Origin: Candidatus Levilactobacillus faecigallinarum
GTDB lineage: Bacteria > Bacillota > Bacilli > Lactobacillales > Lactobacillaceae
NCBI GenBank assembly: GCA_019113985.1
Contig: DXGJ01000009.1
Coordinates: 1-64,000 of the forward strand
Direction of reading: 5' to 3'
Length of the DNA stretch: 64,000 nt
Below, piece by piece: positions 1-64,000 of the stretch (the first letter of the stretch is position 1; each line of letters opens with the position of its first letter). Made by a program: the position numbers and the translations under genes. Below the pieces are notes generated by a model. The model was not told where the DNA came from, did no database searches, and saw nothing but the letters and a program-made list of their open reading frames with translations.

Positions 1-129
1 GACCAACGCAAAGGCATTACGCTGGCCCACCAATCTTAATACTAGCTAGTACCTTAATGATACCAGCTTTTTTTCGCAATTTCGAGTGCGTTGTTTTAGT
101 GCACCCAAAATAATGTTTGTTTCATATAA

Positions 130-166
130 AAAGGCCAACCAAGTCTCTCTGAAATTGGTTGGCCTT
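130..166 (-). terminator. Intrinsic terminator of the usp gene
   Basis: Inverted repeat aaggccaacc...ggttggcctt; T tract when read on the - strand. Confidence 0.75.
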
Positions 167-185
167 TGCATATTCGGTTAAAATT

Positions 186-641
186 TTAGTCTTCATCGGG
201 CATACTAACAACGGTAACGTTTGTATCTGCGTTCCGAACCACGTAAGCGGTGGTTGATCCCAGTAAAATCCGGGAAAGTGCGTCCGTACCGGATTTTCCC
301 ATCGCGATTAAATCAATAGCGTACTTTTCGGGGATGTCCTTGGCGATTAATGGTTTGGTAGCCCCTTTGACCTGTAAACGGGTCACTGGAACGTCTTCTT
401 TTTCGGCAATAGCAACGGCCTTATCCAAAATGGCTTGGCCGCGTTGCTCGTCGTTTTCGAGTAATTCTTTGTAAACTAAGCCAGCGGCCATGCCACCACT
501 GTAGGAGTTGGCACGGCCAGTATCAATAATGTGCAACAAGTATAGTTCGGAATGGAAAACCTTGGCTAGGTCGATTGCGTGGTCAAGTGCACGGTAGGCA
601 TTGTCGGAACCGTCGAGTGGTACGAGAATTTTGCTGTACAT
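186..641 (-). CDS. Universal stress protein, UspA family
   Basis: MYSKILVPLDGSDNAYRALDHA... and GKSGTDALSRILLGSTTAYVVRNA motif; ATG at 641 preceded by AGGAGG (ORF track start 671 is too long). Confidence 0.9.
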   Translation of the reverse strand: MYSKILVPLDGSDNAYRALDHAIDLAKVFHSELYLLHIIDTGRANSYSGGMAAGLVYKELLENDEQRGQAILDKAVAIAEKEDVPVTRLQVKGATKPLIAKDIPEKYAIDLIAMGKSGTDALSRILLGSTTAYVVRNADTNVTVVSMPDED

Positions 642-872
642 AATAGGACCTCCTAGTCGTGTGATGTTCATTTTGATTACTTATGATAATCATTAGTATA
701 TTATAAAATCAATTTGACGTCAATGAACTTTCTAAGACAATTATTTGAAGATATAAACTAGACCGCTTGAATAATGATTAATCTCGTTCGCTATTCCAGA
801 GAAATGTGATAATCTGAAATTGTAAATTATGGGTGTAATCAGCTCCCGTATGGTGAAGGGAAGGGAAACAAT

Positions 873-1499
873 ATGGATGAGAGCATAGCAGGCGTTTATC
901 GGGCATCATTTGACGACAGCAGTCTCCGGATAAGCCACCTTAAGTCGGGTAAATGGGAAACGAATATTTGGCTGTCTGCGATGCAAAGTAGCGTAACCTT
1001 AACTACTGAGGAGCGTGGCTTGAAAGTGGCGATTCGGTATGAGTCCAGAAAAGTAGCATTACGCGTGCTTCCCGGAGAAAGTCGACAAATTGAGTTGGGT
1101 ATGTGTACGTATAACATTGCCTATGTGAACCTGGAAATTCGTGTTGAAATTGTGCAACAACATCAAATTCACGGTATCCAGTTAGTGCCGGATGAGGCAT
1201 ACGGCTATTATCGCGTGATGCAGACGTCTGATCGATTGATATATGGCGAAATTCAATGGGATTTAAAAGCGAATAAAGAAATCTGGCTACCTGCACGTTT
1301 AAGTCAACGGGTTGCTACTTTTAAGGGACGGTTAACGGCGTTGGCAGAAACGGATGACCAGGCAGTGGCTTGGCAACAGGTGGTTGCCCAGGCCAATTTA
1401 AGCCGATTCTCGAAAATCAATCGGGGACTAGTTCTGTCTCTTCAAGCGAGCGGACGTCAGCGGACTTGGCGAGATTTTTTTGTGAGCGACGGTAGTTAA
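873..1499 (+). CDS. Hypothetical protein (208 aa)
   Basis: Long ORF, upstream of a small membrane protein gene. Confidence 0.6.
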   Translation: MDESIAGVYRASFDDSSLRISHLKSGKWETNIWLSAMQSSVTLTTEERGLKVAIRYESRKVALRVLPGESRQIELGMCTYNIAYVNLEIRVEIVQQHQIHGIQLVPDEAYGYYRVMQTSDRLIYGEIQWDLKANKEIWLPARLSQRVATFKGRLTALAETDDQAVAWQQVVAQANLSRFSKINRGLVLSLQASGRQRTWRDFFVSDGS

Positions 1500-1512
1500 T
1501 GGGGGAGTTACA

Positions 1513-1938
1513 ATGAAGATTTTGTTTAAAGCCTACTTGGTGGGACTAGTACCAGGTAGCTTGATTAGTATCATCAGTAACTTTGATGTTGCTCAAGCGA
1601 CAGTGAATTTTAAGCTAAGTTGGTGGAATGTTTATCTGCTGGTAAGCTATCTGGTGTTCTTGCCGTTGCTATATCGTGCACGAGTAAATTTATGGCAGAT
1701 GAGTGATCGTGTGACGAAGCAAGTGACCCAACCACGACCACACGCAGATCAAGAGGCGATGCGGCTAGGGTCGAATTTCGCCAATACTGGTTTATTTGGT
1801 ATGGCTCGAATTGGTGATTTCCGAGGCTCGGAAGGCTGGATTGTCCGCTGGGGGATGAGCTTTGTTTGGCGACTTGCTTGGGTGTTATTTGGCCCCTTTA
1901 TTTATGGGTATAAGTTATGGAAGAAGTCACATGACTAA
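1513..1938 (+). CDS. Small membrane protein, paralogue of 45170-45586
   Basis: MKILFKAYLVGLVPGSLISIISNFDVAQATVNFKLSWWNVYLLVSYLVFLPLL aligns with MKSLLMAYLKGFVPYGLVLAVTNFEVTEASLVFSMSWANAYFLISYLVFFPLL. Confidence 0.75.
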   Translation: MKILFKAYLVGLVPGSLISIISNFDVAQATVNFKLSWWNVYLLVSYLVFLPLLYRARVNLWQMSDRVTKQVTQPRPHADQEAMRLGSNFANTGLFGMARIGDFRGSEGWIVRWGMSFVWRLAWVLFGPFIYGYKLWKKSHD

Positions 1939-1952
1939 GTCGGGAGAAGTAG

Positions 1953-2069
1953 ATGATTGATTGGTTTGATTTAGCGTATTATATTGTATGTTTTTCACTC
2001 TTAGTGGCAGTGGTAGTAGGTGTTGGTTGGCTAGTGTGGAAAATCTTGAAGAGTGTACTAAAGAAATAA
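1953..2069 (+). CDS. Small single-TM protein (38 aa), not in ORF track
   Basis: MIDWFDLAYYIVCFSLLVAVVVGVGWLVWKILKSVLKK; purine-rich gggagaag upstream; directly follows 1513-1938. Confidence 0.55.
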   Translation: MIDWFDLAYYIVCFSLLVAVVVGVGWLVWKILKSVLKK

Positions 2070-2501
2070 CGATTCGGAATAGTTGCAAAAAGTAATTGTT
2101 ATGTAAAAAGCTACCATTTAAGATAATTGAAAAGCGTGCTCCCCATCCGGAAAGCATGGTTTTGATCGTTGACTGGGGACAGTCTTCGTGATATTTGGAA
2201 CTGCTAAATACCTTAGACCGTATCAAACATTCGGCAAAGGTCAGTGGTAATAACGCTGGTTACTAACGATACTGTGGACTAACCGCGTTAACCATTACGT
2301 AACAGATTGCAATATCAGAACTTGGGGTGGAAACGGTCCACGAAAAAGAAGATTGCTACCAACTGTTTCCAGGCGTTTGCTGAAATTGGGAAATCAGGAC
2401 TGAGGATAGGTAAATATCGCGAATGTACAAGGCCAGCAAATAGAGGGGCATGCTTAACCGGGTGCTCGTTTAAGGCAATGATAAACTAAGACAAAATAAA
2501 A

Positions 2502-2526
2502 GGCCGACGAGATCATTTCGTCGGCC
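2502..2526 (-). terminator. Intrinsic terminator of a short - strand transcript
   Basis: ggccgacga-N7-tcgtcggcc, followed on the - strand by TTTTATTTT. Confidence 0.65.
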
Positions 2527-2932
2527 AATCCTGAAGGCTAATCGTTTCCGTTCTCCGCGGAAGCGATGACCTTAAGGCTATTTCGTGTAGCCAAAAAGCA
2601 TCACCCCCTTTCATTTGATGAGGCAAGTCTACTTCGGAATGACGAAAAGTGCAAGTAAAGATACTTTCCTTTGAGTGGTTAGGTCCTATCTATAGAAGTA
2701 AGCTATATAATATAACAGAAGTATTACAGAAAGCTTGTTATGTGTCATTCAGACGACAATCAAAGCATATGGCTTGTTATACTTCTTAATTCTAGCTATA
2801 ATTTATCTGTAATTAAGAGCAGGATATTTATATTTGATTGTTGAAAGAAGAAATTCTTAACAAAGTTTCAAATTTAATGTATACTGTTCTTGCTTGATAG
2901 ATTACATACAATATGTTTGGAGGAAGAAATTT

Positions 2933-4429
2933 ATGCAATCAAGTTTAAAGAAATCCCTTTATTTGGGTCTTGCTGCATTAAGCTTCGGTGCCGTTGCTGC
3001 AACGAGCACTAATGCTTCTGCAAAGTCCTATGCTAAGGCCGGCGCTTACACGACCTTGAAGTCAGACGCTACTACTCGTAACGTTGAAGCTACTGGTACT
3101 AATGCACTTTACACTAAGCCAGGTACTGTTAAAGGTGCTAAGGTTGTTGCTTCTAAGGCTACTATGGCTAAGTTAGCTTCATCCAAGAAGTCAACTGACT
3201 ACTTCCGTGCATACGGTGTCAAGACCACTGACCGTGGTTCTGTTTACTACCGTGTTGTGACGATGGACCAAAAGTACCGTGGCTACGTTTACGGTGGTAA
3301 GACTACCGATGCGTTTGCTGGTGGTATCAAGTCTGCTAACACGACTACTGCTGCTACTGTTTCTAACGATATCAAGGGTAAGGCAGTTTACTTCACTAAC
3401 CCTGGTACTACGAACGTTACATGGAACGCACCTAAGTTCACTCAATACAAGGCATCCAAGAATGTTAAGAACACCACTCCATTTGTCGGTGATGCTTTAA
3501 CTGTGACTGATGCTGTTACCAAGACTCGTGAAGGCTCACTTTACTACTATGTAAAGGATGCTACTAACCCATCTGCTTCTGGCTGGATTTACAGTAAGGC
3601 TATCACTACTGATGCTAACGTTGTATTTAACCAAGCTAAAGACATCAAGGTTAACTTCACCTTTAACGGTAAGACTGTCAAGACTTCCGTAATGCAAAAC
3701 TTAAAGGCAGATGCTAATGGTGCCCAAGGTACTGTTGCTGCCAACGCTGTTGGTACTGCCGTAGGTTACGATGTACTTGCTAAGGCTACTGCCAACAACG
3801 ACGCATGGTTAACTGCTGCTCTTAGTGGTACTGGTTACACTTACGATGGCACTACTTCAGCAAACAAAGCTGCTTTGCTTGCTGCCAAGACTGGTGACAC
3901 TGTTAACTTGACTGTTACCCAAAACGCTGCTGTTACTACGCCAATTTCTCTGATGAGTGCGGCTACTACTACTACCTCTAATGATGCTAAGGCACTTGTT
4001 CGCGCTACTTCAAGTTCCGTTGCATCTCAATACAGTGTAGTTGTTCCTAGCTTAACTTCCGGCTTTAAGGGTGTTAACGGTGCTCCTTACACGTCTGCAG
4101 ATCTTACCACCTTTGCTGGTAGCAACAACCTGAAGACGTTGTACACGAAGACTATCGGTACTGGTAGTGATGCTTACTACTACGAATACAACTTGACTAG
4201 TGCTACTGCTGGTAACTACAGTGCTACTAAGCCAGCTACGCTTGTATACGTTGGTACTAAGGTTAACGGTACTTCTCCAGCTAAGTTAGCTACTAACGAT
4301 GGTGACTCTGTATGGGGTAATGACACTGATTCATCAGTTGCATCTTCATCAACCGCTACTGCTACTTCATCAACCACTGTTGCTACTTCATCAACGAAAG
4401 CAGCTAGTGAAAGTGTTTCTGGTAAGTAG
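2933..4429 (+). CDS. S-layer protein (L. brevis Slp type), copy 1
   Basis: [23 protein letters not shown] signal peptide and N-terminal wall-binding half as in L. brevis S-layer proteins; GGAGG upstream of ATG 2933; Ser/Thr-rich C-terminal tail. Confidence 0.9.
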
Positions 4430-4455
4430 TATAGTTATTTAAAAATAACTTTTTG

Positions 4456-4488
4456 AAAAGAGCGAGCCCATATGGTTCGCTCTTTTTA
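4456..4488 (+). terminator. Intrinsic terminator after S-layer gene 1
   Basis: aaaagagcgagcc...ggttcgctcttttt. Confidence 0.8.
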
Positions 4489-4570
4489 TTTTCTTAAAAT
4501 GCTTTTTTTAAAGTATGATAAAATTTAGTAGTTATGGTTTTGTATACGTGTTTATATTACATAAATTGAG

Positions 4571-7213
4571 GTGCGCGTTTTGAAGAATAAGGGGAAAAGG
4601 TACCCGACAACAAATAAATTTTGGCTATATTTAATTTCTTTCTTGGTCCCGACTACTTTGATGACTATGTATTTTATAAGTCGTCACATGGCCCCGTTTG
4701 GATCAAGTAGTTTGTTAACTATTGATTTGGGCCAGCAATATATTGATTTTTTTGCTTATTTTCGTCATGCAATATTGCATGATCCTAGTTCGCTGATATA
4801 CTCCTTTTCCAATGGATTAGGTGGGGAAATGATTGGAACTTGGGCTTACTATTTGTTTAGTCCACTTAACTGGATTCTATTATTCTTCCCTGGAACTACA
4901 TTGACATCTGGTATCTTCTTAATGACCGTTGTTAAGTATGGTCTTGCAGGATTAAGCTTCTTTTGGCTAATGCAGAGAACCGTTAGACCACGCTTTTGGT
5001 TATCGTTAACCTTTTCTACAGCATATGCAATGATGGGGTGGACGGTTGCTAATCAATTAAACTTAATGTGGTTGGATGCAGTAATCCTGTTACCTATAAT
5101 TTTTTATGGTTTAACGGAGTTGATTGATAAAGGGAAATGGCGATTGTACGTTGCTTGGTTAACGGCAATGTTGATAATCAATTATTATATGGCATATATG
5201 ATATGCTTTTTCTTAGTTTTATCCTTCATTTGGCTTGTGGCAGACAGATTTACGGACTGGAAAACGATGAAGCAACAATTGCTAAGGTTCATTGTGCGGT
5301 CTACTATTAGTGGCCTTTTAGCATCGACTATTTTATTACCAACGGTTTGGTCACTGGCACAGAGTAAGGCGCAATATACGTTAACCAGTTATAAATGGGA
5401 TTTTGAATATTTTCCACCAGCAATGTTTATCAAATTTTTTATGGGTGTCTTTAACTTTAATCAAATGTTTGCAGGATATCCAAATCTTTTCGTTGGATCG
5501 ATTGTGGTAATTGGTAGTTTCCTATTCTTCTTCAACAAAAATTTTAGCGTTCGTAGCAGAATTGTTGCCGGAATTATTACCTTATTTTATTTTCTTTCTC
5601 TGAGTTTCCGTCCCTTGATACTATTGTGGCATGCAGGACAGTTCCCGACAGGATATACTTTCCGCTTTTCTTTTGTGGTTTGTTTTTGGCTATTCTGGTT
5701 GGCAGCGCAAACGATATCGGAAGAATTTAAACCAACAAAATGGGGAATTATATCGTTTTCTGTGGTTACATTAATCACTTGTTTATATATAGGGGTGAAC
5801 CTCAAAGAATTTAGTGCATTAAAACCACTTCATTTTATTATGGGAATGGTGTTTGTTGTTGTTCTGGCTGTGTTACTTCTTTTACCGATAAGGTGGAAAT
5901 CAAAGTTTGTGGTTGTGTGTGTCATAAGCACTTTAGAGATATTCTTAAATGCTGCCCTGTCTTTAAATGAAATTGGTTATCTTCAGGTGAAAGATTATTC
6001 TCAATATACGAAAGAGTTACAGAGTTTGGTTAGCAGAGTTCAGCGAAACGACTCCAGTTTTTATCGAATTGGTAAAACTTTCTTAAGAGATAATGATGAT
6101 CCCTATCAAGCCAACTTTAATAGTGGTGCGGTTTCTTCTTCGGCGCTAACTAAAGATACAGCAACGTTTATGGGACGATTGGGAAATCCAGATGGAAGTA
6201 TATTTGTTGAGTATAGTAATGGAACTCTAATTAGTGATGCGTTGCTTGATATGAAGTATTACTTCCAACCGAATCAATCAATAGGTATAGAAAGCTATCA
6301 AACTAAGTTGCCCGTCTCCAGTAATAGATTTGATTTATCGGAGTATAAGGAAGTGCATCGTGATAAACAAGCCATAACCTACCGAAATGATTTGGCATTA
6401 CCACTTGGTTATTTAGCAAGTCCAGACGTTATTTCACTAAAAGCTATTGACTCCAATCCAGCTGAGTTTCAAGCAGATTGGTTGTCTGCTTTAACTGGAC
6501 AAGCTAGTTCAAAAACGGTGTTTACTAATCAAAAATTCGATCATACAGAGTTTACTAACATTTATCCAGTGAAAAAATTGAATGGTTCTATGCTTAAGAA
6601 AATAGATAAGAGAAAAGAATCAACGGGTGTTGTAACGACAACGTTTACTCCTAAGCCCAATTCGGTCTACTATATTACATTCGGACCAGATACTAATTTT
6701 AAAGCCGCCAGATTTATTGTGAATGGGACAGAGATTAATGAAAAAAGGGCTTATCGAAATCCAATATTAATAAGTGCATCTGGAAAGGATTCAAATGAAA
6801 CGCAGACGTTGCAAATTCAACTAAATCGTAAATCTATGAAACTTCAAGACTTCAAACTGTATCGTTTAGACCTTGATAAGTATCGAAGTACTATGAAGGA
6901 ATTAAAGAAACACCCTTGGAATTTAACGAAGCATACAAGTCGCTATTTAAGTGGAACTATTACCAGTCCAAGAAGAGGAGATGTTTTAAACACATCTATT
7001 CCATATTCTCAAGGATGGCATGTAAAGTTGAATGGACATTCGGTTAAGACATATAAGACGGTTGATATGTTTACGGCTGTAAAGTTAGATAAGGGTGCTA
7101 ACAAAGTTACGTTTAGTTACTGGCCACCATACTTGAATGTTGGGATAATATTAAGTTCAGTAACTTTAGTGGGATTATCAATAGAAGAATATTTAAGAAA
7201 ACGACAAGATTAA
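4571..7213 (+). CDS. YfhO family polytopic membrane protein (putative GT-C transferase)
   Basis: 880 aa, many TM segments, YfhO-like features (FGSSSLLTIDLGQQYIDFFAYFRH, C-terminal GWHVKLNG, YWPPYLNVGIILS); paired with a CsbB-like GT2. Confidence 0.85.
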   Translation: MRVLKNKGKRYPTTNKFWLYLISFLVPTTLMTMYFISRHMAPFGSSSLLTIDLGQQYIDFFAYFRHAILHDPSSLIYSFSNGLGGEMIGTWAYYLFSPLNWILLFFPGTTLTSGIFLMTVVKYGLAGLSFFWLMQRTVRPRFWLSLTFSTAYAMMGWTVANQLNLMWLDAVILLPIIFYGLTELIDKGKWRLYVAWLTAMLIINYYMAYMICFFLVLSFIWLVADRFTDWKTMKQQLLRFIVRSTISGLLASTILLPTVWSLAQSKAQYTLTSYKWDFEYFPPAMFIKFFMGVFNFNQMFAGYPNLFVGSIVVIGSFLFFFNKNFSVRSRIVAGIITLFYFLSLSFRPLILLWHAGQFPTGYTFRFSFVVCFWLFWLAAQTISEEFKPTKWGIISFSVVTLITCLYIGVNLKEFSALKPLHFIMGMVFVVVLAVLLLLPIRWKSKFVVVCVISTLEIFLNAALSLNEIGYLQVKDYSQYTKELQSLVSRVQRNDSSFYRIGKTFLRDNDDPYQANFNSGAVSSSALTKDTATFMGRLGNPDGSIFVEYSNGTLISDALLDMKYYFQPNQSIGIESYQTKLPVSSNRFDLSEYKEVHRDKQAITYRNDLALPLGYLASPDVISLKAIDSNPAEFQADWLSALTGQASSKTVFTNQKFDHTEFTNIYPVKKLNGSMLKKIDKRKESTGVVTTTFTPKPNSVYYITFGPDTNFKAARFIVNGTEINEKRAYRNPILISASGKDSNETQTLQIQLNRKSMKLQDFKLYRLDLDKYRSTMKELKKHPWNLTKHTSRYLSGTITSPRRGDVLNTSIPYSQGWHVKLNGHSVKTYKTVDMFTAVKLDKGANKVTFSYWPPYLNVGIILSSVTLVGLSIEEYLRKRQD

Positions 7214-7349
7214 ATAGATGGTTTTTAAGTTTTAAAACTAATTGAATATAAAACAAACGGGTTTCTAATAAATTGACGCTTGATTTATTTAGAAATCCTT
7301 TTTTATAAAATTTAATCCCGGATTTAATTAGGATATGGAGTAATAAATT

Positions 7350-8291
7350 ATGAAAAAATTGAGTATAGTGGTCCCTTGCTACAATGAAGAAGAGTCAGTG
7401 ACGTTATTTTTTAGTACGGTTAAAGAAGTTATTAATAAAATAAACAGTGATAGAAAAGTTATAGTTCCGGAGTACATTTTTATAGATGACGGTTCTTCTG
7501 ATGATACGTTAAAAGAAATAAAAAAATTGAATAAGCAATTTCCAGATGTAGTTCATTATCAGTCATTTTCTCGTAACTTTGGAAAAGAGTCAGCGCTATT
7601 TTCAGGTCTTGAAAAGTCTACAGGGGATTATGTTGTTGTTATGGATGTGGACTTACAGGATCCGCCGGAATTATTATCTAAAATGCTAAGTCTAATTCAG
7701 AACTCGGATTATGATTGTGTTGGGACTATTCAGAAAGAACGTCTTGGTCAGAGTAAACTTAGAGCATTTTTATCGTCTAGCTTTTATAAAGTGGTTAATA
7801 AGGTGTCGGATGTTTACATCGAGCCTAATGCACGAGACTATAGGATAATGACAAGGAAGTTTGTAAACGAAGTGTTGGCGTTACCTGAATTTAATAGATT
7901 CTCTAAGGGAATATTTAGTTGGGTTGGGTTTAAAACAACTTATATAACTTATGAGAGTCAGCCTCGTGTGGCTGGAAAAACGCATTGGAGCTTACAACAA
8001 TTGTTTGCATACTCTATCGAAGGGATTATTGATTTCTCTGATGTACCATTAAAATTAGCAACATGGGTTGGAAGCATTTCATTTATTTTATCGATTTTGG
8101 GATTGATATTCGTTATTGTAAGAGCCCTTACCGTGGGAGGATCTGCGGCGGGATGGCCTTCTCTAGTTGTGATAATTTTGTTGGTTGGTGGAATTCAATT
8201 GTTTTGTTTAGGCATATTAGGCCAGTATATTAGTAAGATATATTTAGAAACTAAACATAGACCGATATATATTGTGCGGGAAGATGCCTAA
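7350..8291 (+). CDS. Family 2 glycosyltransferase, CsbB/GtrB-like (polyprenyl-phosphate glycosyltransferase)
   Basis: KKLSIVVPCYNEEESV, FIDDGSSDDTL, VVMDVDLQDPPE, two C-terminal TM helices. Confidence 0.9.
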   Translation: MKKLSIVVPCYNEEESVTLFFSTVKEVINKINSDRKVIVPEYIFIDDGSSDDTLKEIKKLNKQFPDVVHYQSFSRNFGKESALFSGLEKSTGDYVVVMDVDLQDPPELLSKMLSLIQNSDYDCVGTIQKERLGQSKLRAFLSSSFYKVVNKVSDVYIEPNARDYRIMTRKFVNEVLALPEFNRFSKGIFSWVGFKTTYITYESQPRVAGKTHWSLQQLFAYSIEGIIDFSDVPLKLATWVGSISFILSILGLIFVIVRALTVGGSAAGWPSLVVIILLVGGIQLFCLGILGQYISKIYLETKHRPIYIVREDA

Positions 8292-8460
8292 TAAATTAGG
8301 AGAATTGAAGATAAATGTATTGGATAGTGATTAAGTAGGCGATGTTTTTTCGACTGTGTATGTTCAAGAATAATGATGGTATCAGGCACTTAAACTAGCG
8401 TTAAGATTAACCGTGTATATTATGAGGTACTCCAAACATAATAACTTGACTGTACTTAAG

Positions 8461-8495
8461 AAGGCCCCATTCCTGTAGTCGGAATGGGGCCTTTA
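8461..8495 (+). terminator. Intrinsic terminator
   Basis: aaggccccattcc...ggaatggggccttt. Confidence 0.8.
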
Positions 8496-8807
8496 CTTTT
8501 TAGCTGGCTAAGTCTTTACTGAATTATTACAGAAACGAAACAATTTAAGAAATCGTTAAGGCTAAATGGGGGATTTGCATAATTTACAGAGTATGTGAAT
8601 CGCTCGTGATGGTAATCGTTATCCTGCTTTAAAACAGCGAGATGGTCGACTAACACTAAATCAGCGATTAACGGGTGGATATTTTTGTGATAGAAACCTT
8701 AAACATGTTAAGACTTTATGACTTATCGTTTTAGGGAGGAATTCTTTGATATACTGATTGCGTTCTCAGGAATTACAATTTTTTACTTTCGAAGGAGATC
8801 ATACATT

Positions 8808-10199
8808 ATGCAATCAAGTTTAAAGAAATCTCTATACTTAGGCTTAGCTGCATTAAGCTTTGGCGCCGTTGCAACGGTATCCACCACTGCTTCCGCTAAA
8901 TCTTATGCCACTGCTGGTGCCTATTCAACATTAACTACTGACGCAACGACTCGTAACGTTGAAGCCACTGGGACTAACGCACTCTACACCAAGCCAGGGA
9001 CTGTTAAGGGTGCCAAGGTGGTTGCTTCTAAGGCCACGATGGCAACGTTAGCTTCATCCAAGAAGTCCGCTAACTACTTCCGGGCTTACGGTGTGAAGAC
9101 CACGAACCGTGGTTCCGTTTACTACCGTGTTGTTTCAATGGATGGCAAGTACCGTGGTTACGTTTACGGTGGTAAGACTTCTGGCACCTTCGCTGGTGGT
9201 ATCAAGTCTGCTGACACGACCACGACGGCAACTACGCCAACTAAGACGACTGGTTACTACCTGAAGGATGTTACCAAGAACACCCTGTGGACGGCACCTA
9301 AATACACCCAATACAAGGCAAGCAAGGTTAGCCTGTACGGTGTAAGCTCAACTGACAAGTTTACGGTTGATTCCGCCGCTACTAAGACGCGTGAAGGCTC
9401 CCTGTACTATCACGTAACTGACGCGAACAACACCAAGATTAGTGGTTGGATCTACGCTGGTAAGGGATACGATGCTTCTGCAACGACCCAAGACTTGGGT
9501 GGCCTGTCATTGACCATGTCTGATGCTTCCGCAACCTCCGACAACAGTGTTAAGGTCGTTTACCGTGACGCAAGCAAGACGCAAGTAAGTACCGCTACTT
9601 GGATTACCTCTGCATCTGACACCAAGGCCGGTGCTACCGTCGCAACCACGGCCACTAACGCTGCCGGAACGACTTTAGCTGACTTCGTAACAAACTCACT
9701 GCCTTCTGGCTACGCTACTTCTGGCACGGTTGACACGAGCTCTGCAGAATACGGCAACACGGTTTATGTTGATGTTGTCTCTGCCGCAACTTCTAAGGTT
9801 CAGTTAGTTGCTGACACCGTTGACAACACGGCTTCGACTAGCGACAACGCTGTATCAAGCACGTTATCCGATGGCGCAAAGCTGTCCTCCAGTGATCTCT
9901 CCGCAACGTTAAGCGCTGCTGGTGTTAAGGCTTTGACTGGGACCAAGGGTGACACGATTGGCGCAACTAACTTGAGCACGATCTCTGACGCCTTTGGGAC
10001 TGCCAGCATCACTGGCACCAAGACTTACTACGCCGCTGACGGTACGGCTTACCACTACGAATTCACTTATGAACCAACGAACTTCACTAGTGATAACCGG
10101 ACGGCCACTTACGGTGACACGTTGACCGCTAGCTTTAAGGCTGTCTTGACTAAGGGTGCTCCTAGCGCATCTTCATCTGACACGACTTGGATTGCTTAA
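8808..10199 (+). CDS. S-layer protein (L. brevis Slp type), copy 2
   Basis: N-terminal half nearly identical to copy 1, divergent C-terminal half; AAGGAG upstream of ATG 8808. Confidence 0.9.
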
Positions 10200-10223
10200 G
10201 GTAACTGTATAATTTAAAATGAT

Positions 10224-10252
10224 GCAATTGGAATAGTGTTAGTTTTCCAATT
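10224..10252 (+). terminator. Putative intrinsic terminator after S-layer gene 2
   Basis: caattgga...tccaattg followed by T-rich tract. Confidence 0.55.
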
Positions 10253-10313
10253 GTATTATTTTTGAAACGAACACACTATTTGCAGGTTTTGTAATTAAAA
10301 GGAGATGTAAACA

Positions 10314-10658
10314 ATGGTGTCAGTTGATGAAAGATTTGCTGCAATTTCTATTTTACTCAGGCTTCGGGATGCCGGGAATATAAAGATGAATTTATTTATC
10401 GATAGAAAAGTTGTTGCTAGTATGCACGGAAAGAAAATTGCTATGGCAGAGTGCAGAGTTAGAATTGTAGAAAATTCGTACGCAAATGGTTATGATATTA
10501 ATATTATGTGGGAAGATTCGAATGAGACAGCGGATTATAAAAATTTAGGCCTTTATCAGAACTATAATACCGCTTTCCAAAAAATTACTTATGATGAATC
10601 GACGGATTCTCTTATTATTTATGGTGAGAAAGGTATAACAATTAAAATTATGTTGTGA
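10314..10658 (+). CDS. Hypothetical protein (114 aa)
   Basis: ORF with aaaaggaga RBS. Confidence 0.6.
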   Translation: MVSVDERFAAISILLRLRDAGNIKMNLFIDRKVVASMHGKKIAMAECRVRIVENSYANGYDINIMWEDSNETADYKNLGLYQNYNTAFQKITYDESTDSLIIYGEKGITIKIML

Positions 10659-10860
10659 GAATCAACTGTTGAAAATTCAAATTGATCAGTACCATTAAAG
10701 AAACCAAGTTTAACCAGTAACTCGTTATGGTACAATAAAACAGTTCGCGAAGATCGGTCTCTTCGTGAGTCACTAAAAGTCACTTACCAGTCCCTGGTGG
10801 GTGGCTTTTTTAGATGGCTGTGACGTATACTTAAACTATTAATTGTTAAGGAGACGATCC

Positions 10861-11280
10861 ATGATGAAAAAAACATTGTTAACCCTAGCGTCGGTAGTCT
10901 TATTAACGCCAATGCTCGGTGCCAGCGTGACTGCCAGTGCAGCTAGTTGGCACAACGGCACGCCCAAGGCCATGCGGGGGAAGTACCAAGCTAAAATTTA
11001 TCAACAATCCCAAGGCTTCGGGGATGAGTACCACATTACCGCCCATACATATATTTACCAGGCTTCAAACATGCCTCAAATGAAGGCAACCAAATTACGC
11101 TATAAAAAGATTAAGGCGCATACGTGGCGGCTGAAGGGGCATATTCATCAGAGTGGCATGCTACGGGCTGGCAAGCTCGACATGAAGATCTACCGCAAGG
11201 GCAAGTCGTTTGCAGCCGTTGAGTACGGGGATGCTTTTACGAAGCTCAACCGCGCAAAACGGGTTACAGCGTTTCACTAA
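10861..11280 (+). CDS. Secreted hypothetical protein, paralogue of 15985-16470
   Basis: Signal peptide; WHNGTPKAMRGKYQAK matches IHTGTPTAIRGWWRTK. Confidence 0.7.
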   Translation: MMKKTLLTLASVVLLTPMLGASVTASAASWHNGTPKAMRGKYQAKIYQQSQGFGDEYHITAHTYIYQASNMPQMKATKLRYKKIKAHTWRLKGHIHQSGMLRAGKLDMKIYRKGKSFAAVEYGDAFTKLNRAKRVTAFH

Positions 11281-11296
11281 ACAAAACTAAAATAAC

Positions 11297-11336
11297 AGAG
11301 AGCGTCATCGACCAATCCGGTTGATGACGCTCTTTT
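11297..11336 (+). terminator. Intrinsic terminator
   Basis: agagcgtcatc...gatgacgctctttt. Confidence 0.8.
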
Positions 11337-11778
11337 GCAAATACGGAATCAATCATTTACTCCCCGGTGATAAAAAGTAAAAAATAAATTAAACGACGTT
11401 TTATACAGTTATGTAAAAATGCTCCGGTTAATAAATTGCCGCTTATCTAGCGATTAGTGGGGAATCTAGTAAGCAGCCCCAAATGGCTCCACTTAGTCAA
11501 CGAGTGAACTAATCAACATCAGCTTATTTTAGAGCGACTAAATGATTAATCGGGTATAAACATGTTTACAAATGCTTAAAAATGACTTAAACTGTATTTG
11601 TTACATAATTAGTTGAGTGTAACGACTGTGTGCGGCTGTAATGGTCTGTATCCTTGGAGGTTCTGCAAAGCGCGACACCTTTTTGCAAGTCTTGGGACGT
11701 GTAGCTCACAGTGTTAGTTCTTAAATGAACAGTGTTTTGGGTATTGATATTAGATAAAACAAAAGGGGTGCTTTATTT

Positions 11779-12585
11779 ATGAACAAGAAGGTAAGCAGTA
11801 TCTTACTCGCCAGTGCATTGATGTTAGGGTCATTTGTACCGGTCGTTGCCAATGCGGATGGCTTAAGTGGGAAGACGCAAAGCGAAATTACGTTTGCTAA
11901 GCCAGACGCCAACATTGATCCAGTTGACCCAGAAAACCCAGGAACTACCGATCCAGGTAACCCTGGTGGGACTGAACCTGGTGGGGACTTAACGTTTATC
12001 TACGTTTCCCCTTCCATGAAGTTCGGGACGGCCGCAACAGAATCTGACGGCACGTTAACCAAGGATAGCGATGGCAAGTTGACCATCGGAACCATCAAAG
12101 ATGGTGGCCTGGTAAACGCTATCGAAACGACGGCCAATGCCAAGACCTACTATCCAGTTGTTACGACCCGTGACTTGGGTGCCACGAAGGACAACCCAAA
12201 CCTGGTTACCGAAGTTTCTGATACTCGTGGGACCAACGCCGGTTGGACTATCAGTGTTTCCGCTGACGCCATGGTTAGTGGCTCTAACTCCTTGGAAGGT
12301 GCTACCTTGAGTTTAGGTGGTTCAACGGCCACCATCAAGAACTCCGCTAAGACGGATGGTACCGATGCAGGGATTACTGGTAAAGACCAACAGATTACCT
12401 TACCCGGCACGGGGGCTTCTAGCTCTGCCACCATCTACTCAGCTAAGCCTGAATCTGGTGTCCTGAACACGGCCTTCCAATTAGCACCAGAAAACATTAA
12501 ATTAAGCAATATTCCTGCAAACGTTAAGGCCGGGACTTACTCCGGTAACGTTAACTGGACGTTAAGCGATACGCCAGGTGCATAG
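11779..12585 (+). CDS. WxL domain surface protein
   Basis: Signal peptide, NPGTTDPGNPGGTEPGG linker, C-terminal SGNVNWTLSDTPGA typical of WxL proteins. Confidence 0.85.
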   Translation: MNKKVSSILLASALMLGSFVPVVANADGLSGKTQSEITFAKPDANIDPVDPENPGTTDPGNPGGTEPGGDLTFIYVSPSMKFGTAATESDGTLTKDSDGKLTIGTIKDGGLVNAIETTANAKTYYPVVTTRDLGATKDNPNLVTEVSDTRGTNAGWTISVSADAMVSGSNSLEGATLSLGGSTATIKNSAKTDGTDAGITGKDQQITLPGTGASSSATIYSAKPESGVLNTAFQLAPENIKLSNIPANVKAGTYSGNVNWTLSDTPGA

Positions 12586-12604
12586 GAATCTTTATGGTGG
12601 GGAA

Positions 12605-12640
12605 GGTGTTCATTCTGTATAAAATGAGCGCCTTTTTCGC
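12605..12640 (+). terminator. Putative terminator between WxL and DUF916 genes
   Basis: aaggtgttcatt...aatgagcgccttttt stem followed by T tract. Confidence 0.5.
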
Positions 12641-12694
12641 TTTACATATTCGGTGTATGATTGCCGTAGAATCTATTTTGTAGTCAGGGGTGTC

Positions 12695-13753
12695 ATGATG
12701 CGAGGATTGGGAAAGTTTCAAGTTATCTTTTTGATGGTTATCGGTGTCGTTCTAGGGTGGGGAACGTCGGTGTCGGCACAGGCAGCGGCTAATGATATTG
12801 GGTATAGTGTTGCGGCTAAACTACCCAAGAATCAGATGAATAAGAAAAATTCGTTTTTTGACTTGAGAATGAAGTCCCAGCAACAAGAACAGCTACAAGT
12901 TCGCGTTTACAACCTCACGAATCAGGACATTCAGGTCGAATCAGCCATTCACACGGCGTGGACTAGCGAGAACGGAGCCATCGAGTACGTGACACCAACG
13001 AAGTCCTACGATGCCTCGCTTCGCTACAAGATGAGTGATATTAGTAAAATTCAGGGTAAAAAGACCCTTACGATTCCTGCCAAGGGGTCCAAGTTGGTGA
13101 CTGCCAACGTTAAGATGCCCAAGACTACGTTTAACGGCGTAATTCTAGGTGGCTGGTACTTCAAACGTGTCGATAGTAAGGTCACGGGAACGGTCAAGGG
13201 TGCTGGTAACATGCGGAACCAGTATTCTTACGTCATTGGCATGAAGTACACCATGGGCAAGGTTCCTTACCCGGCGATGAGCCTGGGGAAGGTCTCTGCT
13301 GGTCTGGATAATGCTCACCGTGGGGTTGTTGCGAACCTGCGCAACACCTCGGCTGTGATTATCCCGAACCTAACCACGAACACCACCATTACCAATCGGG
13401 ATGGTGGGAGCGTGGTCAAACACGAAAAGAAAGAAAACGTGCAAATGGCGCCAAACACGACGTTCAAATACACGTTACGTTATGGGAAAACGGAACTGAA
13501 GGCGGGCAACTACCATCTGCATATGGTTGCCAAGAATACCGATCGAAGCTGGACGTTTGACCGGGACTTTACAATCACCAAGGCTCAAGCCGATAAGTAT
13601 AATCAGGCGACGGTCGAAAATTCCGGCATTAACATTTGGTTGTTGGTCGCATTAGGCGCCTTGGGTATGCTGTTACTGATTCTGTTAATTCTGCTGGTTA
13701 TTTACCTGATTCGGCGGAAGCGGCGGGAAAATGACGATAAAGATGAGGATTAG
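12695..13753 (+). CDS. DUF916/DUF3324 WxL-interacting membrane-anchored protein
   Basis: IGYSVAAKLPKNQMNKKNSFFDLRMKSQQQEQLQVRVYNLTNQ; C-terminal TM followed by RRKRRE; neighbours WxL genes. Confidence 0.85.
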   Translation: MMRGLGKFQVIFLMVIGVVLGWGTSVSAQAAANDIGYSVAAKLPKNQMNKKNSFFDLRMKSQQQEQLQVRVYNLTNQDIQVESAIHTAWTSENGAIEYVTPTKSYDASLRYKMSDISKIQGKKTLTIPAKGSKLVTANVKMPKTTFNGVILGGWYFKRVDSKVTGTVKGAGNMRNQYSYVIGMKYTMGKVPYPAMSLGKVSAGLDNAHRGVVANLRNTSAVIIPNLTTNTTITNRDGGSVVKHEKKENVQMAPNTTFKYTLRYGKTELKAGNYHLHMVAKNTDRSWTFDRDFTITKAQADKYNQATVENSGINIWLLVALGALGMLLLILLILLVIYLIRRKRRENDDKDED

Positions 13754-13773
13754 ATAAAAAGGGGGCGTTGAGC

Positions 13774-14229
13774 ATGCAACGGTGGTTCCAGAGAGTATTG
13801 ATTGTTTTGGCAACACTTAGTTTGGGAATCGGCGTTGGTAGTTCGGCGCTCGCAGCAACAACGACAAGTGATGGTCATACCACGGCGGGAATTACCTTTG
13901 AGGGGAACCCTAGTAGCAATTCCAGCTCGGCGGGTTCTGATTCCGTAAATCCGGGGGGAGCAGGGGATGGCACGACGGATAATAGTGTTGCTATTCCGAA
14001 CGGCAAGACGCCGACGGGTTCCAAGGGTGACCGGATAACTGGCAAGCCCGCACAGACGCTGGGAAAGACCATTCATAAAACGGCGGCAGATCTCTTATCG
14101 GGTCGTTTACCCCAAACGGGCGAGACACAGTCTGTGTTGATTGGTCTAGTGGGAATTTTATTATTACTGGTGATTATTTTAGCGACCGTCGTTATTCGAC
14201 AGGCACGACTACTACGAGAGAGGGAGTGA
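13774..14229 (+). CDS. Small LPXTG-anchored protein of WxL cluster
   Basis: Signal peptide; LPQTGETQSVLIGLVGILLLLVIILATVVIRQARLLRERE. Confidence 0.75.
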   Translation: MQRWFQRVLIVLATLSLGIGVGSSALAATTTSDGHTTAGITFEGNPSSNSSSAGSDSVNPGGAGDGTTDNSVAIPNGKTPTGSKGDRITGKPAQTLGKTIHKTAADLLSGRLPQTGETQSVLIGLVGILLLLVIILATVVIRQARLLRERE

Positions 14230-14232
14230 GTC

Positions 14233-15891
14233 TTGATGGCGTTAGCGCGTAGAAAATTCGTCTTATGGCTCAGTCTTATCTTGGTAACCGTAATGGGAGC
14301 CTTAGTTGTCGGAAATCAGCCTGCGCATGCGGCAACGTTACCGACGGGGGCAGGCTATGTTAATACTAATACGACCTACTATGGGACCCCTCAGACTGGT
14401 AAGGAATTGGTCCCGTCTACCGGGACGGCAAGTGGGACGCTACCGGCTCAGGTGCCAACAGTGACGGTTGCGGCTAATAACTTGTCCAGCAATAATCGAA
14501 TTACCTATAAAACGACTAAGATTTATTTGATTTTTTCGGGAACGATTGCGATGGCGACCACGGGAACCACTACTATGACGAGTGTTGTTCCAACGGTCTT
14601 TAATAATAAAGGTGAAGAACAGGCAACGAAAACGCCATCGGATTTGGCACCAAGTTCGACAAAATCAATTAGATTTTCGAACACAACGGTTTATGAAGTC
14701 GATGTAAACTTCACGAGTCTAGAAGACTTTCGGTTAAACATGCCACTGTATTATGGCTTAGCGGTTAAAAGTAGTAATGGTACGAAGGCTAATATGCTGG
14801 GGCTTGGGGAAAGCCTTCTCGATAACACGATTAATAATACATGGTTAGCTAATGGCCCGTTTACGCTCAATGCAACTTACAGTGGTAAGCCTACGGTGTA
14901 CGGAACCAGTGCGTTACGTGCGGATGATACGTCTGTGAGCGGTAAGTTGGGATATCCGGGTCTGCATGTCTGGTTGCCCTTGACAGACAGTGATGGCACC
15001 TTACGGGTTTATACCAGTACGATAGCAGAAGATGGGACTTTTACCATTGAAGTGGGGAAAGAACTAGGGCTATTAACGGCTAAAAAGAACATCACGGTAT
15101 TTGAAGGAAATGACATGGGGGATGAAACTTTTGTTGGGGGAAGTTTAATGCCCGTTTTAAAGATTACAGCAACCAATCCTGATTTAAGCGTTTATCCCGA
15201 TAGCTTATCCGACAACATTACAGGCAAGTCAGATGAACAAGTACTGGCCTGGATTGTACAAGAAGCAGGTGTCTCTGTAACGAGGCTCGGAACGACAGTT
15301 GATAATGCCGATGTTACCTATTCGGTGGACAAGACGAACTTAGCTAATGCGCTTTCAGGATTAGGCGATGGCGAGAGCTTGTCGCTGGAGATTAATGCTA
15401 AAGACAATACGGGCGCTATAACGGATGGTGGTGGGCAGACCATTACCATCACAAAGCATGATGGGACGTTAAGTTTCGGAACCATCAATGATTTGAATTT
15501 TGGTAGCCAGGTCATTCCTGCCCAGACAACCATGTTTTCACCAGTTGATCCGGGAGTTACGATCGATGATACGCGGGCGGCGGGGTCTGCCTGGTACGTA
15601 ACCGCGAATGCATCACCCCTGACTGATGGTAACGGGCATGCCGTTAGCGGCGGTCTAGTGTATGTTGGGACAAATGGCACCAAGCAACCAATGACCAATC
15701 AAGCGGTGCAAGTGGCTAGTGGAACCCGGGCCAAGGGCGTTAATTCGGTGGATGCGGCCAGTGGATGGTCGAAGAGTGACAGTCAGAAGCAGACGGGAAT
15801 TTACCTGGATGCGAATGCAAACACCTACACAGGAGAGCAATCCACGAATTATACGGGGACGGTCACCTGGACGTTGTCAAACACACCATAA
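14233..15891 (+). CDS. WxL domain surface protein (552 aa)
   Basis: Signal peptide; SAWYVTANASPL and C-terminal YTGTVTWTLSNTP. Confidence 0.85.
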   Translation: MMALARRKFVLWLSLILVTVMGALVVGNQPAHAATLPTGAGYVNTNTTYYGTPQTGKELVPSTGTASGTLPAQVPTVTVAANNLSSNNRITYKTTKIYLIFSGTIAMATTGTTTMTSVVPTVFNNKGEEQATKTPSDLAPSSTKSIRFSNTTVYEVDVNFTSLEDFRLNMPLYYGLAVKSSNGTKANMLGLGESLLDNTINNTWLANGPFTLNATYSGKPTVYGTSALRADDTSVSGKLGYPGLHVWLPLTDSDGTLRVYTSTIAEDGTFTIEVGKELGLLTAKKNITVFEGNDMGDETFVGGSLMPVLKITATNPDLSVYPDSLSDNITGKSDEQVLAWIVQEAGVSVTRLGTTVDNADVTYSVDKTNLANALSGLGDGESLSLEINAKDNTGAITDGGGQTITITKHDGTLSFGTINDLNFGSQVIPAQTTMFSPVDPGVTIDDTRAAGSAWYVTANASPLTDGNGHAVSGGLVYVGTNGTKQPMTNQAVQVASGTRAKGVNSVDAASGWSKSDSQKQTGIYLDANANTYTGEQSTNYTGTVTWTLSNTP

Positions 15892-15901
15892 GGTAAATAT
15901 A

Positions 15902-15946
15902 AAAGCGTTACGGATTTTGAGAAAGTAAGTGCCGTAACGCTTTTTA
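15902..15946 (+). terminator. Intrinsic terminator
   Basis: aaagcgttacgg...ccgtaacgcttttt. Confidence 0.8.
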
Positions 15947-15984
15947 ATGCCGAAATTTATTTTATTGAAGGAGCAATTGGGGAA

Positions 15985-16470
15985 ATGAAAAAGTTGATTC
16001 AGGGGATTTTAGTTGGTAGCACGTTGTTATTTGGGTTGTGGCTTGGTGGTATGTCACAATCGGCATCAGCTGCCACCATTCACACTGGTACGCCGACAGC
16101 CATTCGGGGATGGTGGCGTACCAAAATGACCAAAGAGACGTATTATATTGGGAACGAGAAACACCATATTTGGGATTATCAGACGCTACAGATTACCAAA
16201 AAGCATGTTTGGGGCATGAATGAGGATGGCAAAACGTTCAAGATTCGAAATGTTGCATATCAGGTTAGTAAGTATCATGGTATCAAAGTCTATACTTTAT
16301 TGGGGACGCACACAAAGCATCGTAAGCAAGTGTTTGCGGCGGATTATGACCGTATTGGGGACATACTGCTCTCGGTCAATATCGACGTTAAGAAGCAAAG
16401 TATCGGCAAGCCAGTCACCTGGTATCCGTTTAGTGGACGAATTTCGCGGACAACGCTATATCCTTATTAG
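15985..16470 (+). CDS. Secreted hypothetical protein, paralogue of 10861-11280
   Basis: Signal peptide and shared xHxGTPxAxRGxxxxK motif. Confidence 0.7.
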   Translation: MKKLIQGILVGSTLLFGLWLGGMSQSASAATIHTGTPTAIRGWWRTKMTKETYYIGNEKHHIWDYQTLQITKKHVWGMNEDGKTFKIRNVAYQVSKYHGIKVYTLLGTHTKHRKQVFAADYDRIGDILLSVNIDVKKQSIGKPVTWYPFSGRISRTTLYPY

Positions 16471-16582
16471 TCTTACCCATTTATGGTATAGTTAATAGCG
16501 TGAGATTCCCGCAGTCTTGCGAACAATTCAAAGAGCCGTGATTACCGTGTGAAGGTGAACATGACTGATATGGTTAGACAAA

Positions 16583-16624
16583 AATCCTCAGCGACCGCTT
16601 TGCCACGGTTACTGAGGATTTTTG
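16583..16624 (+). terminator. Intrinsic terminator
   Basis: aaatcctcag...ctgaggattttt. Confidence 0.75.
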
Positions 16625-16691
16625 TTTAAGTCAGTACATAAGTGTTGTGAGGCAACAGCGTGATAGACGGCCGTATAACGACACGACAGCG

Positions 16692-17357
16692 TTATTTCAG
16701 CCACTTACAGACCTGTTGGTAGTCACGCTCACTAGATGCTTTGGCGGCCGCGTGTAGGGCTCGAACGATGTCCTGCGCGTGGGTGAATACCGTCAAATCG
16801 TCAACGGCAAACAGACGCTTGAGCCAGGCTACCAAGTCTTCGGAGAGCGGTAACTGGCCAGATTCCATTTGCCAATACAATAAGTCAGGTAGATCCAGGG
16901 AGTCCGCGAATTGGCTGACCGAGCTGTCGTCAAGCATGCGAACGGCGTGCAAGACGTCCCCTAGCTGATAGGTGGCCTGAGGGTCGAACCAGGGCTGCGG
17001 CATCCGCCGCGCAACTAGCGCACTATCCGGCCAAGCGAGGGCTTCGCAGCGTTGCCGCCATGCCTCGTGGGTCTGATTAGTTGCGTGGAGGGCACCAATC
17101 TCTGCGTCCAGGTCCGGTGAGGCTTGAAAGCGAACGAAATCGCTCATTTCCAAGTCATAAGTGACCATGATCAAACGAATCATGAAGCGCCAACGCTCGG
17201 ACTTGGGGACCACCACGGCCGTTTGTTCCAGCTGACGGTAAAACCAGGGAGAAATCCCAGTCCATTCCAAGTCTGCAGCGAGTGTTGCCAAGTCATCATG
17301 ATAAAAATAGGTCCGTAGCGTGGTTAAGACTGCGCCCACCGTATGCCGTTTCATCAC
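16692..17357 (-). CDS. Hypothetical protein (221 aa)
   Basis: Long ORF; weak XRE-like segment (VSQFADSLDLPDLLYWQMESGQLPLSEDLVAWL). Confidence 0.5.
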   Translation of the reverse strand: MMKRHTVGAVLTTLRTYFYHDDLATLAADLEWTGISPWFYRQLEQTAVVVPKSERWRFMIRLIMVTYDLEMSDFVRFQASPDLDAEIGALHATNQTHEAWRQRCEALAWPDSALVARRMPQPWFDPQATYQLGDVLHAVRMLDDSSVSQFADSLDLPDLLYWQMESGQLPLSEDLVAWLKRLFAVDDLTVFTHAQDIVRALHAAAKASSERDYQQVCKWLK

Positions 17358-17693
17358 CCATTCCTCCCTTTAGCTCTTAGCACGTCCTAGCATAACAAAT
17401 ACCGTGTACTGTTTCATGGGAACTCAATAAGAGTTTAGAGAGAATTACGAATGAACTCTATATTAAAATATTTATAGTTCGTGAACTGATTTAAAATAAA
17501 TCTTATGTAAAATGATGTAACCCCAACAATTTCAAGGCCTAATCAGATTACATTTTCAACACCGAATGAGCTAATATCTTACCATTGTTCGTTGTTTATG
17601 GTATTGTACGTTGTGGTAAAGATAACTACTAATCTAGTTAATTGCCATCACACTGGGGACTCCCGCAGTCCAAAAATTTAGGAGGAATTTCTA

Positions 17694-18500
17694 ATGGCCC
17701 CATTAAACGGGTTAAGAAACGAACTGCAGAGAGATTATCGAATAAACGATTATTTAGACTTAGTGAATTTGAAACCGACGGACATTACGATTGAAGTTCA
17801 AGGGAATGATCCTGGGATTGATTGGTCAAGTCTTTTATACATTAAGAATTGTCGTGTGCTGGGGCGAGATGCAGAGACGATTGTTTGGTGTCGGAGTAGT
17901 GGCTTTTTCAAAACGACATTAAGTCCTAAACAAGTGGTTGAGTTAAGGATGGCTACGGGCGTTATTACCTGGTTGGATATGTTTGCCCATCTACGACTCT
18001 TAGGATATAGCAAACAGTCCGTTCCCTTTGTCATGGGCAACTTGCGGTTAATTCAAATCGGAACGCGGGAGGGCAACCATACAAGTTGGTTAAACCTGCA
18101 TCACGTTAATACGGTCAATTCAAGCAACACCAGTGCACGGTCACGCGTGCTACTGAACGGTGGCGATACAATCATTGTTAATGAGCGGATTGCGGTGCTG
18201 AAACGAAAGATGATGATTGCCGACCGGATCTTTGAAAATCAACAAAAATACTTAGAATTAGCTAAAGTGAATCATGGAGAAGAAACGCCATACGGAACAC
18301 GAGCCGAAATTATCACAGAATTTAAGCAATTTCGTCAATGCTCAGCCGTGTTATTGGCGGAAGCATTTGTCTATCGCTTGCTGGGGCGCGAAGACGTATC
18401 CGCCGATGAAATTCGAAAAGTGGTGCGGGCTGCGCAGATGGATGGGACCATTGCGCGGATAGAAGATCCGGTTAAACCCCAATTTCCTCTAAGGAGATGA
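17694..18500 (+). CDS. ComK-like competence transcription factor
   Basis: SVPFVMGNLRLIQIGTREGNHTSWLNLHHVNTV...NGGDTIIVNERIAVLKRKMMIADRIFENQQKYL fits the ComK core (FLFPTLSSTRPQCGWISHVHV...FSNGKTMELPISYNSFENQVYRTAWL) recalled from B. subtilis; GGAGG RBS. Confidence 0.65.
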   Translation: MAPLNGLRNELQRDYRINDYLDLVNLKPTDITIEVQGNDPGIDWSSLLYIKNCRVLGRDAETIVWCRSSGFFKTTLSPKQVVELRMATGVITWLDMFAHLRLLGYSKQSVPFVMGNLRLIQIGTREGNHTSWLNLHHVNTVNSSNTSARSRVLLNGGDTIIVNERIAVLKRKMMIADRIFENQQKYLELAKVNHGEETPYGTRAEIITEFKQFRQCSAVLLAEAFVYRLLGREDVSADEIRKVVRAAQMDGTIARIEDPVKPQFPLRR

Positions 18501-18717
18501 CCATGGTGGCCAGACAAACAGTCAAATTTAAGTAAAAATTTTACGGCGGTGTGATTTGTTTACAGTATAGTCGTTTGTTCTATGTTACAATACGAAGAGT
18601 ATCAGCTTAGCCCCTCAGTTATTTTAGGGGGGTCAGGGTTGGTTCGCGATGACTATGTTTGGCAGCTGGGGTTCGGGGTTACCCCGAATCGCGGCCACCA
18701 CGAGGAGGAAGAGTGTC

Positions 18718-19101
18718 ATGACAGAAGTTGACGAGATGGCCGTAGACATCGAACGAATTCACCAATTGAATTCGGTGCTACGTCCCTTTATCAAACGGCC
18801 GAGCAGCGGGGACGCGGTTACGTTTGAGCAATACCGGATCTTGCATGAATTAATGAAGGAAAAGACCAGCACCAGTGAATTGTCCCGACGCCTGAACGTT
18901 GGGCAGTCCATGATTTCCATCCAGATTAGCCGCCTATTGAAGAACGGCTACATTCAGGATGAGACGTTGCCGACCGACCGGCGGTACCACGTCTTCCAAA
19001 TCACGGACCGGGGCGAAGAGATTCACGCCCACGTAAGCCTGGTTTTATCTCACGAATTGCCGCAATTGATGGCGAAGTTGTCGTCGTACGTGAAGGTTTA
19101 A
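18718..19101 (+). CDS. MarR family transcriptional regulator
   Basis: Winged-helix: TSELSRRLNVGQSMISIQISRLLKNGYIQDETLPTDRRYHVFQITDRGEEI; AGGAGG upstream of ATG 18718. Confidence 0.85.
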   Translation: MTEVDEMAVDIERIHQLNSVLRPFIKRPSSGDAVTFEQYRILHELMKEKTSTSELSRRLNVGQSMISIQISRLLKNGYIQDETLPTDRRYHVFQITDRGEEIHAHVSLVLSHELPQLMAKLSSYVKV

Positions 19102-19151
19102 GCATTGGGAGATGACGGGCGTTGCGCGCCATGTCTCGCATGATTGGAAAC

Positions 19152-19196
19152 CACCAAAAAACGCTGTTGGACAAGTTGCCCAACAGCGTTCTTCTT
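19152..19196. terminator. Intrinsic terminator
   Basis: aacgctgttgg...ccaacagcgttctt. Confidence 0.65.
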
Positions 19197-19206
19197 GTGT
19201 CACTGA

Positions 19207-19464
19207 TTATTCAGCCGCCTCTAATTTTTCTTCTGGTTCCTTGAGGGGTTGACCATTTTCATCGACCAGTTGTAATTCGGAAACCCGAATGACCACTAAG
19301 TCGCCAAATGAATCGATTTTATCAGTTTCTTTCTTCTTTAATTGCTCAGGTTCGACCTTCACCAATGCAGAATGTTCATACATCTTGGTAATCGTTCCGT
19401 AGAAAGAGTTGGAAAATAGTTCGGTTTCCTTGCAGTAAACCCGGTCATTTTCGTGTAGTGCCAT
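19207..19464 (-). CDS. DUF2187-like small protein
   Basis: MALHENDRVYCKETELFSNSFYGTITKMYEHSALVKV; ATG at 19464. Confidence 0.65.
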   Translation of the reverse strand: MALHENDRVYCKETELFSNSFYGTITKMYEHSALVKVEPEQLKKKETDKIDSFGDLVVIRVSELQLVDENGQPLKEPEEKLEAAE

Positions 19465-19593
19465 GAATGATCGTCCCCCATTAAAAGTAATTTCTAACAG
19501 ATTAAGGGCTAATGGGTTAAAAGTCAAGGAAAATCCCGAAAAATGCCAAAGAAAACGAACTATCTGCACAAATGGGGCCTTTCGGGGTAATAC

Positions 19594-20199
19594 CTATTGC
19601 TGGCGGAGTTGATTGATCCGCTCCTGCGTCGAGAAGTTTTGCAGCAATTCGCCTTGCTTAGTGATGGCCGTTGAGACGTCCGTTAAGAAGGCAAGCTCCG
19701 GTTCGCTCAGCGGAGCCTGTTCCTGGGCGGCCGTCAGTAGGGCGTCGAGTTCCTGGGTCAACTGCTGGGCCGTGGCCTGGAGGTCGGCAAAGGCCGCCGT
19801 ACCGGCTAACCCGCCCACTGCTTTAGCGGAAACGACCGGCGCCAGAGTTGCGGCAACCGGTGCAGCTGGAGTGGGTGCGGTTTGAGCGGCTAGTGTGGCC
19901 GGTGCGGGTTTGACGGCCGCATCGGCGACGAAGTAATAGTAGACTTCACGTGGTCGTAGGGTTGCTTTCTTGATGCGGTGGTCGATTGACGGGGCGGCAG
20001 AGACGGCTCCCATTACGACAGACGCCACGTAGCCCTGGTCCCCCAGCATCTGCCGGAGTTTAACGGCACGGATGCCACGGATACCGGGGAATTTAGTTTC
20101 CGAGACCACCTCGATTTGTTGTTCATCTTGCAGCCAAGCGATAATCTGTTTGCGAATTTTAGCCGCCTGGCTGTTTTTCGTGTTTGCCACTAATGTCAC
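19594..20199 (-). CDS. Hypothetical protein (201 aa)
   Basis: Long ORF with Ala/Pro-rich linker. Confidence 0.6.
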   Translation of the reverse strand: MTLVANTKNSQAAKIRKQIIAWLQDEQQIEVVSETKFPGIRGIRAVKLRQMLGDQGYVASVVMGAVSAAPSIDHRIKKATLRPREVYYYFVADAAVKPAPATLAAQTAPTPAAPVAATLAPVVSAKAVGGLAGTAAFADLQATAQQLTQELDALLTAAQEQAPLSEPELAFLTDVSTAITKQGELLQNFSTQERINQLRQQ

Positions 20200-20342
20200 C
20201 CTCCATAATAAAAACGCTTATATAGGACTATTAGACCATCTTTGGGGGACTTGACGCAAGCTCTTTGATGCAACGCATTGGCGTTTTTTCGCGGATTTTT
20301 GCTGGAACGATAAAATTATAGGGGAAATATGGTACAATCGAC

Positions 20343-20536
20343 GTACATAGGGAATTTTAAGGAGTACCAAACGTCAACGTCTGGTACAGGCTGAGACCGC
20401 TGGATAGTGGCGGTCTCCCATCGGAAGAAGCTTCGCGTATCCGCATGATACGGGAGGTGGCACGGTGGTGCGCCGGCCTGTTTTTTCGTTTAGGCGCACC
20501 ATTAGCCAGTTTGATAGAATATAGGAGTGAACGATT
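20343..20536 (+). promoter_or_regulatory. Structured 5' leader of 20537-20806 (candidate cis-regulatory RNA)
   Basis: Serial hairpins gtaccaaacgt/acgtctggtac, gagaccgc/gcggtctc, cgtatc/gatacg, ggtgcgcc/ggcgcacc; tacaat -10-like box just upstream. Confidence 0.45.
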
Positions 20537-20806
20537 TTGCATATTTTTAGAGATGAAAACGGTATTCGCCTCGTGGTTTCTCACCAACTGGGTCACTTTG
20601 CCGCACGGTTTGCGGATTACGCCCCAGAGCAGGAGTTCATCAACTACGCGTTGCGCAAGGATAACAAACGTGGCCGTTATCATCTGACCATCGAAAAGAC
20701 CAACATCACGGAACTCGATCAAGACGTCTTCAAGAAGGAATTGGTCTTCGGTGACTTAGGGGACTCCCTGACGCCCATCGACGGCGTGACCTTAATGTTG
20801 ATTTAG
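20537..20806 (+). CDS. Small hypothetical protein (89 aa), TTG start
   Basis: AGGAG 10 nt upstream of TTG; MHIFRDENGIRLVVSHQLGHFAARFADYAPEQEFINYAL. Confidence 0.6.
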   Translation: MHIFRDENGIRLVVSHQLGHFAARFADYAPEQEFINYALRKDNKRGRYHLTIEKTNITELDQDVFKKELVFGDLGDSLTPIDGVTLMLI

Positions 20807-20934
20807 AATCATGAACGAGACCTGTCGGCTAAGTCGGCAGGTCTTTTTTATGCAGTCGTCAATCGTTTGAATTGCTTAATGTAACTGTGGGTGTTACAGT
20901 ATAACCAGAAACCAATAGAAATGAGGTTATCAAT

Positions 20935-21576
20935 ATGACAAATGTACTGATTCTGGGAGCTCACGGGAAGATTGCTCAGCTCGCCACCGACATGTTGAAG
21001 AAGACCAAGACGACCCGCTTAACGTTGTTCTTGCGGAACGCACAACGATTAGCCGACGCCGCTAGCGACCAAGTCACTGTGATTGATGGAGACGCCGGAC
21101 AGCAGGCCGACCTGGAAAAGGCGATGGCGGGGATCGATGTGGTATACGCCAACTTAGCTGGCAGCAACATTGAAGACCAGGCCAAGAACGTGGTGGCGGC
21201 CATGACCGCTACGGGCGTTAAGCGGCTGGTGTGGATCTCCACGCTGGGCATTTATGACGAAGTGCCAGGTGCCTATGGCAAGTGGAACCACCAACAGCTT
21301 GATGGCGGGTACTTGGAGACCTATGCGGCGGCCGCAAAGGTGATTGAGGGCTCCGACCTGGACTACACGGTGATTCGGCCAGCCTGGTTGAGCAATCACG
21401 ATGAGATCAACTACGAGACGACGCAGAAGGGTGAGGCCTTCAAGGGAACCGAAGTGTCCCGGAAGAGTATTGCCGACCTAGTGACGAAGTTAGTCGCCGA
21501 CCCGAGTCAACACGTTCGCGAGTCTTTGGGTGTGAATAAGCCGAACACCGATGGTGATAAGCCAGCCTGGTATTAA
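20935..21576 (+). CDS. NAD(P)-binding, NmrA/SDR-like oxidoreductase
   Basis: MTNVLILGAHGKIAQLATDML Rossmann motif; TVIRPAWLSN. Confidence 0.85.
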   Translation: MTNVLILGAHGKIAQLATDMLKKTKTTRLTLFLRNAQRLADAASDQVTVIDGDAGQQADLEKAMAGIDVVYANLAGSNIEDQAKNVVAAMTATGVKRLVWISTLGIYDEVPGAYGKWNHQQLDGGYLETYAAAAKVIEGSDLDYTVIRPAWLSNHDEINYETTQKGEAFKGTEVSRKSIADLVTKLVADPSQHVRESLGVNKPNTDGDKPAWY

Positions 21577-21756
21577 GCTAAATGAGTGCATTTTGTGACG
21601 AATCGCTGTATAACTAAGGCGATGTGTTGCAATGGCACATGCATCCGCGCTTTTATAGTTAGCGAATAACTGATAATCAATTGACTACAGTCTATAGTAA
21701 CCTTTCCTCCAAACAAGAATCCGTGGTTTTGTAGAAATTGGTTATGAGTTAGACGG

Positions 21757-21795
21757 AATACCGGTAGCGTTGCGGCGTTACCGGTATTTTTTTTG
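21757..21795 (+). terminator. Strong intrinsic terminator
   Basis: aataccggtagcgttgcggcgttaccggtatttttttt. Confidence 0.85.
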
Positions 21796-21864
21796 TGTCA
21801 TATCGTCCGGATACCGGGCTGTAAGGCCACCGAAAAAACAAGGCGAAATTTATAAGAGTTTTCA

Positions 21865-21893
21865 TTGCAAACGCTTACAGCATATGCTATTAT
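21865..21893 (+). promoter_or_regulatory. Promoter with overlapping cre (CcpA) site
   Basis: TTGCAA-N17-TATTAT; TGCAAACGCTTACA at 21866-21879 matches TGNAANCGNWWNCA fully. Confidence 0.75.
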
Positions 21894-21899
21894 ACAGGT

Positions 21900-22517
21900 G
21901 TAGAAAGGATTAGGAGTTGCGATTCAGCAACACTTGATCTAGTTGATACACTGCTTTAGTTGGAGGACCGATTTCCGTTTTTACGTAAGTCAGGTTTAAC
22001 CAGTACCAGAGTCAAGCAAGACTTTTTCGAAACATGTATGTAACAAAGGTAAACCCACTAATGAACTCTAGAAGACTCAATTGGCAAGACACTTCACAAG
22101 AATTGAATAGCTTTTGTGGTAACTGAGATGTTCTAAGATTTAGAAAACAGAGACACGAAACGCTAGAGCTCAAATGTCATGATGGCAGGAACTACGCGAG
22201 GATTTCAAGAAGAATCGTTAGAGCGTAGGTTGTCGGGATGATGAGGGAATTAAGCAACTAGGCTTCACGATTTACGCTTCATGCTTTAAGCATCAAGTTA
22301 CAGGTTATGAGTTTAGTTCTTTGGTAACACCTGAGACGGTAGTCAGAAATTAATTAAGAATGAAGAACGACTGCGGCAGCTCGGGAGAAAAATTTAGTTT
22401 ATGAGGCGATTAAGGATTAATACGATTACGAAACGGGAATTTTCGAATCGCGACTCCCTTTCTACGAATTAGTGGACTTCAAGGTGATTCTTATCCACAC
22501 TTGAAGTCCATTTTTGA
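21900..22517 (+). ncRNA. Candidate large structured noncoding RNA (~615 nt)
   Basis: No ORF of note; promoter at 5' end; 21900-21908 + 21914-21925 pairs with 22445-22465; terminator at 22473-22515. Confidence 0.7.
22473..22515 (+). terminator. Intrinsic terminator of candidate large ncRNA
   Basis: tggacttcaa-N18-ttgaagtccattttt. Confidence 0.85.
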
Positions 22518-22827
22518 CGCCTCGGGAGAGTTCGCCTTTATAACGCTTACATAGGCATTTTCATCAAGTGCTCCTGGTCAGAGGGGGAACTTGCGTTAAT
22601 TCAGCTCAAGTAAATCCTTTTAACAAGTGCTGAACAACGAAATATATCCGCCCACGACTAGCGAAGTTAGTAAATGATTAATGCCAACAATGTTCGGAAA
22701 ACCCCGATTTTATCACCTTTTCTGCAAACAGCCATTTACAGAGATTGCCTGAAAAGGTATATTATTACTAAGGCCGGTTTCGTCAGGAAACTGAGAATGA
22801 CGATTCGGCGGAATGGAGTGAGCAAAG

Positions 22828-23655
22828 TTGGCTTTTCATCGCATTTTCGTCTTGGATTTAGCTGGCGTTGGTATGGGCGAAGCACCCGATGCCAATCGCT
22901 TTCAATCCGTCGGTGCCGATACCATTGGGCACGTTGCGGTTAGTTGGCCGGGCCAACTAAATCTCCCAACGTTTCAACAGCTTGGGCTGGGAAACATTCG
23001 GATTACCGACCCAATCCCCGGCGTAGCGCCGGTTGATCGGCCGACTGGTTTCTTTGGCCGCTTGCACATGGCTGCACAAGATCATGGCAAGACCACGGGT
23101 CTCCGCGAGATGTGGGACTACACCGGAGATATTCGCACCGAGAATGTCTTTACCACCATGACGTCAGCCGGGTACGCGGTGACCTTAGCGGGACCGTTTC
23201 TCAGCTACCTGGCGACTCAGACGCCCGCTCAACGCTTTCAGGTCGGGTCTAACCAGGCGGCCTTCAAGGTTTTGTATGACCGATTGAATGATCCCATCTC
23301 CGGGTTGACCTACATTAATCTGCCGGAGTTCAGCTTTGCCGGTGAACATCAGGACGTCGACGCCTTCAGCGCCGCATTGGTGGCAACGGACCGTTACCTG
23401 GCCCAGTTGGTCCACGACCTGGGGGCCAACGACCTGCTGATTATCACCGGGACCCATGCGGCAGACCCGACCTTCGGGACCACGCCGACACGGGAATACC
23501 TGCCGCTGTTGCTCTTCTCGCCTTCGCGGCAAGTTGGGCACGCCTTAGGCATCCGGCGGACTCTCGCCGATGTCGGTGCCACGATTCTCGAGAACTACGG
23601 GGTCGGGACCGTTACGGCGGGACATAGTCTATTAAATGAAATTACGCAAATCTAA
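22828..23655 (+). CDS. Compact phosphopentomutase (DeoB)-like protein, probably lacking catalytic residues
   Basis: FVLDLAGVGMGEAPDANRF, TIGHVA, TTGLREM, LLIITGTHAADPTFGTTPTREYLPLLLFSPS; only 275 aa; TTG start. Confidence 0.7.
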   Translation: MAFHRIFVLDLAGVGMGEAPDANRFQSVGADTIGHVAVSWPGQLNLPTFQQLGLGNIRITDPIPGVAPVDRPTGFFGRLHMAAQDHGKTTGLREMWDYTGDIRTENVFTTMTSAGYAVTLAGPFLSYLATQTPAQRFQVGSNQAAFKVLYDRLNDPISGLTYINLPEFSFAGEHQDVDAFSAALVATDRYLAQLVHDLGANDLLIITGTHAADPTFGTTPTREYLPLLLFSPSRQVGHALGIRRTLADVGATILENYGVGTVTAGHSLLNEITQI

Positions 23656-23910
23656 ACACACGAACAAATCCTTGAAAGGAGGTGAGAGGGCAATAACAAC
23701 CGGAAGAACTTAACGAATAGCAAGGATTAGTGGTTCAGCGATTTATCTATTATTTATTCACCCAATACCACTAAGCTTCGCTGAGTTGTTTCCGGTGTCG
23801 TTCGTAACAGGAATTATGCGTACATAGTTTCTGCAGCAACATCGTGTCCTAACGTGTCGAGTGGGGCGCCACCACACGTTAAACAATATCGGAAAGAGGT
23901 ATTTTGACCA

Positions 23911-25167
23911 ATGTTAGTCGTAATTAATATTATCGGGGTAATCGTCTACCTCGCCATCGCTTTCCTGTTCTCCAAGAACAAGAAGAAGATTCACTGGCGT
24001 TCTGTCGGCGTTGTCTTAGTCTTAAACATCATCTTGGCCTGGTTCTTTACCAGTTTCAGCATCGGGCAAGACATTGTTAAGGGTGCCGCTGATGGATTCA
24101 ACTGGTTGGTCCAAGTGGCCTACCAAGGGATCGTCTTCGCCTTACCAAACTGGGTAACCCCTGAATTTGGTGGGACTGCGAAGTCCATGAACTTCGTGAC
24201 GAGTTCTCTGCTGCCAATTTTGTTGGTTGTTCCAATGTTCGATATCTTGACTTACATCGGGGTATTGCCTTGGATCATCAAGTGGGTTGGTCGTGGACTT
24301 TCCTTCATCACTGGTCAACCTAAGTTCGAATCATTCTTCTCCGTTGAAATGATGTTCTTAGGGAACACTGAAGCCTTAGCCGTATCTCAATTACAATTAA
24401 AGAGTATGCGTAAGGAACGTAACTTGACGCTGGCCATGATGTCCATGTCTTGTATCACGGCATCAATTCTGGGTGCATATACCCAAATGGTTCCTGGTCA
24501 ATTCGTTCTGACGGCCGTTCCAATCAACATCTTGAACGCCATCATCGTGACGAACCTGTTGAACCCAGTTGACGTTGCACCAGAAGAAGACACGATTGCC
24601 CGTATCGGTGGTTCTAGTGCTTCTGCTGATGAAGACGGTACTGAATCCGACGGCAAGAAGGAACCATTCTTCTCCTTCTTGGGTGACTCTATCTTGGGTG
24701 CCGGTCGTCTGATCTTGATCATTGCTGCGAACGTTATTGCCTTCGTTGCCTTGGCTGCCTTGATTGATAAGCTGTTAGGCTTATTCAACCCATGGCTGTC
24801 TCTGGAACACATCTTAGGTATCATCATGTTCCCATTTGCTTGGTTAATGGGTCTGAACGTGCACGATGCCTTCGAATTCGCCCAATACATGGGGACGAAG
24901 TTAGTGACGAACGAATTCGTTGTTATGGGTAAGATTTCTTCTACCATCAACACGGGTGCGTTCTCCGATCACTACCGTGCCATCTTAACTGTTTTCTTAA
25001 CTTCCTTCGCGAACTTCTCAACGACTGGGATGATTATCGGTGCCTTCAAGGGTATCGTCGACCAAGAAAACAACGATTTAATTTCCAAGAACGTGGGTTA
25101 CATGTTACTTTCCGGGATTCTGGTTTCCTTGCTATCTGCCGGACTCGTTGGTCTGTTCGTTTGGTAA
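23911..25167 (+). CDS. Concentrative nucleoside transporter, NupC family
   Basis: MNFVTSSLLPILLVVPMFDILTYIGVLPWIIKWVGRGLSFITGQPKFESFFSVEMMFLGNTEALAVSQLQL. Confidence 0.9.
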   Translation: MLVVINIIGVIVYLAIAFLFSKNKKKIHWRSVGVVLVLNIILAWFFTSFSIGQDIVKGAADGFNWLVQVAYQGIVFALPNWVTPEFGGTAKSMNFVTSSLLPILLVVPMFDILTYIGVLPWIIKWVGRGLSFITGQPKFESFFSVEMMFLGNTEALAVSQLQLKSMRKERNLTLAMMSMSCITASILGAYTQMVPGQFVLTAVPINILNAIIVTNLLNPVDVAPEEDTIARIGGSSASADEDGTESDGKKEPFFSFLGDSILGAGRLILIIAANVIAFVALAALIDKLLGLFNPWLSLEHILGIIMFPFAWLMGLNVHDAFEFAQYMGTKLVTNEFVVMGKISSTINTGAFSDHYRAILTVFLTSFANFSTTGMIIGAFKGIVDQENNDLISKNVGYMLLSGILVSLLSAGLVGLFVW

Positions 25168-25201
25168 TTCCGTTCCACAACTGATTTGAAGTCAGACGTG
25201 G

Positions 25202-25233
25202 ATAGCCCAGAGGCGTTGGCTTCTGGGCTATCT
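25202..25233 (+). terminator. Hairpin after nupC (no clear T tract)
   Basis: gatagcccaga...tctgggctatc. Confidence 0.5.
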
Positions 25234-25516
25234 GTGTCTAATGGGTTTCGGATCGATAGAGTGGCAGCTGATGCGTAGGCAGGCTGACGTCGCTCGGGCA
25301 CGTGTTCGCCGTGGACGCGACTTTGAGCCTTACAAGAAGCGTAAGTCTCAAAGCTCGGTCTTATGCTAAGCCGGCCAAAAACGCCGACTAAGCATAACTT
25401 CACGGCTGGGCACCCGTTCGACGCCAGCCTGCCGGCAACGGTCGACCACTGATGCAACGTTGTAATAAAATTCTTAGTTGTTTATTGGGTTGTCATCTAG
25501 AGGCTACAATAAACAA

Positions 25517-25703
25517 GTGAGTTGGAAGTCACCGATGGACCTTCTAAGTGTGTGTGCATAACACACGCGTTAAAAAACGGTTATACGGGTGCCGACCTTC
25601 CTAGACGGGGAGTGAAACCCAGCCGGGTGCGTGAGACCACCCGGTTGCAATGCCCGTGAAGTCTGTGCGTTGGAGTTAAACGCATTGAAAGCTAGGGAAT
25701 TTT
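25517..25703 (+). promoter_or_regulatory. Structured leader upstream of purine permease (candidate riboregulator)
   Basis: Hairpins gtgtgt/acacac, ccgggtg/cacccgg nested within acggg/cccgt, then gcgtt/aacgc; TACAAT -10-like box at 25505. Confidence 0.4.
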
Positions 25704-27038
25704 ATGGAAAAGCAACCAACTCAGATGGAAGAAATCAAAACATCGGAAGACTTAGCCAATGACATGCCGTTACGGGAAGTCTGGCATCATAAAGATATCG
25801 TTCGCAACGAAATAATCGCGGGCGTGACGGGTTTCTTCGCCATCTCCTACATTATTATTGTGAATCCGGTTATCTTAAAGGATGCCGGGATTCCCGCAGA
25901 CCTAAGCGTCTTCGCCACCATCCTCTCGTCCGTGGTCGGGTGCCTGATTATGGCCTTTTGGTCCAACGCACCCATCATTTTGACGCCGGGAATGGGGGTC
26001 AACGCCTTCTTCACCTACACCATTGTCGTGAACATGGGCTTGGATTGGCGTGAAGCGTTAGGGATTGCGGCGGTCGCCAGCTTTGTCTACATGGTGATTG
26101 CTTTCACCAAGGTCTCCACGATTCTCTCCGAGGCGATTCCTGAATCGCTGAAGAGCGGGATTACGGCGGGGATTGGGCTCTTCCTGGTCGAAATCGGCCT
26201 GGAGAAAGCGGGCCTGATTGTTGCTGGTAAATCGTCGCTGATCGTGTTGGGCGATTTAACCAAACCAACGCCATTACTCGCGTTGTTTGGTCTGGTCTTG
26301 AGCTTGATTCTGTATCTGCGCAAGATTAAAGGAAACTTCTTCATCGGCATCGTGGCCACCAGTCTAATTGCGTTCTTCTTGGGCGTTAAGGACAGTGGCA
26401 CACCCGATGTGAACCTGGCACGGCTGGGCCAGTACCACAAAATCGTGTTCCAAAACGACTTTTCGCACTGGGCCACTACGCCGTTCATCCTAGCAGCCTT
26501 CTCAATGACCATGATTCTGGTCTTCGAGTCGATGGGGCTGCTCCAGGGGTTGCTGCCGAACAAGAAGAAGTTCAAGAAGACCTTTGAGGGTAGCGCGGTG
26601 ACCACGTTTATCTCCGGGTTTATGGGCACCAGTCCTACGGTTGCCGCGGCCGAGAGTGCCTCGGGAATCGAGAGTGGTGGTCGGACCGGTTTGATGGCGT
26701 TAACTGCCGCCGTACTGTTCGCCCTGTCGCTGATTTTTGTCCCACTGTTGGCCTACGTGCCATCCGCAGCGATTGCACCCGTCATCATTATCACGGGTGC
26801 CTTGATGATGGCCGCCATTGATGGTATCAAAATGACGGACTTCTCCGAATGGTTTCCTGCGTTTTTAATCATCGTGCTGATTCCATTCACCAATAGTATT
26901 TCAACTGGGCTTGCGTTCGGATTCGTGGCGTACCCAGTCATGAAGCTTGCGTTAGGGCGAGGAAAAGAACTGACTTGGCCAGTTTACCTGCTCGGCGTAT
27001 TGTTCCTACTCGACTTGATCTTTAGTGCCCTGTTGTAG
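25704..27038 (+). CDS. NCS2 family purine permease (AzgA-like)
   Basis: NEIIAGVTGFFAISYIIIVNPVIL, TPGMGVNAFFTYTIV, GTSPTVAAAESASGIESGGRTGL. Confidence 0.9.
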   Translation: MEKQPTQMEEIKTSEDLANDMPLREVWHHKDIVRNEIIAGVTGFFAISYIIIVNPVILKDAGIPADLSVFATILSSVVGCLIMAFWSNAPIILTPGMGVNAFFTYTIVVNMGLDWREALGIAAVASFVYMVIAFTKVSTILSEAIPESLKSGITAGIGLFLVEIGLEKAGLIVAGKSSLIVLGDLTKPTPLLALFGLVLSLILYLRKIKGNFFIGIVATSLIAFFLGVKDSGTPDVNLARLGQYHKIVFQNDFSHWATTPFILAAFSMTMILVFESMGLLQGLLPNKKKFKKTFEGSAVTTFISGFMGTSPTVAAAESASGIESGGRTGLMALTAAVLFALSLIFVPLLAYVPSAAIAPVIIITGALMMAAIDGIKMTDFSEWFPAFLIIVLIPFTNSISTGLAFGFVAYPVMKLALGRGKELTWPVYLLGVLFLLDLIFSALL

Positions 27039-27116
27039 TAGGGACTTGCTTTTAGGTTTTATCGTAAGCGGTTACGAATAATTCTGATTTTTAATATACT
27101 TTAGGAGGAACTTACA

Positions 27117-28031
27117 ATGACAATTAAAATTTTGATGGACACCGACCCTGGGATTGACGATGCAGCTGCTTTGACCATGGCGATTAACGACCCAAAGATC
27201 GACTTGAAGTTGGTCACCACGGTTGCTGGTAACGTGACGGTCGACAAGACCACTAAGAACGCTTTGAAGATTATGCGTTTCTTTAACACCGACATTCCGG
27301 TTGCTGCTGGTGCCGAACAACCTCTGTTCAAGGACTTTGAAGATGCTGCACGGATCCACGGTGAATCTGGAATGCCTGGTTACGATTTCCCAACCGACTT
27401 ACCAAAGCCCTTAAACAAGACGGCCGTGGAAGCCTTACATGACGAAATCATGGCTAGCACCGACCCAATCACCCTGGTCCCAACGGGTTCTTACACCAAC
27501 ATCGCCTTACTCTTCTCGGAATACCCAGAAGTTAAGAGCCACATCGACCGGATCGTGGCCATGGGTGGTGCCTTGGGCTTAGGGAACATGACAAGTGCCG
27601 CTGAATTTAACGTCTTCACCGACCCAGATGCTGCCGCTATCGTGTACAAGTCTGGTATTCCAATCGTCATGGTTGGTCTGGATATCACCATGAAGGCGCT
27701 GCTGACCAACGAAAACATCGACAAGTTACAACACTTGAACGAAGCTGGTCAGATGTTGCATGACATCATCATCAACGATGGCGACCACAACGACCAAGGT
27801 AGTGCGATGCACGATGTGAACACCATCTTCTACCTGCTCCACCCAGAAGCCATCAAGACCCAAGATATGTGGGTTGACGTGGTTACAGATGGCCCAGCCA
27901 TCGGTGAAACGGTCGGCGATATCCGTGGGGCTTACCACAACGGCAAGACCAACGCTAAGGTGTCTGTCGACATCGACGCCCAAGCCTTCAACGACTGGTT
28001 CATGGAAGAAGTTAAGAATATTAAGATGTAG
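27117..28031 (+). CDS. Ribonucleoside hydrolase (IUNH family)
   Basis: KILMDTDPGIDDAAAL, VAMGGALGLGNMTSAAEFNVFTDPDAAAIV; TAGGAGG RBS. Confidence 0.92.
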   Translation: MTIKILMDTDPGIDDAAALTMAINDPKIDLKLVTTVAGNVTVDKTTKNALKIMRFFNTDIPVAAGAEQPLFKDFEDAARIHGESGMPGYDFPTDLPKPLNKTAVEALHDEIMASTDPITLVPTGSYTNIALLFSEYPEVKSHIDRIVAMGGALGLGNMTSAAEFNVFTDPDAAAIVYKSGIPIVMVGLDITMKALLTNENIDKLQHLNEAGQMLHDIIINDGDHNDQGSAMHDVNTIFYLLHPEAIKTQDMWVDVVTDGPAIGETVGDIRGAYHNGKTNAKVSVDIDAQAFNDWFMEEVKNIKM

Positions 28032-28316
28032 TTTAAAGAGTGATGACGTGGGCGCTTAGTCGACGAGCATTAACGTCATAAGCTGGCTAATCCTGAACTT
28101 GGATTAGGTAGCTTATGGGGTTAAGCGGAATCGACTGCCCGCAGAATCACGTTTCGGCACGGTTGCCGCCAAGTAACGTCAAAGGGCTTTCAATCCTGGT
28201 TTTGGATTGGGAGCCTTTTGTGCGTGTCCCAATCTTTACACAACCAACACACGTTCGATACGGTAACGCGACATGGGGGTGCTACTCTATGGGTAATCGG
28301 GGAGGAGTGGGTCAAA

Positions 28317-28406
28317 ATGTCCGTCATGCAAACTGATACGTTGATTTTGCTGATCTTGTCCTGGTTACCCATGCTCTGGTTCTATAAGCCAGAACACCAC
28401 AAATGA
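28317..28406 (+). CDS. Very small hydrophobic protein (29 aa)
   Basis: MSVMQTDTLILLILSWLPMLWFYKPEHHK with GGGGAGGAG RBS; downstream terminator. Confidence 0.55.
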   Translation: MSVMQTDTLILLILSWLPMLWFYKPEHHK

Positions 28407-28416
28407 TGCTACTTTC

Positions 28417-28461
28417 TAATCGTACCGTTGCTTCCGGTGAGGAGCAGCGGTACGATTTTTT
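28417..28461 (+). terminator. Intrinsic terminator
   Basis: aatcgtaccg...cggtacgattttttg. Confidence 0.8.
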
Positions 28462-28871
28462 GATTTTTGAGCGGTCGAACGGTTCGTCATCTTAGTCAGT
28501 TATTTGGTGGATGACGTGGCCTATTCGTGGTCATTTACACCAATCGACGGGGTCAATAATTGTTTGAGTACCAGCATTCTCCACACCGGGAAAAGAATGG
28601 AAATCTGGGACTTGCATGGCTCGGAAATCCTGGGTATTCTGGTGGTAGGTAATTCTTGAAGAACACGCTAAGTTGGTCGGCCGGTGGCGTATCCAACCAT
28701 CAGCCGACCGATACGGCTCTGAGAACGCCGGTTTTAACGTTAAAGATAAGTTTACCTGCGGCTTTGGTTAAGCCACGGGTCAATCATCATGCCGAGGCGA
28801 CCGTCGCCAGCTGTGCGTCGTAACAACGCAATCGGCTGATTGGCGGTATTTTCGGTAAGAGAGGAATCACT

Positions 28872-28973
28872 ATGCGTAAGTTGACGGACCGCCAACAAAT
28901 TATTTTGTTATTAACCCTGGTAACCATCATCGGATTGGGGTGGCTACTGGTTGTCCTCGTGTTCTACCCCTAA
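28872..28973 (+). CDS. Very small single-TM protein (33 aa), not in ORF track
   Basis: MRKLTDRQQIILLLTLVTIIGLGWLLVVLVFYP; AGAGAGGAA RBS. Confidence 0.5.
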   Translation: MRKLTDRQQIILLLTLVTIIGLGWLLVVLVFYP

Positions 28974-29205
28974 AGGTGGGGTGAGCCATCGCGCCTGGAA
29001 ACTAATCCGATCAGTGGGTGAGGCAAGTTACGAGTTCTTTTGCTGATTTTTGTGGAAACTTTACACGATGTTGACATAGACCATACAAATAATTTACACA
29101 ATTCCGCTATGCTTGGAGGTAGCTTCACCGATAGGTCAGCTGAACGGTCGTTCGGGGGAAACACGACGACCGTTATCTTTCTTCGATGGGGGGACCAGGC
29201 GATTC

Positions 29206-30048
29206 ATGAACAAGTTTACAGTGATTCAACTATCTGATATTCAGCTGCAACCCTTACCTAGTGGGGCCGAACCACCGATTCCACCACAGTTGCAGGCCAT
29301 TTTTGATGACGTGTTGGCCCATCAGCTCTCACCGGACCTCGTGGTCATCAGTGGCGATCTTTTTCAAAACGGCCGGCCGGAAGATTATCGGTGGCTCCGG
29401 GCCTACCTACACCAACAAGAACAGCGCCTCCAAGCGCCCATTCGGGTCATCCTGGGGGATGCGGATAATCGTGAGGCCTTTAATGTCGGCTTTCTAGAGC
29501 ACGAGGCCGCTTATTATGCGTATAAACAGATTTATCAGAACATGGATTTTTATTTCTTGGATACCAAGTGGCGCACCCGACGCACCGCCGGGTGGTTGGA
29601 GCGTGAACAACTGGACTGGCTTAACAAGAACCTTCACTTGGCGCCACGGCGGCGGGCCTTTCTTTTCCTGCACCATCCGCTCGACGCGCCAGCCTTGCGA
29701 GAGATGCGCTATACGCTCCTGCAGAACAATCACGAGTTGTTAGCGATTCTCCACGGTCATAACATTGGCGGCATCTTTGCCGGGCACCTCAACTTTGCGG
29801 CCAATTACCTGGTCGATAATACACTACCGGTGACGGTTGCCGGCGGGGCCAGCGTTTACGTCGATTGTCAGGATTCGCATCAGCACGAGGTGCATGCCGC
29901 GACCAGCTATAACGTCATCACGATTCAGCGCGGTGTGGCCAGCGTGACCACCCGCCTGCTGAGCTTTGACCCGCAGGTTCTGACCACAATAGCGGTCGGC
30001 AACACCGGATTTGCCAAGCACCGTCCCAGGCTTATCCGCGAACGGTGA
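29206..30048 (+). CDS. Calcineurin-like metallophosphoesterase (CpdA-like)
   Basis: TVIQLSDIQLQ, DLVVISGDLFQNG, LFLHHPLDAP, ILHGHNIGGIFAGHLN. Confidence 0.85.
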   Translation: MNKFTVIQLSDIQLQPLPSGAEPPIPPQLQAIFDDVLAHQLSPDLVVISGDLFQNGRPEDYRWLRAYLHQQEQRLQAPIRVILGDADNREAFNVGFLEHEAAYYAYKQIYQNMDFYFLDTKWRTRRTAGWLEREQLDWLNKNLHLAPRRRAFLFLHHPLDAPALREMRYTLLQNNHELLAILHGHNIGGIFAGHLNFAANYLVDNTLPVTVAGGASVYVDCQDSHQHEVHAATSYNVITIQRGVASVTTRLLSFDPQVLTTIAVGNTGFAKHRPRLIRER

Positions 30049-30107
30049 TTGGGTCGAGCGGCAGCGCCGAGTAGCGTCATCATAGGACGGCATTTCAAGA
30101 AAACAGT

Positions 30108-30144
30108 AAAACTACGGTCGGGAATCTGCCGACCGTAGTTTTTT
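30108..30144 (+). terminator. Intrinsic terminator
   Basis: aaactacggtcgg...ccgaccgtagtttttt. Confidence 0.85.
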
Positions 30145-30258
30145 CGTGGTCAAGGCGTTTCATGTGTCCCTAGTTTTCGGTATAATAGGAAACGATGTCA
30201 ACGCGGACCGCCAGACCGGTTGCGTTTCGACCATAAGTACGGTAAAGTATAACCAAAC

Positions 30259-30278
30259 GTGAAACATTTGTGTTTCAC
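30259..30278. repeat. Perfect inverted repeat GTGAAACA-TTTG-TGTTTCAC (everted parS half-sites)
   Basis: Both arms equal the half-sites of the ParB site TGTTTCAC.GTGAAACA but in reversed order; directly upstream of the rsmG RBS. Confidence 0.6.
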
Positions 30279-30290
30279 AAGGAGGATAAC

Positions 30291-31019
30291 ATGAATCCAG
30301 AAGCCTTTCGGACCGCATTGGCTGCCCAGGGCATCGACTTAACGCCGACCCAGGAACAGCAATTTGCGACGTACTATCAATTCTTGGTAGCGACCAACGA
30401 GCACGTAAATCTAACGACCATTACGGACGAAGCCGAAGTCTACCTTAAGCATTTTTATGACTCGCTGACGCCGGCGTTTTATTTACCAGCACTCCGGGAC
30501 CAACCGCTGACGTTGTGTGACGTCGGCGCCGGGGCCGGCTTCCCGTCGTTACCATTGAAGATCGTTTTCCCACAGCTTCAGGTGACCATCGTTGATTCGC
30601 TGAATAAGCGAATTACGTTCCTAAACGAGTTGGCCGCTAAGCTGAACCTGTCCGGTGTGGCCTTTCATCACGCTCGGGCCGAGGAATTCGGCGGCAAGCG
30701 AGCACCTGGTCGGGAAGCCTACGACCTGGTCACGGCGCGGGCCGTTGCCCGGATGTCCGTGCTCAGCGAACTTTGCCTGCCGTTGACCAAGGTGGGTGGC
30801 CAGTTCGTGGCACTTAAGGCGTCCAAGACGGCCGACGAGTTGGCTGTGAGCCACAAGGCCATTGCCACGTTAGGTGGGAAGCTGAGTGCCGACCACGCCT
30901 TTGAGCTGCCGGTCTCGAACGACCCACGGCACATCGTGGTCATCGACAAGCTCAAGCACACGCCGAAGCGTTACCCACGCAAAGCCGGCACCCCTAATCG
31001 GGAACCGTTAGAAGATTAA
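30291..31019 (+). CDS. rsmG: 16S rRNA (guanine-N7)-methyltransferase RsmG
   Basis: [48 protein letters not shown]. Confidence 0.95.
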
Positions 31020-31039
31020 TGGGATGGAGGTAAGTCATT

Positions 31040-31873
31040 TTGCCATTTTCATTATTTGGAAATAATCGGGATAAGGCGGCACGGCCAGCCCATCCCGTGA
31101 AACAAAACGTGGTGATGATTCCGGTCGCCCAGATCATTCCGAACCGGTTCCAACCGCGGCAACGGTTCGACGCCACGGCCATCACGCAATTGGCCCAGAC
31201 GATTGATGAGCACGGGTTGTTACAACCCATCGTGCTTCGTCAATACGAACCGGACCATTACGAGATTATCGCCGGCGAACGCCGTTTTCGCGCCATCTCG
31301 TCGCTAAAGTGGACCGAGGTCCCCGCCATCATCGAAGATTTCAACGATGACGAGACCGCCTCGATGGCACTGATTGAGAACCTGCAACGCGAGGAACTTA
31401 CGGCCGTCGAAGAGGCCACGGCCTACCAACAGCTGATGGCGTTGAACCACCTGACCCAGTCACAATTGGCGCAGGGCATCGGTAAAAGCCAGGGTTTCGT
31501 CGCCAATAAATTGCGACTCCTGAAGCTGACCAAGCCGGTCCGCGACGCCATTTTGAACCGGCAGATCACCGAGCGGCACGGCCGGGCGCTGCTCAAGTTA
31601 GCGGATGCCCAACAGGCCACCATTTTGCATCAGGTGATTGACCGCCAGCTGACAGTCAAGGAGACGGAAGCGTTGATCGAAGCGCAGACGCCGCAGCCTA
31701 AGCGCCGCCGTAAGGTGACCAAGCAGGGCGTTAATGGCGACACCCGTGTGGCGGTCAACACGATTCGCCAGTCGGTCAAGATGGTGACCGACGCGGGCCT
31801 GCCGCTCACGACTAAGGAAGAAGAAACGGCCGACCATTACCGCATCATCATTGACATTCCAAAAGAAAGCTAG
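31040..31873 (+). CDS. noc: Nucleoid occlusion protein Noc (ParB-like)
   Basis: ParB-type core RFQPRQRFD, ELIAGERRFRA-like, IENLQREELTAVEEA; located between rsmG and soj. Confidence 0.88.
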   Translation: MPFSLFGNNRDKAARPAHPVKQNVVMIPVAQIIPNRFQPRQRFDATAITQLAQTIDEHGLLQPIVLRQYEPDHYEIIAGERRFRAISSLKWTEVPAIIEDFNDDETASMALIENLQREELTAVEEATAYQQLMALNHLTQSQLAQGIGKSQGFVANKLRLLKLTKPVRDAILNRQITERHGRALLKLADAQQATILHQVIDRQLTVKETEALIEAQTPQPKRRRKVTKQGVNGDTRVAVNTIRQSVKMVTDAGLPLTTKEEETADHYRIIIDIPKES

Positions 31874-31887
31874 AGGTGGAACGAAGT

Positions 31888-32655
31888 ATGGGCTATATCA
31901 TCGCATTAGCCAATCAAAAAGGGGGCGTCGGGAAGACGACCACTGGTGTGAACTTGGGTGCCGCATTAGCGTCGGCCGGTAAGCAAGTCTTACTGGTCGA
32001 TACGGATGCCCAGGGGAACGCGACCAGTGGCGTTGGCGTTCAAAAGGCTACGATTCAGCAAGAGATTTATGACGTTCTGGTGAACGAAATTCCCATTCAA
32101 GATGCCGTGATTCACACGCAACACCCTGGATTGGACATCGTTCCCGCCACGATTCAGCTTTCTGGTGCCGAAATCGAACTGACGCCCATGATGGCGCGGG
32201 AGACCCGCCTGAAGGCCGCCTTAGACGACGTTCGTGACCAGTACGATTACATCCTGATCGACTGCCCACCATCGTTAGGGTTACTGACCATCAACGCGTT
32301 CACTGCGGCGGATTCGATTCTGATTCCGGTCCAGAGTGAATACTATGCGTTGGAAGGGCTGACCCAGTTGTTGAACACGGTCAAGCTGGTCCAGAAGCAT
32401 TTTAACCGCGACCTCAAAATCGAAGGCGTGCTGTTGACGCTTTACGATGCCCGGACTAACCTGGGTAAGCAGGTCAACGAAGAAGTTAAGAAGTATTTCC
32501 AAAACAAGGTCTACGCCACGATTATTCCGCGCAACGTCCAGTTAGCGGAGGCGCCAAGTCACGGGATGCCAATTATTGATTACGCACCGAAATCGAAGGG
32601 TGCGGAGGTCTACACTGAACTCGCAAAGGAAGTGCTAGCTGCCCATGGCAAGTAA
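31888..32655 (+). CDS. parA: Chromosome partitioning ATPase ParA/Soj
   Basis: IIALANQKGGVGKTTTGVNLGAALA, LLVDTDAQGNATSGVG. Confidence 0.95.
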   Translation: MGYIIALANQKGGVGKTTTGVNLGAALASAGKQVLLVDTDAQGNATSGVGVQKATIQQEIYDVLVNEIPIQDAVIHTQHPGLDIVPATIQLSGAEIELTPMMARETRLKAALDDVRDQYDYILIDCPPSLGLLTINAFTAADSILIPVQSEYYALEGLTQLLNTVKLVQKHFNRDLKIEGVLLTLYDARTNLGKQVNEEVKKYFQNKVYATIIPRNVQLAEAPSHGMPIIDYAPKSKGAEVYTELAKEVLAAHGK

Positions 32656-33529
32656 GAAAGAGAAAAGTTTAGGGCGCGGGATCGACGCGTTGTTCGCTGA
32701 AAATGGCGTGGATACCGGTGAAGAGACCGTGGTCGACCTGACCCTGGCCGACATTCGCCCCAACCCGTACCAGCCCCGTCAGAAGTTTGACCAGAAGGGC
32801 CTGGCCGACCTGGCCGCGTCCATCAAGAAGACCGGCGTGTTCCAGCCCATCATCGTGCGGCAACCCGACAAGCAGTTGGACCGTTACGAAATCCTCGCGG
32901 GCGAGCGGCGGTACCGGGCCTCTAAGCTGGCCGGTAAGACCACCATTCCGGGCATCATCCGAGATATCAGTGAAGAGCAGATGATGGAGATCGCCGTGTT
33001 GGAAAACCTGCAACGCGAGGACCTGACGCCCCTGGAAGAGGCCGAAGCCTACGATACCCTGATGACCAAGCTGACCTTGACGCAGGCCCAGGTCTCCGAA
33101 CGACTGGGCAAGAGTCGGCCGTATATCGCCAACTACCTGCGTCTACTCGGTTTGCCTAAGCTGGTCAAGGACATGCTGCAGCACAACCAGTTGTCGATGG
33201 GGCAGGCCCGGACCCTGTTGTCCTTGAAGGATAAGACCAAGTTGGTGGCCCTGGCCAAGCGCGCGACGTCCGAGGGGATGACCGTGCGGGCCTTGGAGGC
33301 CGAGGTCGGCAAGCTGAACGGCGCGGCCAAGAAGCAAGCCAAGAAGCCGGCGAAGAAGAAGTCGCCGTTCTTGCGGTCGACGGAGAACCAGCTCCAGGAA
33401 CACTTTGGCACGCAGGTCTCCATCAACGAAAGCAACGCGGAGGACCATCAGGGCCGCATCGAGATCGAGTACCTCTCGAACGACGACCTGAACCGCATTT
33501 TGAAGATGTTAGACATTCAAGCGGATTAA
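32645..33529 (+). CDS. parB: Chromosome partitioning protein ParB/Spo0J
   Basis: LGRGIDALF, RPNPYQPRQKFD, ILAGERRYRASKLAG, LENLQREDLTPLEEAEAY. Confidence 0.95.
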   Translation: MASKKEKSLGRGIDALFAENGVDTGEETVVDLTLADIRPNPYQPRQKFDQKGLADLAASIKKTGVFQPIIVRQPDKQLDRYEILAGERRYRASKLAGKTTIPGIIRDISEEQMMEIAVLENLQREDLTPLEEAEAYDTLMTKLTLTQAQVSERLGKSRPYIANYLRLLGLPKLVKDMLQHNQLSMGQARTLLSLKDKTKLVALAKRATSEGMTVRALEAEVGKLNGAAKKQAKKPAKKKSPFLRSTENQLQEHFGTQVSINESNAEDHQGRIEIEYLSNDDLNRILKMLDIQAD

Positions 33530-33538
33530 CTGAGGAGG

Positions 33539-33754
33539 ATGACCATGTACGATTTAGGCGATTTGGTAGAAATGAAGAAGCCGCACCCATGTGGCGCCAA
33601 CCGCTGGGAAATCACCCGGATGGGCGCAGACATCAAGATCAAGTGTACCAACTGCGGTCACGTGGTCATGCTGTCGCGGCGCGAATTTGAGAAGAAACTA
33701 AAGAAGGTATTGGTCCGTAAGGCCGATGCCGAAAATTCAGAAAAGAGTGAATAA
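33539..33754 (+). CDS. DUF951 family protein
   Basis: DLVEMKKPHPCGANRWEITRMGADIKIKCTNCGHVVMLSRREFEKKLKKV. Confidence 0.9.
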   Translation: MTMYDLGDLVEMKKPHPCGANRWEITRMGADIKIKCTNCGHVVMLSRREFEKKLKKVLVRKADAENSEKSE

Positions 33755-33759
33755 GTGTT

Positions 33760-34860
33760 ATGTCATTAACTGCAGGGATCGTTGGGTTGCCCAACGTCGG
33801 AAAGTCAACGTTATTTAACGCGATTACCAATGCCGGTGCCGAAATGGCCAACTACCCGTTCGCCACGATCGACCCCAACGTCGGCATGGTGGAAGTACCA
33901 GACAAGCGGTTGGACCGGATTCAAGAGTTGATTCCAGCCAAGAAGGTCGTCCCAACCACCTTCGAATTTACCGATATCGCCGGTATCGTGAAGGGTGCCA
34001 GCAAGGGTGAAGGGCTGGGGAACCAGTTCCTGGAAAACATTCGCCAAGTCGACGCCATTGTGCACGTGGTACGGGCCTTCGATGACGACAACATCACCCA
34101 CGTTTCCGGGAAGATCGACCCCATCGAAGATATTGAGACCATCAACCTGGAACTCGGCTTGTCCGACCTGGACGCCGTGAACAAGCGCTTGGCCAAGGTT
34201 GAACGGGCGGCTAAGGGGAGCGACAAGGAAGCCAAGGCCGAATTGGCCGTGCTCCAAAAGATTCAACCCGTCCTCGAACAGGGCGGCGCGGTGCGTTCTC
34301 TGGACTTCGACGAAGAGGAACAAAAGATCGTCAAGGGGCTGTTCTTGCTGACTAGCAAGCCCGTACTTTACGTGGCCAACATTGCTGAAGACGACATGGC
34401 CGACCCCGAGAACTCCAAGTACTTCAAGACCATCGAGGACTACGCCGCCAAGGAAGGCGCCGAAGCCATCGCCGTGGCCGCTGAAGCCGAAGAAGAAATC
34501 GCCGAACTCGACGATGACGAAAAGAAGGACTTCCTCGAAGCCGAAGGGGTTGAGGAACCCGGTTTGAACCGTCTTATTCGGGCCTCTTACCACCTCTTAG
34601 GCCTGGAAACCTTCTTTACGGCTGGCGGTAAGGAGACCCGGGCTTGGACCTACAAGGCCGGTACTAAGGCGCCTCAAGCGGCCGGTATCATTCACTCCGA
34701 CTTCGAACGGGGATTCATCCGGGCCGAAGTTATGGCCTTTGATGCACTGGACGAATACAAGACCGAAGCTGCCGTTAAGGAAGCCGGTAAGCTGCGGGTC
34801 GAGGGGAAAGACTACGTGATGGAAGACGGCGACATCGTCGAATTCCGCTTCAACGTTTAG
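33760..34860 (+). CDS. ychF: YchF family GTP-binding ATPase
   Basis: GIVGLPNVGKSTLFNAITNAGAEMANYPFATIDPNVG. Confidence 0.95.
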   Translation: MSLTAGIVGLPNVGKSTLFNAITNAGAEMANYPFATIDPNVGMVEVPDKRLDRIQELIPAKKVVPTTFEFTDIAGIVKGASKGEGLGNQFLENIRQVDAIVHVVRAFDDDNITHVSGKIDPIEDIETINLELGLSDLDAVNKRLAKVERAAKGSDKEAKAELAVLQKIQPVLEQGGAVRSLDFDEEEQKIVKGLFLLTSKPVLYVANIAEDDMADPENSKYFKTIEDYAAKEGAEAIAVAAEAEEEIAELDDDEKKDFLEAEGVEEPGLNRLIRASYHLLGLETFFTAGGKETRAWTYKAGTKAPQAAGIIHSDFERGFIRAEVMAFDALDEYKTEAAVKEAGKLRVEGKDYVMEDGDIVEFRFNV

Positions 34861-34875
34861 AAGGGAACCAGATTA

Positions 34876-35601
34876 ATGAGTGATAATAAGCAGCAGCCCC
34901 GTAACGCGGGGGTGCGTCAGAAGCGCAACAACGTTGCATCGAACGAACGGGCAGCCTTCGACAACTTGGGACTGACTAAGCGGAACGCCGAGTACATGTA
35001 CCGCTTTAACAAGGCCCTGGAACCTACGAAGCTGAGTGCCGAGAAGAAGGCCGCCGCGGTTCAGGACATGGTCAACGAATTGGTCGAGGGCCAGAAGAGT
35101 GGCCGGACTGCCAAGAACCTGTACGGTGACATTGACGACCGCGTGAAGTACGTGGTTGAAGGGCCCCAAAAGGACGAAGCTATCATTGGGGGACCAAACT
35201 ACTGGCCCAACATGGTGTACAACGCCCTGACCTTCTTCATGATCTTTAACTTGATGTTCGGGATTATGTACCTGTTCTCACCAAAACTGCTGAAGACAAG
35301 CCAACCCGTGGGGATTACGGCAATCTTGATCAGTGCGCTGGTGGCCGGGTTCATCCTGCCAATCATGCCGCGGTTGTTTGATCCTAAAATCAAGCACAAG
35401 TACAATGGTTGGATTCGAGTGACGTTAGTCATCTTAGGCTTCCTGGTCTGGATGGCGATGTTCTACCTGGCACAAGCCTTGCCAGCCGTGGTCAACCCTG
35501 TGTTGATGCCATGGCCAAGTATCATCGTCGGGGTCGTATCCCTGGCCGCGATGATGTGGGTCCGGCGGCGCTATCACATTCGTGGTGGCTTCTTCGGTTA
35601 A
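34876..35601 (+). CDS. DUF1129 family membrane protein
   Basis: N-terminal cytoplasmic part and 4 TM C-terminal part; position after ychF. Confidence 0.75.
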   Translation: MSDNKQQPRNAGVRQKRNNVASNERAAFDNLGLTKRNAEYMYRFNKALEPTKLSAEKKAAAVQDMVNELVEGQKSGRTAKNLYGDIDDRVKYVVEGPQKDEAIIGGPNYWPNMVYNALTFFMIFNLMFGIMYLFSPKLLKTSQPVGITAILISALVAGFILPIMPRLFDPKIKHKYNGWIRVTLVILGFLVWMAMFYLAQALPAVVNPVLMPWPSIIVGVVSLAAMMWVRRRYHIRGGFFG

Positions 35602-35862
35602 ATTTACAGCAAACAACGATGGCGTTCACCACTGGGTGGGCGTCATTTTTTTAGGGTTAAACGGTGCTTTCGATTAGTGATTAGTCAGCTTGACGGGCAG
35701 TCACAACTTACGAAAAATGGGCTGAAACGGTTCATCATATAATTAGCTCGCCGACGTTAGACTAGACAAAATGGCTGTGGGCGGTATCCCTGATGCTGCA
35801 AGGGCTGCCGGGCGCCTAGGCTTCGGTTGAAAACGGTGGCCGCTTTTCAATTTTTTCGGTTC

Positions 35863-35891
35863 TTGACTTGCTTCCAAACGGTTCCTAGAAT
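35863..35891 (+). promoter_or_regulatory. Promoter TTGACT-N17-TAGAAT
   Basis: Matches two other promoters of the basic secreted protein family. Confidence 0.75.
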
Positions 35892-35954
35892 GGTGGTCAG
35901 ATAGCCGGGCGTCATGCTGGTTCGGCTATGAATTCATTTTTAGGGGGAGTTTTC

Positions 35955-36551
35955 ATGAAACGTGTTTTAGGTTATGTTTTAGGCTTAGTCGCCGCCTTAT
36001 CGTTGGCTGGTGCAGCAGCCACGACGGCCAACGCTGATGGCGGCGCTGCCAATGCTGGGAGTGGTCAAGCCGTTACGGGGTCTCCTCGTACGGATACCGA
36101 CGCCAACGAGCCGCAAGGCGGTGGGGCTACCGGTACCCTGGTTGTACCGAATACCGACTCATCCAGTGTTGCATCTTCATCCAGCGAGAGTTCTGCCAGC
36201 AGCAGTAGTTCTGCATCTTCGTCGTCAGTAGCGCCAACCAAGCCCGAAAAACCAAGCAAGAAGCCTGGTAAGGTAGTTGCTAATGGCAAGAAGATGCGTG
36301 GGGAGAAGCACTACCGGAAGAACAGCACGGTGATTCTGTTCCAGAAGGGCCGCAAGGGTGCCAGCGTGGTTCTGCGGAACCGCAAGGGCCAGTTCGTCGA
36401 GAAGTTTAGCGTTAAGAAGAGCGGCCGCTTCAGTATCAAACTTAGCAAGAAGGCCGCTTTGAAGTTAAGCAAGTTCGGCAAGAACTTTACCTTCACGGTT
36501 TCTCAGAAGGGCTTCAAGACCTACACCATCAAGTACTTAATCTTCAAGTAA
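35955..36551 (+). CDS. Secreted Ser-rich/basic protein, family member 1
   Basis: MKRVLGYVLGLVAALSLAGAAATTANADGG; Ser tract SSSVASSSSESSASSSSSASSSS; YRKNSTVILFQKGRKGASVVLRNRKGQFVEKFSVKKSGRFSIKLSKK. Confidence 0.75.
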   Translation: MKRVLGYVLGLVAALSLAGAAATTANADGGAANAGSGQAVTGSPRTDTDANEPQGGGATGTLVVPNTDSSSVASSSSESSASSSSSASSSSVAPTKPEKPSKKPGKVVANGKKMRGEKHYRKNSTVILFQKGRKGASVVLRNRKGQFVEKFSVKKSGRFSIKLSKKAALKLSKFGKNFTFTVSQKGFKTYTIKYLIFK

Positions 36552-36913
36552 GGCTGTTATCAGCTCGGATACAAACGGGGGCGTCGTCGTTGGGCGAGGC
36601 TCCTTTTTGTTGGGCCCGTTTCCATAAACAAGCTTATTGCAACTTGGTCGCTGGCAAGGGTTGTGACGCGCATCGGGACGGGGGACTTGGTATACTGAGA
36701 GGGTCTTGAAAATTCAGAAATCACGAGGACGGTGGCCCGACTTCACGGTGGTTACGGCCGCGGATACGGCGCGGGCTACCGTGAAGGGATAGAAGTTACC
36801 GGTATTTTTGGATTTACTCTTGTACTCGAACTCGTTTTAAGGGAGACTTATTAATGGTTTTATTCGTTGCGGCAACGTAACGTTTGGGGTTCGAGACAAG
36901 GGGGAATACAGAT

Positions 36914-38563
36914 TTGAGAGAGAAATTAAGACTTTGGTTTGGTAGCCACGATGCACAATATATTGGGTTGCTGGCCATCGTCGGGTGTGTTCTGATGGCG
37001 TTTTGTTCATACACCTCACCCGCGTTTTATTTTGATTATTCACCGGACAACAACGCTTTCTTCACCGTGGGAAAGGCCATGATGCACGGCATTGTGCCGT
37101 ACCGGGACATCTTTGAGCAGAAGGGGCCGTACGTGTACTTCTTGCACGGGCTGGCCTACCTGGTGGCCCAGCGAAGCTTCATTTTTATCTTCGTGATGGA
37201 GATCATTGCGTTGGTCGCGGCCATGACGCTGACCTATTATTTGGCACGACGGTTACGCCTCACGGAGTTGGGGAGCTTCGTGGCAGCCCTGCTGTCACCG
37301 GTACTGTTTTTGTACCACCCCTATTACGATTACGGAGATACGGTCGAGTTTTTTGTGGTGCCGTTGTTGCTATCGTTGGTGTACTTGATTGTATTGCTGG
37401 ATCAACGGGGGATGCGGGTCAATCGCTGGTGGTTCTTCAGTCAGGGCCTATTCGTGGGCGTCGTGTTTCTGTCGAAGTATACCCTGTTGGGTGCCTGGAT
37501 TGCCTTTTACCTGGTCCTAGGAATCTACTTAGCGGTGAAGCGAAATTGGCTGATACTCCGACGCGTTATTTTGACCAGCGGGGCAGGCTTTCTGGTAGCC
37601 GTACTCCCTTGGCTGATTTACTTTTTAATGAATCACGCACTGACGGCCTTTTTTCGGGTCTATATCGTGTTCAACACCCACGCCTACGTGGCGTCGACGG
37701 TCTCGGCCTTTTCCAAACTGATTCAGTCCGCGATTTTACTCGCGCAATTTTACCTAGGGGACGTTCTATTCTTCGTCCTGGGGTTGGTTGGAACTTTGAT
37801 TATCTTGTACCGGACGGATATTCTCCAACGTCGCTTCACCAAGGCACTGTACTTGGTGACCTTCCTCTTGGGTGACTTATTCGCGGTATATGGCTATCAG
37901 ACCAATACGGTCTACCAGTATTATCAGTTAGCCTATTTTCCCTTTTTTGTGGTGCCATTCGTCTATTTCCTGGGGCGCTTGTTCCGGCGGGCGAACCTGA
38001 GAACCTACGACGATGCGTTCGTTATCTTGGGTACCATCATCCTGAGCCTGTTTCTGGTCCTGGGGGTCAACGATAACGTTGAGGAGTCGCGACTCTTCCC
38101 CAACAACGCCTCGGTCACGTTATCCCATACGCGTAAGCCACAGCGGCCGGCCCAGACGATTTTTGGCCAGCTGATGCGGTCCAAGACACCGGCAGATCAA
38201 CCGATGACGTTGCTAAACTATGGGTCAATCGATATGGGTTTCTACACCAGTTCTGGTGCGGTTCCCAGTGAATACTATTTCCAGAACTATAACGTCCCGC
38301 AGTCCGCCGCACCCCAGATTTTACGGGATCAAAAGCGAGCGATTGCCCAGAAACGGGTCGAATGGGTGGTCCTGAACACGCCGTCGGGACGCAGCGTGCG
38401 GGGCTGGCGGGCCCACAATCATGGCCGAATCGGTAACGGAAACTTGAATCCGGGAACGGCCGGGATTGCGAAGTCGTTGTATCATAATTATCGGCGAGTT
38501 GCCAAGCATAGCCAGCGGTTTGAGAACACCAACGTGACTTACTGGTTATTCCAGCGAAAGTAG
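36914..38563 (+). CDS. Polytopic GT-C-like membrane glycosyltransferase, copy 1
   Basis: FYFDYSPDNNAFFTVGKAMMHGIVPYRDIFEQKGPYVYFLHGLAYL; TTG start after AAGGGGGA. Confidence 0.75.
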   Translation: MREKLRLWFGSHDAQYIGLLAIVGCVLMAFCSYTSPAFYFDYSPDNNAFFTVGKAMMHGIVPYRDIFEQKGPYVYFLHGLAYLVAQRSFIFIFVMEIIALVAAMTLTYYLARRLRLTELGSFVAALLSPVLFLYHPYYDYGDTVEFFVVPLLLSLVYLIVLLDQRGMRVNRWWFFSQGLFVGVVFLSKYTLLGAWIAFYLVLGIYLAVKRNWLILRRVILTSGAGFLVAVLPWLIYFLMNHALTAFFRVYIVFNTHAYVASTVSAFSKLIQSAILLAQFYLGDVLFFVLGLVGTLIILYRTDILQRRFTKALYLVTFLLGDLFAVYGYQTNTVYQYYQLAYFPFFVVPFVYFLGRLFRRANLRTYDDAFVILGTIILSLFLVLGVNDNVEESRLFPNNASVTLSHTRKPQRPAQTIFGQLMRSKTPADQPMTLLNYGSIDMGFYTSSGAVPSEYYFQNYNVPQSAAPQILRDQKRAIAQKRVEWVVLNTPSGRSVRGWRAHNHGRIGNGNLNPGTAGIAKSLYHNYRRVAKHSQRFENTNVTYWLFQRK

Positions 38564-38678
38564 CGGCCGGGGAACCGGGAAAAGCGACCGAAGTTCGGGA
38601 CGCGCTTGCTGGGTGAACGCCTGATTTTCAGCAAGGTTAAAGAACCTGAAAATAACGATACTTTGCAACCGTGTAGCC

Positions 38679-38707
38679 TTGACACCGGTTACCCAAGCAC
38701 CTAGAAT
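38679..38707 (+). promoter_or_regulatory. Promoter TTGACA-N17-TAGAAT
   Basis: Same architecture as 35863 and 39405 promoters. Confidence 0.75.
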
Positions 38708-38787
38708 AAGTAGGTGAATTGTTTGGTTAAGAAATTAATTAAGCAATCCCAAAATAACAGATTCGTCTGTAGGGGGATTTTGGAACC

Positions 38788-39246
38788 ATGAAAAAAGTAT
38801 TTAGTTATGTTTTAGCTTTAGTTGCTGTTTTAACGTTCGGTGGGGCCATTGCGACCACGGCTAACGCTGCCGGTGGCAATGCCGTCGCAACCAGTGCCAG
38901 TGGTGTGAGTGGGGTGGCAACGTCATCTTCTAGCGTCAAGGCACCAGCGAAGAAGGCAACCAAGAAGGTCGCTAAGAAGAGCCAAATCAAGCTCGCCAAG
39001 AAGTACCGGAAGAACGCCAAGAAGGTTGTCTTCAATAAAGGCCGTAAGGGTTCTAAGGTCACGCTGAAGAACAACAAGAAGCAAACGGTCAAGAGCTACT
39101 CCGTTAAGAAGAACGGCAAGTTCACCGTTAAATTAAGCAAGAAGCAGGTTAAGAAGTTGAACAAGAAGAACGCCAAGTCCTTCAAGGCTTCCGTTGCCCA
39201 AAAGGGTTACAAGACCTACACCATTACGGCTAAAATCTCCAAGTAA
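38788..39246 (+). CDS. Secreted Lys-rich basic protein, family member 2
   Basis: MKKVFSYVLALVAVLTFGGAIATTANAAGGN; YRKNAKKVVFNKGRKGSKVTLKNNKKQTVKSYSVKKNGKFTVKLSKKQ. Confidence 0.75.
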   Translation: MKKVFSYVLALVAVLTFGGAIATTANAAGGNAVATSASGVSGVATSSSSVKAPAKKATKKVAKKSQIKLAKKYRKNAKKVVFNKGRKGSKVTLKNNKKQTVKSYSVKKNGKFTVKLSKKQVKKLNKKNAKSFKASVAQKGYKTYTITAKISK

Positions 39247-39267
39247 TTAGGTAGTCGTTGATAAATT

Positions 39268-39312
39268 AGAGTAGTGCGAGAATGGTCTATCCTTCTCGCA
39301 CTACTTTTTAGT
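39268..39312 (+). terminator. Intrinsic terminator
   Basis: gtagtgcgagaa...ttctcgcactacttttt. Confidence 0.8.
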
Positions 39313-39404
39313 ATGCCAAGGAGTTGGGATATCATGTCGCTAAAAGGTTAATGCTAATGATATTTTGAAATTAGGAAGGTTAGCTTTCATAAAACCGTGC
39401 ATTC

Positions 39405-39433
39405 TTGACAGCGGCCGGGTCGGTTCCTAGAAT
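39405..39433 (+). promoter_or_regulatory. Promoter TTGACA-N17-TAGAAT
   Basis: CGGTTCCTAGAATGG shared with 35863 promoter. Confidence 0.75.
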
Positions 39434-39503
39434 GGGGCCTTGAAGATAGCCGGAAATCAGCGGCCGTCCGATTTTAAATGGTTTTAACTTAGGGGGAGTT
39501 TTT

Positions 39504-40097
39504 ATGAACAGAATCTTAGGATACGCAGCTGCCCTCATCGCAGCCTTATCTTTAGGGGGATTTGCCGCAACGTCCGCGCGGGCCGATGGCAACGCGGCGA
39601 CGGCTGCCAGTGGCACCCGGAGTAGCAGTGTTTCAACTGGGGATACGGACACAACACCGGCCAACACGGATTACGTGGCCGTAGCAAGCTCCGATAGCAG
39701 TAGTAGTGTTGCCAGCGCCAGCAGCAGTAGCACGGCCGCACCAACCGCGAGTCGCAAGACGCCACGGCGAGCGAAGAAGTCTAAGCGAGTGGCGACTAAG
39801 CGCCGTCGAGCGACTGCTAAGCGGACCGTTGCCCGGAAAGCTCGGGTCAGCGAGTTACGTTACCGCAAGGATGCTCGGGTGGTTCGCTTCGGCAAAGGTC
39901 GCAAAGGCGAAGTCGTTACGTTACGGAATCGCCGCGGGCAGGTCGTCAAGAAGTTTGACGTTCGCCGTAGCGGTAAGTTCGACATTCGCTTGACGCGCAA
40001 GCAGGCCTTTAAGCTCGACCGGGGTGGCAAGTACTTTGACGTCACCGTCTCACGGAAAGGCTTCAAGCCGTACACCGTTAAGGAAACTATTTTTTAG
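39504..40097 (+). CDS. Secreted Ser-rich/Arg-rich basic protein, family member 3
   Basis: MNRILGYAAALIAALSLGGFAATSARADGN; SSDSSSSVASASSSSTAAPT; YRKDARVVRFGKGRKGEVVTLRNRRGQVVKKFDVRRSGKFDIRLTRKQ. Confidence 0.75.
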   Translation: MNRILGYAAALIAALSLGGFAATSARADGNAATAASGTRSSSVSTGDTDTTPANTDYVAVASSDSSSSVASASSSSTAAPTASRKTPRRAKKSKRVATKRRRATAKRTVARKARVSELRYRKDARVVRFGKGRKGEVVTLRNRRGQVVKKFDVRRSGKFDIRLTRKQAFKLDRGGKYFDVTVSRKGFKPYTVKETIF

Positions 40098-40251
40098 ACG
40101 TTGAATAAGTGGCAATCGCGAGTTTGTGGTTATTAAGGTGATCGTGTGATCGCCTTTTTTGTTTGGCTAAATTGTTGTCGCCGCTTAGCCACTGACCCTA
40201 TAATCGCCCCAATGACTAGGGGGATTTCAACAAGAAAGTGGGGGAGGGCCC

Positions 40252-41907
40252 GTGGCCTTTAAAGCATGGTTTCAGCATCATCAGCGTGAGCTCCAGTATT
40301 TGGCACTATTCAGCATGATGGGGGTCGCTATCATGTTGGTCTGTTCGTACACGTCGCCAGCTTTTTACTTTGACTATTCACCGGACAATAACGCCTTCTT
40401 CAGTGTCGGCAAGGCCATGATGAACGGCAAGGTCCTGTACCGGGACATCTTCGAGCAGAAGGGCCCATACATCTACTTACTCCACGGGTTGGCCTACTTG
40501 GTCTCGTCGCGGAGCTTCTTCCTGGTCTACCTCTGGGAGGTCGTGACACTGGTGGCGTCAATGTTTCTGAGCTACCGCATCGCGACTCGGATTCTACGGC
40601 AACCGCAGGCGCTGCTGGTTGGCATTCTGTCACCAGCCCTGTTTCTCTACCACCCGTACTACGACTACGGGGACACTGCAGAATTCTTTGCACTGCCGTT
40701 GATTTTATCGCTCATTTACCTCATCCTACTGCTGGCTGAACGGCGCTTCCACGTGAGTTCGTGGTGGTTCTTCGCTCAGGGGGTGTTTGTGGGGGTTGAA
40801 TTCTTATCCAAATACACGTTATTAGGTTCGTGGATTGCCTTTTACCTCTTCATCGGCGTCTATCTGATCAAGCAGCGAGAGTGGGCCACGTTGCGCCGGG
40901 TAGTGGTGTGGAGTGCCGGGGGCTTTCTGCTGGCAACGGTGCCGTGGTTACTGTATTTCTGGCTGAATCACGCGATGCGGAGCTTTCTTTACGTTTACTT
41001 CTTCTTCAACACCCATGTTTATCTGACGTCGTCGGTCTCGTTTTTCTCTAACCTGGTGCAATCTACTAGCTTACTGGCCAGTTTCTTCCTATCGGGTGTG
41101 GTATTCTTTACCTTGGGCCTTTTGGGGACGCTGGTGATTATCTTCCGGCACGACGTTTTAAAGGACAACTTCGCGCGGGTCTTGTACCTGGTGGTCTTTC
41201 TCAGTAACGACATCCTGGCGCTGTACGGGTACAGTAGCGGTAACGTCTTTCAGTATTACCAGCTGATTTACTTCCCGTTTTTTGTCTTGCCGTTCGTTTA
41301 CTTCTGCAAGTTCTGCTTTAACCGGCGCACCATCAAAAAGGATGACGATACGTTGACGATTCTGACGGCGATTCTGATGAGCTTTTTCCTGGTCCTCGGC
41401 GTCAACAATAACTTCACCAGCTCACGGTTGTTTCCCAATAACGCGTCCGTCACGGACTTGCATACCAAGCGGCCCCAGGAACCGGCCCAAACGGAATTTG
41501 GGAACATCATGCGCCAGCGGACCCACGGGAAAATCACACTACTGAACTACGGCTCGATTGACATGGGCTTTTATACCGCGGCTGGTGCCGTACCAACGCT
41601 GTACTATTTCCAAAACTACAACATTCCGACTCAAAGCGACCCAACTATTCTTAACACGCAATTGGCGGCTATTCGGCAGCGACGCGTCGAGTGGGTGGTC
41701 CTGAACACGCCGTTGGGGAAACGGCCGGCGACTTGGCGGGGGAACCAATACCAGGTCGGTCAGATTTCGGGCGGCAACCTGAACCCGGGAACGGCCCGGA
41801 TGAGTGGGCTACTCTACCGTAATTACCGGTTGGTCGCGGTCCACACCCAGAGTTTCGAGAACGTCAACGTGAGTTACTGGTTATTTCAGCGAAAATCAGC
41901 GGATTAG
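40252..41907 (+). CDS. Polytopic GT-C-like membrane glycosyltransferase, copy 2
   Basis: Strongly similar to 36914-38563 across its length (FYFDYSPDNNAFFSVGKAMMNGKVLYRDIFEQKGPYIYLLHGLAYL); GTG start. Confidence 0.75.
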   Translation: MAFKAWFQHHQRELQYLALFSMMGVAIMLVCSYTSPAFYFDYSPDNNAFFSVGKAMMNGKVLYRDIFEQKGPYIYLLHGLAYLVSSRSFFLVYLWEVVTLVASMFLSYRIATRILRQPQALLVGILSPALFLYHPYYDYGDTAEFFALPLILSLIYLILLLAERRFHVSSWWFFAQGVFVGVEFLSKYTLLGSWIAFYLFIGVYLIKQREWATLRRVVVWSAGGFLLATVPWLLYFWLNHAMRSFLYVYFFFNTHVYLTSSVSFFSNLVQSTSLLASFFLSGVVFFTLGLLGTLVIIFRHDVLKDNFARVLYLVVFLSNDILALYGYSSGNVFQYYQLIYFPFFVLPFVYFCKFCFNRRTIKKDDDTLTILTAILMSFFLVLGVNNNFTSSRLFPNNASVTDLHTKRPQEPAQTEFGNIMRQRTHGKITLLNYGSIDMGFYTAAGAVPTLYYFQNYNIPTQSDPTILNTQLAAIRQRRVEWVVLNTPLGKRPATWRGNQYQVGQISGGNLNPGTARMSGLLYRNYRLVAVHTQSFENVNVSYWLFQRKSAD

Positions 41908-41938
41908 AGTTTAAGGGGACACGGGGGGAGTTTTAACA

Positions 41939-43651
41939 ATGGGAGAACGATTACGCGGGTTTTTAACCCGGTATTGGTGGCAGGTTGAGGGAGTGACCTT
42001 CCTACTACTGAGTATTTTATGGATTTTACCCTGGGGATTCTCAGGCAAGCTGTACGTGGGGGATGACCTGGCCTTCCACCTGAACCGGATTCAGGGGTTG
42101 ACCGCGGCATTCAAGGCCAGCGGCAACTGGTTTCAGATTCCGGCCGTGGCGACCGGGGCGTTCAGCGCCTGGGGGTATCCCATCAACCTCTTTTACCCGG
42201 CAACGGCCTTGATTCCAGCGGCCTGGCTCCAGGCAGTGGCTCCGGGGATCGGTGGGTATTACGTCTTCTTGGTTTTCCTGAATTTTGCGACCCTCGGGAT
42301 TGCCGCCGTCGTGGCGTACCAACTCTTGCAGAGCCGCGGTCAGGCTTTCCTGGTCGCTGTTATCTACAGCTTCGCCCAGTACCGTTTTCTAGACTTCTTC
42401 GTTCGGGGGGCGCTAGCGGAGGGCATCGTCTTCACTTTTCTGCCTATCGTTTTCTACGGTCTCTATTGTCTGACCGTGGGCGATTATCGCAAATGGTACT
42501 GGCTGGCCATCGGGATGGCGTTGATTGCCCTGACCCACGTGATTTCGTTGGCGTTAAGCGCCGTGGGCGTGGTGGTCATGCTCAGTATGTGGGGACTATC
42601 CCGGACCGAGCCGTGGCGGCGACTGCGAAATCTGGGATTTGCCACGGTGCTGGCGGTGGGACTCTCAGCCGGGTTCCTGGGACCGTTGGCCGAACAACTG
42701 GTGCACGTGGGTAAGCTGGGAGTCGCCCAGTACAGTCTGGCCCAGAGTGCAGCGCAGCTCGGCGACCTTTTCAGTAACTCGCTGGACAACGCGACGGCCT
42801 CCAACCAGATCAACTTCGGCGTGGTTGCGTTGTTACTGACGGTGGCGGCACTCTTTGCCTGGAAACAGTTGACGGCGTTTGACCGGTATTGTCTGGGCCT
42901 GAGTTGGTTCTTCATTTTCTTGGGAACCAACCTCTTTCCTTGGCAGCTGTTCCAGGGACTCCTGGGCAACATCCAATTTCCCTGGCGCTTCCTGGCGTTG
43001 GCGGTCTTCCCACTTGCGTTAGTGGGGGCGCGTTCACTGATTCTGCTAGCCCACGCGCGGACCTTTAACCGTAAGTTCTGGACAGTCGCCGTGGCGAGTC
43101 TAGCCGTGGTGGGCATCGCACTCGGTACCAGCGAGCGCCTGTACCATCAGGTTGGTTTGGGCCAGAACAAAATTGTGACCAATGCCAGTTACCTGCAAAA
43201 TGCGACGACGGATACCACCACGGACTATGTGGCCCAGCGGGGGCAAGTCTCAATGGCGGCAGTCCGGACGCACTCGGTACCGGTGATGAATACCCAGACC
43301 AACGGGCAACAGCTGGCGGACTTACAGCAGCAGACTGAACAATCGCTGGCCAATGGCCTAAGCTTTCACCTAACCAGCGCCGTACCGCAGCGCATTAAGC
43401 TGCCGGAACTGGCCTACGCGGGATATCACGTCTACGTTAACGGGCGGCAACAGACGCCGACGTTGGACGCTAATGGGGTGGTGCACATCAAGGTTGCGGC
43501 GGGCGCTTCACAGGTTCGCTACGTTTATCAACCAACGGTCGTCCAAATCCTGAGTGGCTGGGTGGCCGCGTTGAGTTGGCTGGGTCTGCTGGGAACGCTG
43601 GGTTGGCGCCGTTATCACCGGTCAACGTCAACGGTCACCAAGACCTTGTAA
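41939..43651 (+). CDS. Polytopic membrane protein, GT-C/YfhO-related (570 aa)
   Basis: GDDLAFHLNRIQGLTAAFKAS, many TM segments, C-terminal periplasmic-type domain with PELAYAGYHVYVNGRQQ. Confidence 0.65.
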   Translation: MGERLRGFLTRYWWQVEGVTFLLLSILWILPWGFSGKLYVGDDLAFHLNRIQGLTAAFKASGNWFQIPAVATGAFSAWGYPINLFYPATALIPAAWLQAVAPGIGGYYVFLVFLNFATLGIAAVVAYQLLQSRGQAFLVAVIYSFAQYRFLDFFVRGALAEGIVFTFLPIVFYGLYCLTVGDYRKWYWLAIGMALIALTHVISLALSAVGVVVMLSMWGLSRTEPWRRLRNLGFATVLAVGLSAGFLGPLAEQLVHVGKLGVAQYSLAQSAAQLGDLFSNSLDNATASNQINFGVVALLLTVAALFAWKQLTAFDRYCLGLSWFFIFLGTNLFPWQLFQGLLGNIQFPWRFLALAVFPLALVGARSLILLAHARTFNRKFWTVAVASLAVVGIALGTSERLYHQVGLGQNKIVTNASYLQNATTDTTTDYVAQRGQVSMAAVRTHSVPVMNTQTNGQQLADLQQQTEQSLANGLSFHLTSAVPQRIKLPELAYAGYHVYVNGRQQTPTLDANGVVHIKVAAGASQVRYVYQPTVVQILSGWVAALSWLGLLGTLGWRRYHRSTSTVTKTL

Positions 43652-43658
43652 TGCGTGT

Positions 43659-43693
43659 CACGAGAGAGTGGGGACGGCCCTGGTCTCTCTTTT
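43659..43693 (+). terminator. Intrinsic terminator
   Basis: cgagagagtgggg...ccctggtctctcttttt. Confidence 0.6.
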
Positions 43694-43830
43694 TATTTCC
43701 GTAAAAGGCATCGCAAAATTTCCAACACTTTTAACGGTTTGGGAGACGAACCCTAAAAGTTCGATGAGAAACCTTGACCTGACAAGGTTTGGCTGGTACA
43801 TTAGAAAACAATATCTCCCAGGATTCCTAA

Positions 43831-45009
<1,179 letters not shown>

Positions 45010-45021
45010 ATAAGTGAATGA

Positions 45022-45066
45022 CATTAAGCGTCATCCCATCGTTTTTGCGGTGTGATGACGCTTTTT
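45022..45066 (+). terminator. Intrinsic terminator
   Basis: aagcgtcatcccatcg...ggtgtgatgacgcttttt. Confidence 0.75.
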
Positions 45067-45169
45067 ATAATGGAATGGGAATTGTTATCTTGATTCTACA
45101 GAAGAATCTAGGGCCATGTCTATTGGGGGTCAATAAAGTTATACTGATAAAAAAGGGGTGTGAAGAGAA

Positions 45170-45586
45170 GTGAAGAGCTTACTAATGGCGTATCTTAAGG
45201 GATTCGTGCCGTATGGTTTAGTTTTGGCCGTGACCAATTTTGAGGTGACTGAGGCCAGCCTCGTTTTTAGTATGAGCTGGGCGAATGCCTATTTCTTGAT
45301 CAGCTATTTGGTTTTCTTTCCGCTATTGGTTAATCTTCGGCAGAAGGCCGTCCCGAAACCACAGTCCCGACCGGTTAAATCGATACCACGAGATGGTAAA
45401 AAGACAAACTGGGAACTGGAAGCTCTGAAGATTGGCTATACGAAGGGGATTGATCGGGATTACACCAAACCGGACAACTGGCTTGAACGCTGGGCGATGG
45501 CTTTTTGTCGGTGGTTACTCTGGATACTATTGGGGCCGGTGATTTATGTTGGTCAATGGGTTAAGGCATGGTATTTAGGCCGATAA
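45170..45586 (+). CDS. Small membrane protein, paralogue of 1513-1938
   Basis: Shared N-terminal motif and C-terminal RWxMxFxxxLxWxLxGPxIY. Confidence 0.75.
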   Translation: MKSLLMAYLKGFVPYGLVLAVTNFEVTEASLVFSMSWANAYFLISYLVFFPLLVNLRQKAVPKPQSRPVKSIPRDGKKTNWELEALKIGYTKGIDRDYTKPDNWLERWAMAFCRWLLWILLGPVIYVGQWVKAWYLGR

Positions 45587-45678
45587 TGGTCCTGTGATAG
45601 CGTTGGTTTATTGTTCTAAGCGACATTAAGCTGGTGATCCATGCAGAATTAGGGCGCTAGTAAGGATTAGAACATAAA

Positions 45679-45710
45679 TAAAAGCCCCGAATCCAGCGAT
45701 TCGGGGCTTA
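45679..45710. terminator. Bidirectional-type terminator
   Basis: aaaagccccgaatcc...gattcggggctt. Confidence 0.75.
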
Positions 45711-45749
45711 CGTTTTATATTCGGATTTTACAGATAGGATAGATAAACC

Positions 45750-46316
45750 TTAGTTGTTGTAAGCTTGTTGTAAAGCGACCTTGTCTTGGGAATCAATGGA
45801 AGCGTACCGTTCGGAAGCGTACATGACGCTGGCTTCGGAATCGGAGTGGCTTAAGCCTAAGGCGTGGCCAATTTCATGGGTAGCCACGTTGGCGCGTTGC
45901 TTGGTGGTGTAGTTGTACTTGGTGAGCAACTTCTTGTTTAACGTGGACTTGGCGGAAACGATTTGGTTGTCACCGCTCTTTTGGTAGTAAGAGTAGTTGG
46001 TGTAACCGGCTAAGTCGGAACCCTTAGTCTTCAGGGAGTTGGAAGAAGTCAAAGTGATGTCGGCCTTTTGACCACTCTTGGCAGGGGTCAATTCAACGAC
46101 ACCCACGGCGTTCCAGGACTTAACGGCTTTCTTCCAGATGCCTTGGTAATATGTAGAGGACGTATCGCACTTGTAAGTAATGGTGGTTGATTTCCAGCTA
46201 CCCCAGGTCGGCGTCTTAGCAAGTGAAGCGGCTTTGATGGAACCGGTGAAGCCAGTTAAAGTTAAGGCACAGGTGGCAGCGACAATCACGATTTGTTTGA
46301 TGACTTTCTTAAACAT
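45750..46316 (-). CDS. Secreted matrixin-like (M10) zinc metalloprotease
   Basis: Signal peptide; ATHEIGHALGLSHS (HExxHxxGxxH). Confidence 0.85.
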   Translation of the reverse strand: MFKKVIKQIVIVAATCALTLTGFTGSIKAASLAKTPTWGSWKSTTITYKCDTSSTYYQGIWKKAVKSWNAVGVVELTPAKSGQKADITLTSSNSLKTKGSDLAGYTNYSYYQKSGDNQIVSAKSTLNKKLLTKYNYTTKQRANVATHEIGHALGLSHSDSEASVMYASERYASIDSQDKVALQQAYNN

Positions 46317-47126
46317 AAGTTATATCCCACTTTCTGTAAAATTCCGAATGTTGTCTTTTTTGTTTTGTTCCTATCCGATTGAACACTGTTAGTATGCCTT
46401 GAAATGCTCCGCTTGTGTTAGCACACTTTTGCGAGTGTGGCTAAAATCGATGGGACAGTTTTTAGTATGTGGGTATAAACGAGTTCGATAACGAAAAAAC
46501 CTGCTAGAAATGGTTACACATAGGCACTTCTGGTTACAGTCTAAAGACAGTTGTACACAATTCAAAGTCCCCTCAAAGGTAAATGGGGGTTACGAATAAC
46601 CCTTAAAATACATTCATGGTTCCGGTTATCTGCTAAGACGAAGCTTGAATTTTTAAGCGATGTGTAACGGACATTTTTAATAATTAATTCTATAAATGTC
46701 TGATAAACGAACAGAAAAATTGACCACAACCGATTGGTACGGGCGGTGGTCATGCGGTGACTGGTGGAGAGCGTCTCCCAAAACGGCAGAGGTGCGGTGA
46801 GTTTTGTGGTTCGACGACAGGATGGTCTAGCCCGTGGCTGAATCACCCCCTCGTGGGATTTAACGCGTGATGCCGCCATTTAACGCCAAAGTGGTCCCGG
46901 TTATAAACGGGTCAGCGGCGGTGGTATAACAGAATTGTTTCAAAAGAGCTCTGGCGTTGGCGACACCCGGCCAACTAGTGTAAAATTAAGAACTGTTAAA
47001 GTGCCTTACGCCCGGTTAAAGGTTCCGGTGCGAACCAACGCGAACCGTGTATCTTTGGTAAACTAGGATTAAACGCCGAGAATGACGACTCGTGCAAATG
47101 ACAGCTGCGAAGGAGAGCTCATCTAT

Positions 47127-47816
47127 ATGAAAATTTTAGTTGTCGATGACGATAAAGAAATTGCACAATTACTTGAAATCTACATTAAAAACGAAGGTTA
47201 CGAACCCCTGACTGCCTATGACGGCAAGGAGGCCCTAACCAAGCTTCACACCACGCCGGACATCGCCCTGATAATTCTGGACGTGATGATGCCCGAGATG
47301 AGTGGTATCGAAGTCATCAAGGAAGTCCGGAAAGACTCCCAGATTCCGATTCTGATTCTCTCGGCCAAAACCGGTGACATGGATAAGATTCAGGGGTTGA
47401 TCACCGGGGCCGACGATTACGTCACCAAGCCCTTCAACCCGCTGGAGGTCATGGCCCGGGTCAAGTCACTACTGCGGCGGAGCCAGGACAAGGTCACCGA
47501 TGACAGTCCCGACGTATTAGACATCGGGACCCTGACCATCAACAAGGATTCCCATGAGGTCAAGACGATTGCCGGCAAGACGGTTTCGTTAACGGCCCTA
47601 GAGTTCGGGATTCTCTACCTCTTGGCCAGTCATCCCAACCGGGTCTTCTCGGCGGATGAGATTTTCGAGCGCGTTTGGCGGCAAGAGAGCATCGTGTCGG
47701 CCAAGACGGTCATGGTTCACGTGAGCCACTTGCGGGACAAAATCGAAGATGCCACCAACGGCGAAAAGGTGATTCAGACGGTCTGGGGCGTGGGGTACAA
47801 GATTGAATCCCACTAA
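47127..47816 (+). CDS. OmpR/PhoB family response regulator (VanR-like)
   Basis: MKILVVDDDKEIAQLLEIYIKNEGYE, DVMMPEMSGIEV, ADDYVTKPFNPLEVMARVKSLLRR. Confidence 0.9.
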   Translation: MKILVVDDDKEIAQLLEIYIKNEGYEPLTAYDGKEALTKLHTTPDIALIILDVMMPEMSGIEVIKEVRKDSQIPILILSAKTGDMDKIQGLITGADDYVTKPFNPLEVMARVKSLLRRSQDKVTDDSPDVLDIGTLTINKDSHEVKTIAGKTVSLTALEFGILYLLASHPNRVFSADEIFERVWRQESIVSAKTVMVHVSHLRDKIEDATNGEKVIQTVWGVGYKIESH

Positions 47817-47832
47817 TAATGGGGGAACCAGC

Positions 47833-49005
47833 ATGAAGCTCACCACCCGGGAAAAGAGCGCGCTGTTTATGGAAGGCGTGGTCACCGTGATCCTGCTGCT
47901 CATGCTGAACCTCGCCCTGTTGGTCTTGATCGTTCAAGCCATCGAGAGCAATCCCGGTCTGCGTGATGGGATTTTCATCATCAAACGCTCCGTGATGTTC
48001 GGACCCCACCACTATCAACTGTGGAGTTGGGAGAACCTCTTCATTGGCCTGATGGTCATTGCCGACGCGATGGTGGTCTGGTGGCGCCTAATTCGGCGTT
48101 ACCGGCAGATGCAACTGCACCACATCATCGAAGAACTGCATTACATCGCCAACGGGCACTTCGACCACCGGATTCCCTTTCGGGTCAGTGGGGACGTGCA
48201 ACGGGTGGTTGATTCCGTCAACGCCCTAGTCGATTCGGTCATCAACTCTATGGACGAGGAACGGGCAATCGAGAAATCGAAGGATGAGCTGATCACCAAC
48301 GTCAGTCACGATATTCGGACGCCGTTGACCTCAATCATTGGGTACTTAGGCCTGATTGAAGATAAGCAGTACCACACCACGGACGATCTCTTGAAGTACA
48401 CCCACACGGCCTTTCTGAAGTCCAAACAAATGAAGTCGTTGGTCGACGACCTATTCGAATACACCAAGGTTCGGCAGACGGACACGCCGCTGAGCCTGAC
48501 CAAGATTGATTTGGGGGCCATGCTGGAACAACTGGCCGCTAGTTTTGAACTGGAGGCCCAGAAAAAGGGCATGGATATCGGCGCGACCGGCGACGACGTC
48601 CATCCGTTAATGATGGAGGCCGATCCCGAGAAGCTGGTCCGGGTCTTTAACAACCTGGTGTCCAACGCCCTGAAGTATGGCGACGGGGGCAAGCACATCA
48701 CCTTGGTCGCCAAACGCGTTACGGACGGTGAGCTGGAGGTCCGGGTCGCCAACGACGGGCCCAAGATTCCCAAGGAATCCTTGGCGATGATCTTCGAACG
48801 GTTCTACCGGGTCGAGGAGTCACGCTCCAAGGAGACTGGTGGAACCGGGCTGGGATTGGCGATTGCCCAGAGCATCGTGGCCCTGCACGGCGGGTATATC
48901 TACGTCGAGTCGGACGACCAACTGACTAGCTTCGTGATTCATTTGCCCGTGCAACACGATCATCCTTTAGCCGTACCGCAACGCCTGAAGACGGGGACGG
49001 CTTAG
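47833..49005 (+). CDS. Sensor histidine kinase (VanS-like)
   Basis: ELITNVSHDIRTPLTSIIGYLGLI, VFNNLVSNALKYG, TGGTGLGLAIAQSIVALHGG. Confidence 0.9.
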   Translation: MKLTTREKSALFMEGVVTVILLLMLNLALLVLIVQAIESNPGLRDGIFIIKRSVMFGPHHYQLWSWENLFIGLMVIADAMVVWWRLIRRYRQMQLHHIIEELHYIANGHFDHRIPFRVSGDVQRVVDSVNALVDSVINSMDEERAIEKSKDELITNVSHDIRTPLTSIIGYLGLIEDKQYHTTDDLLKYTHTAFLKSKQMKSLVDDLFEYTKVRQTDTPLSLTKIDLGAMLEQLAASFELEAQKKGMDIGATGDDVHPLMMEADPEKLVRVFNNLVSNALKYGDGGKHITLVAKRVTDGELEVRVANDGPKIPKESLAMIFERFYRVEESRSKETGGTGLGLAIAQSIVALHGGYIYVESDDQLTSFVIHLPVQHDHPLAVPQRLKTGTA

Positions 49006-49098
49006 ACCTTAATCACGTTTAAGAAACTTAGGTTACACTTGAAGCATCCAACCGCGGGGCGACCCGTGATTACATAAGACAGGAGATTTTTGATTGCT

Positions 49099-50424
49099 AT
49101 GAAACGTTTACGTAAATTTATCGTCGGTTTGATTGCCGCCGTGACGCTGACCACCAGCGGTTTGTCTGCGGGGCTGACCCCCACGGTGACTGCCCAGGCC
49201 GCGACCACCAGCACCACATCTACGGTCAACCTGAAGGCCAAGGCCGGCATCGCGGTCGACGCCAAGACCGGTCAGATTCTGTACGAGAAGAATGGAAGCC
49301 AGGCGCTTCCCGTGGCCTCGATGACCAAGCTGTTGTCGATTTACCTGGTGTTGCAGGCGGTCCACAACGGCAAGCTGAAGTGGGACCAAAAGATTACCAT
49401 CAGCAAGCCCATCGCTAAGATTGCTAAGAACACCAATCTTTCCAATGTTCCCCTGCGGGCGGGTCACAGTTACACGGTCAAGTCCCTGTACCAGGCCTCG
49501 CTAATCTACTCGGCCAATGGGGCCATCGAAGCCCTGGGAGCTGCTGTGGCGGGGTCACCGCATGCGTTCGTCGACCAGATGAAGGCTCAGGCCGAGAAGC
49601 TGGGGATGACCGACGTGAAAATTTACAACGCCTGTGGGTTGACCAACAAGCAGGTTGGTTCGCTGGGTTACAGCAACGTTAAGGGGTCCGCTGAGAACCA
49701 GTGGTCCGCCGAAGACCAGGCCAAGTTGGCCGTCGCGTTGGTCAACAAGTACCCCGAAGTCTTGAACACCACCAAGGTTGCCAAGATGTGGTTCGAGAAG
49801 GGGACCCAGGATGCCACTAAGATGGAGAACTGGAACTGGATGTTAAAGGGCTTAACCGCTTCCTACAGCAAGTTACACGTTGATGGGTTAAAGACCGGGA
49901 CTTCTGACGCTGCCGGTGCCAACTTCACCGGGACCGCGAACAATAACGGCAACCGGATCATCACGGTCGTGCTGCACGCGGCCCACAAGTCCGAAACGGA
50001 TGCCTCACGGTTCCAACAGACCCAAAAGATGATGTCTTACGTTTACAACAACTTCAAGACGGTCACCTACCACGCTGGTCAATCGGTGACCGGTGCTAAG
50101 TCGGTGACCACGAATGACGCCAAGGAGAAGACCGCCAAGACGGCCCTGGCTAGCGACGTCAAGCTCTGGATTCGGAACGACCAAGTTGCCAGCAACGTCA
50201 CGGCCAAGCCACAACTGAAGGCGAGCCTGACCAAGAAGGATGCGCTGGAGGCGCCCGTTGCCAAGAACCAAACGGTGGGGACGGCCAACCTGTCGCTTAA
50301 GGGCGACCAACTGGGCTTCCTGGGCAACACCAAGACGGTCAAGGTACCGTTGAAGGTCACCCAAGCCGTTGAGAAGGCCAACATCTTCGTCCGCTTATGG
50401 CGGTCGATCGTTGCCCTGTTCTAA
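49099..50424 (+). CDS. dacA: Serine-type D-Ala-D-Ala carboxypeptidase (PBP5/DacA type)
   Basis: ASMTKLLSIYLV (SxxK), YSANGAIEALG (SxN), LKTGTSDAAG (KTG). Confidence 0.9.
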   Translation: MKRLRKFIVGLIAAVTLTTSGLSAGLTPTVTAQAATTSTTSTVNLKAKAGIAVDAKTGQILYEKNGSQALPVASMTKLLSIYLVLQAVHNGKLKWDQKITISKPIAKIAKNTNLSNVPLRAGHSYTVKSLYQASLIYSANGAIEALGAAVAGSPHAFVDQMKAQAEKLGMTDVKIYNACGLTNKQVGSLGYSNVKGSAENQWSAEDQAKLAVALVNKYPEVLNTTKVAKMWFEKGTQDATKMENWNWMLKGLTASYSKLHVDGLKTGTSDAAGANFTGTANNNGNRIITVVLHAAHKSETDASRFQQTQKMMSYVYNNFKTVTYHAGQSVTGAKSVTTNDAKEKTAKTALASDVKLWIRNDQVASNVTAKPQLKASLTKKDALEAPVAKNQTVGTANLSLKGDQLGFLGNTKTVKVPLKVTQAVEKANIFVRLWRSIVALF

Positions 50425-50444
50425 CTGAAAAGTTAAGCCAAATA

Positions 50445-50497
50445 AAAGCTGCGTTGACCCCCACATCTAAGTGGGTGGGCGACGCAGCTTTTATTTG
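50445..50497. terminator. Bidirectional terminator between convergent genes
   Basis: ataaaagctgcgt...acgcagcttttat. Confidence 0.85.
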
Positions 50498-50500
50498 GTC

Positions 50501-51256
50501 TTATTTGAGTTGTAACTGTTGGTTGTAGAACTGGCGGTAGGCCAGGTAACAGGCGATGATCGACCCCAGGCTAGTGGCCGACAGCAGCATGAAGGTCACC
50601 ATAATCTGGTACTTGATGGCCCGGACCGGGTCGACGCCGGCAAAAATCAGGCCGGACATCATCCCGGGGAGGCTGACCAGTCCCACGGTTTTAGCGGAGT
50701 CGATGGTCGGCGCCATCCCAGTCCGGATGGCCTCACGAACGATGGCAATCGAGGCATCTCGAATCCCGGCACCCAGGGCCAGTCGCTCGAGTACGCCCTG
50801 GCGCTGGTCGTGAAACTGTTGGTTCAAGCCTCGGTAGGCCAGCCCGATGGCGACCATCGAATTCGAGGCAATCATCCCGGAGATGGGAATCATCTGCGAG
50901 GGGATGAAGCGGATGGCGCCCGACCAGACCAGGACGCCTAGCGTGATACTGGTACTGGTCAGGATGGCCAGAAAGGAGATACTCAGGGCGTGGGGAATCC
51001 CGGCGCCCCGTTTCTTGGCGTTCCAGGCCGCGTTGAAGATGATGAAGAGAATCATGGCAAACGTTAACGCGACGTTGTTGATGCGGAAGATGTACTTGAG
51101 CAGGTACCCGACCAGAAAAAGCTGGACGATAGCCCGGATGACCCCAACGACGATATCGCGGTCGAGCCCCAGCTTTTGCCAGAGGCTGATGCCCAGGGCA
51201 ATCAGGACCAGGAAGGCGGCCCAGAAGAGTGAGGCGTTATTCACGGCTAAGTTCAT
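50501..51256 (-). CDS. ABC transporter permease, FetB/UPF0014 family
   Basis: GLVSLPGMMSGLIFAGVDPVRAIKYQIMVTFMLLSATSLGSIIACYLAYRQFY. Confidence 0.88.
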   Translation of the reverse strand: MNLAVNNASLFWAAFLVLIALGISLWQKLGLDRDIVVGVIRAIVQLFLVGYLLKYIFRINNVALTFAMILFIIFNAAWNAKKRGAGIPHALSISFLAILTSTSITLGVLVWSGAIRFIPSQMIPISGMIASNSMVAIGLAYRGLNQQFHDQRQGVLERLALGAGIRDASIAIVREAIRTGMAPTIDSAKTVGLVSLPGMMSGLIFAGVDPVRAIKYQIMVTFMLLSATSLGSIIACYLAYRQFYNQQLQLK

Positions 51257-51903
51257 GCGCCCACCTCCAATTCTCCGGCGGTCAACCGGACCAGCTGGGA
51301 TGCGGCCTGAATCTCGCCGCTATCGTGGGTGATCATGATGGTGGTCACCTGGCGGTCAACGTTGAGGTGGTGCAGCCAGTGGTGGATGATGGTTTTATTT
51401 TCCTCATCTAAGCTGGCCGTGACCTCGTCGAGGAGGAGCAGCTTGGGTAAAAACAGGACGTTGCGAATCAACGCGACGCGCTGGCGTTCCCCGCCGGATA
51501 ACTTGTCGACCGGCTGGTCTAAGACCGTGGGAGCGAGTCCCACGTTGGCCAAGGCCTCTTTGACGTGGTCCTGGTCGACGGGCAGCTTGCGAATCTGGTA
51601 GGGGAAGGCGAGGTTGTCGGCGACGGTCTCGCCGAAGAGGGTCGGCAGTTGAAAACAGTAGGAGACCTGGCGGCGGTAGGCGATGGGGTCGTAGGTTGAC
51701 TGGGGCTGGCCCTGGAACTGGACCTCGCCACTGGTGGGAGAGATCAAGGACGCCATTAGCTGTAACAGGGTGCTTTTGCCGCCGCCCGAAGGCCCGGTCA
51801 AGGTGAGGTGGGCCTGTTCGGGGATGTCCCAGTTGATGTCGTGGAGGATATCCCGGTCGGCCGTACGGTAACCAACGTTTTTCAGTGTCATCAGAGTTCC
51901 CAT
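51253..51903 (-). CDS. ABC transporter ATP-binding protein, FetA-like
   Basis: TGPSGGGKSTLLQLMASL, LSGGERQRVALIRNVLFLPKLLLLDEVTASLD. Confidence 0.9.
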   Translation of the reverse strand: MGTLMTLKNVGYRTADRDILHDINWDIPEQAHLTLTGPSGGGKSTLLQLMASLISPTSGEVQFQGQPQSTYDPIAYRRQVSYCFQLPTLFGETVADNLAFPYQIRKLPVDQDHVKEALANVGLAPTVLDQPVDKLSGGERQRVALIRNVLFLPKLLLLDEVTASLDEENKTIIHHWLHHLNVDRQVTTIMITHDSGEIQAASQLVRLTAGELEVGA

Positions 51904-52206
51904 GTGGAGAACCTCCCTTTACATAGTAAGGAAATATAACGATGCTTGCAGTGTAGCACGTTCTGGCGGGGGTGTCCGGGTGGCCGCTCGGGTGTTTGTT
52001 TACTGAAAATAACCCGAAAAATTTCTTTTGTGAATAAACTTTAGGTTGCTAAAGGCCCGACTGAACGGGGTTTCGTGGAATTGAAATATTGTCGATGGCC
52101 TGTTGTATTTTTGACAAGTCAAGTAATTTTGTGCGAAGATGTTCTCTATTATTAGCCGAGTACGTGCTTTTTGAGGATATTTTGAGGATAAAGGGAGCTG
52201 AAACAT

Positions 52207-55200
52207 TTGAACATGGTAAAAGGTGAATGGCGTTACATCCGTCATAATCGGTTGATTTTAATCTCCGTATTGGCGATTATGTTTATTCCATTCCTTTATA
52301 GCATCTTCTTCCTGCGGTCAGTTTGGGACCCATACGGCGAAACCGGTGAATTACCGGTTGCCGTGGTGAACCAAGACCAGGCTGTGACCTACCAGGGGAA
52401 GACGTTAAACGTTGGGGATCAAACCATCACCAACTTAAAGAAGAATAGTCAATTGGGCTGGCACTTCGTTTCGAAGTCGCAGGCCGCACAGGGTTTGAAG
52501 GACCGAAAGTACTACACGGTCATCACGATTCCCAAGAACTTCTCGGCGAACGCCGCAACGGCGCTGGATAAGCATCCGAAGAAGATGGCGTTTACCTACA
52601 AGACCAACGCCTCCGCAAACTACATTGCGAAGGTTATGAGTGACGTGGGCGCCGATAAGCTGAAGAGCGAAATCAGTGCCAAGGTTACTAAGGCCTACGC
52701 CCAAGCCACGTTTGACCAGATCTACAAGGTCGGCAAGGGCATGAACAAGGCCGCTAAGGGATCCGCCCAGTTGAAGGACGGGACGGTTACCTTAACCGAT
52801 GGTCTGAACACCTACACGACCGGGGTTAAGACACTGAACAACGGTCTGCAACAGATGAAGACCAGCGTTACGCCATTGGCAACTGGGATTCAGAAGTTGT
52901 CGAGTGGGGCGAACACGTTGAAGTCTGGGCTGGGCCAGTATACAGCGGCGGTCGGTCAATACACGGCCGGCGTTAGCCAATACAGTGCTGGTGTGAACCA
53001 ATTTACCAGTGGTGTTAGTCAGCTGAGTGCTGGGATGCCACAATTAACGGCTGGTGCTAGCCAGCTGAATAATGGTGCTCAAAGCCTGAACAAGGGTGTT
53101 TACCAGTACGTTGACGGGGTCTACACGTTGAACACTGGGGTGAAGAAGTTAGGATCCGGTGTTGGTCCATTAGCAGATGGCGTTTCTAAGCTGTACGCTG
53201 GGTCAACGTCATTGAACTCGGGATTATCCAAGTTAAGTGATAATTCAAGTGCTTTGACCACCGGTGCCAGTTCATTGGCCGATGGTGCTAGTCAGGTTAG
53301 CCAAGGGGTTTCTTCATTACAAAGTCAGTTAAACCAAATGATGAGTGGCGATACTATGTCACAAGTTGCGCAATTGCAGACGTTGGTATCTGAACTTGAG
53401 AGTTTAAAGAATAATCAGCAGATGAGCGCATTGGGAACAACGTTGAGCCCTGCGTTGACGCAGTTAGTGGCAGCTGAAACACAATTGAACCAAGCGATTG
53501 CTGCCGAAAAGGGTGCTGCAACGAAGGTTCAGACTGCAGCTACTAATGTTGGTGGTACATCGTCTGAAAATACAACGACCAAAAACTCTGGTGATCAGAG
53601 TGCTGCGGCCGGGACTAAGTCAGCGATTGCGGCAGCTCAAGCTAATTTGAGTAAGGCTGCGAATGCTTCTGATGATAGTGCTAAGGATTCCGCTGTTAAG
53701 GCAGCTCAAGCTGAATTGAGTAATGCCCAAACGCAGAATAGTAAGATTAGTGGGACGACTACGCAAACAACCAAGGCTGCTGATACCAGTAGTGTGACGG
53801 ACGCCGCAACTAATCTGGTGGCCGCACAAAAAGCTGTTATGGCCGCAACATCTAGCTTCCAATCGGCGATGACCCAAGTTATGACGGCTCTCAGCCAGAC
53901 TGGGATTGATGCAACAACGGCTCAAACACTTGGGAACGTTGCATCAAGTGCCCAAAGTGCTGACTTGGCAGGACTTTCTGATAAGTTAAAGGGCCTTAGT
54001 GGTCTGGCATCACAAACGACCGACTTACAAAAGCTGGTCGATGGTGCCAACTCATTGAGTGCTGGGGCGAATACGTTAAGTCAAGGTGTCACGACTTACA
54101 CATCGGGTGTTGATGCCGCTTTAGCCGGTTCTAAGCAATTAAACACTGGTTTAGGTTCCCTGAATCAACAAGTACCAACGTTGAAGAACGGGGTTACCCA
54201 AATCATGAACGGAACTGCTCAGCTAGCCAAGAACGGCTCAACGCTGAAGTCTGGTTCCAGCCAATTAGCTAGTGGGACAAGCAGTCTGAACAGTGGTTTA
54301 CAAACGGCCGCTGCCGGGGTTAATAAGCTGAACGCCAACACGCCGAAGTTAACGGCCGCTGGTAACAAGCTGAACAGTGCTTCGGGTCAATTGAATAGCG
54401 CTTCCGGTCAACTGACCAGTGGTGCTAGCCAATTAGCCGGTGGGTTGAACACCCTGGAAGGCAAGATTCCAGCGCTGACCAGTGGGGTTAACCAATTGGC
54501 TGATGGGTCCGCTAAGTTGGACGCCAACAGTAATCAGCTGATTCAGGGTGGCGACAAGCTCGCCAAGGGGAGCAATACGCTCGCTAAGTCCCTGAAGAGT
54601 GGTGCCGACCAGATTACGGCGCAACCGTTGACCAGCAAGACGGCCGACATGTTTGCGTCACCTACCAAGCTGAAGCATGAAAACTACAGCTACGTACCAA
54701 ACTACGGGCACGCCTTAGCACCTTACGTGCTGTCCGTTGCCTTGTACGTTGGGGCCTTAGTCTTCAACTTCGCCTTCCCAATCCGGAAGGTCTCCATGGC
54801 CGGTGGTTCCGTTGCCGGGTGGTTCTGGAGCAAGGTCTCCATTGGGGCCGTTGAAGCCTTTGCCATGGCCGTTATCGAACCTTCCCTGATGATGTTGGGC
54901 GGGTTGACGGTTCAACACCCAATCCAGTTGATCATCTTGTCGATTGCGTTCTCGGAGGCGTCGATGTTCATCGTGATGTTCCTGTCGATGCTCCTGGACA
55001 ACCCAGGTCGATTCATCGCCATGATTCTCCTGATGCTACAACTGGGTGGTTCCGGTGGGACCTTCCCAATGGAAGTTACCAACCACTTCTACAACGTGGT
55101 TCATCCGTTCTTACCAATGACTTACTCGATTCTTGGTTTCCGACAAGCCATTACCGATGGGATGGGCAGTGGCGTTGAATGGCAAGCAGTGGGCGTTCTC

Positions 55201-55344
55201 GCGCTCTTTGTGGTCATCAACTTAGCCTTACTGTACCCAACCATGCACTGGCTACAGAAGAAGCACCTGATGGGTGTTTCACAGTTAGACGACAACCAAA
55301 AATTGCAAGCCGTCGAAGATCCGACTAGTAAGCGTCATTCCTAA
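52207..55344 (+). CDS. YhgE/Pip domain membrane protein (1045 aa)
   Basis: N-terminal TM and LPVAVVNQDQAVTYQGKTLNVG; long heptad-like repeats (LSSGANTLKSGL...); C-terminal ABC2-like membrane domain. Confidence 0.9.
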   Translation: MNMVKGEWRYIRHNRLILISVLAIMFIPFLYSIFFLRSVWDPYGETGELPVAVVNQDQAVTYQGKTLNVGDQTITNLKKNSQLGWHFVSKSQAAQGLKDRKYYTVITIPKNFSANAATALDKHPKKMAFTYKTNASANYIAKVMSDVGADKLKSEISAKVTKAYAQATFDQIYKVGKGMNKAAKGSAQLKDGTVTLTDGLNTYTTGVKTLNNGLQQMKTSVTPLATGIQKLSSGANTLKSGLGQYTAAVGQYTAGVSQYSAGVNQFTSGVSQLSAGMPQLTAGASQLNNGAQSLNKGVYQYVDGVYTLNTGVKKLGSGVGPLADGVSKLYAGSTSLNSGLSKLSDNSSALTTGASSLADGASQVSQGVSSLQSQLNQMMSGDTMSQVAQLQTLVSELESLKNNQQMSALGTTLSPALTQLVAAETQLNQAIAAEKGAATKVQTAATNVGGTSSENTTTKNSGDQSAAAGTKSAIAAAQANLSKAANASDDSAKDSAVKAAQAELSNAQTQNSKISGTTTQTTKAADTSSVTDAATNLVAAQKAVMAATSSFQSAMTQVMTALSQTGIDATTAQTLGNVASSAQSADLAGLSDKLKGLSGLASQTTDLQKLVDGANSLSAGANTLSQGVTTYTSGVDAALAGSKQLNTGLGSLNQQVPTLKNGVTQIMNGTAQLAKNGSTLKSGSSQLASGTSSLNSGLQTAAAGVNKLNANTPKLTAAGNKLNSASGQLNSASGQLTSGASQLAGGLNTLEGKIPALTSGVNQLADGSAKLDANSNQLIQGGDKLAKGSNTLAKSLKSGADQITAQPLTSKTADMFASPTKLKHENYSYVPNYGHALAPYVLSVALYVGALVFNFAFPIRKVSMAGGSVAGWFWSKVSIGAVEAFAMAVIEPSLMMLGGLTVQHPIQLIILSIAFSEASMFIVMFLSMLLDNPGRFIAMILLMLQLGGSGGTFPMEVTNHFYNVVHPFLPMTYSILGFRQAITDGMGSGVEWQAVGVLALFVVINLALLYPTMHWLQKKHLMGVSQLDDNQKLQAVEDPTSKRHS

Positions 55345-55354
55345 ACGGTTCAAA

Positions 55355-55391
55355 AATAGTGGTTCCCGCTGTGGGGACCACTATTTTTTTC
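55355..55391 (+). terminator. Intrinsic terminator
   Basis: aaatagtggttccc...ggggaccactattttttt. Confidence 0.8.
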
Positions 55392-55535
55392 GGGTCACAC
55401 GCAAAAACTTTTTGGTGAAAGGCCGTTTTGATTTTTCACAAATGGCCCCACCATTGTAGGCTTCATCGGGTGAGGGACTTGATAAATGTTCGGGTTACGG
55501 TATGAAAATCATGTGAAACATGGTAGAATATCATC

Positions 55536-56396
55536 GTGCGGTTTATAACGCATTTCATATTTCAGAGTATTCGACGGAGGCAAACATTCTTGAATAAACG
55601 AAGGCCAAACCCCAAGCAAGTGCCAGATCCCGACGAACCGTTATGGCGGTCGACACTGCGGGTAGCCATGCCCCTTAACCTGAGTTACATTCCGATTGGG
55701 CTGGCTTGTGGGATTTTGCTACACGCGGCAGGGTTCAATACCTTACTGACTGGATTGGTTTCTGTATTAATCTTTTCCGGTGGGGCACAATTCTTAATCG
55801 CCACGATGCTGACAATTAACTCCCCACTACTTTCAATTGTCTTGATGCTGTTTTTCTTAGAGTTACGTTACGCTTTACTGAGTTCAAGTTTGTCCCCTTA
55901 TCTTAAGGGACAATCCAATCGATTCTTGTTCTTCTTTGCCGTTTCCTTGAACGACGAAAACTACGCCATCAACTACCTGAAGTTCGCGACTGATAAGAAG
56001 TGGACCGGGAAAGAAGCGTTGATGGTCGAGCACTATTCGCTGTTGTTCTGGGCCCTGAGTAACCTTATCGGGAGTCTGATTGGAAGCGCCCTGAAGATTG
56101 ATTTGGGGATCGTTAATTTTGCATTGACGGCGCTGTTCCTCTACATGATCGTGATGCAAATCAAGAACCGATTGACGCTCCTCATCTGTGTGGTGGCTGG
56201 CCTACTGGCGGCCGTCTGCATGATGATTGTGAAGAGTACCCTTGGCTTGGTCATCTCCACGATTATCGCGTCATTGATCGGGTTTGCGCTGGAGTCTAGT
56301 CTGCGCAAGTACCTACCAGATAGTCACTGGCTCTGGAAACTGCGGAGTCCGGGGGCCAAGAAATCGGCTGTTGAAGAGAGTGCGGATGGAAAATAA
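55536..56396 (+). CDS. azlC: AzlC family branched-chain amino acid exporter subunit
   Basis: LNLSYIPIGLACGILLHAAGFNTLLTGLVSVLIFSGGAQFL, RYALLSSSLSPYLK. Confidence 0.88.
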   Translation: MRFITHFIFQSIRRRQTFLNKRRPNPKQVPDPDEPLWRSTLRVAMPLNLSYIPIGLACGILLHAAGFNTLLTGLVSVLIFSGGAQFLIATMLTINSPLLSIVLMLFFLELRYALLSSSLSPYLKGQSNRFLFFFAVSLNDENYAINYLKFATDKKWTGKEALMVEHYSLLFWALSNLIGSLIGSALKIDLGIVNFALTALFLYMIVMQIKNRLTLLICVVAGLLAAVCMMIVKSTLGLVISTIIASLIGFALESSLRKYLPDSHWLWKLRSPGAKKSAVEESADGK

Positions 56397-56414
56397 GGAT
56401 GCAGGGAGAAGTTT

Positions 56415-56765
56415 ATGAGTACAGTTAATACTTGGACCACGACACAACACTTTTGGCTAGTTATTCTCGGCTTTTGCGTTGCCTTCGTGCCGCGTTTCCT
56501 ACCCTTAATGTTGTTCACGAAGCGGGAGATTCCCGAGTGGTTCAACGAATGGATGAAGTACGTGCCGGTGTCACTGTTTACGGCGCTGGTGGTGAAGGAT
56601 ATCTTCATCGATAGTGCGACCTATCAGGTGATGTTCACCCAGATTCCCGAAATGATTGCGTCGATCATCGTCATCATCGTGGCGTACCGCACCCGATCCA
56701 TGGCGTTATCGGTCATCATTGGGTTGGTCGGCGTGTTCCTCCTCTCCATGGCGATTCACGTATAA
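56415..56765 (+). CDS. azlD: AzlD family protein
   Basis: Small membrane protein immediately downstream of azlC; FVPRFLPLMLFTKREIPEWFNEWMKYVPVSLFTALV. Confidence 0.85.
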   Translation: MSTVNTWTTTQHFWLVILGFCVAFVPRFLPLMLFTKREIPEWFNEWMKYVPVSLFTALVVKDIFIDSATYQVMFTQIPEMIASIIVIIVAYRTRSMALSVIIGLVGVFLLSMAIHV

Positions 56766-56790
56766 CCTTTTATCTAAACCTAAAAAAAGT

Positions 56791-56828
56791 AACGTCCTTT
56801 CGGTGTTTTCACCGAAAGGACGTTTTTG
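56791..56828 (+). terminator. Intrinsic terminator
   Basis: aacgtcctttcggtgttttcaccgaaaggacgttttt. Confidence 0.9.
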
Positions 56829-56998
56829 TTTGGATGAAGAGTCGTTCAAGGGGGTGCTCATCGAGCTTTTACGGCGGCTTAGTGCGACGTTACCCGAGTA
56901 TCCGGGGGGAAGTCCCAACGGGGAGAAAAGTCGGTAGGCGGTGATAAAATGGGCAAAAAAAGGGTGCCCCCCAGGTACGGGTCACCCAAAAATGTGGT

Positions 56999-57538
56999 TT
57001 AGAATGTTACCGCGTAGGTCATCGATAGTGCGAAGCTGAAGACCAGCAAAAAGCCCAAGAGGGGCAAGCTGTAGCGGCGGATGTTGTCCATTAAGGACTG
57101 GAACCAGCTAATGAAGTACTTGTGGTCCTCATCCCAGGCGTTGTGCATGATGGTCTGGCTGGTGGTCATGATGGCGGTGTAGAGCAGACCGCAGAATGAA
57201 GCCACGAAGACCAGGTAGAGCAGGCTGACGCCGAGGTTGCCGGCTAGGAAAACACTGACCAGTTGGGTAATCGCGACGATGGCCATGGTCAGACTCAGGA
57301 AAGCCAGCAAAGTGACCGGCCAACGTTTAGGCAGCGTTGAGAAGACCAGGAACAGCACGATGATGCGCAGGCCCATTAACAGGCTGGCCAGAAAGCCGTC
57401 GAGCGTCAGGGCGTGGAAAACGATGGGGTTCGCGGCACTCACGTGGGCTAAGTTGAGCACCAGGAGAATGGCGAATAAGAGGACACACCAGCCAATTAAG
57501 ATCCGGCTCGTGAAACGGGAAATACCAAGTTTTTGCAT
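56999..57538 (-). CDS. Hypothetical membrane protein (179 aa)
   Basis: ORF with several TM segments and RBS aaggagtt. Confidence 0.65.
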   Translation of the reverse strand: MQKLGISRFTSRILIGWCVLLFAILLVLNLAHVSAANPIVFHALTLDGFLASLLMGLRIIVLFLVFSTLPKRWPVTLLAFLSLTMAIVAITQLVSVFLAGNLGVSLLYLVFVASFCGLLYTAIMTTSQTIMHNAWDEDHKYFISWFQSLMDNIRRYSLPLLGFLLVFSFALSMTYAVTF

Positions 57539-57734
57539 AATGAACTCCTTTGAATACGGCTAGACGACCGGGGCCGCCACTAAATCGGTTACATACTAAC
57601 GAATATACCACGAAAGACGCGGGGATGCGAAAAAATCTCTGACGACAGACAAAAGGCGCGCCATCCCCGGTGATCAATCCGGGCAGGGTGCGCCTTTTTA
57701 TTGGTGCAACGATCCGCGGTCGTTGCGTCTAGTT

Positions 57735-58928
57735 TTAATCCGTGACTTTTTCTTGTTCAGCGTACATGTAGTCCCGCGTCATCGGAAGCATCCGGGCTGA
57801 AGGCCCCTTCGAGATCAAATACTGGATCACGTCAATGTTACCAGATTTGAAGGACGCTGCGCAAGCTTGGAGGTAAAGATCCCACATCCGGACGAACTTT
57901 TCGTCGAACATCTTGGCAACTTCCTCACGGTGTTGGTTAAAGTTTTCGTCCCAGATTTCAACGGTCTTTTGGTAATGCCGCCGAAGGGGTTCCATGTCAT
58001 CGATCTGTAGGCCGTTCTCGATGATGTGGGTGGTGTTTTCAATCAGCCCAGGCACGTAACCACCCGGGAAAATCCACTTGTTCAACCAACCATTGTTGGC
58101 GCCACCCTGTTGCCGGGTGATACCGTGAATCAAGGCGACCCCATCGTTCATCAGGTACTTCTGAACGCAGTCGAAGTATTGACCCAGGTTCTCGGCACCG
58201 ACGTGTTCGAACATCCCCACGGAGGTGATGTAGTCCCACTGTTCGTTGCCCAGTTCCCGGTAGTCTTCCAACCGGACTTCGGCGACGTCGGCCAGGCCTT
58301 CTTCTTGAATCCGTTGGTTCACGTAGTCGTATTGTTCCTGACTCAGGGTGATCCCGGTCACGTGCAGGCCATATTCTTTGGCGGCCGTTAACATCAGGGT
58401 ACCCCAGCCACAACCAATGTCTAAGAGGGTCTTACCAGGTTGGGGGTTCAGCTTCTTGATGATATGGTGAACCTTGTTGACTTGTGCGGTCTTCAGGTCG
58501 TCTTCCGGCGTCTCGAAGTAGGCACACGAGTAGGTCATGGTATCGTCCAACCAGAGTTGGTAGAAGTTGTTCCCGATATCGTAATGGTTCTGGACGTCGG
58601 TCTTGCTTTCCTTTTCGGTGTGCTTCTGCTTCGGCAGGAAGTGGATGTACTTCTTGTTGTGGAAGAAGCTGTCGGCATTCTCGTAGGCTGCGGTTAGCAG
58701 GTCTTCGATGCTGCCGTCGATCTCAATCGTGCCGTCCATGATGGCTTCCCCTAGCGCAATCGAGGCGTTGCGGGAGATTTCCTTAATCGGAATGGCCTGA
58801 TGGATGGTGATGGTGTTGGCGGGAGTGCCGGTCCCATAAACATCGCTAGTACCGTCCCAGTAGTTAACGCGGACGGGGATGTTGAAGGTATGGCTCAGAA
58901 ACGTCTTGTAAAAAGTTTTTTCAAGCAT
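57735..58928 (-). CDS. cfa: Cyclopropane-fatty-acyl-phospholipid synthase
   Basis: [63 protein letters not shown]. Confidence 0.93.
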
Positions 58929-59129
58929 GTTCGAGGTCCTTTCTCATTAGCATTATCTTCCGATAAGGAAAACAAAATTACCTAGCCATTATACGCCTGT
59001 CGGCCCCTAAAATGTAAGGGAGACGGCTCTGTGTAAGCGGTTAACCTTTCAGCTAAATTGGCAAATATGACAGTTTGGCCGGTGAGCATGGTATAATAAG
59101 ACTACATTAACCAGCGGAGGTCTTTTACT

Positions 59130-60047
59130 GTGAAAAAATGGGTATGGGTCGTGGCAACCATCGTCGTCGCGTTATTGATTGGCGGCTACGCTTATTCCAA
59201 TCATCATGCGACAGCCAAGGAATATGCAGCAGCCATGGATAACGGCCGAACGGCTTTGAAGGCCAAGAATTACACGCAAGCAGAGAGTTATTTTCAAAAT
59301 GCATTGAAGCGCAAGCTCAATGATCCAACGGCACAAACGTACTTAACGCAAACGCAACGGTTCGTGTCCGGTGAGAACGCCTTGACCGCGCGGAAGTTCC
59401 GCAACGCCCAGGGCCGCTACCAGAAGGTTTCGGACACCAAGAACGGCTCCGACGTGCTGACCAAGCGGGCCAAGCAACGCCTCAAGCAGGTCAAGGGCAT
59501 CCGGGCCAACGTGACGCAGTTCAAGGAACTCCTGACCAAGGCGCAGGAGCAGAATCAAGCGCTGAACTACGGGGTCTCGAACAATACCTTGGACGAACTC
59601 TTTAATAACAAGAAGTTCCAGCAGAGTTACTACAAGAACTTGTACAACCAGGCCTTAGCACTGCGGAAGGCCAACAACGCGGGCCAGACGGCAGCCATCA
59701 CCAAGAGTGGTTCGACGGCCGCCAGCACGTCGTCTAGTGACACCAGCAACAGCAGCACCGGGACCAGCGACAGCAACGCCAACAGTAGTAGTGCGTCGCT
59801 GACGTCGTCAGAATCGGCCGCTGCCAAGAACTACAAGGGGAAGAATGAATACACGGTCACCAAGAAGCAGACTGAGTTGAACGGGAAAGTCATTACCGAC
59901 GCCCAGATCAGTGCTGCTCGGCAGACCATCAACGCGGCCGGCGGTCAAGCTGACGCGATGAGTAATCAAGACGTCCGGGTCGCCTTACAACAAGCCGACA
60001 AGAAGGGCATCTCCCTGACTAAGTACACGCAAACGTACTTGAAGTAG
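59130..60047 (+). CDS. Membrane-anchored TPR-like protein with Ser-rich linker
   Basis: N-terminal TM; ALKAKNYTQAESYFQNALKRKLNDPTAQTYL; STSSSDTSNSSTGTSDSNANSSSASLTSSES. Confidence 0.65.
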   Translation: MKKWVWVVATIVVALLIGGYAYSNHHATAKEYAAAMDNGRTALKAKNYTQAESYFQNALKRKLNDPTAQTYLTQTQRFVSGENALTARKFRNAQGRYQKVSDTKNGSDVLTKRAKQRLKQVKGIRANVTQFKELLTKAQEQNQALNYGVSNNTLDELFNNKKFQQSYYKNLYNQALALRKANNAGQTAAITKSGSTAASTSSSDTSNSSTGTSDSNANSSSASLTSSESAAAKNYKGKNEYTVTKKQTELNGKVITDAQISAARQTINAAGGQADAMSNQDVRVALQQADKKGISLTKYTQTYLK

Positions 60048-60103
60048 TCGCTAATGACTTAAATAAAGGCCACCTGGAAACCGTTTCCGGGCGCAACTAG
60101 CAC

Positions 60104-60140
60104 AAAAACGCTATCCAGTCAGTGGGTAGCGTTTTTGTAT
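60104..60140 (+). terminator. Intrinsic terminator
   Basis: aaaaacgctatcc...gggtagcgtttttg. Confidence 0.75.
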
Positions 60141-60475
60141 TGGCGGTTTGTAAGCGAGACTAACCAACCAACCGAAGTTTTTTGGGTGGTCAGAGATGTG
60201 ATTGCACACACAAGAAGTTAAGACAATCATTGATTTAACAACGAATGCGGCTGGTTAGACCGGTAAAAAGGGCAAGAGTCATTATTTACCCTAGATTGGT
60301 AAGGGTGGTTTACTATAGTACTAGGTCCACAGAACCAATTACACTGTAAGGGGGGTAAGGGTGATGTGGCGCCTGCTTAACCGGTTTGTGAAGATCTTGG
60401 GGGATCAAGCAGGCCTACCAGATGCACAATTGGTCTGGGGTCAGGTTAGGTCTGGTGTTGACATCACCACAGATT

Positions 60476-61660
60476 ATGATTATTAACAAACATATCATGC
60501 GGACGACGAACGAGAAGCAAGTGTTGCAACAGATTGTCAATGCGGGGCCCATCTCACGAAGTCAGATTTCACGAAACCTGAGCCTGAACAAGGTCACGGT
60601 CTCCGACATCTACAGTGAGCTCCTGCATGAAGGCTTGATTCGCGAAGTTGGGCACGGGGTCAGTACCCGTAACGGTGGCCGGAAACCGGTCATGGCCCTG
60701 TTGAATGTCGATTATGGGTTTGTTTTAAGCATTAATATTCTGCGGCAACGGTTCACCATTTTAACCAGTCGCTTGGATGGAAAATCGCAGGACTATACCA
60801 GCGTTTCCACGTCTGGCGTTGATTTAACCACGGTGCTCGATATGATTGAAGACCACGTGAATGAGGTTGTTGATCAGCACGACAACCGGCTATTAGGCCT
60901 GTCCTTCGGGCTAGATGGCATGATTTATGAGAATCAGATCCTGGACGCAGCCCTAAAGGGACTCAAGAACTTTGATTTGGCCAAGTACTTTGGCGACAAG
61001 TTCGGTGTGCCGGTGATGTTGGAGAACCTAGCCAACCAGTCGGCCATCTTCGAGCGGGACTTTGCCGGTGAGGGCGTTTACGAGAACCTGGTGGCGATCA
61101 CCATTCGAGACCAGGTCAATGCCGGGATTGTCACCAACGGCCACCTCTACCAGGGGCACCGGGGCGAGGCGGGGATGATTGGCAAGTGTCCGTTAGCTGA
61201 CCGCTACATGGAAGACAATCAGCAGACGGTCAACCACTACGTCTCCGAGACCAGTGTCTTGAAGCGGATTATGGAGTACCAGCAACTCGACCGGGTCGAT
61301 GTGAACCGGATTCGGCGGGATTACCTGGGGCACGACGAGGCCCTGTTGCGGATTCTCGATGAATTCACCTACTACTTGGCCAAGGTCCTGGGGAACATCT
61401 CCAGTAGTTTTGCCCCGGACGCCATCATCTTAAACGCGCCGATTCTGGAGCTGCTGCCGGAGCTGATGGATAACGTCCGCGGCTACGTCGACAAGTTGGC
61501 GATCCCGCGGAAGGCACCGCTACTCCTGACCAAGAACGCCAAGGAAGCGTCCCTGATGGGCGGAGCGTCGACCATCATCCACAAGGTCTTGGGCCTGGAT
61601 GACTTACAGTTGACGTTCCGCAACGAACGGGCTGTGGTTTTGGAACAATTAGAATCCTAA
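60476..61660 (+). CDS. ROK family (NagC/XylR-type) transcriptional regulator
   Basis: N-terminal wHTH GPISRSQISRNLSLNKVTVSDIYSELLHEGLIREVG; ROK domain with HRGEAGMIGKCP; start codon uncertain (60476 or 60497). Confidence 0.85.
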   Translation: MIINKHIMRTTNEKQVLQQIVNAGPISRSQISRNLSLNKVTVSDIYSELLHEGLIREVGHGVSTRNGGRKPVMALLNVDYGFVLSINILRQRFTILTSRLDGKSQDYTSVSTSGVDLTTVLDMIEDHVNEVVDQHDNRLLGLSFGLDGMIYENQILDAALKGLKNFDLAKYFGDKFGVPVMLENLANQSAIFERDFAGEGVYENLVAITIRDQVNAGIVTNGHLYQGHRGEAGMIGKCPLADRYMEDNQQTVNHYVSETSVLKRIMEYQQLDRVDVNRIRRDYLGHDEALLRILDEFTYYLAKVLGNISSSFAPDAIILNAPILELLPELMDNVRGYVDKLAIPRKAPLLLTKNAKEASLMGGASTIIHKVLGLDDLQLTFRNERAVVLEQLES

Positions 61661-61789
61661 TCTTAAAAGTGGGGTGGTCGTCGCGGTTGCGGCGGCCGCC
61701 TTTTTGTCTTGAGGGGCTCGGTGAAATCCTTTAGGGAATTCCCGCCACTGCGGTATAATAAAGCTACTATTTACGGGGAGGGTTTATTT

Positions 61790-62917
61790 GTGAGTTTATG
61801 GCAGCGATTTATTGAAAACGTCCGCCTGCGCCGGTTTACGGTGCTGGCGTTGATCATCGTCATCCTGTGGCTGGTCCGCAGCGAGATGAACATGATTCTC
61901 TTGACGTTTATCTTCACCTTCATGGTGTTGAAGGTGGTGAAGTTCGTTCGGCGACACGTCAAGATTCCGTCGCAGCTGGTGGTGATCGCCATCTACGTTC
62001 TGGTTCTAGGGGGCCTGTATTGGGCGGTCACGGCTTACCTGCCTCAAATCGTGACCTCGTCAGTTCATGGGATTGAGAAGCTCTATCGCTTCTATCAGAA
62101 CCCGGACAACGACACCAGTCAAGTCGCCAAGTGGGTCACCAACTACATCAGTACCTCCGACCTGATTGGACAGGTTCAGAACAGCGCCAAGGTTGTGTTG
62201 AACTACCTGTCGACGATTGGCTCGTTCGGGGTCACGTTATTCATGTCGATGATTCTGAGCTTCTTCTTCACCATTGAGGATAAACAGATGGCGGCCTTCT
62301 CCAAACACTTCCTGACCAGTACCTATGGCTGGTTCTTCGAGGACATTAAGTTCTTCGCCGACAAGTTCGTCAACACGTTCGGCGTGGTGCTGGAAGCTCA
62401 ACTCTTTATCGCGTTGTGCAACACGGTGATTACCACCATCGTCTTGGCCATCATGAAGATGCCACAGTTACCGACGCTGGCAATTATGATTTTTGTCCTG
62501 AGTCTGATTCCGGTGGCCGGGGTCATCGTGTCGATCATTCCGTTAGCCATCCTGGGCTACTCGGTGGGGGGCTACCGCTACGTCATTTACATCCTGTTGA
62601 TGATTGTGATTGTCCACACCTTAGAGGCCTACGTGTTGAATCCCAAGTTCATGTCGAGTCGGACTGAGCTGCCAATCTTCTACACCTTCGTGGTGCTGCT
62701 GGCCGGGGAACAACTCTTCGGCGTCTGGGGGCTGATCGTCGGGGTCCCGATTTTCACCTTCTTCCTGGACATCCTGGGCGTGCGACCGGTTCACGGGTTG
62801 CATCCGGGGGTCGACGTGGAAAAGCTGCGACAGTACGGGCAAGACCATATCCCGCACCGCGGTGGTTCGGAGGATGATGATCCGGATGGGTCCCAAAATG
62901 ATAAAACTAAAAAATAA
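61790..62917 (+). CDS. AI-2E family transporter/permease
   Basis: LSLIPVAGVIVSIIPLAILGYSVGG, LEAYVLNPKFMSSRTELP; GTG start with GGGAGGG RBS. Confidence 0.88.
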   Translation: MSLWQRFIENVRLRRFTVLALIIVILWLVRSEMNMILLTFIFTFMVLKVVKFVRRHVKIPSQLVVIAIYVLVLGGLYWAVTAYLPQIVTSSVHGIEKLYRFYQNPDNDTSQVAKWVTNYISTSDLIGQVQNSAKVVLNYLSTIGSFGVTLFMSMILSFFFTIEDKQMAAFSKHFLTSTYGWFFEDIKFFADKFVNTFGVVLEAQLFIALCNTVITTIVLAIMKMPQLPTLAIMIFVLSLIPVAGVIVSIIPLAILGYSVGGYRYVIYILLMIVIVHTLEAYVLNPKFMSSRTELPIFYTFVVLLAGEQLFGVWGLIVGVPIFTFFLDILGVRPVHGLHPGVDVEKLRQYGQDHIPHRGGSEDDDPDGSQNDKTKK

Positions 62918-63040
62918 TTAGGTAAAACGCTTGGACAGTGATGACGGCGGTCATTGGCTGACCAGGCGTTTTTTGCGGGGCGTTGACAAGCGTTCGCGGC
63001 CTTTGTATAGTAGCTAGTAATCAAATAGTCCTTTAACTTT

Positions 63041-63118
63041 AGTCCCGTGAGGCTGGTAAGGATACGGCGTAAGTCGGCCATTTTCGTGTACACGGGATGG
63101 GCGGCTATTTTTTTGCGG
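63041..63118 (+). promoter_or_regulatory. PyrR-type attenuator leader
   Basis: AGTCCCGTGAGGCT matches the PyrR-binding consensus ARUCCNGNGAGGYU; tcccgtg/cacggga and downstream GC stem with TTTTTTT. Confidence 0.8.
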
Positions 63119-63177
63119 AAAAACCGGTGCGACCCTTACCCGGACCGGGACGAAGCGAGATTGAGGAGGAAATCACC

Positions 63178-64000
63178 ATGGCAAGAGAGAAGCAAGATTA
63201 CCGTAATCCGGAGGCCGTCTTAGACGTTTACGAACGGCCGGCCATGCCGGGTTGGATCTTTTTATCCCTGCAACACCTGTTTTCGATGTTCGGCTCGACG
63301 GTTCTGGTCCCATTACTGGTGGGCTTGAACCCCAGCATCGCGCTGTTTAGCTCCGGCGTCGGCACGCTACTACATATTCTGATTACCAAAGGTCGGATTC
63401 CGGCCTACATGAGTTCGAGCTTTTCGTTTATCGTGCCCAGCATTGCCCTAATGAAGGCTGCCGGGTACGCCGGGGTCGCCCAGGGGACGATTGCCGTAGG
63501 TCTGGTCTACCTGGTGGTCGCCGTGCTGGTCGGCAGCTTCGGGGCCGACTGGATCGATAAGGCGTTGCCCCCCATCGTGGTGGGGCCGGTGGTCATCGTT
63601 ATCGGGATGTCGGTGGCTGGGAGTGCCGCGACTAATGCGATGATGAACAACGGTCATTATGATTTGAAATACTTCGGGATTGCCATGTTTACACTGGTGG
63701 TAACGGTCCTGTTCAACATGTACCTCAAGGGCTTCTGGAGCAATATTGCCATTCTCTTGGGAATCGTGGTCGGCTACCTGCTGTCGTTGTGGGCCGGCAT
63801 CGTTGATTTCTCAAAGGTCGGCAGTACGCCCTGGTTACAGTTGCCCGCCTTTGAGTTGCCCTTCCTGAGTTACCAGCCCAAGCAGATCTACTGGGACGCC
63901 ATCATTAGTTTTGCGCCGATTGCGTTTGTCACCATGGCCGAACACCTGGGACACATCATGGTGCTGGATGAGCTGACCCACCGGGACTTCTTCAAGAATC
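63178..64000 (+). CDS. Uracil permease, NCS2 family (truncated by window end)
   Basis: MAREKQDYRNPEAVLDVYERPAMPGWIFLSLQHLFSMFGSTVLVPLLVGLNPSIALFSSGVGTLLHILITKGRIPAYMSSSFSFI; RBS GAGGAGG; no stop before 64000 (absent from ORF track). Confidence 0.92.
   Translation, partial: MAREKQDYRNPEAVLDVYERPAMPGWIFLSLQHLFSMFGSTVLVPLLVGLNPSIALFSSGVGTLLHILITKGRIPAYMSSSFSFIVPSIALMKAAGYAGVAQGTIAVGLVYLVVAVLVGSFGADWIDKALPPIVVGPVVIVIGMSVAGSAATNAMMNNGHYDLKYFGIAMFTLVVTVLFNMYLKGFWSNIAILLGIVVGYLLSLWAGIVDFSKVGSTPWLQLPAFELPFLSYQPKQIYWDAIISFAPIAFVTMAEHLGHIMVLDELTHRDFFKN

Follow-up and report, generated by a model that had tools for sequence, protein, structure and literature searches.

Among the closest described systems are the pilin cassettes of Pseudomonas aeruginosa, pilA-tfpW in group IV and pilA-tfpO in group I (PMC11841053). 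In these cassettes, the gene of an abundant secreted protein is followed by a Rho-independent terminator, thought to be attenuating, and then by the gene of a dedicated membrane glycosyltransferase, which in the case of TfpW is a GT-C enzyme (PMC11841053; PMC5836110). In Gram-positive bacteria, the targets of the reviewed GT-C systems are wall polymers (PMC8035078). Examples are CsbB-GtcA-YfhO and GtlA-GtcA-GtlB, which glycosylate WTA/LTA and contain a GT-C enzyme with an aspartate in loop 1; a GT2 and GtrA encoded together with the GT-C are common, although not universal, in systems of this type. The PMT_2/GT39-like family includes ArnT, corynebacterial Pmt, and GtlB, and GT-C proteins annotated as PMT_2 also modify teichoic acids, as does GtlB (PMC5836110).

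In L. plantarum, where protein O-glycosylation has been worked out, it takes place in the cytoplasm (Acm2, GtfA/GtfB; PMC5796085). Lactobacillus S-layer and S-layer-associated proteins are basic, secreted, and thought to be held in the wall without covalent bonds.

Here we analyzed a stretch of 64,000 nucleotides (the window) from a Levilactobacillus MAG, in which three genes encoding secreted basic proteins (SEC, starting at 35955, 38788, and 39504), two genes encoding GT-C glycosyltransferases (GTC, at 36914 and 40252), and a gene encoding a third polytopic protein are all located between a DUF1129 gene and guaB. A text search of the literature found no paper naming the SEC-GTC cassette. The first-pass annotation knew of no named system with such a layout; this does not hold, since the Pseudomonas pilA-tfpW/tfpO cassettes share it. 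In contrast to the pilin cassettes, SEC, which has a Sec signal peptide, is of a cationic Ig-like type rather than a type IV pilin, the host is Gram-positive, the modification of SEC is presumed, and the likeness of GTC to TfpW lies in the layout and the GT-C class.

Organization of the locus

All six open reading frames are on the + strand where the first-pass annotation had placed them, and the repeated module of secreted and GT-C proteins that it described is supported. SEC-A (35955..36551), composed of a signal peptide, a Ser-rich linker, and a cationic Ig-like domain, is preceded by a promoter (TTGACT-17-TAGAAT, 35863..35891) and a predicted 5' leader stem-loop in its mRNA (35901..35929), for which covariation comes only from a set of related leaders of other species, and is followed by an intrinsic terminator (36577..36612). 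GTC1 (36914..38563), a PMT_2-type GT-C glycosyltransferase, most likely starts with the TTG at 36914. SEC-B (38788..39246), a short and strongly basic paralogue, has its own promoter (TTGACA-17-TAGAAT, 38679..38707) and intrinsic terminator (39270..39313). SEC-C (39504..40097), in which the signal peptide is followed by a linker that is first Ser-rich and then Arg/Lys-rich and by the cationic Ig-like domain, likewise lies between a promoter (TTGACA-17-TAGAAT, 39405..39433) and an intrinsic terminator (40135..40164). A promoter-like site (TTGTCG-18-TATAAT, 40175..40204) precedes the second PMT_2-type enzyme, GTC2 (40252..41907), which is probably translated together with the weakly YfhO-like polytopic membrane protein (41939..43651). 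No Rfam family matches the region.

Across the genus, a promoter is located upstream of all 56 high-scoring SEC genes, each with its own short leader, and an intrinsic terminator follows within 130 nt in 35 of the 56, compared with 3 of 56 shuffled sequences. Most GTC open reading frames (27/46) start about 20–45 nt past a SEC terminator with no promoter-like site in between, as in pilA-tfpW. The layout in the window is looser, with the promoter-like site before GTC2 and 363 nt separating GTC1 from SEC-A, and this counts against the explanation that we favor below. In 28 SEC leaders, a common 5' stem displayed 41 double-change cells versus 17 in shuffles; the helix was picked from the alignment by the analyst. 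Support for the stem comes from this covariation, the folding energy of single leaders being mostly unremarkable and RNAalifold giving only four pairs. The architecture of promoter, leader stem, and terminator followed by GTC is new from the present analysis. SEC is probably highly expressed, as judged from the promoter and leader; the EF-Tu gene is present in the source MAG only as a fragment, which ruled out a comparison of codon usage.

Characteristics of SEC proteins

The three SEC proteins are paralogues, as proposed from their signal peptide and C-terminal motif, both of which were confirmed, and two of them share 52–54% identity with the first over aligned columns. In the SEC architecture, a signal peptide and a low-complexity Ser/Lys-rich linker precede a cationic Ig-like domain. 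The predicted structure of the latter is a beta sandwich (residues 111–198, pLDDT 90–97) matching domains of Epf and RgpB. The Big_6 profile (PF17936) matches 15 of 16 SEC members at E <0.1, with a best score in the window of 23.6 bits, below the gathering cut-off of 27.6; a strict assignment to Big_6 was dropped for missing this curated cut-off. A 'Big_6 domain-containing protein' present in L. brevis surface extracts (PMC9504196) may or may not be SEC. SEC resembles the S-layer proteins in being basic and secreted, and differs from them in being small, with a single Ig-like domain and no self-assembly region.

Several findings on SEC count against it as the acceptor. No Ser/Thr position of the linker is conserved, the number of Ser/Thr residues in it varies from about 10 to 118 among SEC proteins that have a signal peptide and are encoded near GTC, and several of the paralogues have no linker or are encoded remote from any GTC.

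In serine-rich repeat protein/SecA2 loci, the gene of the Ser-rich protein is accompanied by secA2, asp genes, and GtfA/GtfB. Inspected by eye, the open reading frames between ychF and guaB included none recognizable as any of these.

Characteristics of GTC and the third polytopic protein

GTC1 and GTC2 were correctly described as close paralogues (60% identity over their full length) and as GT-C enzymes, and they have a conserved aspartate in loop 1 (D45 of YSPDNN). Both exceed the PMT_2 (PF13231) cut-off of 26.1, with 31.5 and 31.8 bits, respectively, and the GTC model, whose mean pLDDT is only 69.7, matches STT3, ArnT (5ezm), and AftD with a Foldseek probability of 1.00 and TMq of 0.42–0.49. 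Unlike the PMT_2/GT39-like enzymes, whose ArnT/STT3 fold it shares, GTC has no sequence match in the PDB, even when searched with a profile. Among 17 sequences with identity down to 23%, D45 and N47 of the first extracytoplasmic loop are invariant, and D45 is the likely catalytic residue.

Homologues of GTC occur in other genera at 23–40% identity without SEC, which indicates that this enzyme family can do without it and counts against the favored explanation; the Enterococcus plasmid homologues have no annotated secreted partner adjoining them. A CsbB-like GT2 adjoins GTC homologues in other genera, and GtrA is present in all 36 Levilactobacillus genomes, which points indirectly to a polyprenyl-phosphate sugar donor for GTC. 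A CsbB-like GT2 and the GtrA flippase are encoded in the genome, as would fit a system of the CsbB-GtcA-YfhO type. In contrast to such a system, neither was recognized inside the cassette at the genus loci, which counts against the favored explanation, and the cassette contains a genus-specific secreted protein instead.

The first-pass annotation regarded the protein at 41939 as YfhO-like. It is a polytopic protein; its score of 18.3 bits is below the YfhO (PF09586) cut-off of 28.5, and its relatives score 23.0 or give no match, so that its assignment to this family was dropped. The true YfhO of the window is encoded at 4571–7213. The 41939-type protein occurs in two-module and GTC2-type species.

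Distribution and co-divergence

SEC and GTC are both present in 35 of 36 Levilactobacillus genomes and both missing from the remaining one, and wherever the locus is complete they lie between DUF1129 and guaB. The recurrence of the pairing at one position in 35 of the 36 genomes is not due to chance. The joint absence is a single evolutionary event, which counts against the favored explanation. Both genes have been repeatedly retained through duplication and loss of modules. L. senmaizukei has an intact SEC but a split GTC gene, and the closely related L. tangyuanensis has an unbroken GTC. SEC was not found outside Levilactobacillus (298 Lactobacillales genomes; 1 of 74 genera positive); weak matches to the SEC HMM in other genera were rejected as histidine phosphatase-like or repeat proteins, both carrying a similar Ig-like domain, or as low-complexity proteins. 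The co-occurrence expected from the first-pass annotation was thus found within Levilactobacillus, where no genome carries either family alone, and does not extend to the distant GTC homologues or to the few SEC paralogues remote from GTC.

Once species distance was removed, distances among SEC proteins still correlated with those among adjacent GTC proteins, with a partial r of 0.68; of 1024 partner assignments, 6, including the true one, gave a value this high. SEC and the adjacent GTC co-diverge further than species history accounts for. Co-occurrence, co-transcription layout, and co-divergence all argue for the proposed coupling, which is well supported at the level of the cassette.

Discussion

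The SEC-GTC layout suggests an enzyme dedicated either to SEC or to the wall polymer on which SEC sits. The explanation that we favor, although we rate it slightly below an even chance, is a Levilactobacillus-specific cassette producing much cationic envelope protein and little dedicated glycosyltransferase, with SEC as the likeliest acceptor. SEC would be exported via Sec and most likely held in the wall by the charge of the basic Ig-like domain and of the linker with its many Lys/Arg residues. A CsbB/GtrB-type GT2 would synthesize an undecaprenyl-phosphate sugar donor and GtrA would flip it, both being encoded elsewhere in the genome; GTC would transfer the sugar outside the membrane, most likely to the Ser/Thr-rich linker of SEC, as TfpW does to its own pilin. 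In many species, terminator read-through may keep GTC low relative to abundant SEC. The narrower proposal, an extracytoplasmic protein O-glycosylation cassette in which each GT-C modifies only the SEC just upstream with a lipid-linked sugar, is rather less likely than not. The substrate-enzyme pairing is one that we infer, because sequence reveals neither the sugar nor the acceptor.

It is possible, if somewhat doubtful, that the acceptor of GTC is a wall polymer (WTA, LTA, or a neutral polysaccharide), that cationic SEC binds this polymer, and that the need for binder and ligand to match drives the coupling. Characterized Gram-positive GT-C systems work on polymers (PMC8035078; PMC5836110), Lactobacillus surface proteins bind the wall by basic regions, in L. 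brevis probably at a non-teichoic polysaccharide (PMC2571106), SEC remains strongly basic across its linker variants, and a binder-ligand pair explains the co-divergence equally well. By itself, however, a polymer target gives no reason for a terminator-attenuated arrangement of the kind that is typical of substrate-enzyme cassettes, and the GTC homologues of other genera lack a SEC-like binder.

We consider it unlikely that GTC acts on both or on another target, such as a glycolipid or exopolysaccharide, with SEC a transcript-sharing neighbor inherited in a linked block. The entire ychF-guaB block is syntenic, joint duplication makes linked genes co-diverge, and the L. johnsonii GtrB/GtrA pair makes exopolysaccharide (PMC7117936), but SEC and GTC are jointly absent from one genome, were both kept as modules were duplicated or lost, and have a promoter-terminator architecture conserved genus-wide. 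That GTC, rather than being an active glycosyltransferase, assists SEC as a chaperone or assembly factor in the membrane seems improbable: TfpY-type accessory proteins for pilin, encoded in the same cassette layout, do not glycosylate (PMC11841053), and the cassette lacks a donor gene, but GTC keeps the GT-C fold and the loop-1 aspartate, whereas TfpY is not a GT-C.

If SEC is indeed glycosylated outside the cytoplasm, this would set it apart from the GtfA/GtfB route of Lactobacillus, which is cytoplasmic. A GT-C enzyme tied to one secreted protein throughout a genus would offer a tractable and non-pathogenic system for the study of acceptor choice by GT-C enzymes, since cells with paired paralogues provide natural swap experiments, and a role would be found for an apparently strongly expressed but so far unassigned cationic protein family of a food-relevant genus.

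Conservation and distribution of the SEC–GTC cassette in Levilactobacillus

The basic secreted proteins (SEC-A, 35955..36551; SEC-B, 38788..39246; SEC-C, 39504..40097), the GT-C glycosyltransferases (GTC1, 36914..38563; GTC2, 40252..41907), and a weakly YfhO-like polytopic membrane protein (41939..43651), all on the forward strand, were found where the first-pass annotation had placed them. Its reading of both families as paralogs also held, with 52-54% identity of SEC-B and SEC-C to SEC-A (aligned columns) and 60% between GTC1 and GTC2. The window belongs to contig C24 of a 1.76-Mb MAG (72% complete), and the closest match to its ychF is 97% identical. Named relatives from the SEC alignment search are nearly all Levilactobacillus species, including L. 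brevis CD0817, L. zymae, L. acidifarinae, and L. spicheri; the two remaining records are labeled Lactobacillus sp.

GTC occurs in 35 of the 36 Levilactobacillus genomes and SEC in the same 35, the remaining genome (G084) yielding neither. In loci complete within one contig, the module (SEC gene or genes and the adjacent downstream GTC) lies between the DUF1129 gene and guaB. Most genomes carry it once and about ten carry it twice; the weakly YfhO-like ORF occurs in two-module and GTC2-type species. The coupling is thus tight inside the genus, although the sole paired absence is a single event. The GTC homologs examined in other genera (23-40% identity) lack a SEC partner. SEC was detected in one of 74 genera (298 Lactobacillales genomes; E<=1e-8), and GTC homologs occur in 18 of the 40 Lactobacillaceae genera sampled, some adjoining a CsbB-like GT2 and others solitary, including on Enterococcus plasmids. 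A few SEC paralogs stand apart from GTC (L. mulengensis, L. spicheri).

Individual loci vary. G084 carries a 197-aa polytopic ORF where the cassette would be, a homolog of which adjoins an intact cassette in locus L106. In L. senmaizukei (L072 and L119), an intact SEC is followed by a GTC broken into two ORFs (234 and 278 aa), which would make this a natural GTC-defective strain unless the break is a sequencing error. Insertions within the cassette comprise a transposase-like ORF in L. brevis (L063:9988-11292) and a 745-aa ORF, beta-glucosidase-like in appearance, in L. suantsaii (L090:3836-6073).

Features of the SEC and GTC proteins

SEC proteins comprise a signal peptide, a linker whose length varies from about 9 to 272 residues, and a C-terminal domain whose predicted fold (pLDDT 90-97) matches Ig-like domains; Big_6 matches were obtained for 15 of 16 members, with scores under the Big_6 cut-off. 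Surface extracts of L. brevis are reported to contain a 'Big_6 domain-containing protein' (PMC9504196), which may or may not be SEC. Mature SEC proteins have a pI of 9.7-12.0 (median 10.4), and no conserved Ser or Thr position was found in the linker. Among the short paralogs, some carry a lipobox-like LGGC and a linker reduced to almost nothing. Members of the L. zymae group have a short SEC-like Ig ORF, devoid of a signal peptide, that separates SEC from GTC and is directly upstream of the latter (L068:9021-9416; likewise in L085, L088, L090, and L091).

GTC scores above the cut-off for PF13231 (PMT_2), and its predicted fold, modeled with moderate confidence (mean pLDDT 69.7), matches STT3, ArnT, and AftD and, more weakly, Pmt1/Pmt4, in agreement with the GT-C fold initially assigned. 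The anticipated loop-1 acidic residue was recovered as D45, one of several residues, including N47, G71, E145, K188, Y250, and N254, that are invariant in 17 members with identity down to 23%. D45 is likely catalytic, since the first extracellular loop of GtlB, a GT-C annotated as PMT_2, holds two Asp residues that this enzyme needs (PMC5836110). Possible donor partners include a GtrA-family protein, present in all 36 genomes of the genus, and a CsbB-like GT2 (7350-8291 in the window).

The latter lies in a region (2894-10199) where two secreted proteins, which we take to resemble L. brevis S-layer proteins, flank it and a full-length YfhO (PF09586, 808.6 bits), and which makes up a second cluster of predicted envelope glycosylation genes. 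At 11779-15891, a series of secreted proteins looks by eye like a WxL/DUF916 cell-surface cluster, and just past guaB a small secreted matrixin-like metalloprotease is encoded on the reverse strand (45750-46316; PF00413, 48 bits), also present in several close relatives.

Expression layout

The expression layout of the cassette is described here as new. Each of the 56 SEC genes that score strongly against the HMM is preceded by a -35/-10 promoter pair (spacer 16-17 nt, leader 49-76 nt). A nine-pair stem close to the transcript start, examined in 28 leaders, is 86% paired, compared with 78% in shuffles and with 25-43% when slid along the alignment, a control biased in the stem's favor because the stem was picked from the same alignment. 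Its 41 double-change cells (17 in shuffles) would be hard to account for without the stem.

For 35 of the 56 SEC genes, against 3 of 56 after shuffling, an intrinsic terminator lies no more than 130 nt downstream; in several long-gap species it stands just before GTC instead. By our own count, the ribosome-binding site of 27 of 46 GTC ORFs follows the terminator after only about 20-45 nt that contain no promoter-like site, and for this reason GTC would be expressed by terminator read-through. The coupling is looser in the window, where 363 nt separate SEC-A from GTC1 and GTC2 has its own promoter-like site.

Co-divergence and the putative acceptor

GTC distances correlate with those of the nearest upstream SECs (0.77; 0.68 once species distance, taken from ychF, DUF1129, and guaB, is removed), and in the ten two-module genomes 6 of 1024 SEC partner assignments, the true one included, reach the observed value. 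Modules have been passed on as pairs, and an early split within the genus separated the two GTC types. Co-divergence shows a unit of inheritance, not proof of function, because linked duplication alone could yield the same pattern.

The cassette has the same layout as the P. aeruginosa pilin-accessory cassettes, for which attenuation of the glycosyltransferase gene by a post-pilin terminator has been proposed (PMC11841053). There, the GT-C TfpW (PMC5836110) modifies its own pilin (PMC11841053), and by analogy SEC may be the acceptor of GTC. The main alternative is that GTC decorates a polymer to which SEC binds, in agreement with known Gram-positive GT-C systems (PMC8035078) and with the way in which Lactobacillus surface proteins are anchored by charge (PMC2571106). 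Sequence by itself does not tell whether SEC or a polymer is the acceptor. The cassette itself is real, conserved, and genus-specific; the enzyme type and the kind of layout are known, and the protein family and the host group are new.
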